This document shows positions 1 to 64,000 of a stretch of DNA of 64,000 nucleotides, in pieces. The translations under genes were made by a program, and so were the position numbers. The DNA comes from Solirubrobacter pauli. GTDB taxonomy: Bacteria > Actinomycetota > Thermoleophilia > Solirubrobacterales > Solirubrobacteraceae. Below the pieces are notes generated by a model. It saw nothing but the letters and a program-made list of their open reading frames with translations, was not told the origin of the DNA and searched no databases. Position 1 is the first letter of the stretch, and each line of letters starts with the position of its first letter. The stretch lies in NCBI RefSeq assembly GCF_003633755.1, contig NZ_RBIL01000001.1:295426-359425 (forward strand), written 5' to 3'.

Positions 1-606
1 GGCAAGGCCGATTTCTGCCGGCTCACCGGCGCCACCAACAACCAGAACAGCACCGCGCAATGCACCCTGAGCACCGGCTCCAGCTTCGGCCCGACGTCGA
101 CGAGCACGTTGCTCGATTGGGGCCTTGAGGCCGGGCGCGCTTGGACAGGAATCGGGTCTTTGCGCGTCGCGGTTTGCCCTGCCGGCAATCTCGGAAGTCC
201 ACCGAGCTGCGAGCTCGCGTCGTCCTCCTGCCCAGGCGGCATGGGGACGCCGCCGAACTGCGAACCCCCAACGCCGTCGTGTCCCGGCGGTCAGACGGGG
301 AGCCCACCCAAGTGTGTGACCGCAAGCGGACCACCTACGCAGCCCACGACCCGCTCCCCGGCGACGACGTTCGTGTACAAGGCGCGGCGCACCAAGGTCG
401 TGAACGTCAAGCTCGTGAAGGGCTGCTCGAAACGGTACCTGAAAGTCTCCGCGGAAGGGGTGAGCGTGACGGCCGTGAAGCGGCTAGCCCGGGGACGTTG
501 TCGCATCACGTTGCGGATCGAATCCTCAGCGAGTGGTACCCGGACGCTCTCGGTGAAGATGCCGCACCGGTCCCGACGAATGATCAAGACCATCCGTGTG
601 TCCTAG
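1..606 (+). CDS. C-terminal part of a secreted protein (5' end outside window)
   Basis: The frame is open from base 1, so this is the 3' end of a longer gene; about 201 residues are visible. The middle has three short Cys/Pro/Gly-rich repeats (pattern SPPxC...SSCPGG) of the low-complexity linker type. The last ~85 residues are basic and beta-rich (KTIRVS end), a style seen at the ends of other secreted proteins in this window such as those at 36141 and 39759. Probably a cell-surface or exported protein. No catalytic motif is visible and the N-terminal domain is missing. Confidence 0.6.
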   Translation, partial: GKADFCRLTGATNNQNSTAQCTLSTGSSFGPTSTSTLLDWGLEAGRAWTGIGSLRVAVCPAGNLGSPPSCELASSSCPGGMGTPPNCEPPTPSCPGGQTGSPPKCVTASGPPTQPTTRSPATTFVYKARRTKVVNVKLVKGCSKRYLKVSAEGVSVTAVKRLARGRCRITLRIESSASGTRTLSVKMPHRSRRMIKTIRVS

Positions 607-800
607 CCGCTGGCGGTCGCCTGCCAATGGGGCTTATGGCCCTCCCTTTCCCGCCCCGACATCAACGATAACCGTCCCAACCCTGCCTCGTCCGGCAGAG
701 CTAGCGAGGGCCTACCAAGCTCGGCCTCGGTCTCGGGAAAAGCACTGAGTCACGGAGGAAGTTCTGCGGCGCCGTACCTCAAGCCTGCGAGAGGCACCGG

Positions 801-1121
801 TCACGACGGCAGATCGATAACGCTACCCATCCAACCAGCAGAGGCTGCGAGCCGAGTGAGGACGATCGTGTACTCCTCGCGAACTATCGATCGATAGTCG
901 GGGTACCGCTGCTCGAGCCACATCAGAGCACCGGCGTCATCGCCTCGCATCTCGAACTCTTCGAACTCGTCCTTTTCCTCATCGCTCATGTCGAGCGCAA
1001 AACGCCTGCCGACTCGTGTTTCGAGCGTCTCGACGAACGCTCGAAGCGTCAATCCAGCAAGGTTTGCCGGCAACCGAGACAGGCCGACCTCAGCCAGCAG
1101 AGCGCGATCAATCCTGATCAT
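801..1121 (-). CDS. small acidic protein, DUF5663-like, coupled to the STAND NTPase gene
   Basis: 106 residues. The pattern is an N-terminal helix with a leucine/proline turn (LLAEVGLSRLP), then a segment LETRVGRRFA, an acidic helix rich in DEE, and WLEQRYPDYRSIVREE. This resembles the small DUF5663-type proteins (family recognised by pattern, not searched). Its start lies 14 nt inside the end of the upstream NTPase gene, so translation is probably coupled. Its role is unknown; a regulatory or inhibitor subunit of the NTPase is a reasonable guess. Confidence 0.6.
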   Translation of the reverse strand: MIRIDRALLAEVGLSRLPANLAGLTLRAFVETLETRVGRRFALDMSDEEKDEFEEFEMRGDDAGALMWLEQRYPDYRSIVREEYTIVLTRLAASAGWMGSVIDLPS

Positions 1122-4098
1122 GCGGATCCCTCTCTAGCGCCTGTTGCGTCGTCTCCTGAGACGCACCGTCGAGATCGAGCACCGCCGACACTGTCGCTGG
1201 AACGATCGAGTCGGCCATAGCGCGTCGCAAGAGCAGCGCGTCCATTGTCCGGGTCTCCAACGAGGTCCGCGACGGTGTTGCGGTCCAAAGTGCGGCTGCT
1301 CTCTCGGCTGCGAGCAGCTCATCGCATCTGCAAAAGATGATCGTGGCTTCCGCCGCGAGCGCCGCCTGCATGCGCGGTTGACCGTCAGCATGCTTCGCCA
1401 GTTCTTTATGGGCCTCCGAAGGCGACGGACCGAACGCGAGCCTTACTAGACGCCCGTATGAAGTCAACTCGTCGGGGCCAATACGCTCATCGACCTCGCT
1501 CAATCGACCAGCCACGATGAAAGCGAGGGCGAGTTCCGTGGCAAGCTCGCGGCGACGTTGTTCGCCGTACGCTGAAAGGTTTGACTTATCTCGCGCCATC
1601 CCAAAGCTCTCGGCAAGGAAGGCGATAGCCTCGTCGAGAAGCCCTTGACAGAGCAGCGCGCGACCTCGCCCCACAGCCCCACCGATCCAGTCGGGTGAGC
1701 GCGCCAGAGCCTCGCGGTAGAGGCGCTCCGCGTCGGCGAAGGCGCCTGTGCACGACAACGCATTGCCGAGCGAGTCCACGAAGGGGAGGTCGGTAAGATG
1801 GTCCGCGCGGCGTTCCATTAGCCGCGAAACGACACGCTCGCGGCTACCACTAAGCCCAAAGGCGCGAATCAGCACGCGAACGCCAACTGCCGCGCGCCCA
1901 GGGTTCACCGTCAGCAGTGCGGATAGGAGCTCGTCGGCTTGGGCCTCGCGCCCCTCCCTAGCTTGTCCGGACTCAGCCGCCGTCCAAGACGCTGAGTTCT
2001 CGAGGAGACGTAGCAGCGTATCCCCGATGCTCTCGCGAACAGGAGCGTCGTCCTCGATCTCCTGCAGCGGCCCTGCAAGGCCCAAGGCGATTTCTCCAGC
2101 AACGTCATCGAAGCCGTTGGTCACAAGCCACGCCGCTCGTAACGCGTCGAGGCTGACCCTTGCGTCTTGATCAAGCGCGAGCCGGCCGCGACGCGCGAGT
2201 CGGTCAATTTCATCGAAAGCGCGGCCGATCAACGGGGAGAAGGTCGCGTCCTGCCGGGCAGACGACACGATTGCCTTTTGCAGCGCACCGGCGTCGCGGT
2301 CACCAGCACCCAACGCTTCGGCGAGGAGCAGCGGGTAGGCGGCGCGTGCACAGGTGGACAAGGCGAGCTTCGCGGCCTGCCCAACTCGGCGCCGACCAAC
2401 GAACCACCCGCAGTCTCTGAAGACCGGACCGATCCAAGGAGCTGTCCAGGGCAAGCCCGTAAGCACATAGTTCACGGCCGCGACAATGCCTGCGTCGGTG
2501 TCAGACCACAGCTCCAGCGAGACTAGGTCCTGGATGTACTGCGTCCATTCCTCGCTCGCGCCGTGCGGCGACCCAGCGGGAGCACGTTGCAGCAGCCCTG
2601 CTCGCAGTGCCCCAGCAACCCGCGTTAAGACCGGGTCTGACTCAGCCGACTCGGCTAGGGCTTGCCTCAAGACAGCTCGCGCCGTCTCGTGTAGCGACGA
2701 CTTGCGCATGAAGCTGTAGCGTTTGGTTAGTTCAGCGACGGCGGAAGACGGCGAGTCAGCAGCCGCGCAGACGAGCTCTCGCGGGTACGTAGGCGGCGCA
2801 ATAGCGAGTGCGACGAGCAGGGGGTACGCGGTCTCGCCGCTCGGCAGTTTCGCGTCACGAAAAAGCACTGTGATGATGTCGGCGACATCCACGGCTCCGC
2901 CGCCCAGGACCTGCATCACCGAAGTCTCATCCTTCCAAGGGTCAGGCTCGCCCGCGAGTATTGCCTCGGCAACAGTCGCCGCCCACAATGGCAAGCCGCC
3001 GGATGCGTCCAGCACAGCTTCTACGACCCAACTCGGCGGTGACGATGGGAACCCGTGGAGAGCATCATGGTGCGCCCGAATCAGCTCCAAGACCTTGTTC
3101 CCGTCGAAGGGGCTCAGTTCCAAGTCAAGCGTTGACCCTGGAAAGGTCTCCAGGAACCTTGGAGCTTCTACCAAGGAACCGTCTTCCGAAGGAAGACGGA
3201 CGAGGCGACCGGCGAAGGTCAGGAGGAGTCGGCGATGGGCTCGAACCGCTGCAGTGTCGAAGAGCGCGACGATCCGCCGAAGAACCTCCGTGAGATTCTC
3301 CGCTTTATCGAACGCTATGAGGACTCGCTCGTTAGCGGAGCCGCATCCTTCAACGTACTCACGGAGAACCTCGGCAACGTACGCATCGAGGTCGGTTGCA
3401 ACAGCCGAATCCGCCTCGTCCAGCTCACCCTGCCGCCGTAGCGAAGCGATGACGTCCGTGACGGACGTCGCTCCAGCCGAAACGGCTTGCGCGCCGGCGA
3501 CAACGGCGTTAGTGGCGGTAGCGGCGAGTTGCCCGAAAGCAAGTTGTTCGACGGCCGCGGCACTGAAGAACCGTAAGCTCTCTGCAGCGAGCGACCGCAC
3601 GCTTGGCCACAGGGCAACAGTCGATTCGTCCGAATCTGGGGGAGGGCCGGCGAATCGCACCGCAGACCCGATGCGGTCAAGCCGGACTGCTGCCGCGCGA
3701 AGTGCCCGCTCCTGTACCGGTGTCCCCGGCAGCGCCCGGAGGAGGGCTGCGATCGGCGGCTGTGCCGGGAGTGCGGAGCAGTCAATAGAAAGCACCGTCG
3801 ACTGACTGTCTGATTGCAAGAAGTCTTCGGCAATAGTCTGCATGAGCGTAGTCTTGCCAATCCCGCCGAGACCGCGTACGAAGCAGACGTCGACCCCGGC
3901 CCCGGGTGGAGAACTACGGACGAACTCCTGGAATCGCTCGCGTTCATCGGAGCGACCGACGCACAAGTCGCGGGACTCAATCACCGTTCGCGACCTACGC
4001 GACAGCTCGAAGAGGCAAGGCCTGCGATCGGACGCGCCACGCGCGTCAGACGACACCGAGCACCCGCTCCGCGCTGTCGCGCGGAAGGGGCGCTCCAA
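1108..4098 (-). CDS. STAND-like P-loop NTPase with C-terminal TPR-like helical repeats
   Basis: Up to 996 residues. Walker A GLGGIGKTT lies at residues 76-84, and a Walker B-like VLIAFDKAE and a sensor-like LLLTFAGRL follow, as in AP-ATPase/STAND signalling NTPases. The C-terminal ~350 residues are Ala/Leu/Arg-rich helical repeats including TPR-like units (ADAERLYREALARSPDW). No effector domain is recognisable. The first 38 residues look non-coding in composition; GTG at 3984 is a likely true start (958 residues). STAND proteins with TPR sensors are common in phage defence and signalling; the position next to the integrase fits accessory cargo (inference). Confidence 0.7.
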   Translation of the reverse strand: MERPFRATARSGCSVSSDARGASDRRPCLFELSRRSRTVIESRDLCVGRSDERERFQEFVRSSPPGAGVDVCFVRGLGGIGKTTLMQTIAEDFLQSDSQSTVLSIDCSALPAQPPIAALLRALPGTPVQERALRAAAVRLDRIGSAVRFAGPPPDSDESTVALWPSVRSLAAESLRFFSAAAVEQLAFGQLAATATNAVVAGAQAVSAGATSVTDVIASLRRQGELDEADSAVATDLDAYVAEVLREYVEGCGSANERVLIAFDKAENLTEVLRRIVALFDTAAVRAHRRLLLTFAGRLVRLPSEDGSLVEAPRFLETFPGSTLDLELSPFDGNKVLELIRAHHDALHGFPSSPPSWVVEAVLDASGGLPLWAATVAEAILAGEPDPWKDETSVMQVLGGGAVDVADIITVLFRDAKLPSGETAYPLLVALAIAPPTYPRELVCAAADSPSSAVAELTKRYSFMRKSSLHETARAVLRQALAESAESDPVLTRVAGALRAGLLQRAPAGSPHGASEEWTQYIQDLVSLELWSDTDAGIVAAVNYVLTGLPWTAPWIGPVFRDCGWFVGRRRVGQAAKLALSTCARAAYPLLLAEALGAGDRDAGALQKAIVSSARQDATFSPLIGRAFDEIDRLARRGRLALDQDARVSLDALRAAWLVTNGFDDVAGEIALGLAGPLQEIEDDAPVRESIGDTLLRLLENSASWTAAESGQAREGREAQADELLSALLTVNPGRAAVGVRVLIRAFGLSGSRERVVSRLMERRADHLTDLPFVDSLGNALSCTGAFADAERLYREALARSPDWIGGAVGRGRALLCQGLLDEAIAFLAESFGMARDKSNLSAYGEQRRRELATELALAFIVAGRLSEVDERIGPDELTSYGRLVRLAFGPSPSEAHKELAKHADGQPRMQAALAAEATIIFCRCDELLAAERAAALWTATPSRTSLETRTMDALLLRRAMADSIVPATVSAVLDLDGASQETTQQALERDPHDQD

Positions 4099-4415
4099 GT
4101 CTTGACGTCATCCGGTGAGCTCGAAGAGATCCACATCGCGTCGATCAATGGGCAGCATACGCTTACCGATCCTGAGCGTCGACGGTACCCAACAGGACGG
4201 GAGCTCGGCCCAGCACGACGGACACACGTGGTTCTCGGAACGGGATGGAGGACGCGTCTACGTTTCAGACAGTTGTCGTAGTTCGCCGTTATCGCGCGTA
4301 CTCCGCCCGCGCGCTGCCGCGCCGTGGACCAGCGCGGGAACCGACCTGGCCCTCCGCGCGGCCGTTTCGAGCGGACTCCCCGAGCGCTTTACCTCAAGAG
4401 CGAGTGACGATGTGA
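4099..4415. other. intergenic region, divergent between NTPase and GntR regulator
   Basis: About 317 bp between divergently oriented genes. It should hold promoters for both, but I see no clear -35/-10 pair or strong dyad. No credible gene. Confidence 0.4.
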
Positions 4416-5147
4416 TTGCATCTGCGCGTGCGACTGCATCGGGCGGCGATGGCCGAGTTCGTGGAAGAGATTGTGTCCGGCCGCCTGAGGCCAGGAGATG
4501 CGCTTCCAACCGAGGTTGCGGTCGCCGAGCGATTCGGGATCAGCCGCGGCGTGGCGCGCGAGTGCGTGCGCGGGCTTGAGGAGCGCGGGCTCGTCTCGGT
4601 CCGACACGGCAGCGCGACGACCGTCAACACGCCCGAGCGATGGGACGTACTCGACGAGTTCGTCATCGGCTCAACGGTGGGCGGCCCGTCAGCAGCCGAG
4701 CGGATCGACAGCTACCTCGATACACGACGAGTCGCCGAACTCCACGCCACCGGGCTGGCGGCTGAACAAGCGACCGAAGACCAATTGGCGACGCTCGAGG
4801 ACCACGCTTCGGCACTCCGCGACGCCGCCGCCATGCGGAGCCGTCGCGAGCGCGACCGCAGTGTCATCGAAGCCTACGTGGCCTACCACTCAACGCTCGT
4901 GATCGCAGGCGCCAACGCGCCGATCGCGTCGCTGGTCAATCGAATTGTCGGCGCGCTCGCGACCGCCGGCTACCCGTTCGGAAGCCCTTCGTACTGGCGC
5001 TCGCGCGGCGCGAGCGATCACGACACCCTCAACGAGGCGCTCCGCCAGGGCGACTCGAACGCGGCTCGTATCGCGATCACTGCGCACCTCGACGAAGTCG
5101 AAGACGGCCTGCGAGCGCACGCGCGCCGCATCGCACGGTCCGCATAG
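4416..5147 (+). CDS. FadR-subfamily GntR transcription regulator (wHTH + FCD domain)
   Basis: 243 residues from a TTG start; ATG at 4449 would remove the first helix of the DNA-binding domain. The N-terminal winged helix is clear: FVEEIVSGRLRPGDALPTE, then VAERFGISRGVARECVRGLE and GLVSVRHGS. Residues ~90-235 are an all-helical FCD ligand-binding domain with the usual E/R/H pattern (RRVAELHATGLA, HSTLVIAGAN, HDTLNEALRQGD, ITAHLDEVE). Such proteins are dimeric repressors that respond to small acids, but no metabolic gene is adjacent, so the target is unknown. Confidence 0.85.
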   Translation: MHLRVRLHRAAMAEFVEEIVSGRLRPGDALPTEVAVAERFGISRGVARECVRGLEERGLVSVRHGSATTVNTPERWDVLDEFVIGSTVGGPSAAERIDSYLDTRRVAELHATGLAAEQATEDQLATLEDHASALRDAAAMRSRRERDRSVIEAYVAYHSTLVIAGANAPIASLVNRIVGALATAGYPFGSPSYWRSRGASDHDTLNEALRQGDSNAARIAITAHLDEVEDGLRAHARRIARSA

Positions 5148-5288
5148 GCGATGCGCACCGCAGCCCGCGGAGTACCGACGCGGTCTTACACGACGCGAAC
5201 CCCTCCGTAGTCGCTGCGCTAAGCCCAAGAGTGCCGCCGCGCCGATGCGTGTGTCTGCGCGCACAGCTGCTGAGCGACGCTCTGACTC

Positions 5289-7373
5289 GTGCGCCAGGGA
5301 ACGCAACTGACCGTCACGGGGTACGTCCGCGTGTCCCAGGTGGGGATGCGACGCGCGCCTCGGTTCATCTCGCCAGAAGTCCAACGCGAGGCGATCGAGC
5401 GCTGGGTGCGCACGCACCGCGCCCGTCTGACCGACGTGCTCGTCGAACTCGATGAGTCGGGAGCACGTGGCGATCGCCCCAAGCTCGGCCAAGCGCTTGA
5501 GCTGATCGAGACGGGCGCTTCGCAGGGGTTGATCGTCTACCGAGTGGCCCGCTTTAGCCGCTCGCTGGCTGACGGGGTCGCGATCATCAAGCGCGTCACC
5601 GCCAACGGCGGCGAGTTCTATTCCGCCGACGACGGGTTCGACACCAGCACCCGAAGTGGCCGGTTGATGCTGCACGTCTTGCTCTCGCTGGCCGAGTCCG
5701 ACATCGAGATCGTCCGAGACGGCTTCGAAGTCGCACACCTGAAAGCCACCGCGCGCGGCGCCTACCAAGGCGCCTACACACCGCTCGGATACCGCCTTAC
5801 GCGCGCTGCCAAGCTGCGCCCAGACCCGCGCACCGCGTCGATCGTCACCGAGCTCTTCCAGCGACGCGCTCGCGGAGAGTCCGTCGCCAGCCTCTGCCGA
5901 TGGCTCGAACAACAGCACGTGCTGACTCCCAAAGGCAACCCCGGCTGGAAAGACGGCACACTGCGCTACCAGTTCACCCGCCGCGTCTACCTCGGCGAGA
6001 TCAGCTGGAACGGGCACGTGCACGAAGGCGCCCACCCCCCGCTTACCGATCCGGACACCTGGCACGACGCCCAACAGCCACGTCAGCGCAGCATCGACTG
6101 GAGCCCGCGCCCATCGCTGCTGTCGGGACTGGTGCGCTGCGCCAGCTGCAGCATGGTCATGAGCCCCATCCGCAGCACCAGCCGCCACCCCGAGATCGTC
6201 AATCACTACCGCTGCCGGGCGATCAGCGCCGGAGGCGCCTGCCCCGCCCCCGCCAGCATCACCACCCAATACCTCGAGCCCTACGTCGAAATCGCCATCC
6301 TCGAGGTGCTCCGGCGACGCAGACGCGCCCCACAAGCCGCGCTCGAAGCCGCACAACACACCCTCGACCGCGCAGAACGAGACCTGGCCAAATACCGCGA
6401 CAGCCCACGAGTCCTGCACGTGCTCGGCGAAATGGACTTCGCCGCCGGCCTGCAAATCCGCGCCGACCGCGCCCGCGATGCCCGCGCACACCTCGCCGCC
6501 GTCCGCGCGCGATCACGGCTGCACGCGCTCCCACCCACCGAGCACATCGAAGCTCATTGGGCCGACATGCCCATCAGAGCCCGCCACGAGATCATCCGCG
6601 CCGTCCTGGATTGCGTGTTCGTCAAACCAGGCCGCCTAGACGTCGAAGAACGCGTGATCGTCTGCCCGCACGGCACCGCCCCCACGCGCCTCCCCCGCGC
6701 CGGCGACAACCACAGCCGTGCTCGTCCCTACACACCGCCCAAAAGCCTTCCTACCGCGACAGCCCAACGTTCGGCATACCTCTGGTCCAGGACGCGTATC
6801 GAACGCGAACTGCGCCAGTTCCTACGAGGCCGTAACCGATGGCCGTCACGAGACGAGTTCCACGCCGCTGGCTACAGACGCCTGCAGACCAACGTCGTCC
6901 TCGGCGACGGCGAGCACTATTGGGCGCTTCGCACTCACACCCCCATCGACAACCACGACGCCGTGGCGCCTTGGACCGAGCGCCGCATCCGCGAGACGCT
7001 TGTGCTCTATCTCGCCGACAAGCACAGCTGGCCAACCTTCGCCCAGTTCTCCCGCGACGGCATGCAGTCGCTCCGCTACGCCCTTATTGAGACCGGCGGC
7101 GTGCGCGCCTGGCAAAACCTCTTCCCACACCCTGCCGAACGCCGCAATGATCGCCGAGAGTCAGGCTGGGACGAAGGCCAGATCCGCACCGAGCTAACTT
7201 CCCTACTTGCAGGAAGGGCCCGCTTTCCCACGCGACGCGAGTTCGCGGACGCCAATCAGGAGCGGCTCTATAGCGCCCTCATTCGACACGGCGGCGTGAG
7301 CCAATGGGCCCGCGAGTTCGAGCTCCCCACGGCCCGCCCGCGAGATGAACCCCCGTCCGGACGGCGCCCTTAG
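5289..7373 (+). CDS. large serine recombinase (integrase) with three C-terminal repeats
   Basis: 694 residues, GTG start. The N-terminal resolvase fold has the catalytic serine in GYVRVS (Ser16), the arginine loop in YRVARFSRSLADG and a LMLHVLLSLAESD helix. A recombinase domain (GYRL..., VYLGEISWNGHVHEG) and a zinc ribbon (CASCSMVMSP ... YRCRAISAGGACPAP) follow, then a coiled-coil helix. After residue ~510 come three ~50-residue units of the form W-x-x-x-x-I-R-x-E-L ... FP/WPTR-x-EF ... LxxALIxxGGVxxW, which typical integrases lack. They look like extra helical DNA-binding units. It probably integrates and excises this element by itself or with a directionality factor. Confidence 0.9.
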   Translation: MRQGTQLTVTGYVRVSQVGMRRAPRFISPEVQREAIERWVRTHRARLTDVLVELDESGARGDRPKLGQALELIETGASQGLIVYRVARFSRSLADGVAIIKRVTANGGEFYSADDGFDTSTRSGRLMLHVLLSLAESDIEIVRDGFEVAHLKATARGAYQGAYTPLGYRLTRAAKLRPDPRTASIVTELFQRRARGESVASLCRWLEQQHVLTPKGNPGWKDGTLRYQFTRRVYLGEISWNGHVHEGAHPPLTDPDTWHDAQQPRQRSIDWSPRPSLLSGLVRCASCSMVMSPIRSTSRHPEIVNHYRCRAISAGGACPAPASITTQYLEPYVEIAILEVLRRRRRAPQAALEAAQHTLDRAERDLAKYRDSPRVLHVLGEMDFAAGLQIRADRARDARAHLAAVRARSRLHALPPTEHIEAHWADMPIRARHEIIRAVLDCVFVKPGRLDVEERVIVCPHGTAPTRLPRAGDNHSRARPYTPPKSLPTATAQRSAYLWSRTRIERELRQFLRGRNRWPSRDEFHAAGYRRLQTNVVLGDGEHYWALRTHTPIDNHDAVAPWTERRIRETLVLYLADKHSWPTFAQFSRDGMQSLRYALIETGGVRAWQNLFPHPAERRNDRRESGWDEGQIRTELTSLLAGRARFPTRREFADANQERLYSALIRHGGVSQWAREFELPTARPRDEPPSGRRP

Positions 7374-7600
7374 GGTTGCCCCCTGTATACCGAGCCTTCG
7401 CCACCGGTAGAAAAATTGGTCGGCCGCGGTGAGGGGTTCAAAGCTTCGAGGAAGCGCTCCGCAATGCAGGGTGCCTTCGCCGAGCCTCTGCAGGCTTGTT
7501 CGGCCCGGTGCCTCGCCGAGCGGTGCCGTGGCTGTGGTTGCCGTGGCAGTGGGAGAAGACGCCCTTTGCCAACGATCTACACATCCAGTACGGTCAGATC

Positions 7601-8128
7601 GTGAGCGTCTCTGATCGCGCCATCTACCCCGGTCAAGCCGACCGGGTGGTCGACGCAATCAAGGCCTCGGCCGATGTGGAGTTCAACATCGCTGAGCGAC
7701 TGAGCGGCAAGGCTCGACAGGCCTTCGCGCTTGCCGCCGGCATGTTTACGGTCGCCCAAGCGGTGGCGCTCGGCGCTTTCCGACCAGGCAACGTCAACAC
7801 GGTCGAAGCTCGCTGGATCCTTGGTTTCGCGCTTGCAGCGGTCATCGCACTCGCCGCAGCTGCCCTGACCACGGTCAAGGCAGACGCCACAGTGGTATCC
7901 GGCGACCTATCGCTTGATTTGCTCGAGGATGAGTTGAACCTCGCGTATACCGGCGACCAAGACGTGGTTGGTCGTATCGGGACGTACTACCTCGGCGTCG
8001 TGCGCTCTCGCCGCGAAGCCAACACAGTGCGACGTCGCTGGTACCGCCGCGTTCGCGTTTGCGTCGTCGTGTGCATCACCGCAATTGTCAGCGAGCTCGT
8101 CGTCTCGCTGGCGGCTCGAATGGCATGA
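7601..8128 (+). CDS. small membrane protein with three predicted TM segments
   Basis: About 175 residues from GTG 7601. The frame is open further upstream (to 7496), but that part looks non-coding and no good ribosome-binding site was found, so the start is uncertain. Hydrophobic segments are FALAAGMFTVAQAVALGAF, ILGFALAAVIALAAAAL and VCVVVCITAIVSELVVSLAA. The acidic stretch LLEDELNLAYTG and the basic run RRRWYRRVR flank the last segment. The layout resembles small membrane effectors or their partners, but no family is recognised. The stop overlaps the start of the next gene (ATGA). Confidence 0.55.
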   Translation: MSVSDRAIYPGQADRVVDAIKASADVEFNIAERLSGKARQAFALAAGMFTVAQAVALGAFRPGNVNTVEARWILGFALAAVIALAAAALTTVKADATVVSGDLSLDLLEDELNLAYTGDQDVVGRIGTYYLGVVRSRREANTVRRRWYRRVRVCVVVCITAIVSELVVSLAARMA

Positions 8129-8466
8129 GCACGGGCGATGACACTTCACGCGCGGGCAACGAGCCCGTTCTCCCAGACCCTCAAGCGAACGACGCCTCCG
8201 CCGCGCCGGCATCGCCCCGCCACGTCGATAGATCTCCCTTCGCCCATGTCGACAGACACGGGCCGGAGCGACGCTTCGTCTCAGCAACCGACGACCAGCT
8301 GGCCCGCCAAGAGTTCTCCCGACGCGCGCGCAGCGAGCGACCGCACGACTCGTCTCTCAAATGGTCACCTCATGCAGGGCTTCCCGCTCGCCGGACGGGT
8401 TCTCGAATCGTTCTGGTCCTCACGCTCCTTGCGCTTCTGGCACTGCTCATCCTGATGTTGCTCTGA
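8125..8466 (+). CDS. tail-anchored small membrane protein
   Basis: 113 residues. The ATG overlaps the preceding TGA, so the two genes form a coupled pair. The first ~85 residues are polar and probably disordered (Ser/Arg/Pro/Asp-rich). The last 20 are a single hydrophobic helix (IVLVLTLLALLALLILMLL) ending at the C-terminus, the signature of a tail anchor. Function unknown; the pairing suggests it works with the three-TM protein. Confidence 0.55.
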   Translation: MSTGDDTSRAGNEPVLPDPQANDASAAPASPRHVDRSPFAHVDRHGPERRFVSATDDQLARQEFSRRARSERPHDSSLKWSPHAGLPARRTGSRIVLVLTLLALLALLILMLL

Positions 8467-8730
8467 ACGGCCGTACCGCTGCAACTGTGCTGCTGCAGCA
8501 CTGACGCCCCCCTTTGCTTCTCGCCCGAACGCTGCGGGCCACACCGGGGCGCCGCGCCCGGGTGGCTCGCGCGTAGCGACGATCCGGGCTGCTGTAGAGA
8601 CGACCGGGTCGCTCGCGATACACCCAGGTTTCATAACGCGACGCACACGACGAGCCCGGCCCTCCGCGCGAGGCCAGGACCAACACAGGCTCGGCGAGCT
8701 GTCCATGGCCGACGTTTCGCGCGTCACCCA

Positions 8731-8770
8731 CGCCAAAAACCTGGGACAGCAGCTTGTCTGCGCCTCCTAG
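8731..8770 (+). promoter_or_regulatory. element-specific promoter, copy 1 (GGGACA / CCTCCTAG)
   Basis: An A-rich stretch (CCAAAAACC) is followed by GGGACA at 8743-8748, 14 nt, and CCTCCTAG at 8763-8770. The ATG of the HTH gene lies 33 nt after the first G of GGGACA. The position matches -35/-10 elements with the transcript starting at the ATG. Confidence 0.75.
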
Positions 8771-8775
8771 TGGTC

Positions 8776-8979
8776 ATGAGCAACCTCACATCCCTGCCCG
8801 CCCTCCCCCTCGACCAGCCCCTTCTGAATGCCAACGACGCAGCCGGGCTGCTGGCCGTGCGACCGAGCTGGATCTACGAGGCCGTCCGCTCCGGTCAGCT
8901 GCCCTGCCTGCGCATCGGCCGCCACATCCGCTTCACACGAGCGATGCTCGAAGCGTGGCTTGCCGAACAGTGCTCCTGA
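8776..8979 (+). CDS. excisionase-family HTH DNA-binding protein
   Basis: 67 residues. The MerR/excisionase-type helix-turn-helix is clear: LNANDAAGLLAVRPSWIYEA, then SGQLPCLRIGRHIRFTRAML and EAWLAEQ. ATG 8776 was chosen over the in-frame GTG 8770 because the conserved promoter places the start there and leaves no room for a ribosome-binding site, so the mRNA is probably leaderless. It could be the directionality factor for the serine integrase 1.4 kb upstream or a regulator of transfer genes. Confidence 0.8.
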   Translation: MSNLTSLPALPLDQPLLNANDAAGLLAVRPSWIYEAVRSGQLPCLRIGRHIRFTRAMLEAWLAEQCS

Positions 8980-9025
8980 CGCAAACACCGAGCGAGCGCA
9001 ACACGCCGCATAGGACGGACGACTC

Positions 9026-9062
9026 TAGTCGTTCCCCTAATCGTTCGCCCCCCGAACGACTA
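9026..9062. repeat. inverted repeat (TAGTCGTTC / GAACGACTA)
   Basis: 9-bp perfect arms at 9026-9034 and 9054-9062, with a second nested dyad CGTTCG/CGAACG (9042-9047, 9053-9058). No U-tract. Possible operator or protein-binding site in the gap between the HTH gene and the replication-relaxation-like gene. Confidence 0.6.
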
Positions 9063-9105
9063 CACGCGCCCCGATCCCCCGTCCAGAGCTGTTTCTGGCC
9101 CGATC

Positions 9106-9157
9106 GAAAATCCGACCACCCGCACCCACCGGAGTGATTGAGGGTGGTCGGATTTTC
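9106..9157. repeat. 16-bp perfect inverted repeat
   Basis: GAAAATCCGACCACCC (9106-9121) is repeated in inverse orientation at 9142-9157 across a 20-nt loop. Each arm ends in TTTTC on its own strand, so it could terminate in both directions. Length and perfection also fit an origin or binding site. Confidence 0.65.
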
Positions 9158-9307
9158 TCAGGGCAACGGGTCAGGCAGGGGGATCAGGTCAGAGAGACCG
9201 GGGGGCGAACGAGGTCAGATTCGTAAAAGCAAGAGATGCACTGAGGTCCAAGGACGGACAGAGATGAAAACCAGAAGGAATCAGAACTACAAGCCAAGAG
9301 CAACGGC

Positions 9308-10123
9308 ATGAGCGACGCCAACGGACAAGGAATAAGGCGGGTCCGAACGCGTTGGGAACGAGTCGAAGGCAAGCGTGATCGAGACGTGCTCGAGTGGGTC
9401 GCGCGATTTCGATTCGTGACGGCCGCCGCGACAGCGGAGCAATTCGGTGTCGACGTGGTCAACGCGCGTCGTCGGCTCAAGCGCATGGAACAGGCCAAGC
9501 TGCTCGGCGTCATGCGAAGCGGCGGCACGGCCCCGATCTTCTACGTGGCCAGCGCTGGACGTCAGCTACTCGGGTTGCCATGGCGCGCGGCGCCTCGCGG
9601 CGATCTGCAGCGCGCGCACGAACTCGCGATCGTCGACCAAGTCACCCGCTTTGAGCGCCACGCCGCCGAAGGCGTCCGCGTGCTCACCGAGCGCGAATGC
9701 CGCCGCGCAGAAGCCGACGGCGCCGGCCAGTTTCACGTCACGGTGCGTGGCGAAGGCCCCCGCGGTCTGGCCGAACGGTGGCCCGACATCGTCCTGGTCG
9801 ACAGCCAAGACCGTCGCGTCGCAGTCGAGCTTGAGTTCTCGCCCAAGCACACCGCGCGCCTGCAACGAATCGTCGAGGGCTTCCTCGACTCGCGCGAGTA
9901 CGCCCAAGTGCTCTACCTCGTCGACAGCGTCCCCCTCGCCCGCCGCCTCACGCGGCTGATCGACGACGGAACTGCCAGACGCTCGGCCAACGCCACCAAC
10001 CGGATGTTCGATATCCGCGCCACCGACGTCCGCGTGCTGGCCTGGCACGACGCCGACCAAGCCGTCACCGAAGCGATCGACGCCGAACGCGCACGCTCGC
10101 GGCCGCGCGAGCGGGCTGCGTAA
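9308..10123 (+). CDS. replication-relaxation family-like protein (winged helix)
   Basis: 271 residues. Residues ~25-75 form a winged helix (DVLEWVARFRFVTAAATAEQ, then VNARRRLKRMEQAKLLGVMR). A domain follows with HELAIVDQVTRFE, WPDIVLVDSQDRRVAVELEF and FLDSREYAQVLYLVDS. This layout is that of the replication-relaxation family encoded next to coupling ATPases on actinobacterial plasmids and ICEs (family assigned by pattern). The PDIVL...VAVELEFS run resembles a nuclease-like fold core, but catalysis is not shown. A second protein of this type is at 41484. Confidence 0.75.
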   Translation: MSDANGQGIRRVRTRWERVEGKRDRDVLEWVARFRFVTAAATAEQFGVDVVNARRRLKRMEQAKLLGVMRSGGTAPIFYVASAGRQLLGLPWRAAPRGDLQRAHELAIVDQVTRFERHAAEGVRVLTERECRRAEADGAGQFHVTVRGEGPRGLAERWPDIVLVDSQDRRVAVELEFSPKHTARLQRIVEGFLDSREYAQVLYLVDSVPLARRLTRLIDDGTARRSANATNRMFDIRATDVRVLAWHDADQAVTEAIDAERARSRPRERAA

Positions 10124-10159
10124 AGAAAGGTGGGACAACCGTAGGTCTGCGCCTCCTAG
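10122..10159 (+). promoter_or_regulatory. element-specific promoter, copy 2
   Basis: AAAGAAAGG, then GGGACA at 10132-10137, 14 nt, and CCTCCTAG at 10152-10159. The ATG at 10165 lies 33 nt after the first G of GGGACA. The site begins at the stop codon of the preceding gene. Confidence 0.75.
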
Positions 10160-10164
10160 TGGAC

Positions 10165-11919
10165 ATGGCCAGACCTACACCCCCCTCCCAAGGCCCGCAG
10201 ACCATGACCGCGCTGCTGGGCGCATGCGCAGCTCTCGCGCTTGCCCCGGCACTCGCCACCGGAGGCATCGCCGCCATCGCCATGCGCCGACGGGGGCTGC
10301 GGTTCACCTGGAGCCTCGCCGCCCTCCCGGTCCTCGCGCTCCCGCTGCTCGCCATCGGGCCGCTCGACGCCGTCGCGAACCTCGAACGCGAACTGCGATC
10401 GCTGCACGCGGGCGCCCCGCGACCTCTCACGCTCATCAACACGGCCGCGGCGTTCTGGCTGCCGTGCAGCGCCCTTGTCGCCACCGCGGGCAAGCTGTGG
10501 ATCGACCGACGAGACCGGCTACACGGCGGCTCGCGCGAGACCCGTAGCCGCGCATCCCTCGGCCCCCTTCAACTGCTCGCACTACGCCACCAGCGCGCGA
10601 GAGCAGCCGCAGCCGGCCGCACCGGCCCAGACGGCACCTTCTTGCTCGGACACGACTCCACGCACGGCCGCCCGTTCCGGGTGCCGCTGCCGCAGGCGCA
10701 CGCAACCATCGTCGGCGGATCGAACACGGGCAAGACCAACACCGCTGAGATCCTGCTCGAGGGCGCCGCTGCCGCCGGCGGCAGCTTCGTCATCCTCGAC
10801 GGCAAAGGCGGACGCGACCTGGCCCGCAGCGCGTACGTCCTCGGCGAGCGCTACGCGCGCCCAGTCGCCCTGTGGTCGGTGCTCCCCTACGGCGATGAGC
10901 AACTGGACGCGCTCCGCTTGCCGTGGAATGTGGCCGGAGGCGGCAACCCGACCGAAATCAAGGACCGGATCGCCAGCAGCGAAGAGCAAGCCGAGCCCTA
11001 CTACGAAGCCGTCGCCGCACGCGGCGTGCTCGCCGCCACGCAAGCCCTGCACGCCGTCAACGACGGACAAGCCGATCTACGCAGCCTCGCCGAGCTGCTC
11101 GACAGCCCCGACAACAAGCTCATCGCCGCGCTCGAGCACGCAGACCCCACCCGCTTTGAGAGCACGCTCGCCTGGCTCCGAACGCTCGGCGACGCCGAAA
11201 AGTCCGGCCTGCGCGGCATGGGCCTACGCCTGCACACGATGATCGCCTCCGACGGCGGGCAATGGCTCCTGCCAGACCCACGTGGCCAAGAGATCGACCT
11301 CTACACAGCCATCCGGGACGGCTGGCTAGTGGTCTTCACGCTCCCACAGGGCAGCTACCCAGAGCTGATCCCGCACGTCGCGCGGTACACGATCTCAGCC
11401 GTCAACGCCGTCGCCGGCCGCCTCGAACGCGAAGGCCACACCGCCAACGCCGTGCTGTTCATCGACGAACTCTCCGCCTTTGACGGAGACCAGCTCTGCG
11501 CGACCTACGAACGCGCCCGCTCAGCGGGCATCCGCGTCGCGACCTCCACGCAATCGCTCTCAAACCTCGAAGACGTCGGCGGAACCAAGCTCCTGCACGC
11601 CGCACTCGACAACGCCGAGCTGATCATCGTGCACCGCCAAGCCGTACCCGACACGGTCGAGCTGCTCTCCAGCCTCGCGGGCACCGTCGAAGCCTGGGAG
11701 CACACGCACAAGATCGACGACGCCCACAGCTTCCACATGGGCCTGGACGAGGTCGGCGAGCGCAACCGTCGCCTCACCGACAAATTCCGCGTGCACCCAA
11801 ACCAGATCAAACACCTCGGCAAAGGGCAAGCCGTCGTCATCAGCCAACGCCCCACCCTCTCGGCAACGCCCGTGAACATCGCGCCCGGCCTCAGCGCAAT
11901 CCGTCGAGGCCACGGATGA
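10165..11919 (+). CDS. type IV coupling ATPase (VirD4/TraD-like)
   Basis: 584 residues. Three hydrophobic segments lie in the first ~110 residues (ALLGACAALALAPALATG; LAALPVLALPLLAIGPL; INTAAAFWLPCSALVATAG). Walker A GGSNTGKTN follows near residue 184 and Walker B VLFIDELSAF near 430, then STQS and HRQA motifs typical of TraD-type ATPases. It should dock DNA substrate at the secretion channel encoded at 42-53 kb. ATG 10165 rather than GTG 10159 is favoured because promoter copy 2 puts the leaderless start there. It is the first gene of a run with parA and its partner. Confidence 0.88.
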   Translation: MARPTPPSQGPQTMTALLGACAALALAPALATGGIAAIAMRRRGLRFTWSLAALPVLALPLLAIGPLDAVANLERELRSLHAGAPRPLTLINTAAAFWLPCSALVATAGKLWIDRRDRLHGGSRETRSRASLGPLQLLALRHQRARAAAAGRTGPDGTFLLGHDSTHGRPFRVPLPQAHATIVGGSNTGKTNTAEILLEGAAAAGGSFVILDGKGGRDLARSAYVLGERYARPVALWSVLPYGDEQLDALRLPWNVAGGGNPTEIKDRIASSEEQAEPYYEAVAARGVLAATQALHAVNDGQADLRSLAELLDSPDNKLIAALEHADPTRFESTLAWLRTLGDAEKSGLRGMGLRLHTMIASDGGQWLLPDPRGQEIDLYTAIRDGWLVVFTLPQGSYPELIPHVARYTISAVNAVAGRLEREGHTANAVLFIDELSAFDGDQLCATYERARSAGIRVATSTQSLSNLEDVGGTKLLHAALDNAELIIVHRQAVPDTVELLSSLAGTVEAWEHTHKIDDAHSFHMGLDEVGERNRRLTDKFRVHPNQIKHLGKGQAVVISQRPTLSATPVNIAPGLSAIRRGHG

Positions 11920-11930
11920 CCGCACACGCG

Positions 11931-11979
11931 TTCGTATCCACCTTCGTATCCGAGTCCAGCTTCGTATTCGAATCCGAAG
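11931..11979. promoter_or_regulatory. direct repeats and near-palindrome before parA (candidate centromere/operator)
   Basis: TTCGTATCC occurs at 11931 and 11943, and TTCGTATTC at 11961. The last is part of CTTCGTATTCGAATCCGAAG (11960-11979), a 20-bp palindrome with one mismatched pair. Repeats of this kind beside a partition gene often bind the centromere protein or the Par repressor. Confidence 0.5.
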
Positions 11980-12155
11980 CCATCTTCGCCTCCGCAACCG
12001 GATCCGACTCCAGTCCCGGATCTCACCGCGGCTACGTCTGCGTCTGCAGCTCCGACATCGCATCCGTGACCCGCTACGCCCACCAAAGCGCTGCGACCAG
12101 CAGGCAGCTTCCGCTCCACCTTCAACGCTACAGCCACCTACGGAAGGGCAGCTCG

Positions 12156-13013
12156 ATGCCAGCACGGACGATCACGATCTCACAGCAGAAGGGCGGTGTC
12201 GGCAAGAGCACCACAGTCGTCGAACTGGCTTGCGCTTGGGGGGTACATGGCGTCGTTCCCCGCAACGTCGCGCCGATCAAGCCTGGCGCGAGCAGAAAAG
12301 AGCCCCGGCGCGTCCTGGTCATCGACCTAGACCCGCAAGCCGGCGCCACCGCCAAGCTGGGCGTCAACCCCGAAGAGATCGCTCCCGAGCAGTCAGTGAT
12401 GGCCGTCCTCGAAGACCCGCATCACCCGATCGAAAACAGCCTGTGGGCCGGTGTCTATCCGGGCTACGGGATCGACCTGATCCCCGGACACTTCGAACTG
12501 GAAGGCACCGAAGCCGAACTGGCTCGCCGACAGGGCGCCTTCTCCATCCTGCGCGACAAACTCGCCGCTGTCGCCGAACAGTACGAGTACGTGCTCATCG
12601 ACAGCCGACCCTCCCTGGGCCTGCTCACCATCAACGCCCTCTTTGCCTGCAGCGAAGTGCTGATCCCGGTCAAGCTGATCGACACCGAATGCACCAACGG
12701 CGTACGCGCCGTACTCGGCGCGCTCGCAGACGTCGCCGAACATGGCGGAGAACTCCAGCTACTCGGCGCTCTGGCCACCTTCCACGACGCGCGCAAGCAG
12801 ACCGTCGCCGACGCCATCCGCACATACGTGTCCGGCAACCTCGGCGTGCCGTTCCTTCAAACGGTCATCCCAGACCGCAGCCAGTTCGGCAACGCCGCCC
12901 TGGAAGGCTCGCCCGTGAACCTCTGGCGCCCCAACACAGACGGCGCCTCCAGCTACCGCCGCCTCGCCGCCGAGATCGCCGAACACGCCCCGGAGATCGC
13001 CTATGCCGCTTGA
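12156..13013 (+). CDS. parA: ParA-type partition ATPase
   Basis: 285 residues from ATG 12156, with GGAAGG 8-13 nt upstream. Deviant Walker A KGGVGKSTT at residues 12-20, then VLVIDLDPQAGATAKLG and YVLIDSRPSLGLLTINAL are all standard for ParA. A ~20-residue insertion after the first helix is unusual. The frame is open back to ATG 11916, which overlaps the TGA of the coupling-ATPase gene, but that stretch is Ser-rich, repeat-derived DNA and an unlikely N-terminus. It overlaps the partner gene by 11 nt. Partitioning fits a plasmid or a replicating ICE. Confidence 0.88.
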   Translation: MPARTITISQQKGGVGKSTTVVELACAWGVHGVVPRNVAPIKPGASRKEPRRVLVIDLDPQAGATAKLGVNPEEIAPEQSVMAVLEDPHHPIENSLWAGVYPGYGIDLIPGHFELEGTEAELARRQGAFSILRDKLAAVAEQYEYVLIDSRPSLGLLTINALFACSEVLIPVKLIDTECTNGVRAVLGALADVAEHGGELQLLGALATFHDARKQTVADAIRTYVSGNLGVPFLQTVIPDRSQFGNAALEGSPVNLWRPNTDGASSYRRLAAEIAEHAPEIAYAA

Positions 13014-13608
13014 TCCCTCCAACAGGCGCAAGTCCGCCTTCATGAGCAAAGTCTTCGGAGACGAGGATGCTCCAAGCGGGCCGAGCCGACCGACGCCTCC
13101 CGCCGGGCCCAAGCCGCCCGCCCCGGCGAGCGCCGAGTCCGCGCCCGCCGACGCAACGACGGCCGAACCAGAGGCGCCGGCCGCTCGTGGAGCTGGGAGC
13201 AGCATGCCTCCCGTGCCGCCCAGCGAGCCGAGCGCACCCGAGGCGACCCAACCTCCCGCTGCGCCAGCGCCCGCCGCGCCCAAGGCACCCGCGAAACCGA
13301 GCGCTCGCAAGCCAGTTGCCAGGACCGCGGGCGCCGACACCGGTGCGCGGCTCACGGTCCCGCCTGTCGGAGCCCGCCAGCAGGACCGATTCCAATGCCG
13401 ACTGACGTCGGTCGTCAGCGAGAACGTCACGCAAACCGAGCAGCTGCTTGCCCACCGGACCAAGCTCAGCCTCAACGCGATCCGCGAGATCGCGGTCTGG
13501 TCCGCGCTCGGCGACCCGGACAACGTCGACCGCTTCATCGCCGAAGTCCTGCCCAAGTGGCTCAACGGACGCAACGAAGCTACCGTCCGCGCCGCCACGG
13601 GGACCTGA
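13003..13608 (+). CDS. ParA partner, probable centromere-binding (ParB-like) protein
   Basis: 201 residues starting inside the end of parA. It has a short basic N-terminus (MPLDPSNRRKSAF), a ~95-residue Pro/Ala-rich linker, and a folded C-terminus with helices RLTSVVSENVTQTEQLLAHR and LSLNAIREIAVWSALG. It is not a canonical ParB: no ParB nuclease box and no CTPase motif are visible. Position and overlap with parA are the basis for the role. Confidence 0.6.
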   Translation: MPLDPSNRRKSAFMSKVFGDEDAPSGPSRPTPPAGPKPPAPASAESAPADATTAEPEAPAARGAGSSMPPVPPSEPSAPEATQPPAAPAPAAPKAPAKPSARKPVARTAGADTGARLTVPPVGARQQDRFQCRLTSVVSENVTQTEQLLAHRTKLSLNAIREIAVWSALGDPDNVDRFIAEVLPKWLNGRNEATVRAATGT

Positions 13609-13615
13609 CCTAGCC

Positions 13616-13641
13616 GGGCGCGGGCCCCACTGCCCGCGCCC
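13616..13641 (+). terminator. GC hairpin after the parA operon
   Basis: GGGCGCGGG (13616-13624) and CCCGCGCCC (13633-13641) form a perfect 9-bp stem with an 8-nt loop. No U-tract, as is usual in high-GC actinomycetes. It ends exactly where leader copy 1 begins. Confidence 0.6.
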
Positions 13642-13909
13642 GCTGGCGCTTCAGGGCCGGCGGCGGCCAGATGGAGGAGATGGTCGCTTTCGGGCATCGC
13701 GGCAGGGCTGCTGCTTGGCCGGTGGCCGCTGGACTCGCACCCACAACGATCGGGCACCGCATCGCGCTGTCGCACCGAGATCAACAACCGACGGACCCCT
13801 TCGGGGCGGCCTACGGCCAGTCGGTCTGTCGATCGCGGTGCTTTCGCGCGCCGTCGGCACCCGACACGGTGGGCACAGCCAGCAACCACCACCAAGGAGC
13901 CCCGCCGAG
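13642..13909 (+). promoter_or_regulatory. conserved ~270-nt leader, copy 1
   Basis: This non-coding stretch aligns over its whole length with 17272-17540, upstream of the paralogous gene. Shared blocks include GCTGGCGCTTC, CTTTCGG, GGCCGGTGGCC, CGCACCCAC, CAACAACCGAC, CCTACGGCC, GTCGGT and GGGCACAGCCAGCAA. Indels break any common reading frame. ACCGAC...GTCGGT can pair around a CCCC/GGGG hairpin. AAGGAG at ~13891 serves as the ribosome-binding site. A regulatory RNA leader is likely. Confidence 0.65.
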
Positions 13910-14278
13910 ATGACCGAGACCGCCACCCCCACCACCACCTCCAAGCCCGCCACCGCCCGTCAGCGCCAGCTGCTCGCAGACCTCTCGGTCGAGCTCGGCC
14001 GCGACATCGACGTCCCCGCCACCGCCAAAGCCGCCAGCGCAGTGATCGCCAAGACCATCCGCAAGCACAACGCGCAGCTCGCCGAAACCGGCACCAAGCC
14101 CGCTCCGACCCTTCGCCAGGCACGGCTGCTCGAGGAACTCGGCGCCGAGCGCGGCAAGACCTACCAGCTCCCGGCCACGCGCGCCCAGGCCAGCGCCCGG
14201 ATCAAGCAGATCCTCGCCGCCGGCACCCCGAAGCCGAAGACGGACGCCGCCCCGGAGGCCGAGCTGGTGGCCGCCTAA
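13910..14278 (+). CDS. small protein with two DUF3072-like repeats, paralog A
   Basis: 122 residues. Two repeats of the pattern T-x-R-Q-x-x-LL-x-x-L-x-x-E-x-G ... P-A-T-x-A-x-A-S-x-x-I-x-x-I at residues ~15-50 and ~62-98 resemble DUF3072-type units. Both ends are low complexity. It is preceded by AAGGAG and the conserved leader, and has a paralog at 17541. The small basic helical repeats might bind nucleic acid, but nothing shows this directly. Confidence 0.8.
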   Translation: MTETATPTTTSKPATARQRQLLADLSVELGRDIDVPATAKAASAVIAKTIRKHNAQLAETGTKPAPTLRQARLLEELGAERGKTYQLPATRAQASARIKQILAAGTPKPKTDAAPEAELVAA

Positions 14279-14306
14279 GGGCGGCCCGCCTGGCGGGGCG
14301 AGCGGT

Positions 14307-14332
14307 GAGGGCCGGGGCCCATACGGGCCCTC
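14307..14332 (+). terminator. GC hairpin
   Basis: GAGGGCC (14307-14313) pairs with GGCCCTC (14326-14332). It follows the small DUF3072-like gene; no U-tract. Confidence 0.45.
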
Positions 14333-14461
14333 GGCGCCCACCCCGGCGGATGTAGCCGGACCGGGCGACTCTAACCACCCAGCGTGCGAACATGCGTTCG
14401 TGTCAAGTCAAGGAAGCGCCTACGCACGCTTCAGCGGCCCCTCGAACACGGAAACCCGCTG

Positions 14462-14767
14462 ATGGTCCGCTCGGCGGCCGCCGAACTCCCCAAACTGCAG
14501 CTCGCCGACGCGCTCGCAGTCTGCCTGGTCTTTCTGACCGGCGAGCCGAACCGCTACGCACGCGCCGCCGTGCGCTGGCACGCGCGCCTGTGCCTGGAGT
14601 CACCGAGCATGGAGCTCGCCGGCGCCTACCGCGCTCTTGAAGCGCTCTCCGGGCTCATCGACGACCCCGCCGCCGCCGCAGCCGACCTCATCGACGTCTG
14701 CGACGCCGCCGGCCATCCCGACGTCCGTCGCCGCCCTGACGCGTGGCTCGCCCGCACACGGCGCTGA
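14462..14767 (+). CDS. small hypothetical protein
   Basis: 101 residues from ATG 14462. The frame is open to a GTG at 14384, but the extra 26 residues are Arg-rich without pattern. It is helical, with RAAVRWHARLCLESPSMELA and ALEALSGLIDDPAAAA as the distinctive stretches. Not recognised. It ends 20 nt before the A-rich tract of promoter copy 3. Confidence 0.6.
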   Translation: MVRSAAAELPKLQLADALAVCLVFLTGEPNRYARAAVRWHARLCLESPSMELAGAYRALEALSGLIDDPAAAAADLIDVCDAAGHPDVRRRPDAWLARTRR

Positions 14768-14778
14768 ACCCCGCGCTC

Positions 14779-14815
14779 AAGAAAGGCGGGACACCGGAGG
14801 CGCTGTGCCTCCTAA
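14779..14815 (+). promoter_or_regulatory. element-specific promoter, copy 3 (CCTCCTAA variant)
   Basis: AAGAAAGGC, then GGGACA at 14788-14793, 14 nt, and CCTCCTAA at 14808-14815. Spacing is identical to copies 1 and 2. Here the first good Shine-Dalgarno start lies 74 nt past the -10, so this transcript has a leader. Confidence 0.65.
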
Positions 14816-14817
14816 CC

Positions 14818-14892
14818 GTGCACGGGCGCCCGCCCACCACCAAACCGCGCGGCCACGAACAGCCGCCCGACCTCAGGAAGGAACCGCCATGA
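14818..14892 (+). CDS. possible 24-residue Pro-rich leader peptide
   Basis: GTG 14818 lies directly behind promoter copy 3 and opens a 24-codon frame, about one third proline (PPTTKP ... QPPD ... EPP). Its TGA overlaps the ATG of the next gene (ATGA). It could couple translation to the downstream gene, or be chance. Confidence 0.3.
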   Translation: MHGRPPTTKPRGHEQPPDLRKEPP

Positions 14893-15161
14893 CCACGATC
14901 GTCGATCCCTGGCCCACCCACACGCTGGACGACCTCGAGCTGCCCGACGCTGAGCGTCAGGCAGCCCACATGCTCCGGATCGGCTACAGCACAGACCGGC
15001 CCAAGTACATCCAGCCGCACCGCGAAGGCCTCGACGGTCTCGTCGCGCGCGGCCTGCTCGAGCGCATCGAGCGCCCCGACGGCAGCCTGCACTACTTCAT
15101 CGCCGGCGAGAACTTCGACCTGTGGGACCGCACCTACAACACGCTCGGCTGGATGGAGTAG
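14889..15161 (+). CDS. small hypothetical protein under promoter copy 3
   Basis: 90 residues. Ribosome-binding site AGGAAGGA 7 nt before the ATG. An acidic N-terminus (TLDDLELPDAERQAAHMLRI) is followed by a winged-helix-like segment (LDGLVARGLLERIERPDGS, then LHYFIAGE). It may be a small wHTH regulator, but the recognition helix is unclear. Confidence 0.65.
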   Translation: MTTIVDPWPTHTLDDLELPDAERQAAHMLRIGYSTDRPKYIQPHREGLDGLVARGLLERIERPDGSLHYFIAGENFDLWDRTYNTLGWME

Positions 15162-15220
15162 AACGCCGTGAGCGCTCCCACTCAGCTGCACCGGCGTCCC
15201 GCGCTGGGCGCACCCGACCG

Positions 15221-15580
15221 ATGACCCGCGACCAGGCGGCCGCGTTCTGTCGACGCAACTAAGGCCGCTGGTCGGGCCCGCAGATCGAGCAGTACCTCGC
15301 TCAGCGGGGCGTCACCGTTACCGCGACCACCATCCGCTACTGGGCCAAGCCCGCCGCACGCGAGCGCGACGTCAAGCAGAGCGCCGCCAACAAACGCGAG
15401 CAGCGCCTCTTCGAGCGCATGACCGACCTGCGCGACGCAGGCCTTTCCTACGCAGACATCGCGCGCGTCCTGCGACTCGACTTCGGCATCGACGTCACCG
15501 AGGACACGATCGCGCGCGCCTTCCAGGCCGGTCGCCTCACCCCGAAGATGCGGCGCGAACACGCCCAGCGGGCGCGCTGA
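15221..15580 (+). pseudogene. HTH protein gene broken by an in-frame TAA
   Basis: The frame from ATG 15221 to TGA 15578-15580 is 120 codons and reads as one protein except for TAA at 15260-15262 (codon 14). After the stop comes a transposase/resolvase-like HTH (WSGPQIEQYLAQRGVTVTAT, then TIRYWAKP) and a second HTH (LRDAGLSYADIARVL ... TEDTIARAFQ). The next in-frame ATG (15419) would lose the first HTH. A nonsense mutation is the simple explanation. Confidence 0.65.
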
Positions 15581-15613
15581 CCGCCTAGGACCTTCACCGC
15601 GACGCGCCTATGC

Positions 15614-16855
15614 TCAGACAGTGCCAGACCGCCGGTTCATCAGCCCCATGCTGTTGACCGCCGTCGTCACGCCGCCCGCCGATGCGGCCGGGCGCTCGAG
15701 CCCAAGCTCGACGGCTGCCGCGGGCAACTGCACGCCCACGCCGACGGCACCGTGCGCCTGTACTCGCGCCCCGGACGTGACTGCACCACGGAGTTCCCGG
15801 AGATCGCCGCCGCCGGCCGCCAACTCGGCCGCGACGTCGTCCTCGACGGGGAGATCATCTGCCTCGATGCCCAAGGGCGTCCCGACTTCGAGCGCATCCG
15901 CCGCCGTCTGGGTCTGCGACGCTCGCACGCGGTCGCGGCCGTCGCCGTGAGCGCTCCCGTCGCCTTCGTCGCCTTCGACCTTCTCGCGCTCGACGGCCGC
16001 CACCTCTGCGCGCGGCCCTACCGCGAGCGGCGCGCCCAGCTCGAGGAGCTGCTCGCCGCCGCCCCGGACGCGGGCATCAGCGCGGTCCCGAGCTACGACG
16101 CAGCTAGCACCGACCTCGCGGCCGCCACCCGCGATATGCAGCTTGAGGGCATCGTCGCCAAGCGCCTGGACTCGCGCTACCTGCCCGGGCAGCGCAGCCG
16201 CGCGTGGCTCAAGCACAAACACTCGCGCAGCGAGGCGCTGATCGTCACCGGTTGGCGGCCCGCGACCGACCGCGAACCTGACGCGGTGTTTCTCGCGCGC
16301 CTGGCGCCCGACGGCACGCTCAGCTACGCCGGACAAGCCAGTTACGGGCTCGCCGCCCAGCGCGGCGCGCTGCTGCGCGCCCTGGATGCGCACGAGCGAC
16401 GCGGCCGTAGTCGGCACGGTATCCGGTCGGTCCTGCCCGCCATCGGCGTACACGTCGACCACCACGGGCGCGTGGGGGAGGGGGTACTGCGCGACCCCGT
16501 CATGCGCCGCTTCAAGGTCCTCTCCACGTTCAACGCCACATAGCGGCGGTGCGCCGAACGGCCGCCACGGCGGCGGCGGGTCGCTCGGCTGCCGCGTCGC
16601 CGACTGCGGTGCGTGTTCTTCTGCGGCGCGCTCGCTGTGCGCGAGGTCCGCTGCATAGCGCGTCGCCTGCGCCTGCATCCATCCCGCACCCGCCGTCGCG
16701 GCCACGTTCAGTAGCGCGACGGCGACCCCGAGCGCGGTCACGATGAGGGTGAGGACCGCGATGACGTCGGGACGCGACCCGCTGACTTCTTGTGACGGTC
16801 GTGCACGGCGCGCGCCGGCGCGCTTGTTCTTGTTCTTCTTTCGCTGTATAGCCAT
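15614..16855 (-). CDS. possible small basic membrane protein; frame continues antisense through the ligase
   Basis: From ATG 16855 (GAAAGG upstream) the first ~104 codons lie outside the ligase: a Lys/Arg-rich start (MAIQRKKNKNKRAGARR), one hydrophobic helix (VIAVLTLIVTALGVAVALL) and a second helical segment. Beyond that the frame runs antisense across the whole ligase and looks like shadow. Either the gene is real but has lost its stop, or only the beginning is meaningful. Confidence 0.3.
   Translation of the reverse strand: MAIQRKKNKNKRAGARRARPSQEVSGSRPDVIAVLTLIVTALGVAVALLNVAATAGAGWMQAQATRYAADLAHSERAAEEHAPQSATRQPSDPPPPWRPFGAPPLCGVERGEDLEAAHDGVAQYPLPHAPVVVDVYADGGQDRPDTVPTTAASLVRIQGAQQRAALGGEPVTGLSGVAERAVGRQAREKHRVRFAVGRGPPTGDDQRLAARVFVLEPRAAALPGQVARVQALGDDALKLHIAGGGREVGASCVVARDRADARVRGGGEQLLELGAPLAVGPRAEVAAVEREKVEGDEGDGSAHGDGRDRVRASQTQTAADALEVGTPLGIEADDLPVEDDVAAELAAGGGDLRELRGAVTSGARVQAHGAVGVGVQLPAAAVELGLERPAASAGGVTTAVNSMGLMNRRSGTV
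15621..16543 (+). pseudogene. ATP-dependent DNA ligase, LigD-type, frameshifted near its N-terminus
   Basis: From GTG 15621 the frame reads like a LigD N-terminus (FISPMLLTAVVTPPADAAGR). The adenylation motif EPKLDGCR (Lys at 15704-15706) is in another frame, which continues to the stop at 16543. One base appears lost at about 15685-15698. The rest is intact: LDGEII, FDLLAL, EGIVAKR, WLKHKH and a C-terminal OB-like domain ending near HGRVGEGVLRDP. Translation from GTG 15752 alone would lack the catalytic lysine and be inactive. A sequencing error is possible. Confidence 0.75.
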
Positions 16856-17271
16856 GTCTGAGTGCCTTTCGTAGGTTTGTCAGTGATTGGTGTCGTTCTG
16901 CGATCCTTTAGAAGGTCCGCAACTGCTGTCTTTTTGAACGTACGCCACGCGTCCGAAAAAACTGGCCCGTTTCGCAACTTTCTTTCTGCGGGTTCTGGGG
17001 GGGGCGACCTCTCGCCCCCGGTTGGGACCCCCGGCCAAGGCCCTCAAGCCAAAGTGCCTGACCGGCGAACACGTCGCCGGGAGCTCGTTATCGCTGTGCG
17101 CTGCGCACCTCCTCGGTCACCACGGCGAAGCCCCGGACCCGCCGGCCGAGGGCCGTCGTGACGTCGCTCGATCGCTCTGCTTCTCGCTCTTTACGTCTGG
17201 GCGCTCGCGCGCTTTAGAGCCCCGGCGCTGGGGCCCTGGGTGGCCGCGACTATCCGACGACGCTCGGAGTT
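16856..17271. other. intergenic region with an AT-rich stretch
   Basis: 16860-16990 is clearly less GC-rich than its surroundings (runs such as CTTTTTG, GAAAAAAC, TTTCTTTC). It probably holds the promoter for the minus-strand gene and perhaps for leader copy 2. No credible gene from there to 17271. Confidence 0.4.
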
Positions 17272-17540
17272 CGCTGGCGCTTCTGGCCGGTGAGCGGCCA
17301 TGTGTGGGAGACGGTGCCTTTCGGACACGACTGAGGCTTCTTTGGGCCGGTGGCCCGCTGGACACGCACCCACCACTTTCGGGCCTGCTCCGCGCTCTCG
17401 CGCACAGGCCCAACAACCGACTTCCCCTGCGGGCGACCTACGGCCGGTCGGTGGTCGAGCTATCCGTGCGCTTCGCGCTCCGTCAGACCCGGTCGAAGTG
17501 GGCACAGCCAGCAAGCACCGACCCTCAGGAGCCCACGCAC
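17272..17540 (+). promoter_or_regulatory. conserved ~270-nt leader, copy 2
   Basis: Second copy of the leader at 13642-13909, with the same order of blocks and the same distance to the start codon. ACCGAC and GTCGGT are kept, and the enclosed hairpin is CCC/GGG here and CCCC/GGGG in copy 1. CAGGAG 7-12 nt before the ATG is the ribosome-binding site. Confidence 0.65.
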
Positions 17541-17918
17541 ATGTCCGAGAACACCGCCACCACCACCTTCAAGCCCGCCACCGCCCGTCAGCGCCAGCTG
17601 ATCGCCGACCTGGCCGCCGAGCTCGGTCGCGAGATCAAGGTCCCCGCCACCGCCAAGGCCGCCAGCGCGGTGATCGTCAAGACCATCCAGGAGCGCAACG
17701 CCGCGATGGAGGCGCTCGGCAAGAAGCCCGAGCCGACCGCCGCCCAGCTGCGACTGCTGGAGAAGCTCGGCGCTGAGCGCGGCAAGACCTACAAGGTCCC
17801 CGCCACGCGCGCGCAGGCCAGCGCCCGCATCGCTCAGATCCTCGCCGCCGGCGCCGTCCCCGAGGGCAACACCACCACGGCCGACGCCCCCGAGACCGAG
17901 GTCGCCGCGGCCGCCTAA
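17541..17918 (+). CDS. small protein with two DUF3072-like repeats, paralog B
   Basis: 125 residues, clearly homologous to the protein at 13910 (shared runs KPATARQRQL, PATAKAASAVI, LGAERGKTYK and PATRAQASARI). Two tandem repeats, then an Ala/Thr/Glu tail. The whole leader-plus-gene unit seems to have duplicated, with some 3.2 kb of small or broken genes between the copies. Confidence 0.8.
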   Translation: MSENTATTTFKPATARQRQLIADLAAELGREIKVPATAKAASAVIVKTIQERNAAMEALGKKPEPTAAQLRLLEKLGAERGKTYKVPATRAQASARIAQILAAGAVPEGNTTTADAPETEVAAAA

Positions 17919-18163
17919 CAGCGGCCGCCCCGGCGGGGCCCAACAGCCCCGCCTCTACGCCCCCGACAAACGAAGGAGCACCCGATACCCCCGCAGACGC
18001 TCGACGACCTCTGGGACCTCACCGGGCCCGAGCGCGGCAAGGCCGTACGCCGCTCGACGCCTTCCGGCCAGAGCGTGTCGGCGGTAGCGGTGACGATCGC
18101 GGCCAGGTCGTAGTTGCCGGTCTTCGAGCGGTAGATGACGGTGCTGCCCAGCGTCGGCTTCAT
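17915..18163 (-). pseudogene. truncated small gene (MKPTLGSTV-type N-terminus)
   Basis: The first ~36 residues (MKPTLGSTVIYRSK ... AAIVTATADTLWPEG) resemble small phage/ICE proteins that begin MKPTxGxxVxY; then the sequence becomes low-complexity antisense of the neighbouring hairpin. Facing it on the plus strand, GAAGGAG precedes an ATA codon at ~17986 and a sensible-looking start (PPQTLDDLWDLTGPERGKAV). Two gene ends seem joined by a deletion at ~18040-18060. Confidence 0.4.
17932..17953 (+). terminator. GC hairpin
   Basis: GGCGGGG (17932-17938) and CCCCGCC (17947-17953) with an 8-nt loop, 14 nt after the stop of paralog B. Confidence 0.5.
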
Positions 18164-18249
18164 GGCTGCTGCTCCTCGTCGGCGGTGGTGATGACGACGA
18201 GCGATCCAGATGGAAGGGGACGACGTGATAGCGCTGAAGCTACGCGCTA

Positions 18250-19266
18250 ATGGTCGAGAAGCGCGTCTCCATTCCGTTGGGTCGGTTCGTCTACGTCCGG
18301 GAGCACGTCCCGCTACGGGGCGCGTACATCTACCCCCTCAAGTACTTCGGTGACGAACGGTCCCTCGATCCGAATGACTACCTCGAAGTTCTGCGCGTGG
18401 TCCCGGTCCGCGGAGTTGATGTCGCCGTGACTCGCGGTGGCGGCATGTTCGTGCGAGGGCCCCAGAAAGCGGACACCGAGTTGGAAGCGGTCGCTGAGAT
18501 CCTGAACCTGCTGCTGTGTGAATTCGCGTTCATGTCTGGCCTGTACTCCCAGCCGGTGTCTGGTCACGATGTTCAAGCCGGCAAGCTGATCGGCCTGCAC
18601 GCGGCCATCTTCGGCGGCGGAGGAGATTTCGCAGAGCGGACCTGGGGACCTGCGGCGCTGCTCGCCTCCGATCCTGGAAGCGCCGGCATGCGACCAGGGG
18701 AGAATCTGTACTGGCCGCCGTTCTTCTACTGGAACACGCACGACCCCTCCGTGCTTGAGCAGCTCGACGGTGTGCCAGTAGCCACGGCCCTCGCAAAGCT
18801 GTCGAAGACGTTGCCAGCCCTTATCGTCGCGGCCGCGTACCACGCTGCGCGTCACAACCTGGCCGAGACGATCACGACCTGCTGGTTCGTGACCGAGCAG
18901 CTCCTTTTCAGCCTCTGGCAGGACTACATCGCCGCGATCGAGAGCGGCGAGCGAAGGAGCCGCCTCAAGGACTACCGCACCTATACGGCGGCCGTGCAGA
19001 TCGAGACGCTGCAGGCCGTCGGGCACGTTGACGACGAACTCGCGGCTCAGCTGCATGCCGGGCGCAAGGTCCGCAACGACATGGCGCACAAGACCGCGAT
19101 GAGCCTCGATGCAGCCAGCCAGTCGCTTCAAACGATGTACGCGGCGCTGGCTCGGCTCGACTTCCCGGTCGAGCGCCTTCCCGGGTTCAGCTGGTACGGG
19201 TCGGGCTTCATGAACTACGACGATGCCATCGAGCCGGACTTCCCGTTCGGCCTCGCCGATTGGTGA
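18250..19266 (+). CDS. uncharacterised protein with a C-terminal HEPN-like RNDMAH motif
   Basis: 338 residues. The N-terminal half is a mixed alpha/beta domain with aromatic patches (YVREHVPL, YIYPLKYFG, WPPFFYWNTHD). The C-terminal half is helical (LSKTLPALIVAAAYHAARHN; CWFVTEQLLFSLWQDYIAAI; LQAVGHVDDELAAQLHAGRK) and ends a helix with RNDMAH, an R-x4-H arrangement as in HEPN ribonucleases, including ApeA-like abortive-infection proteins. Single gene, no toxin-antitoxin partner seen. A HEPN-type defence protein is plausible but rests on one motif. Confidence 0.6.
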   Translation: MVEKRVSIPLGRFVYVREHVPLRGAYIYPLKYFGDERSLDPNDYLEVLRVVPVRGVDVAVTRGGGMFVRGPQKADTELEAVAEILNLLLCEFAFMSGLYSQPVSGHDVQAGKLIGLHAAIFGGGGDFAERTWGPAALLASDPGSAGMRPGENLYWPPFFYWNTHDPSVLEQLDGVPVATALAKLSKTLPALIVAAAYHAARHNLAETITTCWFVTEQLLFSLWQDYIAAIESGERRSRLKDYRTYTAAVQIETLQAVGHVDDELAAQLHAGRKVRNDMAHKTAMSLDAASQSLQTMYAALARLDFPVERLPGFSWYGSGFMNYDDAIEPDFPFGLADW

Positions 19267-19724
19267 CTCGCTCTGCGCCCGCCCGGCTCTCCTTTGACTG
19301 TGTGGACAATGCTCGCGAGGGGGCGGAGCCGCATGGTGACGCTGATGGCGCCGGCTTGCACGGGAGACGCTGAGGGCGCTTTAGGGGCGCGTCAATCCGA
19401 GGCGAGCGCCGCCCGGCGAGGTCGTCGACTGGCGACAGCGGTTGAGCGCACCCGCGTGCCCGCGCGAACGGGGTCTCCCAGCCACCCGCGGGGCCAGACG
19501 CTGCAGTCGGCTCCATGACGACGTCGCACAACGCCCGCGCGGGACCGAAGGGCTGTAGCCCGTGGACGGGCCGCCCTTGCCGGTCCCGTCGGAGCGGGTC
19601 TCAGCGCACTCGCACTTCATCGCGCGCGAGGTCGCCATAACACCCCGAGCGTCCAAGCGCTCGGGCGGCCTTCTACGGCGGTTTTTAGGGGCGTAGACGT
19701 CATAAGAAGCATTACCGGGCGCTG
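19267..19724. other. intergenic region with a terminator-like hairpin
   Basis: No convincing gene. CCCGAGCG (19642-19649) pairs with CGCTCGGG (19656-19663) over a 6-nt loop, with GGTTTTT at 19679-19684 downstream, so it may end transcription of the HEPN-like gene. It lies between convergent genes. Confidence 0.5.
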
Positions 19725-20734
19725 CTAGGGGCGACTCGTTGAGTCGGATTTCGATGCCTGGTGCTCCGCCAAGCTTCGCTCGAATGCCTGCCTCGCTGAT
19801 CGGCTGAAGTCGAGCAGGTCGACGCCAGAGATGTTCATGCGGATATATAGGTCGGCGTTGCTTGGCACGTCTTGGCCGTTCGTATAGAGCTCCGTCGCGA
19901 TAGAAGGTCCCTCAGCTGGCGGGTCGGGACCGAGGTAGATCACCTGGCAGGCGGGACTCACGGTGTTGTCTCGGGATGCAACCTCGGCGTTGATCTTGGC
20001 CAGCACATTCATGTAGTCCTTGGGGTCTCTTGGCCTGAAGTCCTTCAATCTCTTCAGTCGCGCGCGCTGCTCAGGCGTAATTTTGAGCGCTCCGCTGCCG
20101 TCTCCACCCCACCCTGAATTGGAGGATCGTCCACGCGCTTGGCGTGAAAGCTGAACGCCTTGAGGGGGCGGCGACGTGTCCACGCCCCGTCGGAATCCCC
20201 CTCGCGGACATCGGTATTTCGGACCTGCAAGACCCATGCGTCTTGAACCGGCTTCGGCCCCATGAGGATCCCCGTAAAGGAATGGTGGAATCGACGGAAC
20301 TCGGGAATCCGGGACGCCTCTGACCGAATCCGCTCGGCCATCTCGTCGACCGTCGTCGGCTTGTCATCCACGAACATCCAGCTGAGCCACTCGGAGACCG
20401 AGACACGCCGGCGCGTACCCGGCGCATAGATCTGTGGTGGTCCGCTACTCGATCCTGGGGCCAGCTCAAACAGGTTGGGCTGCGGGGCGACGATTTCGCC
20501 GACACCGGTGTATGTCCAGGCCAGTCGGGCACCGTAGCCCGTCTCGACGAGCATGTACTTCGGGGACCATCGGTCCAGGGGACGAGGAATCAACTTCCCG
20601 CCCACATTGCGTAGCTCTGACACACGAAAATCTGACGAGAGCCACAGGCCCCATCGGGCCGCGATGAACAGGTTGAGCGTCACGACACAATAATCGCGCC
20701 CGGGCGGACCGAACCCGAAGGCGTCGCTCGACAC
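19725..20734 (-). pseudogene. frameshifted gene, possibly a proteasome-like/Ntn-hydrolase-type protein
   Basis: Two overlapping minus-strand frames make one sensible protein: residues from GTG 20734 to about 20115 (CVVTLNLFIAARWGLWLSSD ... FRRFHHSFTGILMG ... KAFSFHAKRVDDPP), then the other frame (LKITPEQRARLKRLKDF, RPRDPKDYMNVLAKINAEVA) to 19725. The shift is near a GGGTGGGGTGG run at ~20105-20118. The first part has the look of an Ntn-hydrolase fold without an identifiable propeptide. Sequencing error in the G-run cannot be excluded. Confidence 0.5.
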
Positions 20735-21216
20735 CGCTACTTCTCAGGCGCGGGCGCGGCTCTGGCGGCAGGCTCGAGCTGCTGGGTGCTCTCCGGCACA
20801 AAGCGCCGCAGTCAGCGCGGACGACGTTCGGCATCCAGTCGAGGGGCAGAGCCAACGTCTGCTTGGTCGCCCACTCGCCAACGCGTGCGCGCAGTGACCG
20901 GTGCCCTCGGGCCTGAAAACTCCGTTCTACGGACCCGACGGATCGTTCCTCCGCGATCCCATCGGCGGCAAGCCGCCATCGAGATAGAACGCTGCAGTGG
21001 TCTTCGGCCGGTGGCTTAGGCTGCATGCAGAACTCGTCGCAGTCTGCGTCCGGCAGCTCGCAGAGTCCACACGGCTCGATCATTGATCTGGGCATGAGGG
21101 TCCCATCGTTTCGAGCTTGTCGGCGCTTGAGCCGGTTAGCGACTGCTGGTCGGAAGCACTGTCCGTCCTGCGGTTTAACCTAACCCGGAGATGCGTGCTT
21201 TCGGAGATCGACGGCG
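20735..21216. other. region without a clear gene
   Basis: A minus-strand frame from 21095 starts with a Cys-rich segment (PCGLCELPDADCDEFC) that could be a small gene, but it soon overlaps the frameshifted gene and has no clear boundary. No promoter or hairpin stands out. Confidence 0.35.
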
Positions 21217-22302
21217 ATGACGGATGGACAGTTAGCGCTCGGCGCTGGCGCCGAACTCATCGACGCGGGCGCCGTTGAGGTCCTACCTTCCCCTCCCCTG
21301 GTCGCCCAGAGCATCGCGAGTGCGCAGCTGGGAACGGCGCTCGAGCAGCGCAACCTGTTCGCCGAGGCCGAACGCTTGGCCGCCCGAGCGGCACGCGCAA
21401 CTACCCGCCGCTAGTACGCCTCCATCTACCGCGCGTTCGGCGACTGGCTCACCCGCGAACTCGGGCGGCCCGCGCAGGTCGCCGACGTCGACGCCGACAC
21501 GATCGCCAGCTACGCCCGCCACATGGCCATCGCCGGCGGCCGCGGCGGCGGCCCCGCCTCACCGGCTACCCAGCGCGTGTACCTGTCGATGATCCGCGCG
21601 CTCGCGCGACAGCTCGGCCGCGACGACGCCACCGACACCCGCGTACCGCGACACGAGCCCGGGCCACCGGAGGCGCTCACCGACACCGACTACCAGAACC
21701 TGCTGCGCGTGCCGGATCGCCGCACGCTGCGCGGCAAACGCGACCACGCACTGCTGGGCATCCTTGGCGACTGCGGCCTGCGCGCCGCCGAGCTCCGCGG
21801 TCTACGCGCGCGCGACCTGCGACGGCCTCGCGCCAATGGCCGCCACCATCAACTCTACGTGCGCGGCAAAGGGGGCAAGGAGCGGGCGGTTCCGGTGCCG
21901 GCGGAGACGATGAAGGCGCTTGAAGCCTGGCTGAAGGTGCATCCGCTCGCACGCGGCGTCGCGCTGCTTGACGACGACGAGCTGTTCGTGCGGATCGGCC
22001 GACGCGCGCACGAGGAGCCGTTGCCGCTCTCGTCGGAAGCGGTATACCGGATCGTCCGCAAGCATTCGCTCGCGGCCGGCATCCCGCAGCGGCTCGCGCA
22101 CCCGCATGCGCTACGGACTTACTGGGTCACGCACGCGCTGGAGAGCAACGTGCCAATCCACGAGGTCAAGGCGCACCTCGGTCACAGCGACATCCGCACG
22201 ACCGCTGCTTATGGGGCCGTGAGGCCGGAGAACATCGGCAGCATTGCCGACGTCCTGGACCGCCGGCATCAGGCCGCGCGTCGCTCCGGTCGCCAGCGGT
22301 AG
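21217..22302 (+). pseudogene. tyrosine recombinase (XerC/D-like) with an in-frame TAG
   Basis: The frame from ATG 21217 to 22302 is 361 codons with one internal stop, TAG at 21412-21414 (codon 66), in the middle of the N-terminal core-binding domain (ARAARATTRR, stop, YASIYRAFGDWL). The catalytic domain is complete: CGLRAAELRGL (Arg), VRGKGGKERAVPV (Lys), HPHALRTYWVTH (HxxR), LGHSDIRTTAAYG (His and Tyr). Translation restarting at ATG 21523 would lack part of the SAM-like domain. Single nonsense mutation, readthrough or error are the options. Confidence 0.75.
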
Positions 22303-22355
22303 CCGGTCACGGGTCTGCAGGCCTTACCATCCAGGGACTAGGCCCGGGCTCGCCG

Positions 22356-22393
22356 GCTGCGGCCCTCAAAGCCAGAGCTTCGAGGGCCGCAGC
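22356..22393. terminator. bidirectional terminator hairpin
   Basis: GCTGCGGCCCTC (22356-22367) and GAGGGCCGCAGC (22382-22393) form a perfect 12-bp stem between convergent genes: the recombinase ends at 22302 and the carboxypeptidase at 22406. Confidence 0.75.
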
Positions 22394-22405
22394 TGCGGCT
22401 CGGCG

Positions 22406-25400
22406 CTAAAGCAGCGCGTAGATCGGGGTGACCTTACGGCGCTGGATCTGGTTGCGAAGCTCGCCCACCCACTGCTCGCGGGCGTGCTCGTTCGACGTGC
22501 GCACGCCCTTGATCACGAGCGTGACCGTGGTCTTGGTCGTGCGGTAGCTGATCTTCTTGCGGATCGCCTTGCTCAACCGGGTCCGCTTGACGGCCAGCTT
22601 GAGCTTGGCGCTGTCCTTGCGCTTGACCTGGATCTTGACGTCGCGGTCGGAGACCGTCTTGCCCTTGATCGCGGTGCCGACGCCCTTGGCCTTGGGAGCC
22701 ACGGCCGCGGCCTTGATCTCGGTCAGGACCGGAGCCGGCTGCGCCGTCGTCTCAGATGCCGCCTCGGCGGCCAGCGCAGCGCCCTTGGGGTACAGGGCCG
22801 CGTTGAGCAGCAGCCGCTCGTCCTGCTCCTTCCAGGAGCGGAAGAACGGGTTGAACCCGAATAGCACCGCGCGGCCCTGTCCTGCGGGCGAGTCGACGAC
22901 GGCGGGACGGTCGTCGAGGATGTTGGCCAGGTTCTCGTAGCCGTACTTCTCGTCCGGCGTGGGCTTGTAGCGAACGACCGTGGACGCCGTGGTGCCGACG
23001 GTGCTCGACCGGAACACCGAGTTGCCGGAGTTGTCGCGGTAGATCCAGCCGCCGAGGTCGAAGCCCCAGGCGACGGGGTTGGTGACGTCGTAGGTGCCGT
23101 CGAACGTCGAGCCCGGCGTGAGCAGGCGCGAGAGGTCCGGCAGCGTCGTGGTCGTCTCGGCCTCGAGCGTCGTCGTGCGGATCTGCCGGGCGACGTTGGT
23201 GCCGTTGTTGTTGACGCCGATGTAGGTGCCGCCGGCGTTGACCCAGTTCTGCAGGTTCTGGCCGATGGTCGTCAGCGTCTGGTTGGGCTCGGTGCCCGTG
23301 GACACGGCGATGGCCGAGCCCTGGTTGATGAACGCCGTGAAGCCGCCCGTCGACAGGACGTTGTTCGTCAGGTCCGTTGACGTGACCGGCACGATGACTC
23401 TGGTCGGCAGGCCCAGCTTGATGCCGAGGTCGTGCAGCGCCTCGCAGAACGAGTTCTGGCCGCAGTAGCGCGTTCCGGGCGGGGTACCGGGGAACAGCGG
23501 GTTCGACGGCACCGTGGTGCCACCGGTGTACAGGCCGATCTTCGGCTTGGCGAGCTGCTTGCGCGACACCGGGTAGTTCGGCAGGCCGATCACCGGGGTG
23601 TCACGCGCGGACGCCAGCGACGCCACGTCCACCCCACCCGCGGTCAGCGAGCCGGCGTCGACGAGCGCGGCGCCGCTGAAGAACGTTTTGCCGCCGGCCA
23701 CGAACGACTGCGTGGCGCGGTAGACGTTGACGTTCTTGTCCAGGAGCTCGATCGCGAGTGCAAGGCCGCGGGCCGAGTCCGTGTTGAACGCGTACACCGG
23801 CGAGCCGGCGTTGGTGACTGTCCCGTAGTTCAGGGAGCCCGGGGTGACTTCCGTCATCGCGACGCCGGGTGCGATGTTCTGCGTCAGGAAGCCCGATCCG
23901 GCGAGGCCTCGCTGGAGCGGGTACGACCACGACACGACGTCGTAGTAGTAGTCGTACGGGATGAACGGGTTCTCGCCCAGCAGCGCCTGGATCCAGTGTT
24001 TCATGCCCTGGTTCATAGGGATGTAGAGCGTCCCCGCTGGCAGCGTGACGCCGTCGACGGTGACCGGCTTGCTCGTGCCGAGCGGCTCGACCTGACCGGG
24101 CTTGAGGACGTTGCCCGTGCCGTACTCGTGGTAGCCGTTGACCGCCACGGGCGTGTCGAGCTTGTACACGCGCACGCCAGTCTTCTGCAGGTGCTCGATG
24201 AGCGCCACCGTGTCGCCGGTGTGCTGATCGGGCTTAAAGAAGTAGCCGCAGACGGTGTAGGCGTTGCCGGAGCCGGCGGTCTCGACGGTGTCCGGCTGCT
24301 GCTTGATCGTGTCGTGCAGCGGGCTCACCAGCGAGTTCGGCTGCATCTGGCAGTTCTGGCCCTGCTGGACGGCCTCAGACCACTGCTTGACCCAGCCCGT
24401 GGTGACGCCAACCTTGTCCTCGACCGTGGCCTTGATCGTGGTGTCGATCGCCAGGTAGTGGTCGTAGACCTGCTTCTGGTAGGCCTCGCGCGTGCCCTTC
24501 TCGTAGGTCATGCCGGCCGCGCCCATGATCAGGGACGGCACCGTGTCGCCGTACTCGGGGGTGAAGAGGTCGTACTGGCTGTAGTTGCGGTATGCGATCG
24601 ACTGGGCGTTGAACGCGTCCTGCAGTGCCGGGCCGATCCGGTTCTGGATGAAGTTCAGCGCGAAGTGGCTGATCTCGTGATGGACCGGGTCCTCGTTGGG
24701 CGGGAAGAAGTAGTCGTTGGTCGTCTGGTGGGCGTCGATAAAGAACACGCCCGGGTACTGGTTCATGAGCGGCACGAAGACGCCGTTCTCGACCTGGTTG
24801 CCCGTGCCGAAGTCGCGGTTGGGGTCAAAGCCCCAGCTGGTGTAGCGCTGGATGGCGTCGCGGCCGTCGGGGTTGCGGACGGGCTGCAGAAAGAACGTGA
24901 GCGACTTGAGCCGCTGCAGGTTCTCGCAGTCCGTGCGCGAGACCAGCTCGTAGGCCTGCCGGGTGATCGATTCGGCGGCGGCTGACTCGCCGCCATGCGG
25001 CGTGGCCGTGATCCACGCGAACGCGGGCTTGTTGACCGCAGCTTCGAGACCGACTTCCTCAGGGACCGTGCCTGCGCGCACGCTACGCCAGAAGGCCGCG
25101 TCACCGTCGGGCGCGTCCAGGTTGGCGATGTGCTCAGGCGTGCCGAGCACGTAGAAGTAGATGTCGCGCTGACCGCTCGCGGTCTTGCCGACGAACTTCT
25201 TGATCACCCGCACCCGCGGGTTGTTCGCGGTCGCCTCGACGAGGCGATCCCAGTAGTCGTAGATGACCGACGTCAGGTTGCGGCCCTGCGGGAGCTGCGT
25301 GTCCGACGCGCCGCTGCCGAACTGCGGCGCGCCGCCACCCGAGCCGCCCGTGCCGCGACCCAGCGGCACAACGGCGTCCTTGTTCGGGCGCTCGGCGAAG

Positions 25401-25555
25401 TGCTGCTCCCAGGTCGGGATCGACTGGTCGTAGTTGATGCCCGACGGGCAGGCCGCCAGGTCGAGCTGGGCGTGGGCCGCGCCCGGCGCTGCGGCTCCGG
25501 CGAGCGCCGCGACGGCGACCGCCAGCGCCGCACGCCTTGCCTTGCGGAGCAACAT
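22406..25555 (-). CDS. secreted M14-family zinc carboxypeptidase, multidomain
   Basis: 1049 residues with a signal peptide ending ...GAAHA. Zinc ligands H187 and E190 (ATPHGGES), NPDGRDA substrate loop, third ligand H276 (FIDAHQTT) and a catalytic Glu in MTYEKGTRE (E352) all fit M14 peptidases. A ~500-residue middle contains a glutamine-amidotransferase-like segment (IGLYTGG ... FINQGSAIAV ... VLFGFNPFFRSW), and the C-terminus is a basic beta domain. Exported; likely cleaves peptides at the cell surface. It follows the beta-helix gene with a TGATG overlap. Confidence 0.85.
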   Translation of the reverse strand: MLLRKARRAALAVAVAALAGAAAPGAAHAQLDLAACPSGINYDQSIPTWEQHFAERPNKDAVVPLGRGTGGSGGGAPQFGSGASDTQLPQGRNLTSVIYDYWDRLVEATANNPRVRVIKKFVGKTASGQRDIYFYVLGTPEHIANLDAPDGDAAFWRSVRAGTVPEEVGLEAAVNKPAFAWITATPHGGESAAAESITRQAYELVSRTDCENLQRLKSLTFFLQPVRNPDGRDAIQRYTSWGFDPNRDFGTGNQVENGVFVPLMNQYPGVFFIDAHQTTNDYFFPPNEDPVHHEISHFALNFIQNRIGPALQDAFNAQSIAYRNYSQYDLFTPEYGDTVPSLIMGAAGMTYEKGTREAYQKQVYDHYLAIDTTIKATVEDKVGVTTGWVKQWSEAVQQGQNCQMQPNSLVSPLHDTIKQQPDTVETAGSGNAYTVCGYFFKPDQHTGDTVALIEHLQKTGVRVYKLDTPVAVNGYHEYGTGNVLKPGQVEPLGTSKPVTVDGVTLPAGTLYIPMNQGMKHWIQALLGENPFIPYDYYYDVVSWSYPLQRGLAGSGFLTQNIAPGVAMTEVTPGSLNYGTVTNAGSPVYAFNTDSARGLALAIELLDKNVNVYRATQSFVAGGKTFFSGAALVDAGSLTAGGVDVASLASARDTPVIGLPNYPVSRKQLAKPKIGLYTGGTTVPSNPLFPGTPPGTRYCGQNSFCEALHDLGIKLGLPTRVIVPVTSTDLTNNVLSTGGFTAFINQGSAIAVSTGTEPNQTLTTIGQNLQNWVNAGGTYIGVNNNGTNVARQIRTTTLEAETTTTLPDLSRLLTPGSTFDGTYDVTNPVAWGFDLGGWIYRDNSGNSVFRSSTVGTTASTVVRYKPTPDEKYGYENLANILDDRPAVVDSPAGQGRAVLFGFNPFFRSWKEQDERLLLNAALYPKGAALAAEAASETTAQPAPVLTEIKAAAVAPKAKGVGTAIKGKTVSDRDVKIQVKRKDSAKLKLAVKRTRLSKAIRKKISYRTTKTTVTLVIKGVRTSNEHAREQWVGELRNQIQRRKVTPIYALL

Positions 25556-27930
25556 CAGGAGAACCTCCGAGTCGAGCTGGCGGTCGTTAGGACGGAGTTG
25601 CCCGCGTACTTGGCCGAGACCGAGAAGGTCTGGCCGTTGCGCGCGGCGGTGACCGAGCGCGAGAACGTGCAGCTCTTAGAGACGCTGACCACCTGGTTGA
25701 GCACCGAGCGGCCGTTGCGCTTGATCTGGACGGTGACTTTGCCCGAGCAGCCCTGCGCCTTCGTGACGTTGGCGGGGAACTTGATCGTGCCGCTGATCGT
25801 CCGGCGGGCCTTGTTGCCCTTGACGTTCTTCTTGGCGACCTTGAGCGTGACCGACGCCTTGAACTTGGGAACGGTCACGGTGGTCGTGGCCTGAGCCGTG
25901 GAACCGAGCTGGTCGGTCACGACGACGCGCAGCGCCTGAGTGCCGACGTCAGCGCCCGAGGGCGTGACCTCGCAGGCATCGAACGGGGCGCCGTTGAGCG
26001 TGCAGACGCTGCGCGCGCCGAGGAACAACTGGACGGACCGGATGCCCGCACCGGCCGTCGGCGTGAAGCGGACGCTCGTCTTACCGGAGAGCGTAGTCGG
26101 GGCCGCGTTGAAAGCGACGGTCGGAGCGGCCGGGGCAGGCGGGTTCGTCGTGACCGGGCACGTGACGGTGACCGTCGTGGAGGCCGAGGCCGTCTGGCCG
26201 ATCGAGTCCATCACGACGCCCGTGTAGGCGCGGGTGCTGCCGCACGCCGCGTCGGCCGGGATCGTCGCCGAGAGCGTGTACGGCGGAAGCGTTGCGAGCC
26301 CGAGCGTGGTGGCGCCGTCGGCAAAGCGAACGCGCTTGATGCCGAAGTCGTCGGAGCCGTTGGCGGTCAGCGTGATCGTGCTACCGCGATCCGCGCTGGC
26401 CGGAGCGCTCAGGGTGACGTTCACCGGCCCGTTGTCGAGCACCGGAATCGGCGCGGTCAAGATCGGCCATGCGCCACCGGTCTCGGGCTTGCTCGGCAGG
26501 CCAGTCGCCGACTGCGGCCCGCTGCGGTAGGGGAAGAAGTCGACGGAGTTCGACGTTGAGCCGCCACCTACGCCGGACTCCTGGAACGCCGTGCCGTTGA
26601 CGCCATTCTCCGGCACCGGCGGGTTGACCGTCGGGTTGATCTGCGGAGGCGGCGTCACCGCGTCGGTGCCGACGTTGCGCACGCCCCACCAGTTGTACTC
26701 GGCCTTGAGCAGCTGACCGGGGTCGGACTGCTGGGTGGCGTTGGGGTTGCCCGTGCGCGTTGTCGTGCCGTCCGCAGCGAGGTTGAGCGCGCCGTAGGAG
26801 TTGTCGACGATGTTCGAGTTCGAGATCTTCGAGTCAATCACGGCGCCCGTAGCAAGCGAGTACTGCGTCAAGCGCGCGCCCGCGTACCGGAGGCCGGCCG
26901 CAAGAACGAGGTTCTCGTTGTTGACCGAGCTCGGCGTGGTGGCCCCGGTCTGCGCGTTCGTGGTCGAACGCAACGGCGCGCCAGTGCCGTTGACCATGTT
27001 CTGCGTGATGAGCGAGCTGTCGACCGACGCGTAGGCGCCTGCGGTCACGCGCACGCCGTCCTGGCCAAACAGCGGGCCGGTCGTGATCTGGCCGGCGGCG
27101 GTGACGCACGTACCAGTGCCCGCGTAGTTCGAGCACTGCGTGCGACCGATCACCTGAGACGCGGTGATGACGCCCCAGTTCACGGCACCCGAAGACGCAA
27201 ACGGCGCAAAGTCGTTCTGCGCACCATCGATAAGGATGCCGACCCGGTTGTACTTGTCAACGCGCGTGCGGTCGATCTCCAGGCGACGGGAACCGTCGAC
27301 CGGCGCCAGCAGGGCGCGCGAGGTCTGGACGATGCCGATGCCCGGCTGGGTGCCGCGATACCCGCCGGGCAGCGTGTACGCGTTGTCCCCCTCGGAGGTG
27401 ACCACGTTCGTGACGTGGCTGCGCTTGACCGAGCCCTTAGCGTCCACGAACGCGATGCCAGCCTCGACCGCGACGGGTCGCCCGGCGGGGTCGTACCCGC
27501 TAACGGTCACGCCAGAGATGTCGGCCTTGAGCGGCTGTGTCGGCGTACCAACGATGGCGATGATGTCGCCGATCCCGTTGCGCAGATCGGGCGTCGGCTC
27601 AAGAATGCTGCCGAAGTTCACGCCGGAACTCTTCGGGCTGATCGTGACGACACCAGCGCCCGCACCCTTGAGCGTGAGGCCGTCCTTGGTGATCGTCACG
27701 GCGTTCGTGCCCGGCGCGCCGCTGCCCTCCGCGTACTTGCCCTGGCAAATCACGATCGTGTCGCCTGGTGCGGCGGCATCGACCGCGGCCTGAACCGACG
27801 TGAAAGCGGCTGCAGGGCAGTCCGCCTTATCGTCGTCGACCGTGAGTGTCGCTGCGTAGGCGCTTGGCGCCAAACACAGGACTCCCGCGCCCACGAGCGC
27901 GGGAAGGAACGCGTACTTCAAAGAAACCAT
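25555..27930 (-). CDS. secreted beta-helix protein with Ig-like repeats
   Basis: About 791 residues from ATG 27930 (AGGACG upstream; frame open to 27972). Signal peptide ends ...SAYAATLTV. Residues ~30-450 form a right-handed beta-helix: AAVDAAAPGDTIVICQGKYAEG start, DGLTLKGAG, recurrent NxxIxDNSYG turns. Two or three Ig-like/Big domains follow and then a basic beta tail. Proteins of this shape bind or cleave polysaccharide; no catalytic Asp/Lys set is obvious. Co-transcribed with the carboxypeptidase. Confidence 0.8.
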   Translation of the reverse strand: MVSLKYAFLPALVGAGVLCLAPSAYAATLTVDDDKADCPAAAFTSVQAAVDAAAPGDTIVICQGKYAEGSGAPGTNAVTITKDGLTLKGAGAGVVTISPKSSGVNFGSILEPTPDLRNGIGDIIAIVGTPTQPLKADISGVTVSGYDPAGRPVAVEAGIAFVDAKGSVKRSHVTNVVTSEGDNAYTLPGGYRGTQPGIGIVQTSRALLAPVDGSRRLEIDRTRVDKYNRVGILIDGAQNDFAPFASSGAVNWGVITASQVIGRTQCSNYAGTGTCVTAAGQITTGPLFGQDGVRVTAGAYASVDSSLITQNMVNGTGAPLRSTTNAQTGATTPSSVNNENLVLAAGLRYAGARLTQYSLATGAVIDSKISNSNIVDNSYGALNLAADGTTTRTGNPNATQQSDPGQLLKAEYNWWGVRNVGTDAVTPPPQINPTVNPPVPENGVNGTAFQESGVGGGSTSNSVDFFPYRSGPQSATGLPSKPETGGAWPILTAPIPVLDNGPVNVTLSAPASADRGSTITLTANGSDDFGIKRVRFADGATTLGLATLPPYTLSATIPADAACGSTRAYTGVVMDSIGQTASASTTVTVTCPVTTNPPAPAAPTVAFNAAPTTLSGKTSVRFTPTAGAGIRSVQLFLGARSVCTLNGAPFDACEVTPSGADVGTQALRVVVTDQLGSTAQATTTVTVPKFKASVTLKVAKKNVKGNKARRTISGTIKFPANVTKAQGCSGKVTVQIKRNGRSVLNQVVSVSKSCTFSRSVTAARNGQTFSVSAKYAGNSVLTTASSTRRFS

Positions 27931-27972
27931 CCCCCTCGTCCTGCGCGCGCGACCGTGCGCGCGCTGATCCAA

Positions 27973-29034
27973 CGCGGATGATCGCCGATTCCGCCTCCCC
28001 CAGTTTGATTTCCCCGTTGAGTCGGCTCAACACCCGACGCCGTACGCGCCGAGCCCTGATCGCCGCGCCAGACGTAGTCCTCTGCAGCTGGGCCACATCG
28101 ACTCACGAGGCCCCGCGAGCAGATAGCGACGGCCCTGCCGCGCCCAGGCCAAGCCCTGGAGCCAGACTTGGGACGGCGCGATTCGGCCAGCAAATCGCCG
28201 CTCGCACGCACCCCAAAGACGACCGGGGTTGCGGGCCCAGGCCTTAACCCGGAAGGGCGCAGGACAAGCAAGAAGCCAGCCGCCGCGCCCTCCCAGTGAG
28301 GTTGAGCAAGGGGGTTGGTATTCCCGAACTCAGCAAACATCCTCGCACAACGGTCAAGACGCTAGCGAACTCGGCACTCGTCCCATCGCTCTCGTTCGCG
28401 CGGTCAGCATCCCCGGCACGACGACAGGGCCGCGACAAGCTTCAGGCCGGCAGCTTCAGCGAGCACGTAGCTCCGCCGCTCGGTCACTCCGGACATCGCC
28501 TCGGCGACGGTAGGCCAGACGCCAGGCACCTTCGTCACAAAAATGCGCGCTGGCGGGTCTGTGCACGCGTGCGGAGCTATCCAAACGCTTCAGACGCATT
28601 GCCCGACCTGGGCGTGAGCCAACGCAGACTCACGGCCAGATCCGGACGCAAGCCGCCGAGGGCTCCGCCGTCGAGCTACTGAGCGGGTCCAAACTTCAGG
28701 CACGCCTGAGGCCCCAAGAAGGAAGGAGGGAGCGGGAATGCAAGCCACCAACCAACCTAGGGTGCCCTCAGGGTGCGGCGACCAACGAACTACGCCCACC
28801 GGGACGTGGAGTAGTCGCCAGCAGGCTCGTTGCCCGCTGCACACGCCAACGTACCAGTTGTTGCGACATCGACACGCAGGGCAAAGGTCCAGACAATCGG
28901 GCGCACGTCCGGAGAACACGCGCGCCGGCACGGCCACTCCGGCGTCCGCACGACGGCCGGTCGCTAGCCACACGCGCTCAACCCTGCCGTCGACGGCGAG
29001 GCCGCAAAGGACCAAGACCCCGGACCCGATCTAA
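27973..29034. other. 1.06-kb intergenic region
   Basis: Between divergent genes. All long frames here have shadow-like composition and no ribosome-binding sites. It should carry the promoter of the beta-helix/carboxypeptidase operon near its left end. No repeat or strong dyad noticed. Confidence 0.4.
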
Positions 29035-29064
29035 TTGACAGCGACTGATCGGTTCCAATACGGT
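29035..29064 (+). promoter_or_regulatory. sigma70-like promoter
   Basis: TTGACA at 29035-29040, 18 nt, TACGGT at 29059-29064. The -35 is perfect; the -10 matches at three key positions. It points at the large secreted protein gene. Confidence 0.55.
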
Positions 29065-29069
29065 TTCGC

Positions 29070-29097
29070 GTGTTGCGGGGGTGGAGTCTCGCAACAC
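29070..29097 (+). repeat. 8-bp inverted repeat around the start codon
   Basis: GTGTTGCG (29070-29077) and CGCAACAC (29090-29097). The GTG start at 29081 sits in the loop and the putative transcription start falls just upstream, so the structure could act as an operator or occlude translation. Confidence 0.5.
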
Positions 29098-32000
29098 AAG
29101 CCAACCAATAGGGAGCGGGTCTATTTTGGGCGTAAGCCACGGTGGCGCGAGCCACCACTGCGCTCAAGCTGTTCGTGTCGCCAGCCAGCGTCATCGCCTG
29201 GCTGTGCGGCGTAGCTTGAGCATTCTGAGAGCCGCGGCAGCGGCTGCTGTATTGACCGGATCGCTGGTCAACGCAAGCAATGTCGAAGCGTCTGTCGTTA
29301 CGGAGCCGGCGCGAGTTCAGGCCTGCCAGCGCCTAGAGCCAACCCTCGGCACAGCTACCGTTCCGAGCTGCGCTGCCGCTACGGGAACCGTCGGCGCGTA
29401 CAAGACCGGCCTGGCAGCCGGTGGCGAGGCCTCGTACGTCGTCAAGTTCGCCCAATCAACGCTGGCGGCCAACGAAGTCATCGAGTCAGCCAAGCTGCGG
29501 ATGACGCTTGAGTGCAACGAACTCGAGCGCCCCTGTACCAACGTTGGAGCCTTCCGCTTGACATCGGCGGGTAACGGCACCACGACCACCGAAGCGACGA
29601 CCGCGCTCGGTACATGGTCCACCGCCGAACAGTCCGGCGAGGTCGAGCTCGACATGACGTCGACCGTTGCCGATTGGGATCTCTACGCGCGAACGAATGG
29701 TGCGTCGGGGAGCCCGAATCACGGCATCATCCTTCGCGCTCTCCCGCGCGCGACAATCGCCAGCGCGATCAGCGACTGCGTGCAGGCAACCGTCGATGAC
29801 GCCTGCTTCTCGGCAACGGTGAGCGAACCCATGTTCTCAGGCGCGGGCGGCCCGGTTCTTGAGATCGCGACCAAGACGGTCGATTCGAGCCCGACCCCGA
29901 CGCCCACCCCCACTCCGACTGGAACTCCAACCCCGTTCCCCGAGCCCACCGCAACGCCCACAGCAGCCCCAGACGGTGGGACCGCGGAGCGCGTCCGTCT
30001 CATCAAACGAACCTCGTGGGCGGACGGCCGGCTGTTCTTCGGCCACAGCACTACGCACGCTGCGCAGATCGTCAGCGCCACGCTGTTCTCCGGCGACCTC
30101 TCCTGGTCCACAAACGGAGATGAATGCAGCGGGAAGACCCTCAACAACGCCAACGGCGGCTGCACCCTACGCGTCTCCGGCACTGCCGGCACCGTGCGGA
30201 TGATGTTCACGGACGGGCGCCACCAAGACATCGCCGTCGACCTCTCCGAGTACTCCCCCCCGACCGGCGGGACCGTCGGACCGGTCATGCGCGTCGATCT
30301 TGAGAACACGATCGACCCATATTCCCTGTGGGTCATGAACGTCGGGGAGATGTCCACCGGCAGCGATCAGATCACGGGCGTGCAGATCGAGTCCGGCGAT
30401 CTGGGATGGGTCGGACGAGACTCAGACGAGTGCACGGGCGCGTTTTTCGGCAGCTACGGCGACACGTGCCTTCTGCGTTTGACTGGCGGCGCAGGGACCA
30501 TTCGCTTTTCCTTCGCCTCTGGGGCGATCAGTGACCTCGTTATCACCGGGGACGAATTCGCCGCGGCGTACCCCGGAATCACCGACGAAGAATGGGCGGA
30601 CGACCGTCCTCGCATAGCGCTGGAACTTAAGTCAGGATCGCGCGTGCTGACCAGTCCGTCAGCCGTATCCGGCACCGTAACGCTCGACGCACAAGCCACA
30701 GCCCTCAACGGCATCGAGTCCGAATGGGTTTCGATCTCGGGCGGCCCAGACCACATCTCGCAGACACTCACAGGCCGCAACGGCTCGTGCGGGGGCGCGC
30801 TCAAACTTGGGCGCCGCTCGTGCGGGCAAGTGCAATCGCTCGCAAACAGTTTCAGCACCACCGGCTTCCCGGAAGGGGTCTACACCATCTCGTACCGCGC
30901 CACAGGCGCCAACGGAATGATGACGTGGGCTCCGAGCGTTGAGATCTTCATCGACAACAACCCGCCCCTGCTCACCATTAGCGGAGGGGTCTGGGACAGC
31001 CAGTTCAGCGGCCATCTGACCAGCAGCGACGTCAGAGTCGCGGCCGATGACACTGGAACCGGCGTGACCAAGGTCGGTCTCGACGAGAAAGTCGGAAACA
31101 CCTGGCAACAGCGCAGACTCGCCCAGCGAACCTGCGCGCAGCCAGCGTGCTCACCGAAAAACTACAGCGCAGCCTTCTCGCTGGAGTCCCCAACGTCTGT
31201 CCTGACGAGTTGGCAGACCGGCACCTACACGTTCCGCGGCACAGCCGAAGACCTCGCTCTCAACACCGCGGCGCTGAGCTGGGATGTGCCCTACTGGGAT
31301 ACATCCTGGCGCCACGGCGGCGCCGACCACGTCATCAACAACGACACCGAGATCAACGCGATCCGAACACTGCTCGGCGCCACGGGATATCTCAACTCCG
31401 CCGTCTGGAACGGCATCTACACCGGGGAACGACCTCTGATCTACCCGACGTCCTGGACTTATGGCGGCGCCGACCACACCGTCAATGCCAGCTCGGAAAT
31501 CAACCAGGTCAGGGCCGCCCTGGGCGAAAACGGATACCTCAATTCCCGAGTCTGGAACGATCTCAGCCCAGCCGATCAACCACGCATCTACCCCACGTCG
31601 TGGAACTACGGAGGGGCTGATCGCACTCTGTGGACCAACACACAAGCTGAGATCCCCGCAGTGCGCGTCGCGATCGGCGACTACGGATACCTCGAAATGC
31701 AGGAGCCGGCTTGGGCTGGCATTGCGCCCTCTGAACGTCAGTTGGTCTATGAGGCCTCCTGGGTCCTCGGCGGTGCCGACCACACCCTCACAACCAACAC
31801 CGCAGCCGAGCTACCCCAGTTCCGCGAGCGCCTACGAAACGGCGGATACCTTTCCTCCGACTTCTGGAAGGCGATCGCGCCAATCGATCAGCCCTTGGTC
31901 TACCCGATCTCGTGGTCTCTCGGGTACGCGGATCACACGATCAACAACCAAGGCGAAGTCGAAGTGTTCGAGGCCTACCTCTCCCAGGCCACGACCGACG

Positions 32001-32908
32001 CGCAATACAACGCGGTTCTCGACGGCATGGCGCCGGGCGACCTCACCTACGCCGACGCCCACCACACCACCCGCACATGGTACGGCGAATCCGGAGCCTC
32101 GATCACGGGCGAGCCCCTGCCCACCGACGCCCAATCTCTCACGCCGGCTCAGCCGCTCGCGTCCGCGGCGTCCGCTTCCTCGGGTAGCACCTCAGACGAG
32201 GTGTCGTCCGGGTTCATGACCGAGATTCGAAACGGCGTGACGACGACGACCCCCCTGGCCAACGCCGCTCAGGCAAACGGACCGGACTGCGGGGTCACGA
32301 GAACCAACAACAAGCTCAAGCGGATCGAGATCCCTCCCTACAACGCTATTAGCGACAGCGGCACACTCCGCAGCCAGTTGATCGTCTACTACCAGAACGA
32401 CGCCGGCATGGTGCACGACTCCGTGACCGGGAAGCCGAAATACCAGACCCGGGAATTTATCGCCTGTGGGCTCGGCGGCGCCCAAGTCCACAAAGGAGGC
32501 AAGCTGCACGACTACATGGTCGCGGTGTACCCCGACTATCTGACCGACATCACCTTCGGCGGACCAAAGTACGGCGACGCTGCCAGGGGCACCAACCAAC
32601 AGTCCCTCACGGTGGGATTCACGACGGGCTCAATGGTCTCAGTTAGCGCTGGCTACAACTGGACCGACGGGGACCAAATGGGGGGACAGCCAGGATTTGC
32701 GCTCCATCGCGACGTCATGACCGCCAACCAGAAAAAGTGGGAGGTCAACATGGCGTCCGCCTACTGGATCTCCTCCCGCAACGGACCCGGGGGCACCTAC
32801 TATCACTGGGGCTCCACGAAGTACCAAGGCAACGCGGTTCTACAGAAGTACCGCACGAAGATGTCCCAGCCGCTCCCACGGTTCCGCCACTTCCGCCACG
32901 CCAGCTGA
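29081..32908 (+). CDS. very large secreted protein: DNRLRE-like domain plus GGADHT repeats
   Basis: 1275 residues. Signal peptide around residues 43-70 (SLSILRAAAAAAVLTGSLVN). Next a DNRLRE-like sandwich (SYVVKFAQSTLAANEVIESA; TSTVADWDLYAR; HGIILRALP), a Pro-Thr linker and two related ~100-residue domains with a CxxxxLxxxxGxCxLRxxGxxG pattern. Ig-like domains, five tandem GGADHT units (about 31299-32060) and a C-terminal globular domain of ~250 residues with two cysteines follow. Probably surface-bound or released. GTG start is uncertain. Confidence 0.75.
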   Translation: MESRNTSQPIGSGSILGVSHGGASHHCAQAVRVASQRHRLAVRRSLSILRAAAAAAVLTGSLVNASNVEASVVTEPARVQACQRLEPTLGTATVPSCAAATGTVGAYKTGLAAGGEASYVVKFAQSTLAANEVIESAKLRMTLECNELERPCTNVGAFRLTSAGNGTTTTEATTALGTWSTAEQSGEVELDMTSTVADWDLYARTNGASGSPNHGIILRALPRATIASAISDCVQATVDDACFSATVSEPMFSGAGGPVLEIATKTVDSSPTPTPTPTPTGTPTPFPEPTATPTAAPDGGTAERVRLIKRTSWADGRLFFGHSTTHAAQIVSATLFSGDLSWSTNGDECSGKTLNNANGGCTLRVSGTAGTVRMMFTDGRHQDIAVDLSEYSPPTGGTVGPVMRVDLENTIDPYSLWVMNVGEMSTGSDQITGVQIESGDLGWVGRDSDECTGAFFGSYGDTCLLRLTGGAGTIRFSFASGAISDLVITGDEFAAAYPGITDEEWADDRPRIALELKSGSRVLTSPSAVSGTVTLDAQATALNGIESEWVSISGGPDHISQTLTGRNGSCGGALKLGRRSCGQVQSLANSFSTTGFPEGVYTISYRATGANGMMTWAPSVEIFIDNNPPLLTISGGVWDSQFSGHLTSSDVRVAADDTGTGVTKVGLDEKVGNTWQQRRLAQRTCAQPACSPKNYSAAFSLESPTSVLTSWQTGTYTFRGTAEDLALNTAALSWDVPYWDTSWRHGGADHVINNDTEINAIRTLLGATGYLNSAVWNGIYTGERPLIYPTSWTYGGADHTVNASSEINQVRAALGENGYLNSRVWNDLSPADQPRIYPTSWNYGGADRTLWTNTQAEIPAVRVAIGDYGYLEMQEPAWAGIAPSERQLVYEASWVLGGADHTLTTNTAAELPQFRERLRNGGYLSSDFWKAIAPIDQPLVYPISWSLGYADHTINNQGEVEVFEAYLSQATTDAQYNAVLDGMAPGDLTYADAHHTTRTWYGESGASITGEPLPTDAQSLTPAQPLASAASASSGSTSDEVSSGFMTEIRNGVTTTTPLANAAQANGPDCGVTRTNNKLKRIEIPPYNAISDSGTLRSQLIVYYQNDAGMVHDSVTGKPKYQTREFIACGLGGAQVHKGGKLHDYMVAVYPDYLTDITFGGPKYGDAARGTNQQSLTVGFTTGSMVSVSAGYNWTDGDQMGGQPGFALHRDVMTANQKKWEVNMASAYWISSRNGPGGTYYHWGSTKYQGNAVLQKYRTKMSQPLPRFRHFRHAS
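31299..32060 (+). repeat. five tandem ~50-residue GGADHT coding repeats
   Basis: Units run P-x-SW-x-x-GGADHT-x-N ... EI-x-x-VR-x-x-LG-x-x-GYLNS-x-VW-x-x-I-x-x-x-ERPLIY. The last unit is degenerate (GYADHT). The protein level is conserved while the DNA differs, so the repeats are old. Confidence 0.75.
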
Positions 32909-33849
32909 TGCACCCGCGAGGCTCTCAAGTATGCGTGTTGCTCGCGAGTCTCGCGCTTAGCTGCGGGGGGAGCGACAACTCCCCCCGCAGCACCGCCACA
33001 CCATCCGCAACCGCTCCGAACTCTGTCGAATCTCTCTTCAGCCTGACTGAAGGTGGGCGGCTGCTCGTCCTTTGCGGGCCCGATAACACCTCAACGGACA
33101 TCTACGAAGTCACTCGCGCAGGCCTGCTTCGGCAGACCGAATCTCCGAGCGGCGAGCCGGTCTACAGCTTCTCGGCGGCAGGCAATCGCATCGCCTTCGT
33201 GTATCCGGATCAATCCGCTCAGCCGACTGTCGCCGTACGCGACCTCGACGATCGCGACAAGGCAGCTCGCGGGACTCTGGTCGGGTATGGCGACATTGCC
33301 GCGATCAGCACTGACGGAACTGTCGCCTGGACGCAGAGGACGTCCAGGCGCGGCAAACTTGTCACTCAGGTCCGGATCAAACGTGAGGGTCAGCCGGCAG
33401 TACGAGCCACGACGTACCCGGAAATTTGGGACTTGTCCTACAGCACCGGCCGTCTCGACGCGCAAGTCGCCTCCGCTTCGGGAAAGCGTTTCAAGTGGAT
33501 TAGGGCGGCCGACCGGCCGTGGCCGGCGGGCCGCTCCCAGAAGCTCGCAATGCACGTTCCCGGGCGCATCGTCTCGTCGGTCAACGGCAAACTCGCATAC
33601 GAAACCGCCAGAGATCCCAACAACACGCTGTACATCAGCGACGAGCAAGGACGCACGACGCGAAAAACGCGGAGCGCTTGGTCGCCGTACGCCTGGAGTC
33701 CCGACGAACGACAGCTGCTAGTGGCTCGCAACAACCCTAAAGCTCCCCTCGGCTTGATGGACGTCGCCACCGGAGCCGTTCGGTCGATCGGTCCGCTTCC
33801 TTGCGGCTGGGTCGCTTCCGCTCAGTGGCTTAAGCAAGCACCTCGCTAG
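32908..33849 (+). CDS. lipoprotein with beta-propeller (TolB/WD-like) repeats
   Basis: 313 residues. ATG 32908 overlaps the TGA of the previous gene (TGATG). Lipobox LALSC with Cys19 after a short hydrophobic stretch. The rest has blades such as YSFSAAGNRIAFVYPD, AISTDGTVAWTQ, WSPDERQLLVARN and LGLMDVATGAVR, typical of a six-bladed propeller. Translational coupling suggests it acts with the repeat protein at the membrane surface. Confidence 0.75.
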   Translation: MHPRGSQVCVLLASLALSCGGSDNSPRSTATPSATAPNSVESLFSLTEGGRLLVLCGPDNTSTDIYEVTRAGLLRQTESPSGEPVYSFSAAGNRIAFVYPDQSAQPTVAVRDLDDRDKAARGTLVGYGDIAAISTDGTVAWTQRTSRRGKLVTQVRIKREGQPAVRATTYPEIWDLSYSTGRLDAQVASASGKRFKWIRAADRPWPAGRSQKLAMHVPGRIVSSVNGKLAYETARDPNNTLYISDEQGRTTRKTRSAWSPYAWSPDERQLLVARNNPKAPLGLMDVATGAVRSIGPLPCGWVASAQWLKQAPR

Positions 33850-34589
33850 CACGTTCGCGTCAGCTTAGAAGCGGGTCACCTGCGCGGCGTGATGGTGGCG
33901 GCGCTGCCAACCCAAGCGCGAGGCTCCGGCCTAATCGCGAGTGCGGGGCGCGCTGCGCCCGTCGCAGCGTCGCGCTCAGACGCCCCCTAACCTGTGCAGG
34001 CCCAGGGCTCGGACTCGTCCTACGTCCTGAACTTGCCGGCAGGGGTTTACTGGCGTCAGCTCCGCACGCTAGAGGCCATCAACGCCGGACTCGCGTACCT
34101 GCTCCAGTGAGCTGAAGCTTGGCCCTTGCTGTGCCAAGTTCGGCCAACTCGACTTCGGACGACCTCCTGCCGGTGATGCAGCGGCACCTTCGTCAATTGC
34201 CAGCAGGAGCGTCTCAACGGAGACGATCCCCGCCGGAACGCGACACCGGCACCCGAGTTCAGGAGACTTGATCGCGAGGCAGACCCGCTGAGGTCGTAGC
34301 GTCCCGGTGCCGATCAACCGCCCGCGTTGACGCGTTCCGCGTTCCTAAAGGCGGCTCACCTGACGTCTCCATCCCTTTGCTGTGCGCCGTTGGCCTCCGC
34401 CGCAGCCTGACGAACGTCACGCTGCGTACAGAATCCGGTCTACAGCGGGAGAAGGATCACACAAGCCTCTCAATCGCTTCAGCGAGACGACTTGCGGTCG
34501 ATCCACGATCTGGCGGGCCGCTTGCCTGTTTATTCAGTCGGTTGCTCCTTTGCTCAGGCTGTTCATCACGCGGTCGGAGACCGCAGCGA
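33850..34589. other. intergenic region upstream of the sigma factor gene
   Basis: About 740 bp. A short plus-strand frame ending at ~34110 (AGVYWRQLRTLEAINAGLAY) looks protein-like but has no clear start; it may be the remnant of a small gene. Nothing else is supported apart from the promoter at its right end. Confidence 0.35.
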
Positions 34590-34628
34590 AGAATTTTGTG
34601 GGACAAGGCGAGAGCCGCGTCTCCTGAG
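34590..34628 (+). promoter_or_regulatory. diverged element-specific promoter before the sigma factor gene (copy 7)
   Basis: AGAATTTTGT, then GGGACA at 34600-34605 and CTCCT at 34621-34625. The distance from GGGACA to CTCCT (21 nt, start to start) is the same as in copies 1-3; the last bases differ (GAG instead of AG). The ATG is 36 nt from the first G. It suggests autoregulation. Confidence 0.55.
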
Positions 34629-34635
34629 GACGTAG

Positions 34636-36144
34636 ATGACCACCGCAGCGACGCTTACTGCGCTCCGTACGGCGCACCCGATCGAGCAATTTGTTCGCGA
34701 CCAGCACCGCACGCTCGAGCGCTGGCTGACCAAGCTCTTCGGACGCAAGCTCGCGCCCGAAGAGATCAGCGACGTCCTCGGTGACACCTACCGCGCTGCG
34801 CTAGAGACCGATGAGACAGCGGCGTTCGATGCCGAGCGCATGAGAGCCTGGGCTTACCAGGTCGCTCGCTTCCGCGCGATCGGCGTCATTCGCTCGCGTA
34901 ACGGCCGCTCCACGACCGAAACCGGCCGACGGAGCTTCGTCTCGCTCGACCAGATCGACGGGCCCGATTACCGATCGCAGAACACCCGCGTGGATTTGGA
35001 GCACGCGGTCGTCGCCACCCCCGGTGGGGAGGCCGCCGCGTCCGCGTTGTCCAGCGAATCCGCCTACGCGGAGATCGCCAACGCGCTCAGCGACGACGCG
35101 CGCGCCCAGGAAGCGCGCCGGGTCACCGAAGCGATGCTGCGGCTCCCCGAAGACCAGCGCGAGGCATTGCAGTACGTGCACATCGACGGCCTGACCGTCC
35201 GTGCGGCCGCCGAGCTGCTGGGCACCAGCAAGTCGAGCTTCGATCGCCTGTACCGGCGCGCGCTCTCTCGCCTGCAGGCGCTGTGCGCGGCCGAGCAGGA
35301 CGCCGACTGCGCCCAGGCGCGCGCGCTCATGCAGTCCAAGACCGCCCTGGCCGCCGAGCTCATCGGCTGGCGCGACGCGCACATCGAAGGCTGCTTCTCC
35401 TGCCAGGTCGCCGCCGGGCGCCGCGTGAAGCTGCTCATCCCGGCCCTGCCGGTCATCGTTTACCGCCCGGGCTGGCTTGCCCGCGCTACCGATCGCCTCA
35501 CGCAGCTGCTCTCGCGCGGCGACACGCTGCCCACCGAGGCCGTCGCCGCCGGGATCGGCACCGCGGGCGCGGGCGGCACCGTCGCCGGAAGCACGCTGCT
35601 CGGCGGCATCGCCACCAAGGCCGCCGCCTGCGCCGTCGCCGCCACGTGCGCCGCGGGCGCAGCCGTTACCGTCCCCGCCGTCGTTCACCACGAGCGCAAG
35701 GCTCCGGTCAGGACCGCCAAGGCGACCGCCACGCCCAGCCCGCGCGCAACCTCCACCCCCAAGGCGATCGCGCCGGCCATCACGCCCGCAGCGACGAGCG
35801 CAGCTTCGACCTCGCTGACCACCGACGAGGCCGCGCGCCGTTCGGCGAACGCCGAAGCAGCCGCCGCTGCCGAGCGCGCCCGCAAGCGCCGCGCCGCCAA
35901 GGCCGCCAAGGCCGCCAAGGCGAAGGCCGCCAAGGCTCGCGCCGCGAAGGCCAAGGCCAAGAACGACGCGGGAGCCGAGTTCTCGCCCGAGTCCTTCCGG
36001 CCCGCCGCTACGCCCGCGCCGAGCGCGCCGCGCGCCACGGCCGCCAGCGGCACCACCACAGCACGCACGCCGTCGACATCGACGACCGCGCCCAAGTCTT
36101 CCTCCCAATCGACCTCGAGCTTCTCTGAGGAGTTCAGGCCATGA
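34636..36144 (+). CDS. ECF-like sigma factor fused to a zinc anti-sigma-like motif, membrane anchor and outer tail
   Basis: 502 residues. Region 2-like helices lie at ~15-95 (IEQFVRDQHRTLERWL ... MRAWAYQVARFRAIGVIRSR) and region 4 at ~160-217 (LRLPEDQREALQYVHIDGLT, then VRAAAELLGTSKSSFDRLYR). HIEGCFSC (249-256) is the H-x3-C-x2-C motif of ZAS anti-sigma domains. A hydrophobic segment at ~321-350 is followed by a 150-residue Ala/Lys/Pro/Thr-rich tail ending FSEEFRP. Sigma and anti-sigma modules in one tethered chain imply release by proteolysis or a conformational switch. It overlaps the next secreted protein gene by 4 nt. Confidence 0.82.
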   Translation: MTTAATLTALRTAHPIEQFVRDQHRTLERWLTKLFGRKLAPEEISDVLGDTYRAALETDETAAFDAERMRAWAYQVARFRAIGVIRSRNGRSTTETGRRSFVSLDQIDGPDYRSQNTRVDLEHAVVATPGGEAAASALSSESAYAEIANALSDDARAQEARRVTEAMLRLPEDQREALQYVHIDGLTVRAAAELLGTSKSSFDRLYRRALSRLQALCAAEQDADCAQARALMQSKTALAAELIGWRDAHIEGCFSCQVAAGRRVKLLIPALPVIVYRPGWLARATDRLTQLLSRGDTLPTEAVAAGIGTAGAGGTVAGSTLLGGIATKAAACAVAATCAAGAAVTVPAVVHHERKAPVRTAKATATPSPRATSTPKAIAPAITPAATSAASTSLTTDEAARRSANAEAAAAAERARKRRAAKAAKAAKAKAAKARAAKAKAKNDAGAEFSPESFRPAATPAPSAPRATAASGTTTARTPSTSTTAPKSSSQSTSSFSEEFRP

Positions 36145-38348
36145 GCGGGACCTCGCCCCACCACAACGCCAATCCCCGGCCGACGAACGGCCTGATCTTC
36201 ACCAAGGAGTTCTCCTTGTTTCGACTCATCGGCCGCTCAGGCGCGGCCGCCTCGCGTGTGACGTGGGGCACCCAGCCCAGGAAGGGCCGTCTTCTCTCCT
36301 CCCTGGTCGCTCTCACGGCCGCGTTCGCTGTCGCGGCCCCGGCCGCGAACGCCGGCATCTACACGGTGCGTGGCACCACCGGGTGGACTGCCGACGCTGA
36401 CAGCAACGGGACCGGGTTCGTCTCGACCTGGGGCGACTCCACCACGATCGTCGGCCAGTTCTCGTTGCCGCGCACCGGCTTCGGCCAGGGCGAGATGGTC
36501 TCGATGGGCTACTACACGACCGCCATGAACCTCGTCGGTGCGTCCTTCGTAAGTACGCAGTCCGGCATGACCGGAGGTCCGTGGGTTTCGTTCGCGCGTG
36601 CCGACGGCGTCGGCATCGGCGCAGAGGTTCCGACCTACAACCACGGCCCGCAGCCCTACGGCTACTCGTTCGGTCCGTCGTACGCGTTGTCCGTGGAACT
36701 CGGGTGCGGAGGCCCGGGCGACTGCTTCGGCTCGAATGCCGAGCTGCGCGTCTCGGACCTGCAGCTGGCGTTCCAGGACAACTCGAACCCGAACGTGACC
36801 AACGCCACCGGGCCGCTCGTGAGCACCACGACGCTCCAGGGCTCCGTGGACATCAACGTCAGCGCGACCGACGCGTCCTCGGGCGTCTACCGCGGCTGGA
36901 TCGAGGTTGACGGCGTCAACCGCGGGTACTTCCCGATGGACCCGTCCAACGCCAGCTGCACCGCGATCGCCGCGGGCTACGTGTTCGCCAAGGAGCTTCC
37001 GTGCAGCGCCTCGGCGATTCGGACGCTCTCGCTCAACACCACCGCGCTCAGCGACGGCGCGCACACCGTCGAAGTCTTCGTCGAAGACGCCTCAGGCAAC
37101 AAGAAGCGCGCGTTCGGCCCGGTCTCCCGCACGATCGACAACGTCCCACCGCCGATCAACACCAGCGATCCACTGATCACCGGCCTGCTTCGTCACGGGC
37201 AGACGCTCGCCACCGACACCGGCACCTGGACCGGCACAGGCATCACCTTCGCGCGCCAGTGGCAGCGCTACGACACCGGTTCGGGGACCTGGCTCAACAT
37301 CGCTGGCGCGACCGGCCCCACGTACGCCGTCCAGACTGACGACTACGGCAAGAAACTCCGCACGCGCGTGCGCGCCACCAACGTTGAAGGCACCACGGAC
37401 GCCTACTCGGAGCCGGTCGGCCCGATCGCGTCGCCGACCGACCCCAAGGGCGACTTCGACGGCGACGGCATCGTCAACGAGGACGATCCCGACGACGACA
37501 ACGACGGCGTCCCCGATGACGGCGACGCCAACCCGCACGACCCGTCCGTCGGCCTCCCGCCCGGTCAGGGGGGCCCTGGCGTTCCCGCGCCCGACGACGG
37601 CTTCAACGGCGGCGGCGGTGGCACCGGCAATAACAACGGGGGCGGCGGTTCCGGCGGCGGCGCGGGCAGCGGCACCGGCATCCGCATCGAGACTCAGAAC
37701 GGCGAGGGCCCCGTCGCCACCGCGGCGCTCGCGGCCAGCTTCGAGGGCACCAAGAGCAAGACCATCAAGGTCAAGTGGGGCGCCAAGCGCAAGATCACCG
37801 GCACCCTGCTCGGCCGCGACCGCCAGCCGATCAAGGGCGCCAAGCTCGACGTTCACGAGACGCCGCAGCTGATGGGCGCCACCGCGATCGCTCGCGGCCA
37901 GGTCGTCACCGACGCCAAGGGCCGCTTCAGCTACCAGCTGCCCGCCGGCGTCTCGCGGACCATCCGCATCGCCTACAAGAGCATCCTGGAAGCCAGCACC
38001 TACGCGCAGAGCACCGACGTCACGGTGCAAGTCACACCCAAGGTCACCATGAAGGCCAACCGCAAGGCGCTGCGCAACAAGCAGGCCGTCACGTTCAAGG
38101 GCAAGATTGCCGGGGCCCCCGCCGGCGTTCGCAAGATCGTTGAGTTCCAGGCCCTCGACGGCAAGAAGTGGCGCACGTTCGCCAGCACCCGCGTGGCCAA
38201 GAAGGGCGGCACCTTCAAGTACCGCTACCGCTTCACCCGCACCACCCGCACGACCAAGTACCAGTTCCGCGCGATCATTCGCGCGGAGAAGGGCTGGCCG
38301 TTCGCGACCGGACAGACCAAGCCCATCAACGTCAAGGTCCGCCCGTAG
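36141..38348 (+). CDS. secreted protein with Ig-like, Ca-binding and basic beta domains
   Basis: 735 residues; a long pre-region precedes the signal peptide (LLSSLVALTAAFAVAAPAAN, then AG). N-terminal beta-sandwich (~65-220), two Ig-like domains, a thrombospondin-3/dockerin-like Asp-rich stretch (DFDGDGIVNEDDPDDDNDGV), a Gly-rich linker and two basic beta domains at the C-terminus. Probably an adhesin or surface structure. ATG overlaps the sigma factor stop (ATGA), so it is in the same run. Confidence 0.8.
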   Translation: MSGTSPHHNANPRPTNGLIFTKEFSLFRLIGRSGAAASRVTWGTQPRKGRLLSSLVALTAAFAVAAPAANAGIYTVRGTTGWTADADSNGTGFVSTWGDSTTIVGQFSLPRTGFGQGEMVSMGYYTTAMNLVGASFVSTQSGMTGGPWVSFARADGVGIGAEVPTYNHGPQPYGYSFGPSYALSVELGCGGPGDCFGSNAELRVSDLQLAFQDNSNPNVTNATGPLVSTTTLQGSVDINVSATDASSGVYRGWIEVDGVNRGYFPMDPSNASCTAIAAGYVFAKELPCSASAIRTLSLNTTALSDGAHTVEVFVEDASGNKKRAFGPVSRTIDNVPPPINTSDPLITGLLRHGQTLATDTGTWTGTGITFARQWQRYDTGSGTWLNIAGATGPTYAVQTDDYGKKLRTRVRATNVEGTTDAYSEPVGPIASPTDPKGDFDGDGIVNEDDPDDDNDGVPDDGDANPHDPSVGLPPGQGGPGVPAPDDGFNGGGGGTGNNNGGGGSGGGAGSGTGIRIETQNGEGPVATAALAASFEGTKSKTIKVKWGAKRKITGTLLGRDRQPIKGAKLDVHETPQLMGATAIARGQVVTDAKGRFSYQLPAGVSRTIRIAYKSILEASTYAQSTDVTVQVTPKVTMKANRKALRNKQAVTFKGKIAGAPAGVRKIVEFQALDGKKWRTFASTRVAKKGGTFKYRYRFTRTTRTTKYQFRAIIRAEKGWPFATGQTKPINVKVRP

Positions 38349-38374
38349 CGGACCGAGAAACGAGCTAGACGACC

Positions 38375-39718
38375 ATGCCCTCTCGCGCCATCCGGCGCGG
38401 CGTGACCGGCGCCCTGGCGGCCTTTGTGGCCGCCGGGGCGCTGGCCGGTCCCGCCAGCGCCCAGGTTCTCCCCGACAACTTCCCCAGCCCGCAGGCCAAG
38501 CTCGCCAACGCCGAGTTTCTCGCGCAGGCACCCGCGCCCGCCACGGGCGCCGGCACCGTCTGCGTCATCGACACCGGCGTCTCCCAGCTCGCTGACCTCG
38601 ACACCCAGGTCATCGAGCGCATCAGCGCCGTCGGCGGCAACGGCGAAGACATCTACCACCAGGCTGACAACCCCTACAGCGGGCACGGCACCTTCGTCGC
38701 CTCCACGATCGCCAGCCGCGTCGACGGAGTCGGCTCTGCAGGTATCTGGCCCGCCGCCAAGATCATCAGCGTCCGGGTTGCTCGCGCCGCCGGCAGCAAC
38801 GCCACGTCAGCCGACTACCGCACTGCGATCAGCGAGTGCGCGAGAGTCGACAGAGGCGTGGACGTGATCAACCTCTCGTTGGGGGCCTCCTACATCGACG
38901 CCGACGATCTCGCGCGCCTCGAGAACAAGATCATCAACGCTCGCCGCGACAAGAACATCAACGTCGTGGCCTCCACCGGCAACGACGGAAACAACATCCA
39001 GGTCAACTATCCGGCTCGATTCGCCGACGCCTTCGCCATCGGCGCAACCGACCCGAACGGCGCGTTCTGCTCGTTCTCGAACCGTGGCACCGGCCTCGAC
39101 CTCTCCGCTCTCGGCTGCAACACCTACGCCACCGGTTTCGATGGCGGTGTCGGTGCGTTCCATGGCACCTCGTTCGCGGCTCCCACGGCTGCCGCGGTGC
39201 TTGTCGCTCTGCGTTCCTACATGCCCGGGCTGACCGCTAATGCGGCCGAGGAGCTGCTGCTCAGGACCGCGCGCCAGACGGCTGCCGGTCCTGTCCTGGA
39301 TGCGGCTGCTGCGTTCCGGGCGGCTGGCCTCGGTGCGTTGGTCGACGCGTACGTCGCGCCGCAGCTGCCGAACGGCGGCGGCGATGCCGCCGGCGGCGGG
39401 AACACCCCTCCTGGTGGCCCCGAGGTCGTGACCAAGGTCGACGTCACGCACGTGCCCGACGTCGTCGAGACCAAGCTCTCCAAGCCGAAGGCTCGGAAGG
39501 CGTCGCTCAAGCGCGGCACACTGACGGTGCAGGTCGCCAAACCGCCCAAGGGCGCGGTGGCGGTCTTCCGGGTCGGTGGACGGTCCTACGAGCGCAAGAA
39601 CGGGAAGCTGACGCTGAAGAAGGTGCGCTCTTGGCGGACCGTCACTGTGTTTATCGAAGATCAGTGGGGCGTTCGGTCTGACTCGCTCAAGGTTCGACGC
39701 CCTACCGGGCGTCGTTGA
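38375..39718 (+). CDS. secreted subtilisin-like serine protease (S8)
   Basis: 447 residues. Signal peptide ends ...GPASA. Catalytic triad D66 (VIDTG), H104 (SGHGTFVAS) and Ser ~266 (HGTSFAAPTAA) are present, with the oxyanion-type Asn in VASTGNDGNN. No long propeptide. A Gly/Pro linker and a basic beta domain of ~95 residues follow. It lies 26 nt after the previous gene and two genes from the membrane-tethered sigma factor, so it is a candidate site-1 protease for it (inference). Confidence 0.88.
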   Translation: MPSRAIRRGVTGALAAFVAAGALAGPASAQVLPDNFPSPQAKLANAEFLAQAPAPATGAGTVCVIDTGVSQLADLDTQVIERISAVGGNGEDIYHQADNPYSGHGTFVASTIASRVDGVGSAGIWPAAKIISVRVARAAGSNATSADYRTAISECARVDRGVDVINLSLGASYIDADDLARLENKIINARRDKNINVVASTGNDGNNIQVNYPARFADAFAIGATDPNGAFCSFSNRGTGLDLSALGCNTYATGFDGGVGAFHGTSFAAPTAAAVLVALRSYMPGLTANAAEELLLRTARQTAAGPVLDAAAAFRAAGLGALVDAYVAPQLPNGGGDAAGGGNTPPGGPEVVTKVDVTHVPDVVETKLSKPKARKASLKRGTLTVQVAKPPKGAVAVFRVGGRSYERKNGKLTLKKVRSWRTVTVFIEDQWGVRSDSLKVRRPTGRR

Positions 39719-39758
39719 GGTCGCTCAGACAGGACCAACCGCCCCTCTGGAGCATCCG

Positions 39759-41378
39759 ATGAAGCTGCTGCGCATTTCAATCTCAACTCTGGCCGCCGCA
39801 ATCGCGGCGGCCATCGCCGTTCCCGCCGCCCAAGCGGGCACGTACGACGTTCTCGCCTGCGACGCCGCCCCCGGCGCCGCAAATAACTCGTGGACGTTCG
39901 AGACCAACAGCAGCACTTACGTGGCCAGCTCGGCAGCTTGTCCTTCCACTTCGAACCGCTCGGGCCTTCTGGTCACCGACAAGCTCGGCACCGGCGGCCC
40001 GTCGGCTTCCGCAGCCGTCTTCGGTCAGTGGATCGTTCGCGCTCCCGGCGGTACGACGATCTCCCGGATCCGCGTCCGACGCTACCTGAACATGGACGGC
40101 GGCACCGGCTGGCGCCTCTACGGGCGTCAGGCCGATGGAACGACCATCACGGGCGAGACGTGCACCGTTCAGGCAGGCCAGGACGATTGCACCGTCGGCG
40201 GCTTCGGTTCTGCGGTACTCGACCGGGCACTGAACACCACATCGGTCGCCTACGGCTTCGATTGCCCTACGACCGGCTCAGGTTGCAACACCGGAGCCAT
40301 GATCCACGCGGCGAGCGCAGCCATCTACTCGGCGAACGTGACGATCAATGATCCGACGTCGCCGGCGATCGGCGCGCCGACCGGTGATCTTGTGCGCGCT
40401 TCGGGCTTTCACAAGGGCACCGAGTCGGTCACGTTCAACGGCACCGACGCGCTTGGCATCAGCGCGCGTCGGCTCTACGTGGACGGCTCGCTGGTCGCGT
40501 CGGACGCGCCGACGTGCAACTTCACGCAGCTGGTCCCGTGCTCGAACCCGGGCACGCCGGTCTCGCTCTCGGCTGACCTGAACGCGCTCGCCGACGGCTC
40601 GCACACCGTGCAGGTCGCGGTCGTGGATGCGGCCAGCAACGAGACGCGGTCAGCGGCGACGTCGATCGTCGTCGACCACACCGCGCCGGACGTCCCGCAG
40701 ACCCTGCAGGCCGCCGCGCGCGCGACCACGGACGCGGCGTTTACCGCGTCCTGGACTGTCCCGGCCGGCCAGGTCGCGCCAATCAGCGCCGCCCATTGGC
40801 GGCTGTGCCCGGACGCGGGCCCGTGCCAGACCGGCACGACGCCTGGCTCCACGGTCAGCGGCACGCTGCCCGCCTACGGGCAGTACACGCTGTTCGTCTC
40901 GCTCGAGGACGCCGCTGGCAACCGGGGCGCGGAGACGACGCTGCCGCTCGCGTACAGCGCGCCCGCTCCGCCGACGCCGACGGCTACGCCGACCCCGCCG
41001 GTCGCTACGCCGACTCCGACGCCGCCTGTGGCGACGCCGACGCCGGTCCCGAGCGCGACCCCCACGCCGCGGGCTAACCCGCGCCTGAAGGTCACGACGG
41101 CCACGCTCAAGCGCTCCACGCGCACCGTCTCGGCCGCCGGCACCACCGCGGCGCCCGTCACGGGCACGGTGCGCATCAAGCTCACCTACCGCGTCGGCCG
41201 CAAGGCCCGCACCAAGACGCTCTCCGCGTCGCTCAAGCGCGGCCGCTACACGGCCCGCACGCGCCTGTCTTCGACCGACGCCCGCCGGGCCACGAAGCTC
41301 TCGGTGGCCGTGAAGTACACGGGCAACTCGAACTACAGTGGCGCGTCCACGCGCCGCACCGTGAAGGTCCGGCGCTAA
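39759..41378 (+). CDS. secreted Ig-like domain protein
   Basis: 539 residues. Signal peptide ends ...PAAQAG. A ~190-residue N-terminal beta-rich domain with four or more cysteines (LACDAAPG; TCTVQAGQDDC; DCPTTGSGC) resembles the N-terminal domain of neighbouring secreted proteins. Ig-like/Fn3-like domains, a (TPTP)n linker and a basic beta tail follow. Probably structural or adhesive. It closes the sigma factor gene run before a strong terminator. Confidence 0.75.
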   Translation: MKLLRISISTLAAAIAAAIAVPAAQAGTYDVLACDAAPGAANNSWTFETNSSTYVASSAACPSTSNRSGLLVTDKLGTGGPSASAAVFGQWIVRAPGGTTISRIRVRRYLNMDGGTGWRLYGRQADGTTITGETCTVQAGQDDCTVGGFGSAVLDRALNTTSVAYGFDCPTTGSGCNTGAMIHAASAAIYSANVTINDPTSPAIGAPTGDLVRASGFHKGTESVTFNGTDALGISARRLYVDGSLVASDAPTCNFTQLVPCSNPGTPVSLSADLNALADGSHTVQVAVVDAASNETRSAATSIVVDHTAPDVPQTLQAAARATTDAAFTASWTVPAGQVAPISAAHWRLCPDAGPCQTGTTPGSTVSGTLPAYGQYTLFVSLEDAAGNRGAETTLPLAYSAPAPPTPTATPTPPVATPTPTPPVATPTPVPSATPTPRANPRLKVTTATLKRSTRTVSAAGTTAAPVTGTVRIKLTYRVGRKARTKTLSASLKRGRYTARTRLSSTDARRATKLSVAVKYTGNSNYSGASTRRTVKVRR

Positions 41379-41421
41379 CGCGCCCCAGACCTCCCACGTT
41401 GCCCCAACCAGCTGACGAGCG

Positions 41422-41448
41422 ACGCGCGCCCTTGACCGGGGCGCGCGT
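41422..41448 (+). terminator. strong GC hairpin
   Basis: ACGCGCGCCC (41422-41431) and GGGCGCGCGT (41439-41448), perfect 10-bp stem, 7-nt loop, 43 nt after the stop of the secreted protein gene. Confidence 0.7.
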
Positions 41449-41483
41449 TCGCGTTCGCGCCGCCTGACCGGCGAGGCTCAACC

Positions 41484-42140
41484 ATGCCGCCACGCCTGAC
41501 CTCACGCGATCAGAGCATCACCGCATGGGTCGCGCGCTGGCAGCCCGTCACCGGCTACCAGGTCGCTCGCGCGTTCGCGATCCACCACGTGATCGCCTAC
41601 CGGCGCCTGGCGACGTTGCGCAAGCTCGGCTACATGACCTCCCAGCGGCCGGTGCAGGAGCTGCCAGGCATCTACAGCGTCACCAACCACGGGTTCGGGC
41701 TCATCGGCGTGCGCGCCCGCAGCGTGCGCGTGAACCCGTTCAACCTCTGGGGCGATCTCGCCATCGTCGACCAGGTCGTCGCCGACCAGCTCGACGGCGG
41801 CACCGTCCTGTCCGCAACCGAGGTCCAGACGCAACCGGGCATCGCCGCGCAGATGCCCACGATCGAGGCCTACGACGAGCCGATCTGGCCCGCCGCCTTC
41901 ACCGTCGGTCCGCCCGCCGTGGCCACCTACACCGCGATCGGCCCGGGCGGCTTGCTCACGCTCAGCCCCAAGGGTCGAACCGGCCTGCTGGCCGCCTCCC
42001 GCATTCCCGAGCAGACGCGCGTGCGCCTGCTCACCGACGAGCAGGTCCGGCCCGCGCTCGAGTTCGCGTTCGCCCAGCGCCCAGAAGTCGAGATCGTCAC
42101 CGTCGATCCGCACTTCATCGGCGGGTCGCACACCCAGTAG
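41484..42140 (+). CDS. replication-relaxation-like winged-helix protein, second copy
   Basis: 218 residues. Winged helix at ~8-55 (ITAWVARWQPVTGYQVARAF, then YRRLATLRKLGYMTSQRPVQ) and a second domain (FNLWGDLAIVDQVVADQLDG; MPTIEAYDEPIWPAAFTVG; LEFAFAQRPEVEIVTVD). The arrangement matches the protein at 9308 although sequences are distant. It lacks the VELEF core of that protein. Probably a DNA-binding regulator or transfer accessory. Confidence 0.65.
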   Translation: MPPRLTSRDQSITAWVARWQPVTGYQVARAFAIHHVIAYRRLATLRKLGYMTSQRPVQELPGIYSVTNHGFGLIGVRARSVRVNPFNLWGDLAIVDQVVADQLDGGTVLSATEVQTQPGIAAQMPTIEAYDEPIWPAAFTVGPPAVATYTAIGPGGLLTLSPKGRTGLLAASRIPEQTRVRLLTDEQVRPALEFAFAQRPEVEIVTVDPHFIGGSHTQ

Positions 42141-42160
42141 CGACTGCCCGGAAGGCCGGT

Positions 42161-42199
42161 CGAAAAAAAGCTGGGACAGCCGCGCGGGCTGCCTCCTAG
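42161..42199 (+). promoter_or_regulatory. element-specific promoter, copy 4 (T4SS operon 1)
   Basis: CGAAAAAAAGC, then GGGACA at 42173-42178, 13 nt, and CCTCCTAG at 42192-42199. The ATG at 42206 is 33 nt from the first G. Confidence 0.78.
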
Positions 42200-42205
42200 C
42201 CCTAC

Positions 42206-43438
42206 ATGACACCGCCTACCGCGCTCGACGGCCTCTCGGCCGCCATGATCCCGGGCACGGGCATTCAGGCGCGGCCCACGCCGCCGCCAGCGCCGCCCCG
42301 AATCGATCCCGCGACCCCGTCGCAGGCCAAGCCCGCCGCGGCCAAGAAGGCGCCCGCCGCCAAGAAGCCGGCCGCCAAGAAGAAGCTCGCAGCGGCCAAG
42401 AAGCCCGCCGCCAAGAGGAAGCCCGCAGCGGCCAAGAAGCCCGCCGCCGCGAAGGCAGCCAGGTTGGAGGTCTCCCCGGACGCGGAGACGGCGACCGCCA
42501 CCACCGTCGATGTCCTCGAGCCCCAGCCCGAACAGGACGCGGCCACGGTCGCGCCCGTGATCCTCCTCGACGAGCTTGACGACGCGCACGGCCAGGAGGA
42601 CTACGACGCGGCCATCCTCAACGAGGAGCCGCCCGACGTCACCGACAGCGTCCCGGACTACGACGAGGACGAGGCCGACGAGGAAGCCGACGAGGAGGAG
42701 GCTGAGCCTGAAGCGGTCGCGATCGAAGCCGACGTGGATGAGCCGACCGGCGCGGTTGCGCCGGTGGTCACGGCGCCCGCTGCCGAGAGGCTGTTCATTC
42801 CCGACGCGGCGGCCGACGTGCCCCAGCGCAGGGCGTTCACGCCTCCCATCCCTGGTCGCACCCCGACGGCCGTGGAGTCGTCGCCCTGGGCGCTGCTCGA
42901 GGACGATGCGCCCGCCGCCCCGGCAGCGCCAGAGGCGGCCGAGGCTCCTGAGCCGCCCAAGCGGACCAAGCGCTCGATCGCGCTGCCACGGTCGCCGCAC
43001 ATCACGCGCGGGCGCGTGCTCGCGTTCGGCGTGCTCGCGCTGATCGGCGTCGGCCTGCTCGGCGGCACCCCGTCTAAGCCGCCCACGTCGGTCGCCTCCA
43101 CGCCCGCCCCGGCCACGCCCGCCACGGCGGCCTCGCCGTCGCCGACGGCCACCGCGACTCCGACCGCTACCGCCACGGCAACGCCGACCGCCACCGCGAC
43201 GCCGGCGCGTCGCTCGTCTGCCAAGAAGGCCACATCGACCAAGCGCAAGCGGCGCTCGAGCGCGCGGGAGCGTCCTCGTGCCCGCGTGCAGACGCGGACG
43301 GTCTACGTGCCCGTCCCCGCCCCCACTTCCGCCGCTCCTGCGGCCCCTCGCACCACGACCCCGACACCGGCCGCGCCGCGCTCGGCTCCCGCACCTTCAG
43401 CGAGCCGCAGCGGCTTCTCCTCCGAGTTCCGCCCCTGA
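42206..43438 (+). CDS. membrane protein with H1-like Lys/Ala tail, acidic middle and outer FSSEFRP end
   Basis: 410 residues. Residues ~35-86 are PAAKK-type repeats like histone H1 tails. An acidic domain follows (DYDEDEADEEADEEEAEPE), then one TM helix at ~270-287 (VLAFGVLALIGVGLLGG), then a Thr/Pro-rich outer part. The last residues FSSEFRP match FSEEFRP at the end of the sigma factor. First gene of T4SS operon 1, leaderless start. The Lys-rich tail could touch DNA near the channel; no relative is recognised. Confidence 0.7.
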   Translation: MTPPTALDGLSAAMIPGTGIQARPTPPPAPPRIDPATPSQAKPAAAKKAPAAKKPAAKKKLAAAKKPAAKRKPAAAKKPAAAKAARLEVSPDAETATATTVDVLEPQPEQDAATVAPVILLDELDDAHGQEDYDAAILNEEPPDVTDSVPDYDEDEADEEADEEEAEPEAVAIEADVDEPTGAVAPVVTAPAAERLFIPDAAADVPQRRAFTPPIPGRTPTAVESSPWALLEDDAPAAPAAPEAAEAPEPPKRTKRSIALPRSPHITRGRVLAFGVLALIGVGLLGGTPSKPPTSVASTPAPATPATAASPSPTATATPTATATATPTATATPARRSSAKKATSTKRKRRSSARERPRARVQTRTVYVPVPAPTSAAPAAPRTTTPTPAAPRSAPAPSASRSGFSSEFRP

Positions 43439-43469
43439 TCCCACCCACCAGATGGAAGGACCTACGTTC

Positions 43470-43808
43470 ATGAGCTTCACGCTCTCTCGCCAGCAGATCG
43501 CCCTCGCGGCGCTGCTGACGTTCGCCGCGGTGTTCGCCGCGATGCTGCTCGACCCCACCTACTCGCACGCCGCCCTGCAGAAGATGGCGGGCTACCAGCA
43601 GGGCAACACCACCACGTTCGGTGACGTCATCGAGTACATCACCAACCTGCGCAACGGCTTGATCCCGATCGCCATCCCCGTCGCCGGGATCGGGTTCTTC
43701 GCCGGGGCCACCATGTTCCTCGTCGGCAACCAGATGGCCACCAAGGTCATCTTCGGCGTGCTCGGCGGCGTCGGACTCGCGCTTAGCGCCCCTGGCATCG
43801 TCTCGTGA
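43470..43808 (+). CDS. VirB2/TrbC-like pilin
   Basis: 112 residues from ATG 43470 (GGAAGGA upstream; in-frame ATG 43452 also possible). Hydrophobic signal segment (IALAALLTFAAVFAAMLL) and cleavage near SHAA, then two closely spaced TM helices (LIPIAIPVAGIGFFAGATMF; VIFGVLGGVGLALSAPGIV). This is the usual layout of type IV secretion pilins. It overlaps the VirB6-like gene (GTGA). Confidence 0.75.
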   Translation: MSFTLSRQQIALAALLTFAAVFAAMLLDPTYSHAALQKMAGYQQGNTTTFGDVIEYITNLRNGLIPIAIPVAGIGFFAGATMFLVGNQMATKVIFGVLGGVGLALSAPGIVS

Positions 43809-45736
43809 CCCGCGCGCAGCTCACCCGCTGCGCGCTGCTGGTGAGCGCTTTCGCCGTGGCGGGCCTGGTTGGGCCCGCCGCGGCGCTCGCCGCCACCCCC
43901 AGCGCGCCCCCGCCGGTCTTCGGCCTCTTCGGCGTGGACATCAGCGACCTCGTCGGCGACGTCGTCAAAGGCGTCTTCGACGTCCTGGTCCCCGACTTCG
44001 CCAGCAAGTGGGCCACCCAGCTCGTCGCGTGGATGGTCGCCGTCCCGGACGTCAGCAACACCAAGACCTTCCCCGAGCTGAACGCCTTCCAGCAGCAGCT
44101 GCTCGCCGTCGGCTTCGGGCTCGTCGGCATCGGGTTCGTCGCCGCCGCGCTGCAGTACCTAGCGGCCGGCATCACCGGCCGCATGAACGCCGTCGACGCG
44201 TTCCAGCGCTCGGCCGTCGCGTGCGGAATGCTCGTCTTCTACCCCAAGCTGATGGGGCTCGCGACCGTCGGCACCAACCTGCTCACCGACGCCATCGTCA
44301 CCGCCCCGCGCATCACCAAGGGCATCGACACGATGCTCGGCGCGGCGTTCGTGCTCGCAGTCGCCACCGGCGGCTTCAGCGTCGGCATGGCCGTCGGCGC
44401 GGCCGCCGCCTGCCTGTGGTTTCTCGCCGGGATCTTCGTCATGAAGATCGCGATCACCGCGGCGATGGCCATCCTGCTGCTGTCGGGCGGGATCGTCCTC
44501 GGGCTGCACGCGTTCGCGCCCCTCTCCTGGCTGCCTCGCCTGTGGAGCTCGGTGCTGGTGGCGGTGCACGCCATCCCCATCGCCTGGGCGCTGATCTTCG
44601 CCGCCGCGGCGTTGCTGACCAGCGACTCGCTGATCTTCAACCAAGGCCTAGGCGCCAGCCTCGAGGCGGCGGTGAAGCCGTTCGTCGCTGTCGCCTGCCT
44701 CTATCTCGCCTACAAGGCGCCCGCGTTCCTGCTCGCGGCCGCGCGCACGATGGGCGTCAACATGACCGGCCTCGCGCCCGCGATGGGCGGCGGCCGAGGC
44801 GGCGGCGGTGGCGGTGGCGGCGGCCGCATACCCGGTGTCGGCGCGGCCGCCGGCGCGGGCGGCCCGGGTGGCAACGTCGCCCGCCGTGCTCTGCAGACCC
44901 ACGGCGACCGGATGCGCGGACTGCGCGCCGCCATCGGCGCCCGCAGCGCCGCCCCTGCCGCCCGCGTTCGCCAGGCCGTCAGCCAGAGCGCATCCTCAGC
45001 CACCAGCGCCGCCAAGCGAGCGGCCGCCCCGGTCGCCGTCAACGCCGCGGCCGCGCTCGGCCCCGCTGACGGCTCCGCGCGCGCCCGAGCGCTCTCCACC
45101 GCGAGCAACGGCGCCAAGAAGACCGGAACCGCGGTGCGCGGCGCGGCTCAAGGAGCCGCCACCGGCGCGCGCGCCGTCAGGTCCGCCAACGACTGGTGGC
45201 GCACCCAGCTCCCGCAAAAGGGCGCGCAGCTGCGCAACGGCATCCCGGGCACGCCCGCCACCTCCGCCAGCCGCCAGGGCGACGGCGCGGCCGCCGCCCC
45301 TGGGTCCAGTGACGCAAGCGCGAGCGCCCGCCGCCCCGCGTCCCGCGAGAAGACCAGCGACGTCACACGCACCGCCAACGGCAACGGCTCCCGCGACGGC
45401 GCGCCGCGCACGCAGGCCCCGGCCGCGCGCACCCCGCGCACGCCCAGCGGTGCTGGCGCGGGCGCTCGTCCGGCGGTCCCCACCGGCCCCTCCGGCTCGA
45501 AGCCCGCCAACGGCAAGGCCGCCACCGCGCCCAGCACCAGTGCACCCGGACCCGTCGTCAGCGCTGGTAGCGCGTCGGGCGCCGCCAACAACGCGAGCGC
45601 GGCCCGAGCGAAGCCCTCGGGCGTCGCCGCTGCCGCCACCAAAGCCGCCGCCGACAAGCCTGGAAAGCCCAAGCCGCCGCCGGCCGCCCAGACGACCAGC
45701 GACCGACCGACTCCCCGTCCGCCCCGATCGAACTAG
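43805..45736 (+). CDS. VirB6/TrbL-like channel protein
   Basis: 643 residues, GTG start overlapping the pilin stop. Signal-like first helix, then six or more TM segments up to residue ~325 (e.g. LLAVGFGLVGIGFVAAALQY; AITAAMAILLLSGGIVLGLH; IPIAWALIFAAAALL). A Gly-rich hinge (GGGRGGGGGGGGGR) and a 300-residue Ala/Pro/Ser-rich, probably disordered cytoplasmic or surface tail follow. Fits the polytopic inner channel subunit of monoderm T4SSs. Confidence 0.82.
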   Translation: MTRAQLTRCALLVSAFAVAGLVGPAAALAATPSAPPPVFGLFGVDISDLVGDVVKGVFDVLVPDFASKWATQLVAWMVAVPDVSNTKTFPELNAFQQQLLAVGFGLVGIGFVAAALQYLAAGITGRMNAVDAFQRSAVACGMLVFYPKLMGLATVGTNLLTDAIVTAPRITKGIDTMLGAAFVLAVATGGFSVGMAVGAAAACLWFLAGIFVMKIAITAAMAILLLSGGIVLGLHAFAPLSWLPRLWSSVLVAVHAIPIAWALIFAAAALLTSDSLIFNQGLGASLEAAVKPFVAVACLYLAYKAPAFLLAAARTMGVNMTGLAPAMGGGRGGGGGGGGGRIPGVGAAAGAGGPGGNVARRALQTHGDRMRGLRAAIGARSAAPAARVRQAVSQSASSATSAAKRAAAPVAVNAAAALGPADGSARARALSTASNGAKKTGTAVRGAAQGAATGARAVRSANDWWRTQLPQKGAQLRNGIPGTPATSASRQGDGAAAAPGSSDASASARRPASREKTSDVTRTANGNGSRDGAPRTQAPAARTPRTPSGAGAGARPAVPTGPSGSKPANGKAATAPSTSAPGPVVSAGSASGAANNASAARAKPSGVAAAATKAAADKPGKPKPPPAAQTTSDRPTPRPPRSN

Positions 45737-45739
45737 CCG

Positions 45740-46132
45740 ATGCTCAACATCACCTACAAACACCTGCAGGACCCGGTCAAGCTCGGCTGGTTCAGCCTCG
45801 CCCAGTGGATGCAGCTCGGCGTCTGCGGACTGCTCGCCTACGGGCTCTCCACGGTGCTGCCGCTGCCGGACATGTGGTCGCTGTCGCTGGCCATCACCAT
45901 CTGCGGCGCGCCGGTCGCGGCCGCGATGGTCGCCATGCAAGCCGACTTCGACGTGCTCGCGTTCACGCTCGCCGCCGCGCGCTGGACACGCCGCCGCCGT
46001 CACTACCTCCCCGGCACCAACCCAGCCGCCACGCCCGCCGGATACCACCTGCTCATGCCCGACGCGATCGACGCGCCCGACCCGCTCGCCGACGCGACCG
46101 TCACTCTCCGCGCCGACACGCTCTGGGACTGA
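45740..46132 (+). CDS. VirB3/PrgI-like membrane protein
   Basis: 130 residues. Two TM helices at ~24-42 and ~46-66 (LGVCGLLAYGLSTVLPL; LSLAITICGAPVAAAMVAM), then a short cytoplasmic tail with WTRRRRHYLPG. Position between VirB6-like and VirB4 genes fits the small subunit that docks VirB4. Confidence 0.7.
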   Translation: MLNITYKHLQDPVKLGWFSLAQWMQLGVCGLLAYGLSTVLPLPDMWSLSLAITICGAPVAAAMVAMQADFDVLAFTLAAARWTRRRRHYLPGTNPAATPAGYHLLMPDAIDAPDPLADATVTLRADTLWD

Positions 46133-46271
46133 CGGACCCTGCGAGCCAACACCATGCCCGCCGCGATCCGGGGCCACGGCCCCGGATCGCTCGCCCCTCA
46201 CTGCGCGCGCGTGCACCAGCTTCAGCCCTTCGTTCCGACTACAGAGAGCGGTCCGCGCTCGAGGAGAACCT

Positions 46272-46988
46272 TTGCGTCCACTAATCACCACCACCCTGCT
46301 CACCATCGCTGCTCTGACCGCAGGAACCGGCCTCGCCCTGGGCGACCCGGCCCCGCCGCGCGCCAAGGCGGCCGCGGTCTGCGCCGACTTCCCCAACCAG
46401 GCGGCGGCCCAGCAGGCGGCCAACACGATCGACGCCGACCGGGACGGCCTCTACTGCGAGTCGCTGCCGTGCCCGTGCCTGAAACCAGGCGCGCCGCTGC
46501 CGCCCTCGCCGACCGCCACGCCCGAGCCGTCCGTGACGCCGGTCCCGACCAGCACCCCGACCGCGCCGGCCACGGAGGAACCGACCGCCGCGCCCGAGCC
46601 GCAGCAGCCCGCAGGCTGCTCGCGCCCGTCCCGCGTGCAGTCGATCTCGTTCTCGAAGACCAAGTATCCGAACATCAAGCGCCACACCGAGCGCGCCATC
46701 CGCCAGGGCTGGCCGGCCGTCCTCGCGCTCAACCGCCCGGGCGCTGACGCGCGCCGCGAGCGCCTGCTCGAGGGCCGCCCCACCCGCCAAGGCCACGACC
46801 GTGACGAGTACCCGCCCGCTGTCGGGCGCGGCCGCGGTTCCGGGCTGACCAAGGGCACAGCCCCGGTCGGCTGGAAAGCCAGCGTCGCGTTCGTCCCGAG
46901 TTCGGAGAACCGAAGCCACGGCTCCACGATGGGCATCAAGCTCCGTCGCTTCTGCGACGGCACCCAGTTCAAGTACGTCTTCTACTAA
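46272..46988 (+). CDS. secreted NucA/NucB-type DNase with Excalibur-like Ca-binding motif
   Basis: 238 residues from TTG 46272, chosen because GAGGAGA lies 5-10 nt upstream and a signal peptide follows at once (LITTTLLTIAALTAGTGLAL). CADFPNQAAAQQA ... DADRDGLYCESLPC is Excalibur-like. After a Pro/Thr linker, NIKRHTERAIRQGWPAVLAL, then GHDRDEYPPAV, is the catalytic region of NucA/NucB nucleases (D-x-DE-x-P), and SENRSHGSTMG follows. Exported by the T4SS operon; may trim extracellular DNA or act during transfer. Confidence 0.82.
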   Translation: MRPLITTTLLTIAALTAGTGLALGDPAPPRAKAAAVCADFPNQAAAQQAANTIDADRDGLYCESLPCPCLKPGAPLPPSPTATPEPSVTPVPTSTPTAPATEEPTAAPEPQQPAGCSRPSRVQSISFSKTKYPNIKRHTERAIRQGWPAVLALNRPGADARRERLLEGRPTRQGHDRDEYPPAVGRGRGSGLTKGTAPVGWKASVAFVPSSENRSHGSTMGIKLRRFCDGTQFKYVFY

Positions 46989-47018
46989 CCCCGCCAGAGC
47001 AGACATCAGCGCGTCATC

Positions 47019-47044
47019 CGAGCGGCCCCACGGGGCCGCTCGGT
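47019..47044 (+). terminator. strong GC hairpin after T4SS operon 1
   Basis: CCGAGCGGCCC (47019-47029) and GGGCCGCTCGG (47034-47044), perfect 11-bp stem, CACG loop, just upstream of promoter copy 5. Confidence 0.75.
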
Positions 47045-47052
47045 CGTTGCCG

Positions 47053-47091
47053 GCAAAGAAATGTGGGACAGCGTCGGCGTCCGCCTCCTAG
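47053..47091 (+). promoter_or_regulatory. element-specific promoter, copy 5 (T4SS operon 2)
   Basis: GCAAAGAAATG, then GGGACA at 47065-47070, 13 nt, and CCTCCTAG at 47084-47091. ATG 47098 is 33 nt from the first G. CCTCCTAGCCCTACATGAC is identical to copy 4. Confidence 0.78.
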
Positions 47092-47097
47092 CCCTAC

Positions 47098-47382
47098 ATG
47101 ACCGCCACTGATTCCCCGCTCGACGAGGTCCTGCTCGCCGTCGCGCTGCTCGCTCAGCATGGCGAGAAGGCGACCCCGGCCGCCGTCCAGACCATGCTGC
47201 CGCTCGGGACCAACTGGATGCACGCGCGACTCGCGCTCATCGAAGCCCAGCTGCTGCACCTGATCGACGAGGACGGCCTGACCGCTGCCGGTCTGTCACG
47301 GGTCAACGAGTGCCCCGCGCGCCGGTCCTTGCTCTCTCTGCTGGCCGCTCCTGCCGACGCGGACTTGGAGCTGGTCGCGTGA
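47098..47382 (+). CDS. small helical protein, first gene of T4SS operon 2
   Basis: 94 residues, leaderless ATG. Winged-helix-like layout: LLAVALLAQHGEKATPAAVQ, then TNWMHARLALIEAQLLHLID and EDGLTAAGLSRV. It could be a regulator of the operon. The stop overlaps the VirB4 gene start (GTGA). Confidence 0.65.
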   Translation: MTATDSPLDEVLLAVALLAQHGEKATPAAVQTMLPLGTNWMHARLALIEAQLLHLIDEDGLTAAGLSRVNECPARRSLLSLLAAPADADLELVA

Positions 47383-50081
47383 GCGTTGCCAGCCCCCGCA
47401 AGACCGCGAAGAAAAAGGACGGCGCGCAAGGACACGCCGGCGATTTCTTCGGCGTGGAGGCGCTGTTTGAGGACGGGCTGCTCGTCCGCGAAGACGGCGT
47501 GTTCGTCCGCTACCTGGAGATCATCCCGCGCAACCCGCTGGTCATGGACGAGCGCGATTGCGAGGAGCTCGCGGCCGGGTTCGGCGCGCTGGTGCGGCAG
47601 ATCCCGGCGGGCGCGAGCGCGCAGTTCTACGTGGACGCCACGCCGCTGCGCCTGGCTGACGTGCTCGCGCGCTACCGCACGCAGGTCACCAACGCCACCG
47701 CGCCGCTTGAGGCGGGCGGGCCCGAGCATCAGCAGCGCGCGGCCGCGCTGCGCGCGCTCGCTGCGGTGCACGCTGAATCGCTGACTCAGCACGCCGACGA
47801 TCACGCCGCCGTGCAAGTCCGCTACGTCGCTGTTCTGCCGTTTGATCCGGCGCTGGCCAGCCGGCGCCCGGGCGCGATCCAGCTGCGGCCCGCACGGCGC
47901 GCCGCGGTGCTCGAGCGCGACGTGGAAGCGCATCAGCGCCTCGCGCGCGAGAGCCAGCGCTACACCGACGGCATCCGTTCGGAGCTGGGCGCGAACGGGC
48001 TGCAGGCGCGCGCGCTGGACGGCAGCGAGATCGCCGACCTGCTGTGGCGGCGCGGGGCCCCGCGCGCCGCGCACGCCGACGCGGCCGTCGCGCCGTCCCG
48101 GCACGCCACGCAGCTGCTGGCGAGCATCGACACGCAGGCCGACCTTGAGCGCGCCAAGCGCGGCGCTCAGGGCCTGCGCGACGTGCTCGCCCAGGGCGCG
48201 ATCGACGATCACAGCTCGCATCGCTGGCTGGGGATCGACGGCGACCTCGAGCAGACCGTCTACCTGTCCAACGTGCCCGAGCACACGTTCTTCGGGTGGG
48301 TGCTGCACGCGATGCAGTCCCAGCACCCGTGGACGCTGACCGTGCACTTGACCGCGCGCGATCGCCACTCCGAGCGCCAGCGCTACAAGCAGAAGGGACG
48401 TCGTCTGCGTGGCGTGATGAACGCCGCCCATGACCTCGAAGACGACCAGCTCGACCAGGCCGGTGAGCTGCGCGCGCTTGGCCAGGAACTCGCCAACCCC
48501 GTCAACACCATCTACGACATGTCGGTCTACGCGAGCGTGCGCGAGCACGGCCCGCAGCCCGACACGATCGCGCTGACCGAGTCCGTCGATCAGCTCATGC
48601 GCGACGTCTCTGATGCCCTGCAGGGCCGGATGCAGCGCGGCGAGTTCGAGCAACTCGCGCTCTGGCGCTCCACCCTGCCGCTTGGGCTCGACGTCGCCGC
48701 CAAGACGCGCCCATACACCACGCGCAACGTCGCCGACAGCCTGCCGCTGCTGGGCACGTCCTGCGGGTCCCCCGGCGGGCTGGTGCTCGGCTACGCCGAC
48801 CCGGGCCGCACGCTCGAGCACCTGGACCCCTTCGACCCGTTCCACGACAACGGCACGCTGATCATCAACGCCAAGTCCGGCGGCGGCAAGACGTTCCTGG
48901 TGTTGCACCTGCTCGTTCAGGCGCTCACGCACGGCGCCCAAGCCGCCGTCATCGACCGCTCGGCCGGCCACTTCAAGTTCCTGTGCTCGCTGATCCCCGG
49001 CGCCCAACACGTGCAGATCGGCGGCGACGACGAGCACACCATCAACGCCTGGGACGTCGAGGACATCGCCAACGTTCCCGCCTCAAAGATCAGCTTCCTC
49101 GTCCGCTTGCACGCGATGCTGATCGGCGACCACCACGCCGCCCAAGACGCGTTCGGCCTCTCCCCGCTTGAGCGCAGCCAGCTGAGCATCGCCATCCGCG
49201 AGGTCTACGACGACGCGGCCCGCACCGGGTACGTGCCGTGCGAGTCCTACCTGCAGGACATGCTCCTGCGCCGCGCCTCCGATGAAGCCAAGGCCGAAGA
49301 GGGCTCGGTCGAGATCGCCGCCATCAACCGCTCACTCGCCGAGCGCCTGCACGACTACGTCGGCAACGGCGCCTACGCGACCTTGCTGGACCGCCCCACC
49401 ACCATCGACGCCGACGACGCGCCGCTGCTGGTCATCGACACGCGCCTGGTTCCCGAGGACGTCAGCCCCGCTGTGCTGTTCGTGATCTCTGAGGGGATCA
49501 CGCGCCGCGTGGAGGCGCGCCGCGAAGCGCACCTGGCGTCCGGGCGCGCGGGGCACGCGGACGCGGGCATGTTCGACGGGCGCTTCATGCTCGTCCTGGA
49601 GGAGCTGTGGAAGCTCGTCGGGCGCCGCGCGACCGGCGAGTGGATCGAGGACCTCGGCCGCCGCGCCCGTCACATCGGCCTGTTCTTGCTCGGCATCAGC
49701 CAGCAGCGCGGCGACCTCGCCGGCCCCTACGGCAAGGCGCTGCTCAACAACTCCACGATGCAGGTGTTCCTGCGCACGCCCAAGGACGAGCTCGATCACC
49801 TGAAGGAGACGCTCAAGCTCGCCGACACCGAGCTTGACCTGATCTCCGGGCTGCGCACCGAAAAGCGCGCCTACAGCCAGGCGTACGTCATCAACGGCAC
49901 GCGCGGGCGCGGCGTGGTCTCCATTCGCGTCGGCCAGCGCGCCTACTGGCTGGCCACCAGCGACCCGCTGCGTGACGTGCCGCTGCGCGAGCGCGCCCTC
50001 CAGGACGCCGATGGACAGCCCTGGGTCGCGCTCGACTTGCTCTGCGATCACGACTGGCACCGCGCCCTAGCGGACGGCTGA
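47379..50081 (+). CDS. VirB4/TraE-type conjugation ATPase
   Basis: 900 residues from GTG 47379. N-terminal domain ~1-430 (VEALFEDGLLVREDGVFVRY is a typical VirB4 opening), Walker A NAKSGGGKTF at ~497-506, Walker B FMLVLEELWKLV at ~735-745, then the ISQQ motif and the NNSTMQVFLRT segment. Powers pilus assembly and substrate transfer at the inner face of the membrane. Overlaps both neighbours. Confidence 0.92.
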   Translation: MSVASPRKTAKKKDGAQGHAGDFFGVEALFEDGLLVREDGVFVRYLEIIPRNPLVMDERDCEELAAGFGALVRQIPAGASAQFYVDATPLRLADVLARYRTQVTNATAPLEAGGPEHQQRAAALRALAAVHAESLTQHADDHAAVQVRYVAVLPFDPALASRRPGAIQLRPARRAAVLERDVEAHQRLARESQRYTDGIRSELGANGLQARALDGSEIADLLWRRGAPRAAHADAAVAPSRHATQLLASIDTQADLERAKRGAQGLRDVLAQGAIDDHSSHRWLGIDGDLEQTVYLSNVPEHTFFGWVLHAMQSQHPWTLTVHLTARDRHSERQRYKQKGRRLRGVMNAAHDLEDDQLDQAGELRALGQELANPVNTIYDMSVYASVREHGPQPDTIALTESVDQLMRDVSDALQGRMQRGEFEQLALWRSTLPLGLDVAAKTRPYTTRNVADSLPLLGTSCGSPGGLVLGYADPGRTLEHLDPFDPFHDNGTLIINAKSGGGKTFLVLHLLVQALTHGAQAAVIDRSAGHFKFLCSLIPGAQHVQIGGDDEHTINAWDVEDIANVPASKISFLVRLHAMLIGDHHAAQDAFGLSPLERSQLSIAIREVYDDAARTGYVPCESYLQDMLLRRASDEAKAEEGSVEIAAINRSLAERLHDYVGNGAYATLLDRPTTIDADDAPLLVIDTRLVPEDVSPAVLFVISEGITRRVEARREAHLASGRAGHADAGMFDGRFMLVLEELWKLVGRRATGEWIEDLGRRARHIGLFLLGISQQRGDLAGPYGKALLNNSTMQVFLRTPKDELDHLKETLKLADTELDLISGLRTEKRAYSQAYVINGTRGRGVVSIRVGQRAYWLATSDPLRDVPLRERALQDADGQPWVALDLLCDHDWHRALADG

Positions 50082-51247
50082 TGGCTCACCCGCTCATCGC
50101 CTACGGCGCCCAGCAGGTCGCCGGACACGCCGCCAGCCGCGCCCCGAAGCTGCTCGCCGGGACGCTCGCCGGATTGCTGATGCTGTTGCTCGTTCTCGTG
50201 CTGGTGGTCCTGCACGTCAACTACGAGCAGCAGCAGGAAGGCATCGGCGACAGCTCCGGGCTGCCCGCGCTCGCGCAGCCGTTCGTGCGCATCTACGAGG
50301 ACGCCGCCAAGGTCTACGGCGTCAACCCGTTTCTGCTGATGGCCGTCCACGAGGACGAGACCAACTACGGCACAGCCGACCTTCCCGGCGTGAAGACCGG
50401 CGTGAACTTCGCGGGCTGCTGCGCGGGCCCGATGCAGTTCCTGATCACCGGCGGCGCGACCGTCGAGCAAGGCGGATCCGGCGGCACGTGGGCCGGGTTC
50501 GCGACCGCCTACGAGAAGGCCAAGCTCGACCGGCCCGACAGCTACCCGGGCCGCCAGGAGCGCCACCCGAACATCTACGACAACTACGACGCGATCTACG
50601 CGGCCGCCAAGTACTTCGCCGGCCTGGGCGCCGGTACCAACCTCGACAAGCGCACCTACAACGCGCTGCTCTCCTACAAGGGCACGCCGCCCGCGTCGAT
50701 CCCCTTCGCCACCCACGACTACGAGCGCGCCAAGGCCCTCGAGCAGCTCGCCGCCACCAGCGGCGGCGACCTCGGCGGCACCGGCGGCGCGCTCCCGGAC
50801 GTCCCCGGCTCCAAAGCGCGCGTGGACCCCCAGACCGGCGAAGCGAACGCGCCCGAAGACGCCCCCGAGGCCGTCAAGCGCATGATCGCCGCGGGCAACC
50901 GCATCAACCACATGAGCTACGTCTACGGCGGCGGGCACCCCAACTACCTGACCGCCAACGGACTGGACTGCTCCAGCTCGACGTCGTACGTGCTCCACGC
51001 CGGCGGCGTGTTCCCGTCCACCGCCGCGTGGGTCTCCGGGAACTTCATGAACTGGGGCGACTCCGGGCCCGGGCGCTGGGTGACCATCTACGCCCACGGC
51101 GGCCACATTTGGACGATCATCGCCGGGATTCGCTTCGACACCAGCCACTACGGCCCGACGATGCCCGCCGGCAGCGGGCCGCGCTGGTCTTCCAACCTCA
51201 ACCGACCGACCGCGGGCTTCGCGGTCCGACACCCGCCAGGACTATGA
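50081..51247 (+). CDS. VirB1-like bifunctional peptidoglycan hydrolase (lytic transglycosylase + NlpC/P60)
   Basis: 388 residues. TM helix at ~23-47, then a transglycosylase-like domain with catalytic Glu in MAVHEDETNYG (~91-93) and a C-terminal NlpC/P60-like domain with Cys in GLDCSSST (~296) and His in AHGGHIWT (~341). The nucleophile context is GLDCSSS rather than the common G-x-DCSG. It opens the cell wall for the channel, as VirB1/TcpG proteins do in Gram-positive systems. Confidence 0.85.
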   Translation: MAHPLIAYGAQQVAGHAASRAPKLLAGTLAGLLMLLLVLVLVVLHVNYEQQQEGIGDSSGLPALAQPFVRIYEDAAKVYGVNPFLLMAVHEDETNYGTADLPGVKTGVNFAGCCAGPMQFLITGGATVEQGGSGGTWAGFATAYEKAKLDRPDSYPGRQERHPNIYDNYDAIYAAAKYFAGLGAGTNLDKRTYNALLSYKGTPPASIPFATHDYERAKALEQLAATSGGDLGGTGGALPDVPGSKARVDPQTGEANAPEDAPEAVKRMIAAGNRINHMSYVYGGGHPNYLTANGLDCSSSTSYVLHAGGVFPSTAAWVSGNFMNWGDSGPGRWVTIYAHGGHIWTIIAGIRFDTSHYGPTMPAGSGPRWSSNLNRPTAGFAVRHPPGL

Positions 51248-51867
51248 AGTCGTCTCTCTCTGTCGCGGCACTCGCGCTGATCGCGGCTGTCGCCACGCTG
51301 GTGCTCCCGAAGCTGCGTGACGCGCAGCCTCCCGCGCCCAAGCTCACCGACATCGCCGCGGCGACCCCGACCCCGACCCCGACCGTCGGCGCGGCCGTGA
51401 CTGCCGAGCCGGTGTTCGTGCGGCCCGGTGAAGTCGCGCCGCCGCCCGGATCGCCGACCCCGGAACCCGAGCGCGCCGAGCACGTCGCCGCCACCCCCGA
51501 GCAGGCCGTCCGCGAGTACGTGCAGCTGGCGGGCAACTGGACCTCCTCCACGGTCGTCGCCAACTACCGCAAGCTCGCCACGCGCACCGTCGGTGACGCA
51601 CGCGTGCACGCGCAGACGATGGTCGCGCGCGTGCCGATCGACAAGACCTACACGACCCGCAAGCCGGTCCTGGAGACCGAGCTTGCCGGTGTGGTCCGCC
51701 GAGGCGGCCAGAACGACACGCCCACCTACCTAGCCATCGTGCGCCAGCGGCTCACCATCAAGGGCGCGCCCAAGCCCAGCGAGACCCCGGCCTGGCAGAT
51801 CGCCACCGCCACGCTCGAGCAAGCCCCGGGCGGCTGGGTGCTCACCGACTGGAAGGACCCCCGATGA
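51244..51867 (+). CDS. VirB8/TcpC-like single-TM protein
   Basis: 207 residues. ATG overlaps the previous TGA. N-terminal TM (LSVAALALIAAVATLVLPKL), a Pro/Thr linker, then an NTF2-like domain (TPEQAVREYVQLAGNWTSST ... YLAIVRQRLTIKG ... GWVLTDWKDP), as expected for the periplasm-facing scaffold of T4SSs. Confidence 0.7.
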   Translation: MKSSLSVAALALIAAVATLVLPKLRDAQPPAPKLTDIAAATPTPTPTVGAAVTAEPVFVRPGEVAPPPGSPTPEPERAEHVAATPEQAVREYVQLAGNWTSSTVVANYRKLATRTVGDARVHAQTMVARVPIDKTYTTRKPVLETELAGVVRRGGQNDTPTYLAIVRQRLTIKGAPKPSETPAWQIATATLEQAPGGWVLTDWKDPR

Positions 51868-52583
51868 GCGCGCTCCCCCGCCTGGGCTCGCGCACCACGC
51901 GCGTCACCGCCGAACCCGATCCCGCGCTCGCGTTCGCGGCCGGCGCTGGCCAGCTGGTCACCGTCTGCGGGCTGCACGGCGGCGCGGGCACCACCACGCT
52001 CGCCGTGGCGATCGCCACCGCCGCCGCCCAGGCCTCCGGGCCCGGGCGCGTGCTGGCCACCGAGACCGATCCCGCCGGCGGCGAGCTCGCCGCCCGCCAC
52101 GGCACGGCCAGCGCGCTCACCCTCCACGACCTCGCGCGCGGCCACAACCCGCAGGGCGCGCCCTTCACGACCCTCGAATCCGGCCTACGCCTGTTGGCGG
52201 CAGCCCCGGCCGAGCGGACCGCGGCCGCGCCCGACCGGCTCGCGCAGGTCCTCGACGACGCCCGCCCACTGCACGGGCTGATGCTCATCGACGGCGGAAC
52301 CGTGCGCGAGCCCCACAACACCGCGGCGCTCGCACGCGCGCACACGATCATCTGGACCGTCAGCGCCGACCGCGCCGAGCAGCTGCAGACGATGCTCGCC
52401 AGCCCGCTGCTTCGTCGCGGCCGCGCCGCCCGCTGGGTGATCGCCGTCCGGCCCGTCCACGGGCACGCCATCAACCTGCGCCAGCTCAAGACCGCCGCGG
52501 CGACCGCGCACGCCGTCGTCAAGCTCCCCGACCACGCCGACTCGGTCGCGCTCGCCAACGCGATCGCGCCCGCCCTCACATGA
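51864..52583 (+). CDS. ParA/MinD-like ATPase of the transfer operon
   Basis: 239 residues. A deviant Walker A is recognisable but unusual (CGLHGGAGTTTL; the signature first Lys is replaced by His-Gly). ETDPAGGELAARHG and LMLIDGGTVREPH take the A' and B positions. Such proteins occur in type II/IV secretion and flagellar clusters as positioning or assembly factors. Overlaps both neighbours by 4 nt. Confidence 0.75.
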   Translation: MSALPRLGSRTTRVTAEPDPALAFAAGAGQLVTVCGLHGGAGTTTLAVAIATAAAQASGPGRVLATETDPAGGELAARHGTASALTLHDLARGHNPQGAPFTTLESGLRLLAAAPAERTAAAPDRLAQVLDDARPLHGLMLIDGGTVREPHNTAALARAHTIIWTVSADRAEQLQTMLASPLLRRGRAARWVIAVRPVHGHAINLRQLKTAAATAHAVVKLPDHADSVALANAIAPALT

Positions 52584-53077
52584 CCGCGCGCGCCTCCACA
52601 CGCGCCGTCGCGGCCGCCTACGCGGCCCTGTGGGCGCTCACGCTCACCGCCGCGACCATCGCGCTACTCGCCGGCGTCGCGGCCCAGGTCACGCCCGACG
52701 GCCAACGCGGCGGCAACGTGAGCGAAACCCTCTCGATCCTCACCACCAACGCCCGCATGGCCGCCGTGACGATCGCCGCCGCGCTGCTGCTGCGCATCGT
52801 CCGCGAATGGCGGCTGATCTTCGACCTGGTCCTCGGCGTCCTGTACGCCTTCAACGCCGCCGTCGTCGGGGTCGCCATCGCCGAACACGGCCCCGCGATC
52901 CTGCCCTGGCTCGCGCACCTACCCATCGAATGGGCCGCGTTCGCCATCAGCGCCGGCGCGTACCTGCAGGCACGGAACGCTCCCCCCTCCTGGTCGCTTC
53001 TCGCGCGCTACGCCGCGCTCGCAGCGGTCACGCTCACGCTCGCCGCCGTTATCGAAAGCTACGCCTTGCCGCTTTAG
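52580..53077 (+). CDS. polytopic membrane protein closing T4SS operon 2
   Basis: 165 residues with four hydrophobic helices (LWALTLTAATIALLAGVAA; ARMAAVTIAAALLLRIV; LVLGVLYAFNAAVVGVAIA; ALAAVTLTLAAVIESYAL) and LPIEWAAFAISAGAYLQARN between the third and fourth. The pattern is reminiscent of SpoIIM-type proteins, but this is uncertain. Confidence 0.65.
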   Translation: MTARASTRAVAAAYAALWALTLTAATIALLAGVAAQVTPDGQRGGNVSETLSILTTNARMAAVTIAAALLLRIVREWRLIFDLVLGVLYAFNAAVVGVAIAEHGPAILPWLAHLPIEWAAFAISAGAYLQARNAPPSWSLLARYAALAAVTLTLAAVIESYALPL

Positions 53078-53137
53078 CCTTGCGCGCGCTGCGCCGTGCG
53101 GGAGACCAATGCGGCCTCCCACACGGCGCTTTGCTTG

Positions 53138-53272
53138 CTACCGGTCCTCGTCCCGTGCTCTGGCCTGTCGCTCGAACACGCGGATCAGAAGGTCAAAGAC
53201 CTTCCACGCACGCGCGAGCGTCACGGCCAGGACGAGAACAGTCACCGCGCTGGCTAGTGAGGCGACGTCCAT
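53138..53272 (-). CDS. 44-residue membrane peptide
   Basis: ATG at 53272 with AGAAAGG 6 nt upstream on the minus strand. One TM helix (SAVTVLVLAVTLARAW) followed by a charged tail (RVFERQARARDEDR). Opposite to the T4SS operon, in a gap otherwise empty. Could be a regulator, an immunity peptide or chance; codon use and ribosome-binding site favour a real gene. Confidence 0.45.
   Translation of the reverse strand: MDVASLASAVTVLVLAVTLARAWKVFDLLIRVFERQARARDEDR
53252..53271. repeat. 20-bp direct repeat, copy 1
   Basis: GGCTAGTGAGGCGACGTCCA; identical to 53453-53472, 201 bp apart. Copy 1 covers the start codons of the 44-residue peptide. Confidence 0.65.
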
Positions 53273-53624
53273 TACCGGCCTTTCTGTTCGACTACGCCAC
53301 ACACTCTCCGACGTGCGAGCGAAAACCTCTTCCTCCCTGCGGTCCTAACGTGCGACGTCGGATTCTCACGATGGTCGAATTGGGTGTCTGGACGGTCGGC
53401 CCTAGGGCCAAAATTTCGGCGGCGCACCGCAAGTGGTGCCAAGGTGTGCCGCGGCTAGTGAGGCGACGTCCAGAGATGGTTGCGTCGACTGACGCGGAAC
53501 AGGGTCTGCGGCGACTTGCCGCAGACCCTCTCTGCGACGTCTGACGAACCCCCGCCGCCCCTGCCCTTGATCGGACTCTGCGTCGTGATCAGCGACGTGC
53601 TCCAGTCAGGTCCCGGCCCTTAGC
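53273..53624. other. intergenic region with repeat copy and hairpin
   Basis: No gene recognised. Contains repeat copy 2 and a perfect 11-bp hairpin GGGTCTGCGGC/GCCGCAGACCC (53502-53512, 53518-53528, 5-nt loop), which could end transcription coming from either side. Confidence 0.5.
53453..53472. repeat. 20-bp direct repeat, copy 2
   Basis: Identical to 53252-53271. No reading frame of the peptide gene continues from it, so only this short block is duplicated. Confidence 0.65.
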
Positions 53625-53661
53625 GAAAAAAGTTGGGACAGCTCGGCAGCCCGCCTCCTAG
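53623..53661 (+). promoter_or_regulatory. element-specific promoter, copy 6 (ssb side)
   Basis: GCGAAAAAAGT, then GGGACA at 53635-53640, 13 nt, and CCTCCTAG at 53654-53661. The ATG at 53669 is 34 nt from the first G and a GTG is 31 nt away, so here the fit to a leaderless start is one base off. Confidence 0.72.
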
Positions 53662-53668
53662 GGCTGTG

Positions 53669-53872
53669 ATGGACAACGCCGAGCTCATTTCCAACCCGTG
53701 TCCGTGGGAGCCGACCAGCTCCCGCGGGCGGCTGCACGCGGCCGCCGTCGCTGCGCGCGTCCAGTCAGGCGAGCCCAGGGGGCTCGCCGAGCTGTACGCG
53801 ATCGGCGACGTCACACGCCTCGCGCGTTCGCACCGACTCCCGCTCAGCGGCGACGGCGGCTACGGCTCATGA
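53669..53872 (+). CDS. small hypothetical protein under promoter copy 6
   Basis: 67 residues. Ala/Arg-rich helical middle (GRLHAAAVAARVQSGEP) and a basic end. Not recognised. Its place behind the promoter and before the ssb leader suggests it heads the replication/housekeeping part of the element. Confidence 0.5.
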   Translation: MDNAELISNPCPWEPTSSRGRLHAAAVAARVQSGEPRGLAELYAIGDVTRLARSHRLPLSGDGGYGS

Positions 53873-53906
53873 CCTCCTACCGCCACCACAACGGCGAAGG
53901 GAACCA

Positions 53907-54035
53907 CGCCCCGATGGGGCGAGCCGTCTCCTGCCTTCGTCCTGAGCATCGGCGCGCGCCGGTTCTCGCGCAAGCCGCTCACTTCGTTCGGGCGACCCGC
54001 CATGCGGGTTGCGCGAGCCCCGGTCTAGCGCGCCG
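53907..54035 (+). promoter_or_regulatory. structured 5' leader of ssb
   Basis: Hairpin CGCCCC/GGGGCG (53907-53912, 53916-53921), then three nested stems: CGGCGCGC/GCGCGCCG (53950-53957 with 54028-54035), CTCGCGCA/TGCGCGAG (53965-53972 with 54010-54017) and ACCCGC/GCGGGT (53995-54000 with 54004-54009). All are perfect. A 22-nt unpaired strand (53973-53994) lies inside. Likely a regulatory RNA structure controlling ssb. Confidence 0.55.
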
Positions 54036-54096
54036 GAGTCGGTCTTGTCAGTTCAACGATCGCCCCAACACCGGGGCAGAGAGCAGGTCCAGCAAC

Positions 54097-54543
54097 ATGA
54101 ACATCGCAGCGATCAGCGGCAACCTCACCCGCGACCCGGAGCTTCGCACCACGCCCAGCGGCGTGCCTGTCTGCACCGTGCGCCTCGCCGTCAACGGCAT
54201 GGGTCGCGGCGGCCGCGAGGAGGCCGGCTACATCAACGTCGTCAGCTTCGGCGCCGGCGCCGAAGCCGCCGCCAAGGTCCTCACCAAGGGCTGGCTCGTC
54301 GAGGTCCAGAACGGCCGCCTGGAGTGGCACGAGTGGACCGACAAGCACGACCAGACGCGCGAGTCCTACCAGGTGATCGGTGACATCAAGTTCCTCGCCG
54401 CCCCGAAGGAGCGCGAGGACGGCTTCGCGCCCGCGACCGACGTCCCGGCCGAGGCCTCGGACTTCGCCCCCGCCGAGCAGCGCGTGCCGGTCGGCGCGGG
54501 CGCCGGCAACACCCCGGCCGCGGACGACGACATCCCGTTCTAG
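54097..54543 (+). CDS. ssb: single-stranded DNA-binding protein
   Basis: 148 residues. Opens with MNIAAISGNLTRDPELRTT, OB-fold strands VCTVRLAVNG, GYINVVSFG, LVEVQNGRLEWHEW, and ends with the acidic tip DDDIPF that recruits replication proteins. Shorter linker than the usual chromosomal SSB, so probably the element's own copy, which would coat transferred strands. Weak ribosome-binding site behind a structured leader. Confidence 0.9.
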   Translation: MNIAAISGNLTRDPELRTTPSGVPVCTVRLAVNGMGRGGREEAGYINVVSFGAGAEAAAKVLTKGWLVEVQNGRLEWHEWTDKHDQTRESYQVIGDIKFLAAPKEREDGFAPATDVPAEASDFAPAEQRVPVGAGAGNTPAADDDIPF

Positions 54544-54636
54544 CCCTGGCGACCACCGACGGCGGCTTCGCTCCGTAGCCACGCCACGTGCGTGACCGGG
54601 GAGCGGGGCCGCCTTGTCGCGGTGCCCCTCGCTCCC

Positions 54637-54816
54637 ATGACGCTCACCACCAACCCCACCCGCTCGCTCGCCGCCGTCCTGGACGCGCCGCTTGCGCCTC
54701 GCACCACCAGCACCGACCCGGTCGTCGCCGTCGAGTTCCCCGCCGGCGACGGCCGCTCCTGCGGCCTGCGCTTTGACCCGCGCACCGCCGAGCTCGCCGC
54801 CTACGAGATCGCCTGA
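54637..54816 (+). CDS. small hypothetical protein
   Basis: 59 residues from ATG 54637 (frame open to 54592). Short Thr/Ala-rich start, then a compact beta piece (VVAVEFPAGDGRSCGLRFDP, then RTAELAAYEIA). Not recognised. Confidence 0.5.
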   Translation: MTLTTNPTRSLAAVLDAPLAPRTTSTDPVVAVEFPAGDGRSCGLRFDPRTAELAAYEIA

Positions 54817-54844
54817 CCGCCCTCCCCCACGTCAAGGACGACCG

Positions 54845-55198
54845 ATGCCCACCACCAACACCCCCACGATGCGCGGCCGCACGCCGCACCCGGACGCCGC
54901 GCTCCACGAGGACGCCCGCGGCCGACTGCTCGACATGCGCGCCTACCGCTTCGACGACCCCAACGTCGGCGCGCTCGAAACCGCCCTGTTTGACCGGCGA
55001 ATGGCCTTCGAGAACTTCCGGCACCTGTGGCGCCTGACCCCCGAGCAGCGCGTCGCCGCGATGTGGCGCGGCGATCTCACGCTCTCCGAGTGCCTGGCCT
55101 GGTCCGCTCGGTTCCCGGACGAGGTCCCGCTGATCGGCAACGAGCTCGCGTACATCGCCATGAACACGCTCGAGTTCCAGGGCGAGGACCACGACTGA
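54845..55198 (+). CDS. hypothetical helical protein
   Basis: 117 residues; AAGGA upstream. Helical (ETALFDRRMAFENFRHLWRL; LTLSECLAWSARFPDEVPLI; ELAYIAMNTLEFQGEDHD). The second half has the look of small phage/ICE proteins of unknown role. TGATG overlap with the next gene. Confidence 0.65.
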   Translation: MPTTNTPTMRGRTPHPDAALHEDARGRLLDMRAYRFDDPNVGALETALFDRRMAFENFRHLWRLTPEQRVAAMWRGDLTLSECLAWSARFPDEVPLIGNELAYIAMNTLEFQGEDHD

Positions 55199-55392
55199 TG
55201 GGCGCGCACGCCAACCGCTGCGCGCGCGTTGCCGAGCTGCGCGCCGCGTACCGGCACCGGCGGCTCACCGTCGACCACGCGCCCGCCACGCGCATCACCC
55301 GCCCGATCGAGGGCGCGATCGCCTTCGACACCACGGCGGTCGCCAGCGCCGTCCTGTCCGCGCTCACGCCGCTCGCTGGGCGGCCGGCGTGA
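55198..55392 (+). CDS. small hypothetical protein
   Basis: 64 residues between two overlapping genes (TGATG before, GTGA after). Basic N-terminal half (RVAELRAAYRHRRL), hydrophobic C-terminal helix (AVASAVLSALTPLAG). Likely a real member of the primase operon, function unknown. Confidence 0.5.
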   Translation: MGAHANRCARVAELRAAYRHRRLTVDHAPATRITRPIEGAIAFDTTAVASAVLSALTPLAGRPA

Positions 55393-56312
55393 CCGCCACG
55401 ATCATGCTTGCCCCCAAGCCCGACATCGCGCTGCACGCCTACCTGGCCATGCTCGGCGGCGACGGCCAAGGCTGGCTGGAAGTGCGCTACCGCACCCGTC
55501 GCGGGATGCGGACCCTCTTCTACCCCGCGCGCGGCCGCTCGCGGCAGCTGGCCGCGATGATCCGTCGCGTCAGCGAACACTCCGACGTCTACATCGGGTG
55601 CGCCATCCGGGGCGAGCGCGCCGGCGACAAGGACGCCGTCGCGGGCTCCTGGGTCGCCTGGGCCGAGCTGGACACCAAGGACGCGATCAACCGGCTCGCG
55701 AGCTTCACGCCCGCGCCCACGATGCTGATCTCGTCCGGCACGCCCGGGCACATGCACGCCTACTGGGCGCTGACCGAGCGCGCCAGCGCAGACGCGATCG
55801 AAGACGCCAACAAGCGCCTGGCCTACGCCGTCGGCGGCGACCCCGTCTGCTTTGACAGCACGCGCATCCTGCGCCCGCCCGCGACGCGCAACCACAAGCA
55901 CACGCCCGCCCTGCCCGTCCAGCTCGAAGAGGCGTGCGCTGCGCGCCGCTACTCGCTGGAGGAGCTGATCGACGGGCTCGAGCTGCCACCTGCCCCCGTC
56001 ACGCCCGGGATCGGCGGCGAGCGCACGCACGTCGAAGACGACGCGGACCTACTGACCATCTCGCCCGACGTCTACGTGCCCGCGCTGACGGGCGTCTCGG
56101 AGATCGGCCGCAGCCGCAAAATCTGCTGCCCGATCCACAAGGAGCGGACACCGTCGCTGCACGTGTACCCGTCGGCCGAGCAGGGCTGGTTTTGCTTCGG
56201 CTGCCGCCGCGGCGGCTCGATCTTCGACCTCGCCTCCTACCTGTGGCAGCTCGACACCAAGGGCCCCGAGTTCGTCGAACTGAAGGAGCGCCTTCGGGAG
56301 CTGTTCCGGTGA
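55389..56312 (+). CDS. primase: RepB-type PrimPol-like domain plus CHC2 zinc finger
   Basis: 307 residues, GTG start overlapping the previous stop. N-terminal part has VAWAELDTKDAINRLASF, SGTPGHMHAYWAL and DSTRILRPPATRNHK, the pattern of RepB-type primase domains. C-terminal part has a DnaG-like zinc finger CCPIHKERTPSLHVYPS followed by WFCFGCRRGGSIFDLASYLW. No TOPRIM domain. Probably primes replication of the element or its transferred strand. Confidence 0.85.
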   Translation: MTATIMLAPKPDIALHAYLAMLGGDGQGWLEVRYRTRRGMRTLFYPARGRSRQLAAMIRRVSEHSDVYIGCAIRGERAGDKDAVAGSWVAWAELDTKDAINRLASFTPAPTMLISSGTPGHMHAYWALTERASADAIEDANKRLAYAVGGDPVCFDSTRILRPPATRNHKHTPALPVQLEEACAARRYSLEELIDGLELPPAPVTPGIGGERTHVEDDADLLTISPDVYVPALTGVSEIGRSRKICCPIHKERTPSLHVYPSAEQGWFCFGCRRGGSIFDLASYLWQLDTKGPEFVELKERLRELFR

Positions 56313-56443
56313 GCGCCGAGGAACGCTGCCGCTGCGGCGGCCCACTCCTGCCCGCCCAGGACGCGGTCGTCCCGGTGCTGCGCTGCGCGGCCTGTGGCCG
56401 CGAGCTGCCCGCCACCGCGATCACCGCCGCTGCTCCCGCATGA
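56309..56443 (+). CDS. 44-residue zinc-ribbon peptide
   Basis: GTG 56309 overlaps the primase stop; the TGA overlaps the next ATG. Cysteines in CRCGG and CAACG form a small zinc ribbon. Could be a primase partner. Confidence 0.6.
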   Translation: MSAEERCRCGGPLLPAQDAVVPVLRCAACGRELPATAITAAAPA

Positions 56444-56970
56444 GCACCGCGGCGTTCACCCTCTTCGACGCCGGCGGGCGCAGCGCGATCTTCTCGCCGT
56501 GTCGCACCTGGCGCTACGAGCTGCGGCGCACCTGGCAGCCCGCCAAGCCCGCCGCGATGTTCGTCGGCCTGAACCCGTCCACGGCCGACGAGCTCCACGA
56601 CGACCGGACCGTCAAGCGCTGCATGACCTACGCGCGCGACTGGGGCTACGGCGGACTGATCATGACCAACCTCTTCGGCTACCGCGCGACCGACCCGCGC
56701 GTCATGAAGGCCTACCCGCACCCGATCGGACCTGAGAACGACGCGCACCTGCAGTTCCTGGCCGCCGAAGCCGGAATCGTCATCGCCGCCTGGGGCAACC
56801 ACGGCACGCACCGCGGCCGCGCCCGCGAAGTGCTCGCAGCCGGACTGCTCGGCGACTTCCGCGTGCTCGCGCTCACCGCCAACGACCAGCCCAACCACCC
56901 GCTCTACCTCGACGGCGACCTAGCCCCGATCACCATCGAAGAAGCCAGGCAGCGCCGTGACGCCGCCTGA
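56440..56970 (+). CDS. DUF1643 family protein
   Basis: 176 residues. Family pattern visible: YELRRTW ... AMFVGLNPSTADELHDDRTV, CMTYARDWGYGGLIMTNLFG, YRATDP, and IVIAAWGNHGTHRGRAREVL near the end. Role unknown in the family. Common on phages and mobile elements. Confidence 0.85.
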   Translation: MSTAAFTLFDAGGRSAIFSPCRTWRYELRRTWQPAKPAAMFVGLNPSTADELHDDRTVKRCMTYARDWGYGGLIMTNLFGYRATDPRVMKAYPHPIGPENDAHLQFLAAEAGIVIAAWGNHGTHRGRAREVLAAGLLGDFRVLALTANDQPNHPLYLDGDLAPITIEEARQRRDAA

Positions 56971-57115
56971 TCCCCGCCATCCACGCGCGCATCGCGCGCT
57001 GACGGCGCTCTACACGCCCGTGCTGCGCTGGCGCTTGCGGCGCCGGCGTGGCAGCGCACGCCTCGAGCCGATCGCTCGCGCCTTGCTCGCCTACAGCACC
57101 CACGGACGGCGATGA
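56957..57115 (+). CDS. possible small basic protein
   Basis: 52 residues, GTG inside the end of the DUF1643 gene; stop overlaps the next ATG. Very Arg/Leu-rich (LRWRLRRRRGSARLEPIARA). Overlaps on both sides support a gene, composition does not. Confidence 0.35.
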   Translation: MTPPDPRHPRAHRALTALYTPVLRWRLRRRRGSARLEPIARALLAYSTHGRR

Positions 57116-57294
57116 ACGAGCCCGTCGTGATCACCACGGCGCGCGTGACCGAGCCCAAAGCGGTCTGCGCGTGCGAGCACCACCTGAGCAAGCACAAGGT
57201 CCGCCGCGGCACCGACCGGCGCTACGTCGTCCCTTGCAACGTCAAGGGGTGCGCGTGCGTGGAGTACCGCGACCGACGAGCTCCAGCGCCATGA
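57112..57294 (+). CDS. small zinc-binding protein
   Basis: 60 residues with CACEHHLSKHKV ... CNVKGCACVEY: four cysteines and histidines spaced as a treble-clef or ribbon-type zinc site. Coupled to both neighbours. Confidence 0.6.
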   Translation: MNEPVVITTARVTEPKAVCACEHHLSKHKVRRGTDRRYVVPCNVKGCACVEYRDRRAPAP

Positions 57295-57617
57295 TCGACC
57301 CCCGCCCGCTCACGCGGCTGATGATCGCCGTCGGCCGCCAACGCCATGCCGCTCAACGAGTGGGCCAGCACGCGGCCGCCGTCTGGATGCACCCGGACAC
57401 GCTCGAGGCGATGGATCGCCTCCGCGAGGCGTGCTACCCCGGCCGCACCGTCGACGACGTCTTCTCGCTGCGCTTTGAGGAACGCGACGACGTCGCGCCG
57501 GGGAGTTTCCGGCTCGCGCTCACCAGCACGCCCGCGCCGGCTCGCGCTCCTTCGGCCCCGGATGGCGGCCCTCCAGAGGGGCCCGTGACCGCCACCTTGA
57601 CCGAACGAGCCCTATGA
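57291..57617 (+). CDS. hypothetical protein
   Basis: 108 residues. Middle part AAVWMHPDTLEAMDRLREAC, then YPGRTVDDVFSLRFEERDD, looks folded; the C-terminus is low-complexity. Coupled to both neighbours (4-nt overlaps). Confidence 0.6.
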   Translation: MIDPRPLTRLMIAVGRQRHAAQRVGQHAAAVWMHPDTLEAMDRLREACYPGRTVDDVFSLRFEERDDVAPGSFRLALTSTPAPARAPSAPDGGPPEGPVTATLTERAL

Positions 57618-58207
57618 GCCGTCCCGCCAGCATCGAGCTTGCGCCCAACCCGTTCGCCGCGATCGACGTCGTCTACGCCGGGATCGGCTCGCGCACGACC
57701 CCGCCGAGCATCCTGCGCGTCATGCGCCAGTTCGCGACCGAGGCCGCACGCCTGGGCTGGACGCTACGCAGCGGAGGCGCGGGCGGCGCCGACGAGACCT
57801 TCGAGGACGCCGCCACCGACGCCGGCGGCTCGGTCGAGTGCTTTCATCCCTGGCCCGGATTTCGCGCGCACGAGCGCGCGCGTCAGATTCGGCCCACGCT
57901 CGAGCGGCCCACCGCGGCCGCGCTCGCCGTCGCCGCCGACGCGCATCCGGCCTGGTCGCGTTTGAGCCGTGGCGCTCGCGCGCTGCACGCCCGCAACGCG
58001 CACCAGATCCTGGGCGCCGATCTGCACACGCCCTCAGACGTGATCGTCTGCTGGACCCCGGACGGCAGCCTCGACGGGTCAAGCCGCGAGTCCGGCGGAA
58101 CCGGGCAGGCGCTGCGGATCGCCGCCCGACACGGCGTGCCCGTCCTCAACCTCGCGCGTCCCGAGCACCGCCGGATGATCGAGACCATTCTCCCGGTCGC
58201 CGCCTGA
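57614..58207 (+). CDS. SLOG/DprA-like Rossmann nucleotide-binding protein
   Basis: 197 residues. GIGSRTTPPSILRVMRQFAT, then LGWTLRSGGAGGADETFEDA is the classic SLOG nucleotide-binding start. HPWPGFRAHE and NAHQILGADL follow, and VIVCWTPDG ... GGTGQALRIAARHGVPVLNL near the end is the second half of the pocket. Mobile-element versions may bind nucleotides or ssDNA. End of the ssb-primase run. Confidence 0.85.
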   Translation: MSRPASIELAPNPFAAIDVVYAGIGSRTTPPSILRVMRQFATEAARLGWTLRSGGAGGADETFEDAATDAGGSVECFHPWPGFRAHERARQIRPTLERPTAAALAVAADAHPAWSRLSRGARALHARNAHQILGADLHTPSDVIVCWTPDGSLDGSSRESGGTGQALRIAARHGVPVLNLARPEHRRMIETILPVAA

Positions 58208-58297
58208 CGGCCGAGACTCATGACGCCCGGGCGCCAAAACCGGGTAAGAGCAGGCAAGACCCTCTCTCCCCCTTCCGGCGAATCCAAGGAGGACCCG

Positions 58298-58426
58298 ATG
58301 GCGCTCCGTCGCAAGAAGAAGCAGACCATGTCCGGCCGTTTCAAGTCGGCCATCACCGGCCGGTTCCTGAGCCACGCCTCAGCCGCCCGCTGGCCGAAGA
58401 CCTCCTACCGGCTCAACCGCCGCTAG
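58298..58426 (+). CDS. small very basic protein
   Basis: 42 residues; perfect CCAAGGAGG 6 nt upstream. Net charge is very high (ALRRKKKQTMSGRFKSA ... RWPKTSYRLNRR). Probably binds nucleic acid. Isolated gene between hairpins. Confidence 0.65.
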   Translation: MALRRKKKQTMSGRFKSAITGRFLSHASAARWPKTSYRLNRR

Positions 58427-58450
58427 GAACGCCCACCGAGACGCTGACCC

Positions 58451-58474
58451 CGATGGCCGCGAAAGCGGCCATCG
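58451..58474 (+). terminator. 10-bp hairpin with GAAA loop
   Basis: CGATGGCCGC (58451-58460), GAAA, GCGGCCATCG (58465-58474). The tetraloop gives exceptional stability. Ends the basic-protein gene. Confidence 0.7.
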
Positions 58475-58490
58475 GCGCGTCTAGGCCCAG

Positions 58491-58512
58491 CGTCCGCCCG
58501 TCGACCTAGCGT
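58491..58512 (+). promoter_or_regulatory. second promoter class, copy A
   Basis: GTCCG at 58492-58496, 10 nt, TAGCGT at 58507-58512, then CACAGGC and ATG. Same block precedes 59035. TAGCGT fits a TAnnnT -10 box; the start would be leaderless. Confidence 0.5.
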
Positions 58513-58519
58513 CACAGGC

Positions 58520-58993
58520 ATGGCCGCGAGCCGCTACCGCATCGACGCGCCGGCGATCGCCGCCGCCGCCCTCCGACGCGCCACGCCGCCCAACAGCCCG
58601 CCCGGGCTCGCGCTCGTCCTGCCCACCAGCCCCGTCGGGCTGCGTCGGGCAGTCCAAACCCTCACCGACTACGCCAGCAGCGAGCTGCACAGCACGCCCG
58701 GCGTGGAGCGCTGCTACGACGGCAACGGCTACCACGCCCAGGCCCCGAACCCGAGCGCCGAAGCGTGGCTCTGGGCCATCGAAGCCTGGGACGAGAAGCC
58801 GCGCGCCATCGGCGTCTGCGTGATGCTCGAGCACGCCCCCAGCACGTGGGCACTGACCTGGGCGTGGATGCACCCCTTCGAGCGCCGCCGCGGCCATCTC
58901 ACGAAGGCCTGGCCGTACCTGCAAAGCCGCTACGGCGCCTTCACCGTCGACCAGCCCTCGGCAGCGATGCAAGCCTTCCTCGCCGGCCGTTGA
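58520..58993 (+). CDS. GNAT-fold-like hypothetical protein
   Basis: 157 residues. C-terminal half IGVCVMLEHAPSTWALTWAW, then MHPFERRRGHLTKAWPYLQS, then YGAFTVDQPS, has the order of acetyl-CoA-binding parts of GNAT proteins (RRxGH loop), but the consensus is loose. No ribosome-binding site upstream. Confidence 0.6.
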   Translation: MAASRYRIDAPAIAAAALRRATPPNSPPGLALVLPTSPVGLRRAVQTLTDYASSELHSTPGVERCYDGNGYHAQAPNPSAEAWLWAIEAWDEKPRAIGVCVMLEHAPSTWALTWAWMHPFERRRGHLTKAWPYLQSRYGAFTVDQPSAAMQAFLAGR

Positions 58994-59005
58994 AGCGGCC
59001 CGGGC

Positions 59006-59027
59006 CGTCCGTGTGGGCGGTTAGGGT
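59006..59027 (+). promoter_or_regulatory. second promoter class, copy B
   Basis: GTCCG at 59007-59011, 10 nt, TAGGGT at 59022-59027, then CACAGGC and GTG 59035. Spacing identical to copy A. Confidence 0.5.
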
Positions 59028-59034
59028 CACAGGC

Positions 59035-59424
59035 GTGCACATGACCGGTGATCAGATCGCGGTCGCGATCACGCTCAACGGCCATCCCGTCCCGAGCGTC
59101 ACGCGCGTGGCGTCCGTCAACGCGCACGTGCTCGTCATCACCACGACGATCCCCAGCCCGCAAGCGCCGGTCACGCTCACATCCACCTACGTCGGCGCGC
59201 GCGAAAACGACACGCACGCCACCCACCTACTCGAAGGGCCCGAGCACCCGCACGGCCAACTCGAAACGCACGTGCACCTGCCTGAGCAAATGCCCGTCGC
59301 CGCCGACGAGCGCCGCGGCTGCCTCTACGACCACCTGCAGCTGCTGCTCCGCGCGCTCAACCGCCTCGACTGCGACCCCACGATCGACGTCGGCGACGAC
59401 GCGATCGACGCCGTCGACCAGTAG
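59035..59424 (+). CDS. hypothetical protein, leaderless start
   Basis: 129 residues from GTG 59035 (ATG 59041 two codons later). Beta-rich first half (QIAVAITLNGHPVPSVTRVA; VLVITTTIPSPQAPVTLTST), His-rich middle (EHPHGQLETHVHLPEQ), acidic end. Not recognised. Confidence 0.6.
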   Translation: MHMTGDQIAVAITLNGHPVPSVTRVASVNAHVLVITTTIPSPQAPVTLTSTYVGARENDTHATHLLEGPEHPHGQLETHVHLPEQMPVAADERRGCLYDHLQLLLRALNRLDCDPTIDVGDDAIDAVDQ

Positions 59425-59429
59425 CCCTA

Positions 59430-59752
59430 CCGAGCTGCGGAAGCTCGAGCAGATGCCCAAGCTCGACAACACTTCTCCGAGACCGAGGCGCTGTTGTTCG
59501 ACAAGAACTTCGGGATGACGCAGTACGTGCACTGGATCCAGCAACGCGGCCTCAAACATGGTCCAGTACAACGCCGCCTCCTACGCGCACCTCGGCATCC
59601 AGTTCGACATGACCTACCTGGACTTCGCTCTTACCGGGCCCCTTTTGGCTCTGGCGCGTGCTTTCTGCTCCACACAGTTTCGCGAGCGGTCCGCATCGCA
59701 GGACTTCACGAGTCCGCGCAAGCAGATCAAGGAATTCGCTCTACGGCTGTGA
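59430..59752 (+). pseudogene. remnant of a gene with two frameshifts
   Basis: Three frames in succession give a protein-like text: LRKLEQMPKLDN, then ETEALLFDKNFGMTQYVHWI, then MVQYNAASYAHLGIQFDMTY and LDFALTGP. It degrades after ~59640. Identity unknown. Decayed gene at the edge of the next unit. Confidence 0.4.
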
Positions 59753-59870
59753 TCGCCTTGTCGCGCTGTGTGCACAGCACGTCACGACATCGCAAAAAGT
59801 CTGTGCCAAAAGTGTCTTTTTGCGCCGATCCTGCCGGACCCGCGACTAGTGTCTGGTCACGAAAGCAGAA

Positions 59871-59890
59871 AGGCCCGCGGACACGGGCCT
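59871..59890 (+). terminator. hairpin AGGCCCG/CGGGCCT
   Basis: Stem 59871-59877 with 59884-59890, 6-nt loop, followed by CTCTCTTG. Lies 45 nt upstream of the small membrane peptide, so it could also be an attenuator. Confidence 0.55.
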
Positions 59891-59934
59891 CTCTTGACTA
59901 GCCACCCCGACGGTTGAGGAAGGAGGAACTAGAT

Positions 59935-60033
59935 GTGGACAGCGTAACGCTCTCCGAGGCGTTGAACCTCGCAGTCGCATTCTTCGGCATCGGCCTGGCG
60001 ATGGGCCACATGCTCGCCAGCCGCACCCGCTAA
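59935..60033 (+). CDS. 32-residue membrane peptide
   Basis: GTG 59935 with strong AGGAGG 8 nt upstream. One TM helix (LNLAVAFFGIGLAMGHML) and a basic end (ASRTR). Followed at once by a terminator, so it is a separate unit. Holin- or regulator-like size. Confidence 0.6.
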   Translation: MDSVTLSEALNLAVAFFGIGLAMGHMLASRTR

Positions 60034-60038
60034 CCGCT

Positions 60039-60060
60039 CGGCCCCGCTTCGGCGGGGCCG
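60039..60060 (+). terminator. 9-bp hairpin with TTCG loop
   Basis: CGGCCCCGC (60039-60047), TTCG, GCGGGGCCG (60052-60060). UUCG-capped stem, 5 nt after the stop of the peptide, 30 nt before RNA motif copy 1. Confidence 0.7.
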
Positions 60061-60090
60061 ACAGCGCCGGACCCGCCCGAGCGAGCCGTC

Positions 60091-60152
60091 CCCGCCCAGG
60101 TTTGCACGCAAGCGTGCGGGGCTTGGGGTCTAGGCCCGCATCGGGTGGGCCC
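60091..60152 (+). ncRNA. repeated structured RNA motif, copy 1
   Basis: CCCCGCCCAGGTTT, stem GCACGC/GCGTGC (60105-60110, 60113-60118), outer pairing CCCAGG (60096-60101) with CTTGGG (60122-60127), then stem GGCCC/GGGCC (60133-60137, 60147-60151). Sits between a terminator and the ribosome-binding site of the 60176 gene. Candidate cis-regulatory RNA. Confidence 0.6.
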
Positions 60153-60175
60153 GGTGCGCATCGAGGTGATGCCTG

Positions 60176-60493
60176 ATGTTCTTGCGACTGGTCGAGTTCG
60201 AGATCGCCGCCGACACCCCGGCCGAGGCGGAAGCCGCGTGGGAGGACGACGGGCCCGAGTGCGCTGATCGCGTCACCGCGGCGCACGTGTTCGAGGACTT
60301 CGGGCCCACCGTCAACGGCTATGACCCGCTGTGGCTGATCGCGATTAACCGCGTGCTCGAGGAGCGCGGCAGCGACGTGCGCGTTGCCGACCTCGACGAG
60401 TCCCTGTGGACGCGGTTCCTCGGCCCGCTGATCGACACCCTTGAGGACGGCTACGCCGTCGAGCGCGAGGTCCCGAACGAGGCAGGCGCATGA
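60176..60493 (+). CDS. acidic hypothetical protein behind RNA motif copy 1
   Basis: 105 residues; GAGGTG 8 nt before ATG. Acidic with helices (TPAEAEAAWEDDGPECADRV; YDPLWLIAINRVLEERGSDV; LGPLIDTLEDGYAVERE). Not recognised. Coupled to the next gene (ATGA). Confidence 0.65.
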   Translation: MFLRLVEFEIAADTPAEAEAAWEDDGPECADRVTAAHVFEDFGPTVNGYDPLWLIAINRVLEERGSDVRVADLDESLWTRFLGPLIDTLEDGYAVEREVPNEAGA

Positions 60494-60969
60494 CCGGCGT
60501 GGTCGCCGTCAAGTCCCCTCTCCTGGTCGCTGTGCAGCTGGACGGGCCTCGGCTGCTCTCGCCCGCCGGCGACGTGCTCGCCGTCCTGGGCGACGATCAG
60601 CAGTGGCGCACCCGGGACGGCGCGATCGCCACCGAGCTCGTGCTCGCGCTGGACCCAGCTCCCGTGCGTGCGCACGTGGACCCGGACGCGCAGAAGCGCG
60701 CCGACGCCGTTTGGATCCTCACGGCCCTGCAGGACTTGCGCGTGCTGTGCGAGCAGCAGGAGGAGTTCACCGCCGACGACGTCTGGGCCGCGCTACGGAT
60801 GCCGCCGCGCGAGAGCCGCATGATCGGCGCGCTGATGGCCGCCGGACGACGGCACGGCCTCGTCGAGGCCACCGATCGCCACAAGCCGTCCGAGCGCGAC
60901 GTCAACAACCGACGGCCTGTGCTCGTCTGGCGCTCGCTGCTCGCCGGCCAACAACGCCTCGGCGCTTAG
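60490..60969 (+). CDS. winged-helix-like hypothetical protein
   Basis: 159 residues. The end EFTADDVWAALRMPPRESRM, then GALMAAGRRHGLVEATDRHK and RRPVLVWRSLL is a pattern known from actinophage proteins of unknown function with a winged-helix shape. N-terminal part is beta-rich. Confidence 0.65.
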   Translation: MTGVVAVKSPLLVAVQLDGPRLLSPAGDVLAVLGDDQQWRTRDGAIATELVLALDPAPVRAHVDPDAQKRADAVWILTALQDLRVLCEQQEEFTADDVWAALRMPPRESRMIGALMAAGRRHGLVEATDRHKPSERDVNNRRPVLVWRSLLAGQQRLGA

Positions 60970-61030
60970 CCGCGCAGCTCGAGGCACGACCACACCACTG
61001 CTTGTCGCCCACCGCGGCGACCGGCCCGCG

Positions 61031-61098
61031 CCCCGCCCAGGTTTGCACACGTCCGTGTGCTCGGTCAGGGGCTTCACCGGGCCCGCCGCCGAGCGGGC
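61031..61098 (+). ncRNA. repeated structured RNA motif, copy 2
   Basis: CCCCGCCCAGGTTT is identical to copy 1. The first stem is GCACAC/GTGTGC (61045-61050, 61055-61060), a compensatory change relative to GCACGC/GCGTGC. The second stem is GCCCGC/GCGGGC (61081-61086, 61093-61098). The outer pairing is weaker. Preceded by hairpin GTCGCC/GGCGAC (61004-61009, 61016-61021). Confidence 0.6.
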
Positions 61099-61132
61099 AG
61101 CCACACCGAACTTCAAGGAGTCACGCCGAGCC

Positions 61133-61567
61133 GTGCCATCCACCTTCGCGATCGACGTCAGAACCCCTGACGCCTCAGACCCTGCGGTCAGCTGGACCGT
61201 TTGCCATACGCTCGCCGACGTCGAGACCGCTCTGCGGCGGCTCGCGCCCGCGCTTCCCGCCGGCGACCGCAACGTGCTCGTCTCCGAGCTTGCGCTGCTG
61301 GGTTCCTTCAGCGTCCGCTGCGACTACGGCCAGATCGCGGTCCGCCGCGAGGCGTTCAACGTCGGCCAGTCGGTCTGCGACCGCGAGCACAGCGCTCCCG
61401 GCGTGGTCGCCGGGTTCGACGCCGACGGCACCACACGCGTCGCGTGGACCACCAGCGGCGCGCCGCTCTCGCACGAACCGCGCAGCCTCACGCGCTCCGC
61501 TCAGCCTGCCGCGCCGGCCCTTCAGGACCGCGCCAAGCTCCTCCCGTTCTGGGTGCGGACGCGATGA
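61133..61567 (+). CDS. hypothetical protein behind RNA motif copy 2
   Basis: 144 residues from GTG 61133; AAGGAG 12 nt upstream. Segments VSWTVCHTLADVETALRRLA and NVLVSELALLGSFSVRCDYG look folded, then a beta part (IAVRREAFNVGQSVCD; GVVAGFDADGTTRVAWTTSG). Overlaps the next gene by 4 nt. Not recognised. Confidence 0.65.
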   Translation: MPSTFAIDVRTPDASDPAVSWTVCHTLADVETALRRLAPALPAGDRNVLVSELALLGSFSVRCDYGQIAVRREAFNVGQSVCDREHSAPGVVAGFDADGTTRVAWTTSGAPLSHEPRSLTRSAQPAAPALQDRAKLLPFWVRTR

Positions 61568-62022
61568 GCAGCCACACGTCCGCGTGGGACGAGCTGCCCG
61601 CCGAGATCGTCGAAGTGATCCTCGCCGCCTCAGACCTTGCCGACTGCACGCGCGGCGAAGTCGGCTACGACGATCCGGCTGCGGCCTGCAAGCGATTGGA
61701 TGCGGCGCTGACCGCCTTCGGCAACGATCGGCTCGCGAAGCTTCAAGCCGCGCCACCTCCTGCCGTTCCGGCGCGCTCGCCACGCCAGCGCGTCCCGGCC
61801 AGCGTGCAGCCCTTGGTCGCCATCACCGGCTACCAGCTGCGCCAGCTGGCCGCGCACTACGCGCCGCTGCTTGGCGACGAGGACCACGTCTGGATGCACC
61901 CGGCCGAAGGCTCGGCCGAGGACGAGGTCTACGACATCACCACCGGCGGGCTGCGCATCCACGAACAGCCGATGGACACCGCCAAAGCCACCTTCCCCGC
62001 CTACCCGGAGCACCGGCGATGA
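61564..62022 (+). CDS. hypothetical protein
   Basis: 152 residues. Helical N-terminal part (WDELPAEIVEVILAASDLAD), proline linker, then PLVAITGYQLRQLAAHYAPL and EDHVWMHPAEGSAEDEVYDI. Coupled to neighbours on both sides. Confidence 0.6.
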   Translation: MSSHTSAWDELPAEIVEVILAASDLADCTRGEVGYDDPAAACKRLDAALTAFGNDRLAKLQAAPPPAVPARSPRQRVPASVQPLVAITGYQLRQLAAHYAPLLGDEDHVWMHPAEGSAEDEVYDITTGGLRIHEQPMDTAKATFPAYPEHRR

Positions 62023-62315
62023 GCTCGCCCACGCTGGCGCAACGCGCCGCCACGCGCGCCCTGGCCGCCGAGTTCGGCCCCGCTCTGATCTGGTCGCTCG
62101 AGCACAACGACGCCGGCACCCAGCTCATCTGGACCGACACCACGCCGACGCTCGCGATGCTCGTCGACCTCGACGGCGCGATCAGCAGCCCGCTCGGCGG
62201 CGACCCCGAACGCTGGAACCGCGAAGCGGACCACTTTGATCGCGCCCGCGTCACCAACGCGGCGCGACGGACCCTCGAAGCCGTCGAACGCGCCGTGCCC
62301 GTCACGTACATCTGA
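62019..62315 (+). CDS. hypothetical protein
   Basis: 98 residues. ATRALAAEFGPALIWSLEHN, then LIWTDTTPTLAMLVDLDGAI and TLEAVERAVPVTY. Not recognised; last gene of the run behind motif copy 2. Confidence 0.6.
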   Translation: MSSPTLAQRAATRALAAEFGPALIWSLEHNDAGTQLIWTDTTPTLAMLVDLDGAISSPLGGDPERWNREADHFDRARVTNAARRTLEAVERAVPVTYI

Positions 62316-62332
62316 GCGGACGCTTCGCGCCT

Positions 62333-62350
62333 CGAGCCCTCCCGGGCTCG
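62333..62350 (+). terminator. hairpin CGAGCCC/GGGCTCG
   Basis: 62333-62339 with 62344-62350, 4-nt loop. Between the end of the previous run and RNA motif copy 3. Confidence 0.6.
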
Positions 62351-62392
62351 ACCACTGCCGAACGTCTGCCCCGGCTACCGCCGCAAGGCCTG

Positions 62393-62457
62393 GCCCGCCC
62401 AGGTTTGCACGCACGCGTGCTGAGGGCTTGGGCATCAGTCCCCGCAGCGGGTGGGGC
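62393..62457 (+). ncRNA. repeated structured RNA motif, copy 3
   Basis: CCCGCCCAGGTTT, stem GCACGC/GCGTGC (62407-62412, 62415-62420), outer pairing CCCAGG (62398-62403) with CTTGGG (62427-62432), second stem CCCC/GGGG (62440-62443, 62453-62456) around CGCAGCGGGT, close to CGCATCGGGT in copy 1. Confidence 0.6.
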
Positions 62458-62484
62458 CTCCGACTCTTCAAGGGAACCAACTGC

Positions 62485-62682
62485 ATGTTTCTCGTGCCTG
62501 TCTTGCTGAAGATCGACGCGGTCAGTGCGCTCGCCGCCGAGCAGACCGCTCACGCCATCACGGTCGACCACCTGGTCACGGTCGGCGGTGCCCGCCAGAT
62601 GGACGAGCGGCGCGCTGCGCGAACCACGTTCGACCTGGTCGTGCTGGCCGACAACGTCGAGCTGCCGGCCGAAAACCTCTGA
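62485..62682 (+). CDS. small hypothetical protein behind RNA motif copy 3
   Basis: 65 residues. CAAGGGA upstream. Strands FLVPVLLKIDAVSALAAEQ, HAITVDHLVTVGGARQ and FDLVVLADNVELP suggest a small alpha/beta unit. TGATG overlap with the next gene. Confidence 0.6.
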   Translation: MFLVPVLLKIDAVSALAAEQTAHAITVDHLVTVGGARQMDERRAARTTFDLVVLADNVELPAENL

Positions 62683-63377
62683 TGAAGCTCGCGCCGTTCA
62701 CCTGGCGAGTCGGCGTGGACAACTGCTTCGGCTACGTGATCGCAGCCGACGGCTCCAGCCGCGAGCTGGTCGAGACGCACCTGTTCCACGCCAACTACGG
62801 CGTGGTGGTCCGCCTCACGGACGGCGCTCGCCTGCGCGTGCCCGTCGATCGCGGCTGGCTCTTTGAGCAGCTGACCGCAGAATCGGCGTGCGCGATCGCG
62901 GGCATCCCCGCCCCCGAGGTGGACGGCGCGGCCGAGCTTGAGCGGCGCATCGACCCGTTCCACGTCGAACGGCACCGCAGCGCCCTGTGGTGCGCGCTGA
63001 TCGAGCTGATCCGCTCGCGCTCCCTGCCCTGCGGGTACAGCTTGCGCGCCCAGCTGGATGGGCGCTGGGACGGCCACTACCGGGCCGCCAGCGACGAGGA
63101 CCCCGAGGCGTTCGCCGCCGCGGTCAACGAACGCGTCAGCAACACGCCCGAGCTTGACCCGATCACGGCGTGCCTGCGCGAGCTGGCCGCCGACGCCGGC
63201 GGCCGCGACCGCGCCGCGGCCGCGCAGCTGCTGCGCACCGGCTGGACCGACGCGCTGCGCGCACTGCCCGACACGCTCGAGGCGGCCGCGGCCGCACTCG
63301 CGCGCCACACGCCGCTGACGACTCCCGTCAGCGACCACACCACCGACGACGCCGCGCCGCAACTGGCGCTGCTCTGA
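62682..63377 (+). CDS. hypothetical protein
   Basis: 231 residues. N-terminal beta part (FTWRVGVDNCFGYVIAADGS; LFHANYGVVVRLTDGARLRV), helical C-terminal half (RHRSALWCALIELIRSRSLP; AAAAQLLRTGWTDALRALPD). Not recognised. Confidence 0.6.
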   Translation: MKLAPFTWRVGVDNCFGYVIAADGSSRELVETHLFHANYGVVVRLTDGARLRVPVDRGWLFEQLTAESACAIAGIPAPEVDGAAELERRIDPFHVERHRSALWCALIELIRSRSLPCGYSLRAQLDGRWDGHYRAASDEDPEAFAAAVNERVSNTPELDPITACLRELAADAGGRDRAAAAQLLRTGWTDALRALPDTLEAAAAALARHTPLTTPVSDHTTDDAAPQLALL

Positions 63378-63409
63378 CACCCCTCAACCACGAAAGGACT
63401 CCTGGTCTC

Positions 63410-64000
63410 GTGCTCACTCCCGGCGGCGCCCTGAGCGTCTTCGACCCCGCACGTGTTCCGAGCGGACGCGGCGAATCCATGCACCTGTTCAGCGGCGCCG
63501 GCGGTGACCTGCAGGCCTCCGAGATGGCCGGTCTGCGCCCTCGCTTTGCGGCCAACCACTGGACCCGCGCGATCGACACCAGCTCACGCAACTTCAACGA
63601 CGTCGACCACGCCATCGGCGACCTATCGGTCATCGACTCCAAGCGGTTCCCGCGTGGGTTCGCGAACATCCTGTTCGCCTCGCCCGAGTGCGACGGGCAC
63701 AGCTCGGCGCGCAACTACCGCGAGGCGCTCAGCGAGCTCGGCCCCTACTACGGGCCCGGGCACAAGAAGAACGGCATCGAGCGCTCGCGCTGCACGATGT
63801 GGTGCCCGCAGCGCTGGGCCGACTACCACCGCTTCGACTTCGTCGTCATGGAGAACGTCGTCGACGTCGTCCGCTGGGGCGCGTTCGAGTCGTGGGTCGC
63901 CGAGTGGAAAAAGCTCGGTTACAACCTCAAAGCGGTCTTCGCCAACTCGGCGTTCTTCGGCGCTCCGCAGTCGCGCGACCGCGTCTACTTCGTCGCCTAT
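63410..64000 (+). CDS. DNA cytosine-C5 methyltransferase (3' end outside window)
   Basis: 197 residues visible from GTG 63410 (GAAAGGA upstream). SAM motif I is MHLFSGAGGD. Motif IV is ASPECDGHS, where PEC replaces the common PPC but the catalytic Cys is kept. Motif VI is DFVVMENV and motif VIII is FGAPQSRDRVYFV. No restriction endonuclease is visible before it, so it may be an orphan that protects the element's DNA. Confidence 0.88.
   Translation, partial: MLTPGGALSVFDPARVPSGRGESMHLFSGAGGDLQASEMAGLRPRFAANHWTRAIDTSSRNFNDVDHAIGDLSVIDSKRFPRGFANILFASPECDGHSSARNYREALSELGPYYGPGHKKNGIERSRCTMWCPQRWADYHRFDFVVMENVVDVVRWGAFESWVAEWKKLGYNLKAVFANSAFFGAPQSRDRVYFVAY

Follow-up and report, generated by a model that had tools for sequence, protein, structure and literature searches.

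Conjugative elements are usually described as being under the control of repressors and activators or of host sigma factors. Sigma factors that carry their own zinc and membrane parts are known already: as far as the accessible parts of the sources go, members of the actinobacterial groups ECF48, ECF52 and ECF53 are fused to a C-terminal zinc finger and a membrane helix (PMC8999054, PMC5826349), and for ECF52 autoregulation and proteolytic release were proposed (PMC5826349, PMC8999054). Fusion to a membrane anti-sigma and regulated proteolysis are likewise described, in the accessible text of PMC8999054, for IutY (ECF243) of Pseudomonas putida, which serves iron-starvation signalling in a Gram-negative host. 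Known as well is a mobile-element sigma factor which reads its own element: according to the accessible part of PMC6751061, SigN of pBS32 (Bacillus subtilis) recognizes promoters of its own element and activates itself, it is itself controlled by way of a promoter that LexA represses, and the outcome is cell death; no fused anti-sigma is mentioned in that part of the source.

The 64-kb stretch of DNA analyzed in this work (the window; features are listed in Table 1) encodes a fused sigma factor which, as predicted from its sequence, resembles ECF52/SCO4117, ECF48 and ECF53, as presented in the accessible texts, in combining a sigma domain, a zinc finger, one to two membrane helices and a long outer extension. 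Unlike these proteins, it is encoded on an ICE-like element beside VirB4, its apparent regulon is the element itself and it ends in a short C-terminal peptide, while the carbohydrate-binding domain reported for the extension of ECF52 in the accessible part of PMC5826349 was not found in it. IutY and SigN probably share with it the features for which they are cited above; IutY differs from it in signal and host, SigN in promoter control and outcome. The original prediction held the joining of sigma and zinc anti-sigma (ZAS) domains in one chain to be unusual, and this part has to be dropped: ECF48, ECF52, ECF53 and IutY are fused too, and with a threshold of E 1e-8 our profile of the fused form found matches in 140 of the 146 genomes of the family (a count of profile matches, not of zinc motifs and membrane segments confirmed protein by protein), so that the fused form is common and the fusion as such was rejected as a novelty. 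The element-linked sigmas score highest with this profile because it was built from them. What appears to be new is to find such a protein on a conjugative element in combination with promoters that vary from one element to another and with a shared outer peptide. This combination was absent from the open-access matches listed; nor is an ICE-borne fused sigma described in the open-access titles and abstract beginnings among those matches.

We consider it probable that this ECF sigma factor, carried by the ICE-like element and tethered to the membrane, turns on the element's blocks for conjugation and maintenance as well as its own operon. At the sequence level the case is made up of the architecture of the protein, seven like sites of which six are placed as promoters and which are nearly confined to the element, the association with VirB4 and an Ig-like gene in relatives, and a second promoter set of altered sequence in another genus (G036).

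Table 1. Features of the window discussed in the text (aa, amino acids; N14 and N15, spacing between the GGGACA and CTCCT boxes in nt).
Feature	Coordinates	Strand	Remarks
Large serine recombinase	5289..7373	+	recombinase of the integrase/recombinase kind looked for in an ICE
Promoter copy, N15	8743..8768	+	before HTH_17 gene; ATG 7 nt downstream
HTH_17 protein, possible excisionase	8779..8979	+	
Promoter copy, N15	10132..10157	+	precedes the genes for coupling protein and ParA; ATG 7 nt downstream
TrwB/TraG-type coupling protein	10165..11919	+	
Promoter copy, N15	14788..14813	+	no ORF start (at least 40 codons) within 60 nt
Putative sigma-gene promoter, GGGACA-N15-CTCCT	34600..34625	+	ATG 10 nt downstream
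Fused ECF sigma factor, 502 aa	34636..36144	+	open frame with coding signature
Sigma region 2	~34693-34902	+	sub-threshold Pfam match
Sigma region 4	35116-35274	+	above Pfam cut-off
ZAS, C225-C256	35308-35403	+	motif, alignment of nine
Hydrophobic segment of sigma	35629-35685	+	Kyte-Doolittle
Sigma tail	35686-36141	+	EFSP internal, EFRP at C terminus
Ig36, large Ig-like protein	36141..38348	+	no Pfam match; start overlaps sigma stop
Subtilase (S8)	38375..39718	+	has the D-H-S motifs; N terminus resembles an export signal by eye
Ig-like protein (Big_13)	39759..41378	+	Pfam; N terminus export-signal-like by eye
Promoter copy, N14	42173..42197	+	before T4SS block; ATG 8 nt downstream
Single-pass protein	42206..43438	+	opens T4SS block; C terminus GFSSEFRP
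Promoter copy, N14	47065..47089	+	before 94-aa VirB4 leader ORF; ATG 8 nt downstream
VirB4-type ATPase	47310..50081	+	P-loop TraG, weak TraC
Promoter copy, N14	53635..53659	+	before primase block; ATG of 67-aa ORF 9 nt downstream
RepB-type primase	55389..56312	+	with CHC2 zinc finger

TIGR02937 (sigma70-ECF) matched residues 16-214 of the sigma factor with 56.3 bits (cut-off 42.9), Pfam region 4 passed its cut-off on residues 161-213, and Pfam region 2, taken alone, remained sub-threshold on residues 20-89 (E 0.027). A profile of nine homologues covered regions 2 to 4 of the CnrH chain (E 2.5e-12) and also spanned the chains of SigL and SigE, which are solved ECF sigmas. Both regions thus occur in one chain, as had been predicted, and no match to region 3 was listed, regions 2 and 4 without 3 being the arrangement of an ECF sigma. 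The zinc motif expected at residues 249-256 was found exactly there (H249-x3-C253-x2-C256, reading HIEGCFSC); C225, C253 and C256 are invariant in all nine aligned sigmas and H-x3-C-x2-C is present in eight of them, i.e., at the level of sequence both the motif and its upstream ligand are in place. The order C...H-x3-C-x2-C is the layout of zinc anti-sigma domains. Pfam zf-HC2 matched two of the nine sigmas, that of the window not being among them, and Pfam gave nothing beyond residue 214 up to E 0.1. The single hydrophobic segment (residues 332-350) is alanine-rich and of modest strength only (Kyte-Doolittle mean 1.95); it is followed by a tail of 152 residues rich in Ala, Thr, Ser, Arg, Pro and Lys, and both agree with the earlier reading, in which the tail had been put at about 150. 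Single-sequence structure prediction for residues 1-370 was too poor for use (mean pLDDT 38.8). No other ORF in the window or in the 80-kb stretch of G036 matched the sigma profile, and Pfam scans of 35 window proteins revealed no second sigma.

The window was regarded as ICE-like because a serine recombinase, an HTH_17 protein, a coupling protein, ParA, VirB4 and a primase are all present; the pair of T4SS ATPase and coupling protein is found among them, and the frames of VirB4, coupling protein and primase are all open. No canonical relaxase was found among the scanned window ORFs, where weak matches of replication-relaxation and MobC type lay below the cut-off, and comparison with six other genomes of the genus showed neither element ends nor an empty site. 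The sigma gene is followed in order by the genes for Ig36, the subtilase and the second Ig-like protein; near the N terminus of Ig36 a hydrophobic, export-signal-like stretch can be read by eye. A tyrosine-integrase ORF (21523-22302) stands among the conjugation parts, which are also split by two very large ORFs (22406-27972, minus strand, and 29081-32908, with a weak DNRLRE-type match); the region 21523-32908 may be cargo or a nested insertion. Near the serine recombinase, a large ORF on the minus strand (1108-4098) has weak matches to STAND/NACHT-type ATPases and TPR and may be a defence gene.

Upstream of the sigma gene, GGGACA and CTCCT were both found in exact form, as foreseen. The pattern GGGACA-N13..17-CTCCT occurs seven times in the window against 0.15 expected, always on the plus strand, and none of 100 shuffles reached seven. 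It had been claimed that the sigma-gene site shares its exact spacing with the other promoters; this holds for the four copies with 15 nt between the boxes, the sigma-gene copy included, and fails for the remaining three, in which the boxes are 14 nt apart. Six of the seven sites end 7-10 nt 5' of an ATG, so that most transcripts would have little or no leader, and in most copies an A-rich stretch lies directly 5' of GGGACA. With a leave-one-out matrix including this stretch, the sigma-gene site was the weakest of the seven (rank 26 with each spacing listed separately; score 11.7, the best non-site reaching 13.2), owing to an interrupted A-stretch and to a G directly after CTCCT. That the cores are perfect follows from the search pattern itself, which required it; as up to two mismatches at N15 gave 11 matches against 17.3 expected, without any excess, and as no GGGACA-N15-CTCCT copy with exactly one mismatch exists in the window, the family is one of perfect cores and not a cloud of near matches. 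A scan seeded with the region upstream of the sigma gene picked out 4 of 169 ORFs in the window (0-2 of 3747 elsewhere), and an unbiased dyad scan of 35 loci scored 12.8 in the window and 10.2 in G036, the top control score in any locus being 8.2.

In G036, which belongs to a different genus, the promoter motif reads GGGCCA-N15-CCTCT. The pattern GGGCCA-N14..16-CCTCT has nine copies in this 5.1-Mb genome, which is not above the backward control (11); seven of the nine, all with N15, are clustered in a 37-kb region that includes VirB4 and the fused sigma gene. These sites precede the sigma ATG by 9 nt, the first T4SS gene by 8 nt and the HTH_17 gene by 11 nt, another two are found 5' of the genes for ParA and SSB/primase, and the remaining two precede ORFs of 157 and 41 codons; the identities of HTH_17, ParA, SSB and primase were confirmed. 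The sigma-seeded scan picked out 4 of 250 ORFs here against 2-4 of 3666. The sigma factors of the window and of G036 are 20% identical. Promoter positions are thus kept at corresponding genes while the letters differ, as is expected if promoter and reader change together. The predicted link of the sigma gene to the promoter family is supported by its own site and by the parallel promoter in front of the fused sigma gene of G036, and positive autoregulation, the natural reading of such a site, gains strength from the G036 version. In the G036 element (L077/L078), the VirB4 gene and the Ig-like gene are each split over two frames, which may reflect sequencing error or decay.

Homologues of VirB4 were found in 23 of 101 family genomes, with 32 places listed. 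Among the 15 best-scoring VirB4 loci, the window included, 11 have a fused sigma at a distance of 3-12.5 kb, and within 12.5 kb there is none in G069, G078, G002b and G001b; in G069, G002b and G001b the neighbour may have been cut off, as VirB4 stands within ~9 kb of a contig end. The distances between the sigmas correlate with those between the VirB4 proteins (11 loci, r 0.61, Mantel p 0.001), a result to which two close pairs contribute. In 17 of the 20 loci with a sigma profile match better than 1e-40, the next gene after the sigma gene encodes an Ig36 homologue, the exceptions being G049, G002a and G001a, and a subtilase homologue is found near the sigma gene in five; these locus counts are not fully independent, since the G001 and G002 loci are near-identical. 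Judged by gene neighbourhood, fused sigmas keep company with VirB4 and an Ig-like gene in more than one genus. No sigma relative was confirmed in the genome-contig collection, and there was none among the plasmids.

Alternatively, a host sigma factor might be the reader of the promoters, the fused sigma being then just one controlled gene, perhaps in the service of the Ig-like/subtilase operon. The wide distribution of fused ECF sigmas in the family is in line with this, and so is G003, which has three perfect copies of the window promoter (GGGACA-N15-CTCCTAGTGG; L095, contig 122, ~29.2-31.7 kb, and L096, contig 140, ~21.1 kb) in front of an HTH_17 gene, a replication-relaxation type gene and a 141-aa ORF, and in which no VirB4 match and no element-clade sigma were found (best profile match 3.2e-24). 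Host promoters should, however, be found if a host sigma reads them. The 7.1-Mb genome holds 26 pattern matches (8 for the backward-pattern control), among them 11 with 14-15 nt spacing, seven of which are those of the window; as to the 19 outside copies, none of the four with 14-15 nt spacing has an ORF start (at least 40 codons) 4-13 nt downstream, and the three of the other 15 that precede an ORF start at this distance all have 16-nt spacing. Moreover, the G036 promoter, as judged on its clustered copies, differs along with the element's own sigma. Considering this, we regard reading by a host sigma as unlikely.

G003, together with the loci that lack a detectable family, constitutes the main weakness of the view that the fused sigma reads these promoters. 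The G003 copies may be remnants or mark an element that depends on a helper, or the promoter may have a different reader. In the dyad scan, the other 33 of the 35 loci yielded no family with a score above 8.2, the highest value among all controls, a few of them (such as G086, G035, G039 and G019) lying slightly above their own controls, and the sigma-seeded scan detected none in the other 18 of 20 loci, including G000b and G005a, which harbor the closest sigma relatives. Two candidate promoters, CGGAGG/CGCCTA for the G000b/G005a/G002a group and TTGCTC/CGGCT for G083/G083b, were rejected, as their occurrence at other genes stayed within the noise. The extended core is present in 4 of 399 genomes of the class, namely G000, G003 and, with one copy each, G217 (L173, contig 1) and G310 (L172, contig 87), the two single copies belonging to other families of the class.

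The sites might also be operators of a DNA-binding protein of the element (HTH_17 or replication-relaxation), acting as activator or repressor. Such genes do stand next to the sites in G003, and HTH_17 genes occur in the window, G036 and G003 alike; two unlike boxes 14-15 nt apart that form no inverted repeat, at a near-fixed distance from the start, nevertheless fit a promoter better, and by reading of the sites no other promoter-like boxes were seen between CTCCT and ATG, which makes an operator quite improbable. That the element is degraded and its sites are relics which no longer function seems very improbable indeed, since, although a tyrosine-integrase ORF and large surface-type genes interrupt the conjugation parts and the six genomes compared did not disclose its ends, seven perfect cores with no one-mismatch copy at N15 are unlike decay, the VirB4, coupling-protein and primase frames are open, and a parallel set is kept in another genus.

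If the tethered sigma factor itself is the reader, as we favor, its zinc anti-sigma domain would keep it off at the membrane, with the tail presumably outside the cell. An outside event, probably acting via the C-terminal peptide of the tail and the Ig-like or subtilase partners, would trigger stepwise proteolysis, a step borrowed by analogy from ECF52 and IutY as presented in the accessible texts (PMC8999054, PMC5826349). The freed sigma would then read GGGACA/CTCCT, near-leaderless transcripts would start and the sigma would amplify itself. Apparently, a conjugative element here owns a membrane-tethered sigma together with a promoter set, the two differing in concert between two elements, and one outside signal could switch on the transfer genes together. 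This suggests, in a form open to testing, how cell-surface events could be coupled to transfer by an element, possibly through a physical link of the sigma tail to the transfer machine, and the two naturally different sigma/promoter pairs provide material for specificity tests.

The possible link of the tail to the transfer machine comes from an exploratory comparison of C termini. Element-linked sigmas end in EFRP, EFGP, EFDP, EFEGP, PEFP, NEFF/SEFN, FSP, YLG plus one residue, or EIGIEP/EFGIETP, and seven fused sigmas away from such elements are without these motifs. Among 7,599 ORFs of the 35 loci, the tail pattern matched 23 fused sigmas, as expected of a pattern derived from these very tails, and a single further protein, the single-pass protein which opens the T4SS block of the window; its 121-residue tail ends in GFSSEFRP against SFSEEFRP in the sigma, with differing codons. 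Ranked by C-terminal similarity to the sigma of the locus, a single-pass protein of this kind came out on top in 6 of 23 loci (window, 1/382; G098, 1/200; G016, 1/115; G083b, 1/225; G039, 1/137; G019, 1/267), the first place in the remaining loci being taken by another ORF, which in G035 is a second sigma. On visual inspection, EF-type sigmas (window, G035, G049, G016, G044 and G086) are paired with EF-type partners, YLG-type sigmas (G083, G083b, G039 and G019) with YLG-type partners and the FSP-type sigma of G098 with an FSP-type partner; G036, where the single-pass protein ends in PGSPAA, breaks the pattern. When neutral filters were applied to 20 loci (four non-element and two near-duplicate loci were dropped), the summed sigma-partner similarity was 308 against 245 (sd 18) in shuffled pairings, the exploratory permutation p of 0.001 still containing the shared ancestry of some elements and the filters having varied between analyses. 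The best filtered candidate is without the motif in 12 of the 20 loci, four of which (G049, G083b, G019 and G086) have a motif-bearing candidate in other listings.

Tentatively, and as a possibility we ourselves hold to be rather doubtful, the sigma tail and the single-pass protein of the T4SS might present one and the same C-terminal peptide to a common partner outside the cell, probably the Ig-like protein encoded beside the sigma, so that by competition the element would read the build state of the apparatus or contact with a mate and release the sigma once the apparatus is ready. The flagellar sigma/anti-sigma checkpoint follows a logic similar to that of such an assembly or contact checkpoint in conjugation. 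In G035, two fused element-type sigmas (C1:532202 and C1:558294) flank one VirB4, and both end in EFGP.
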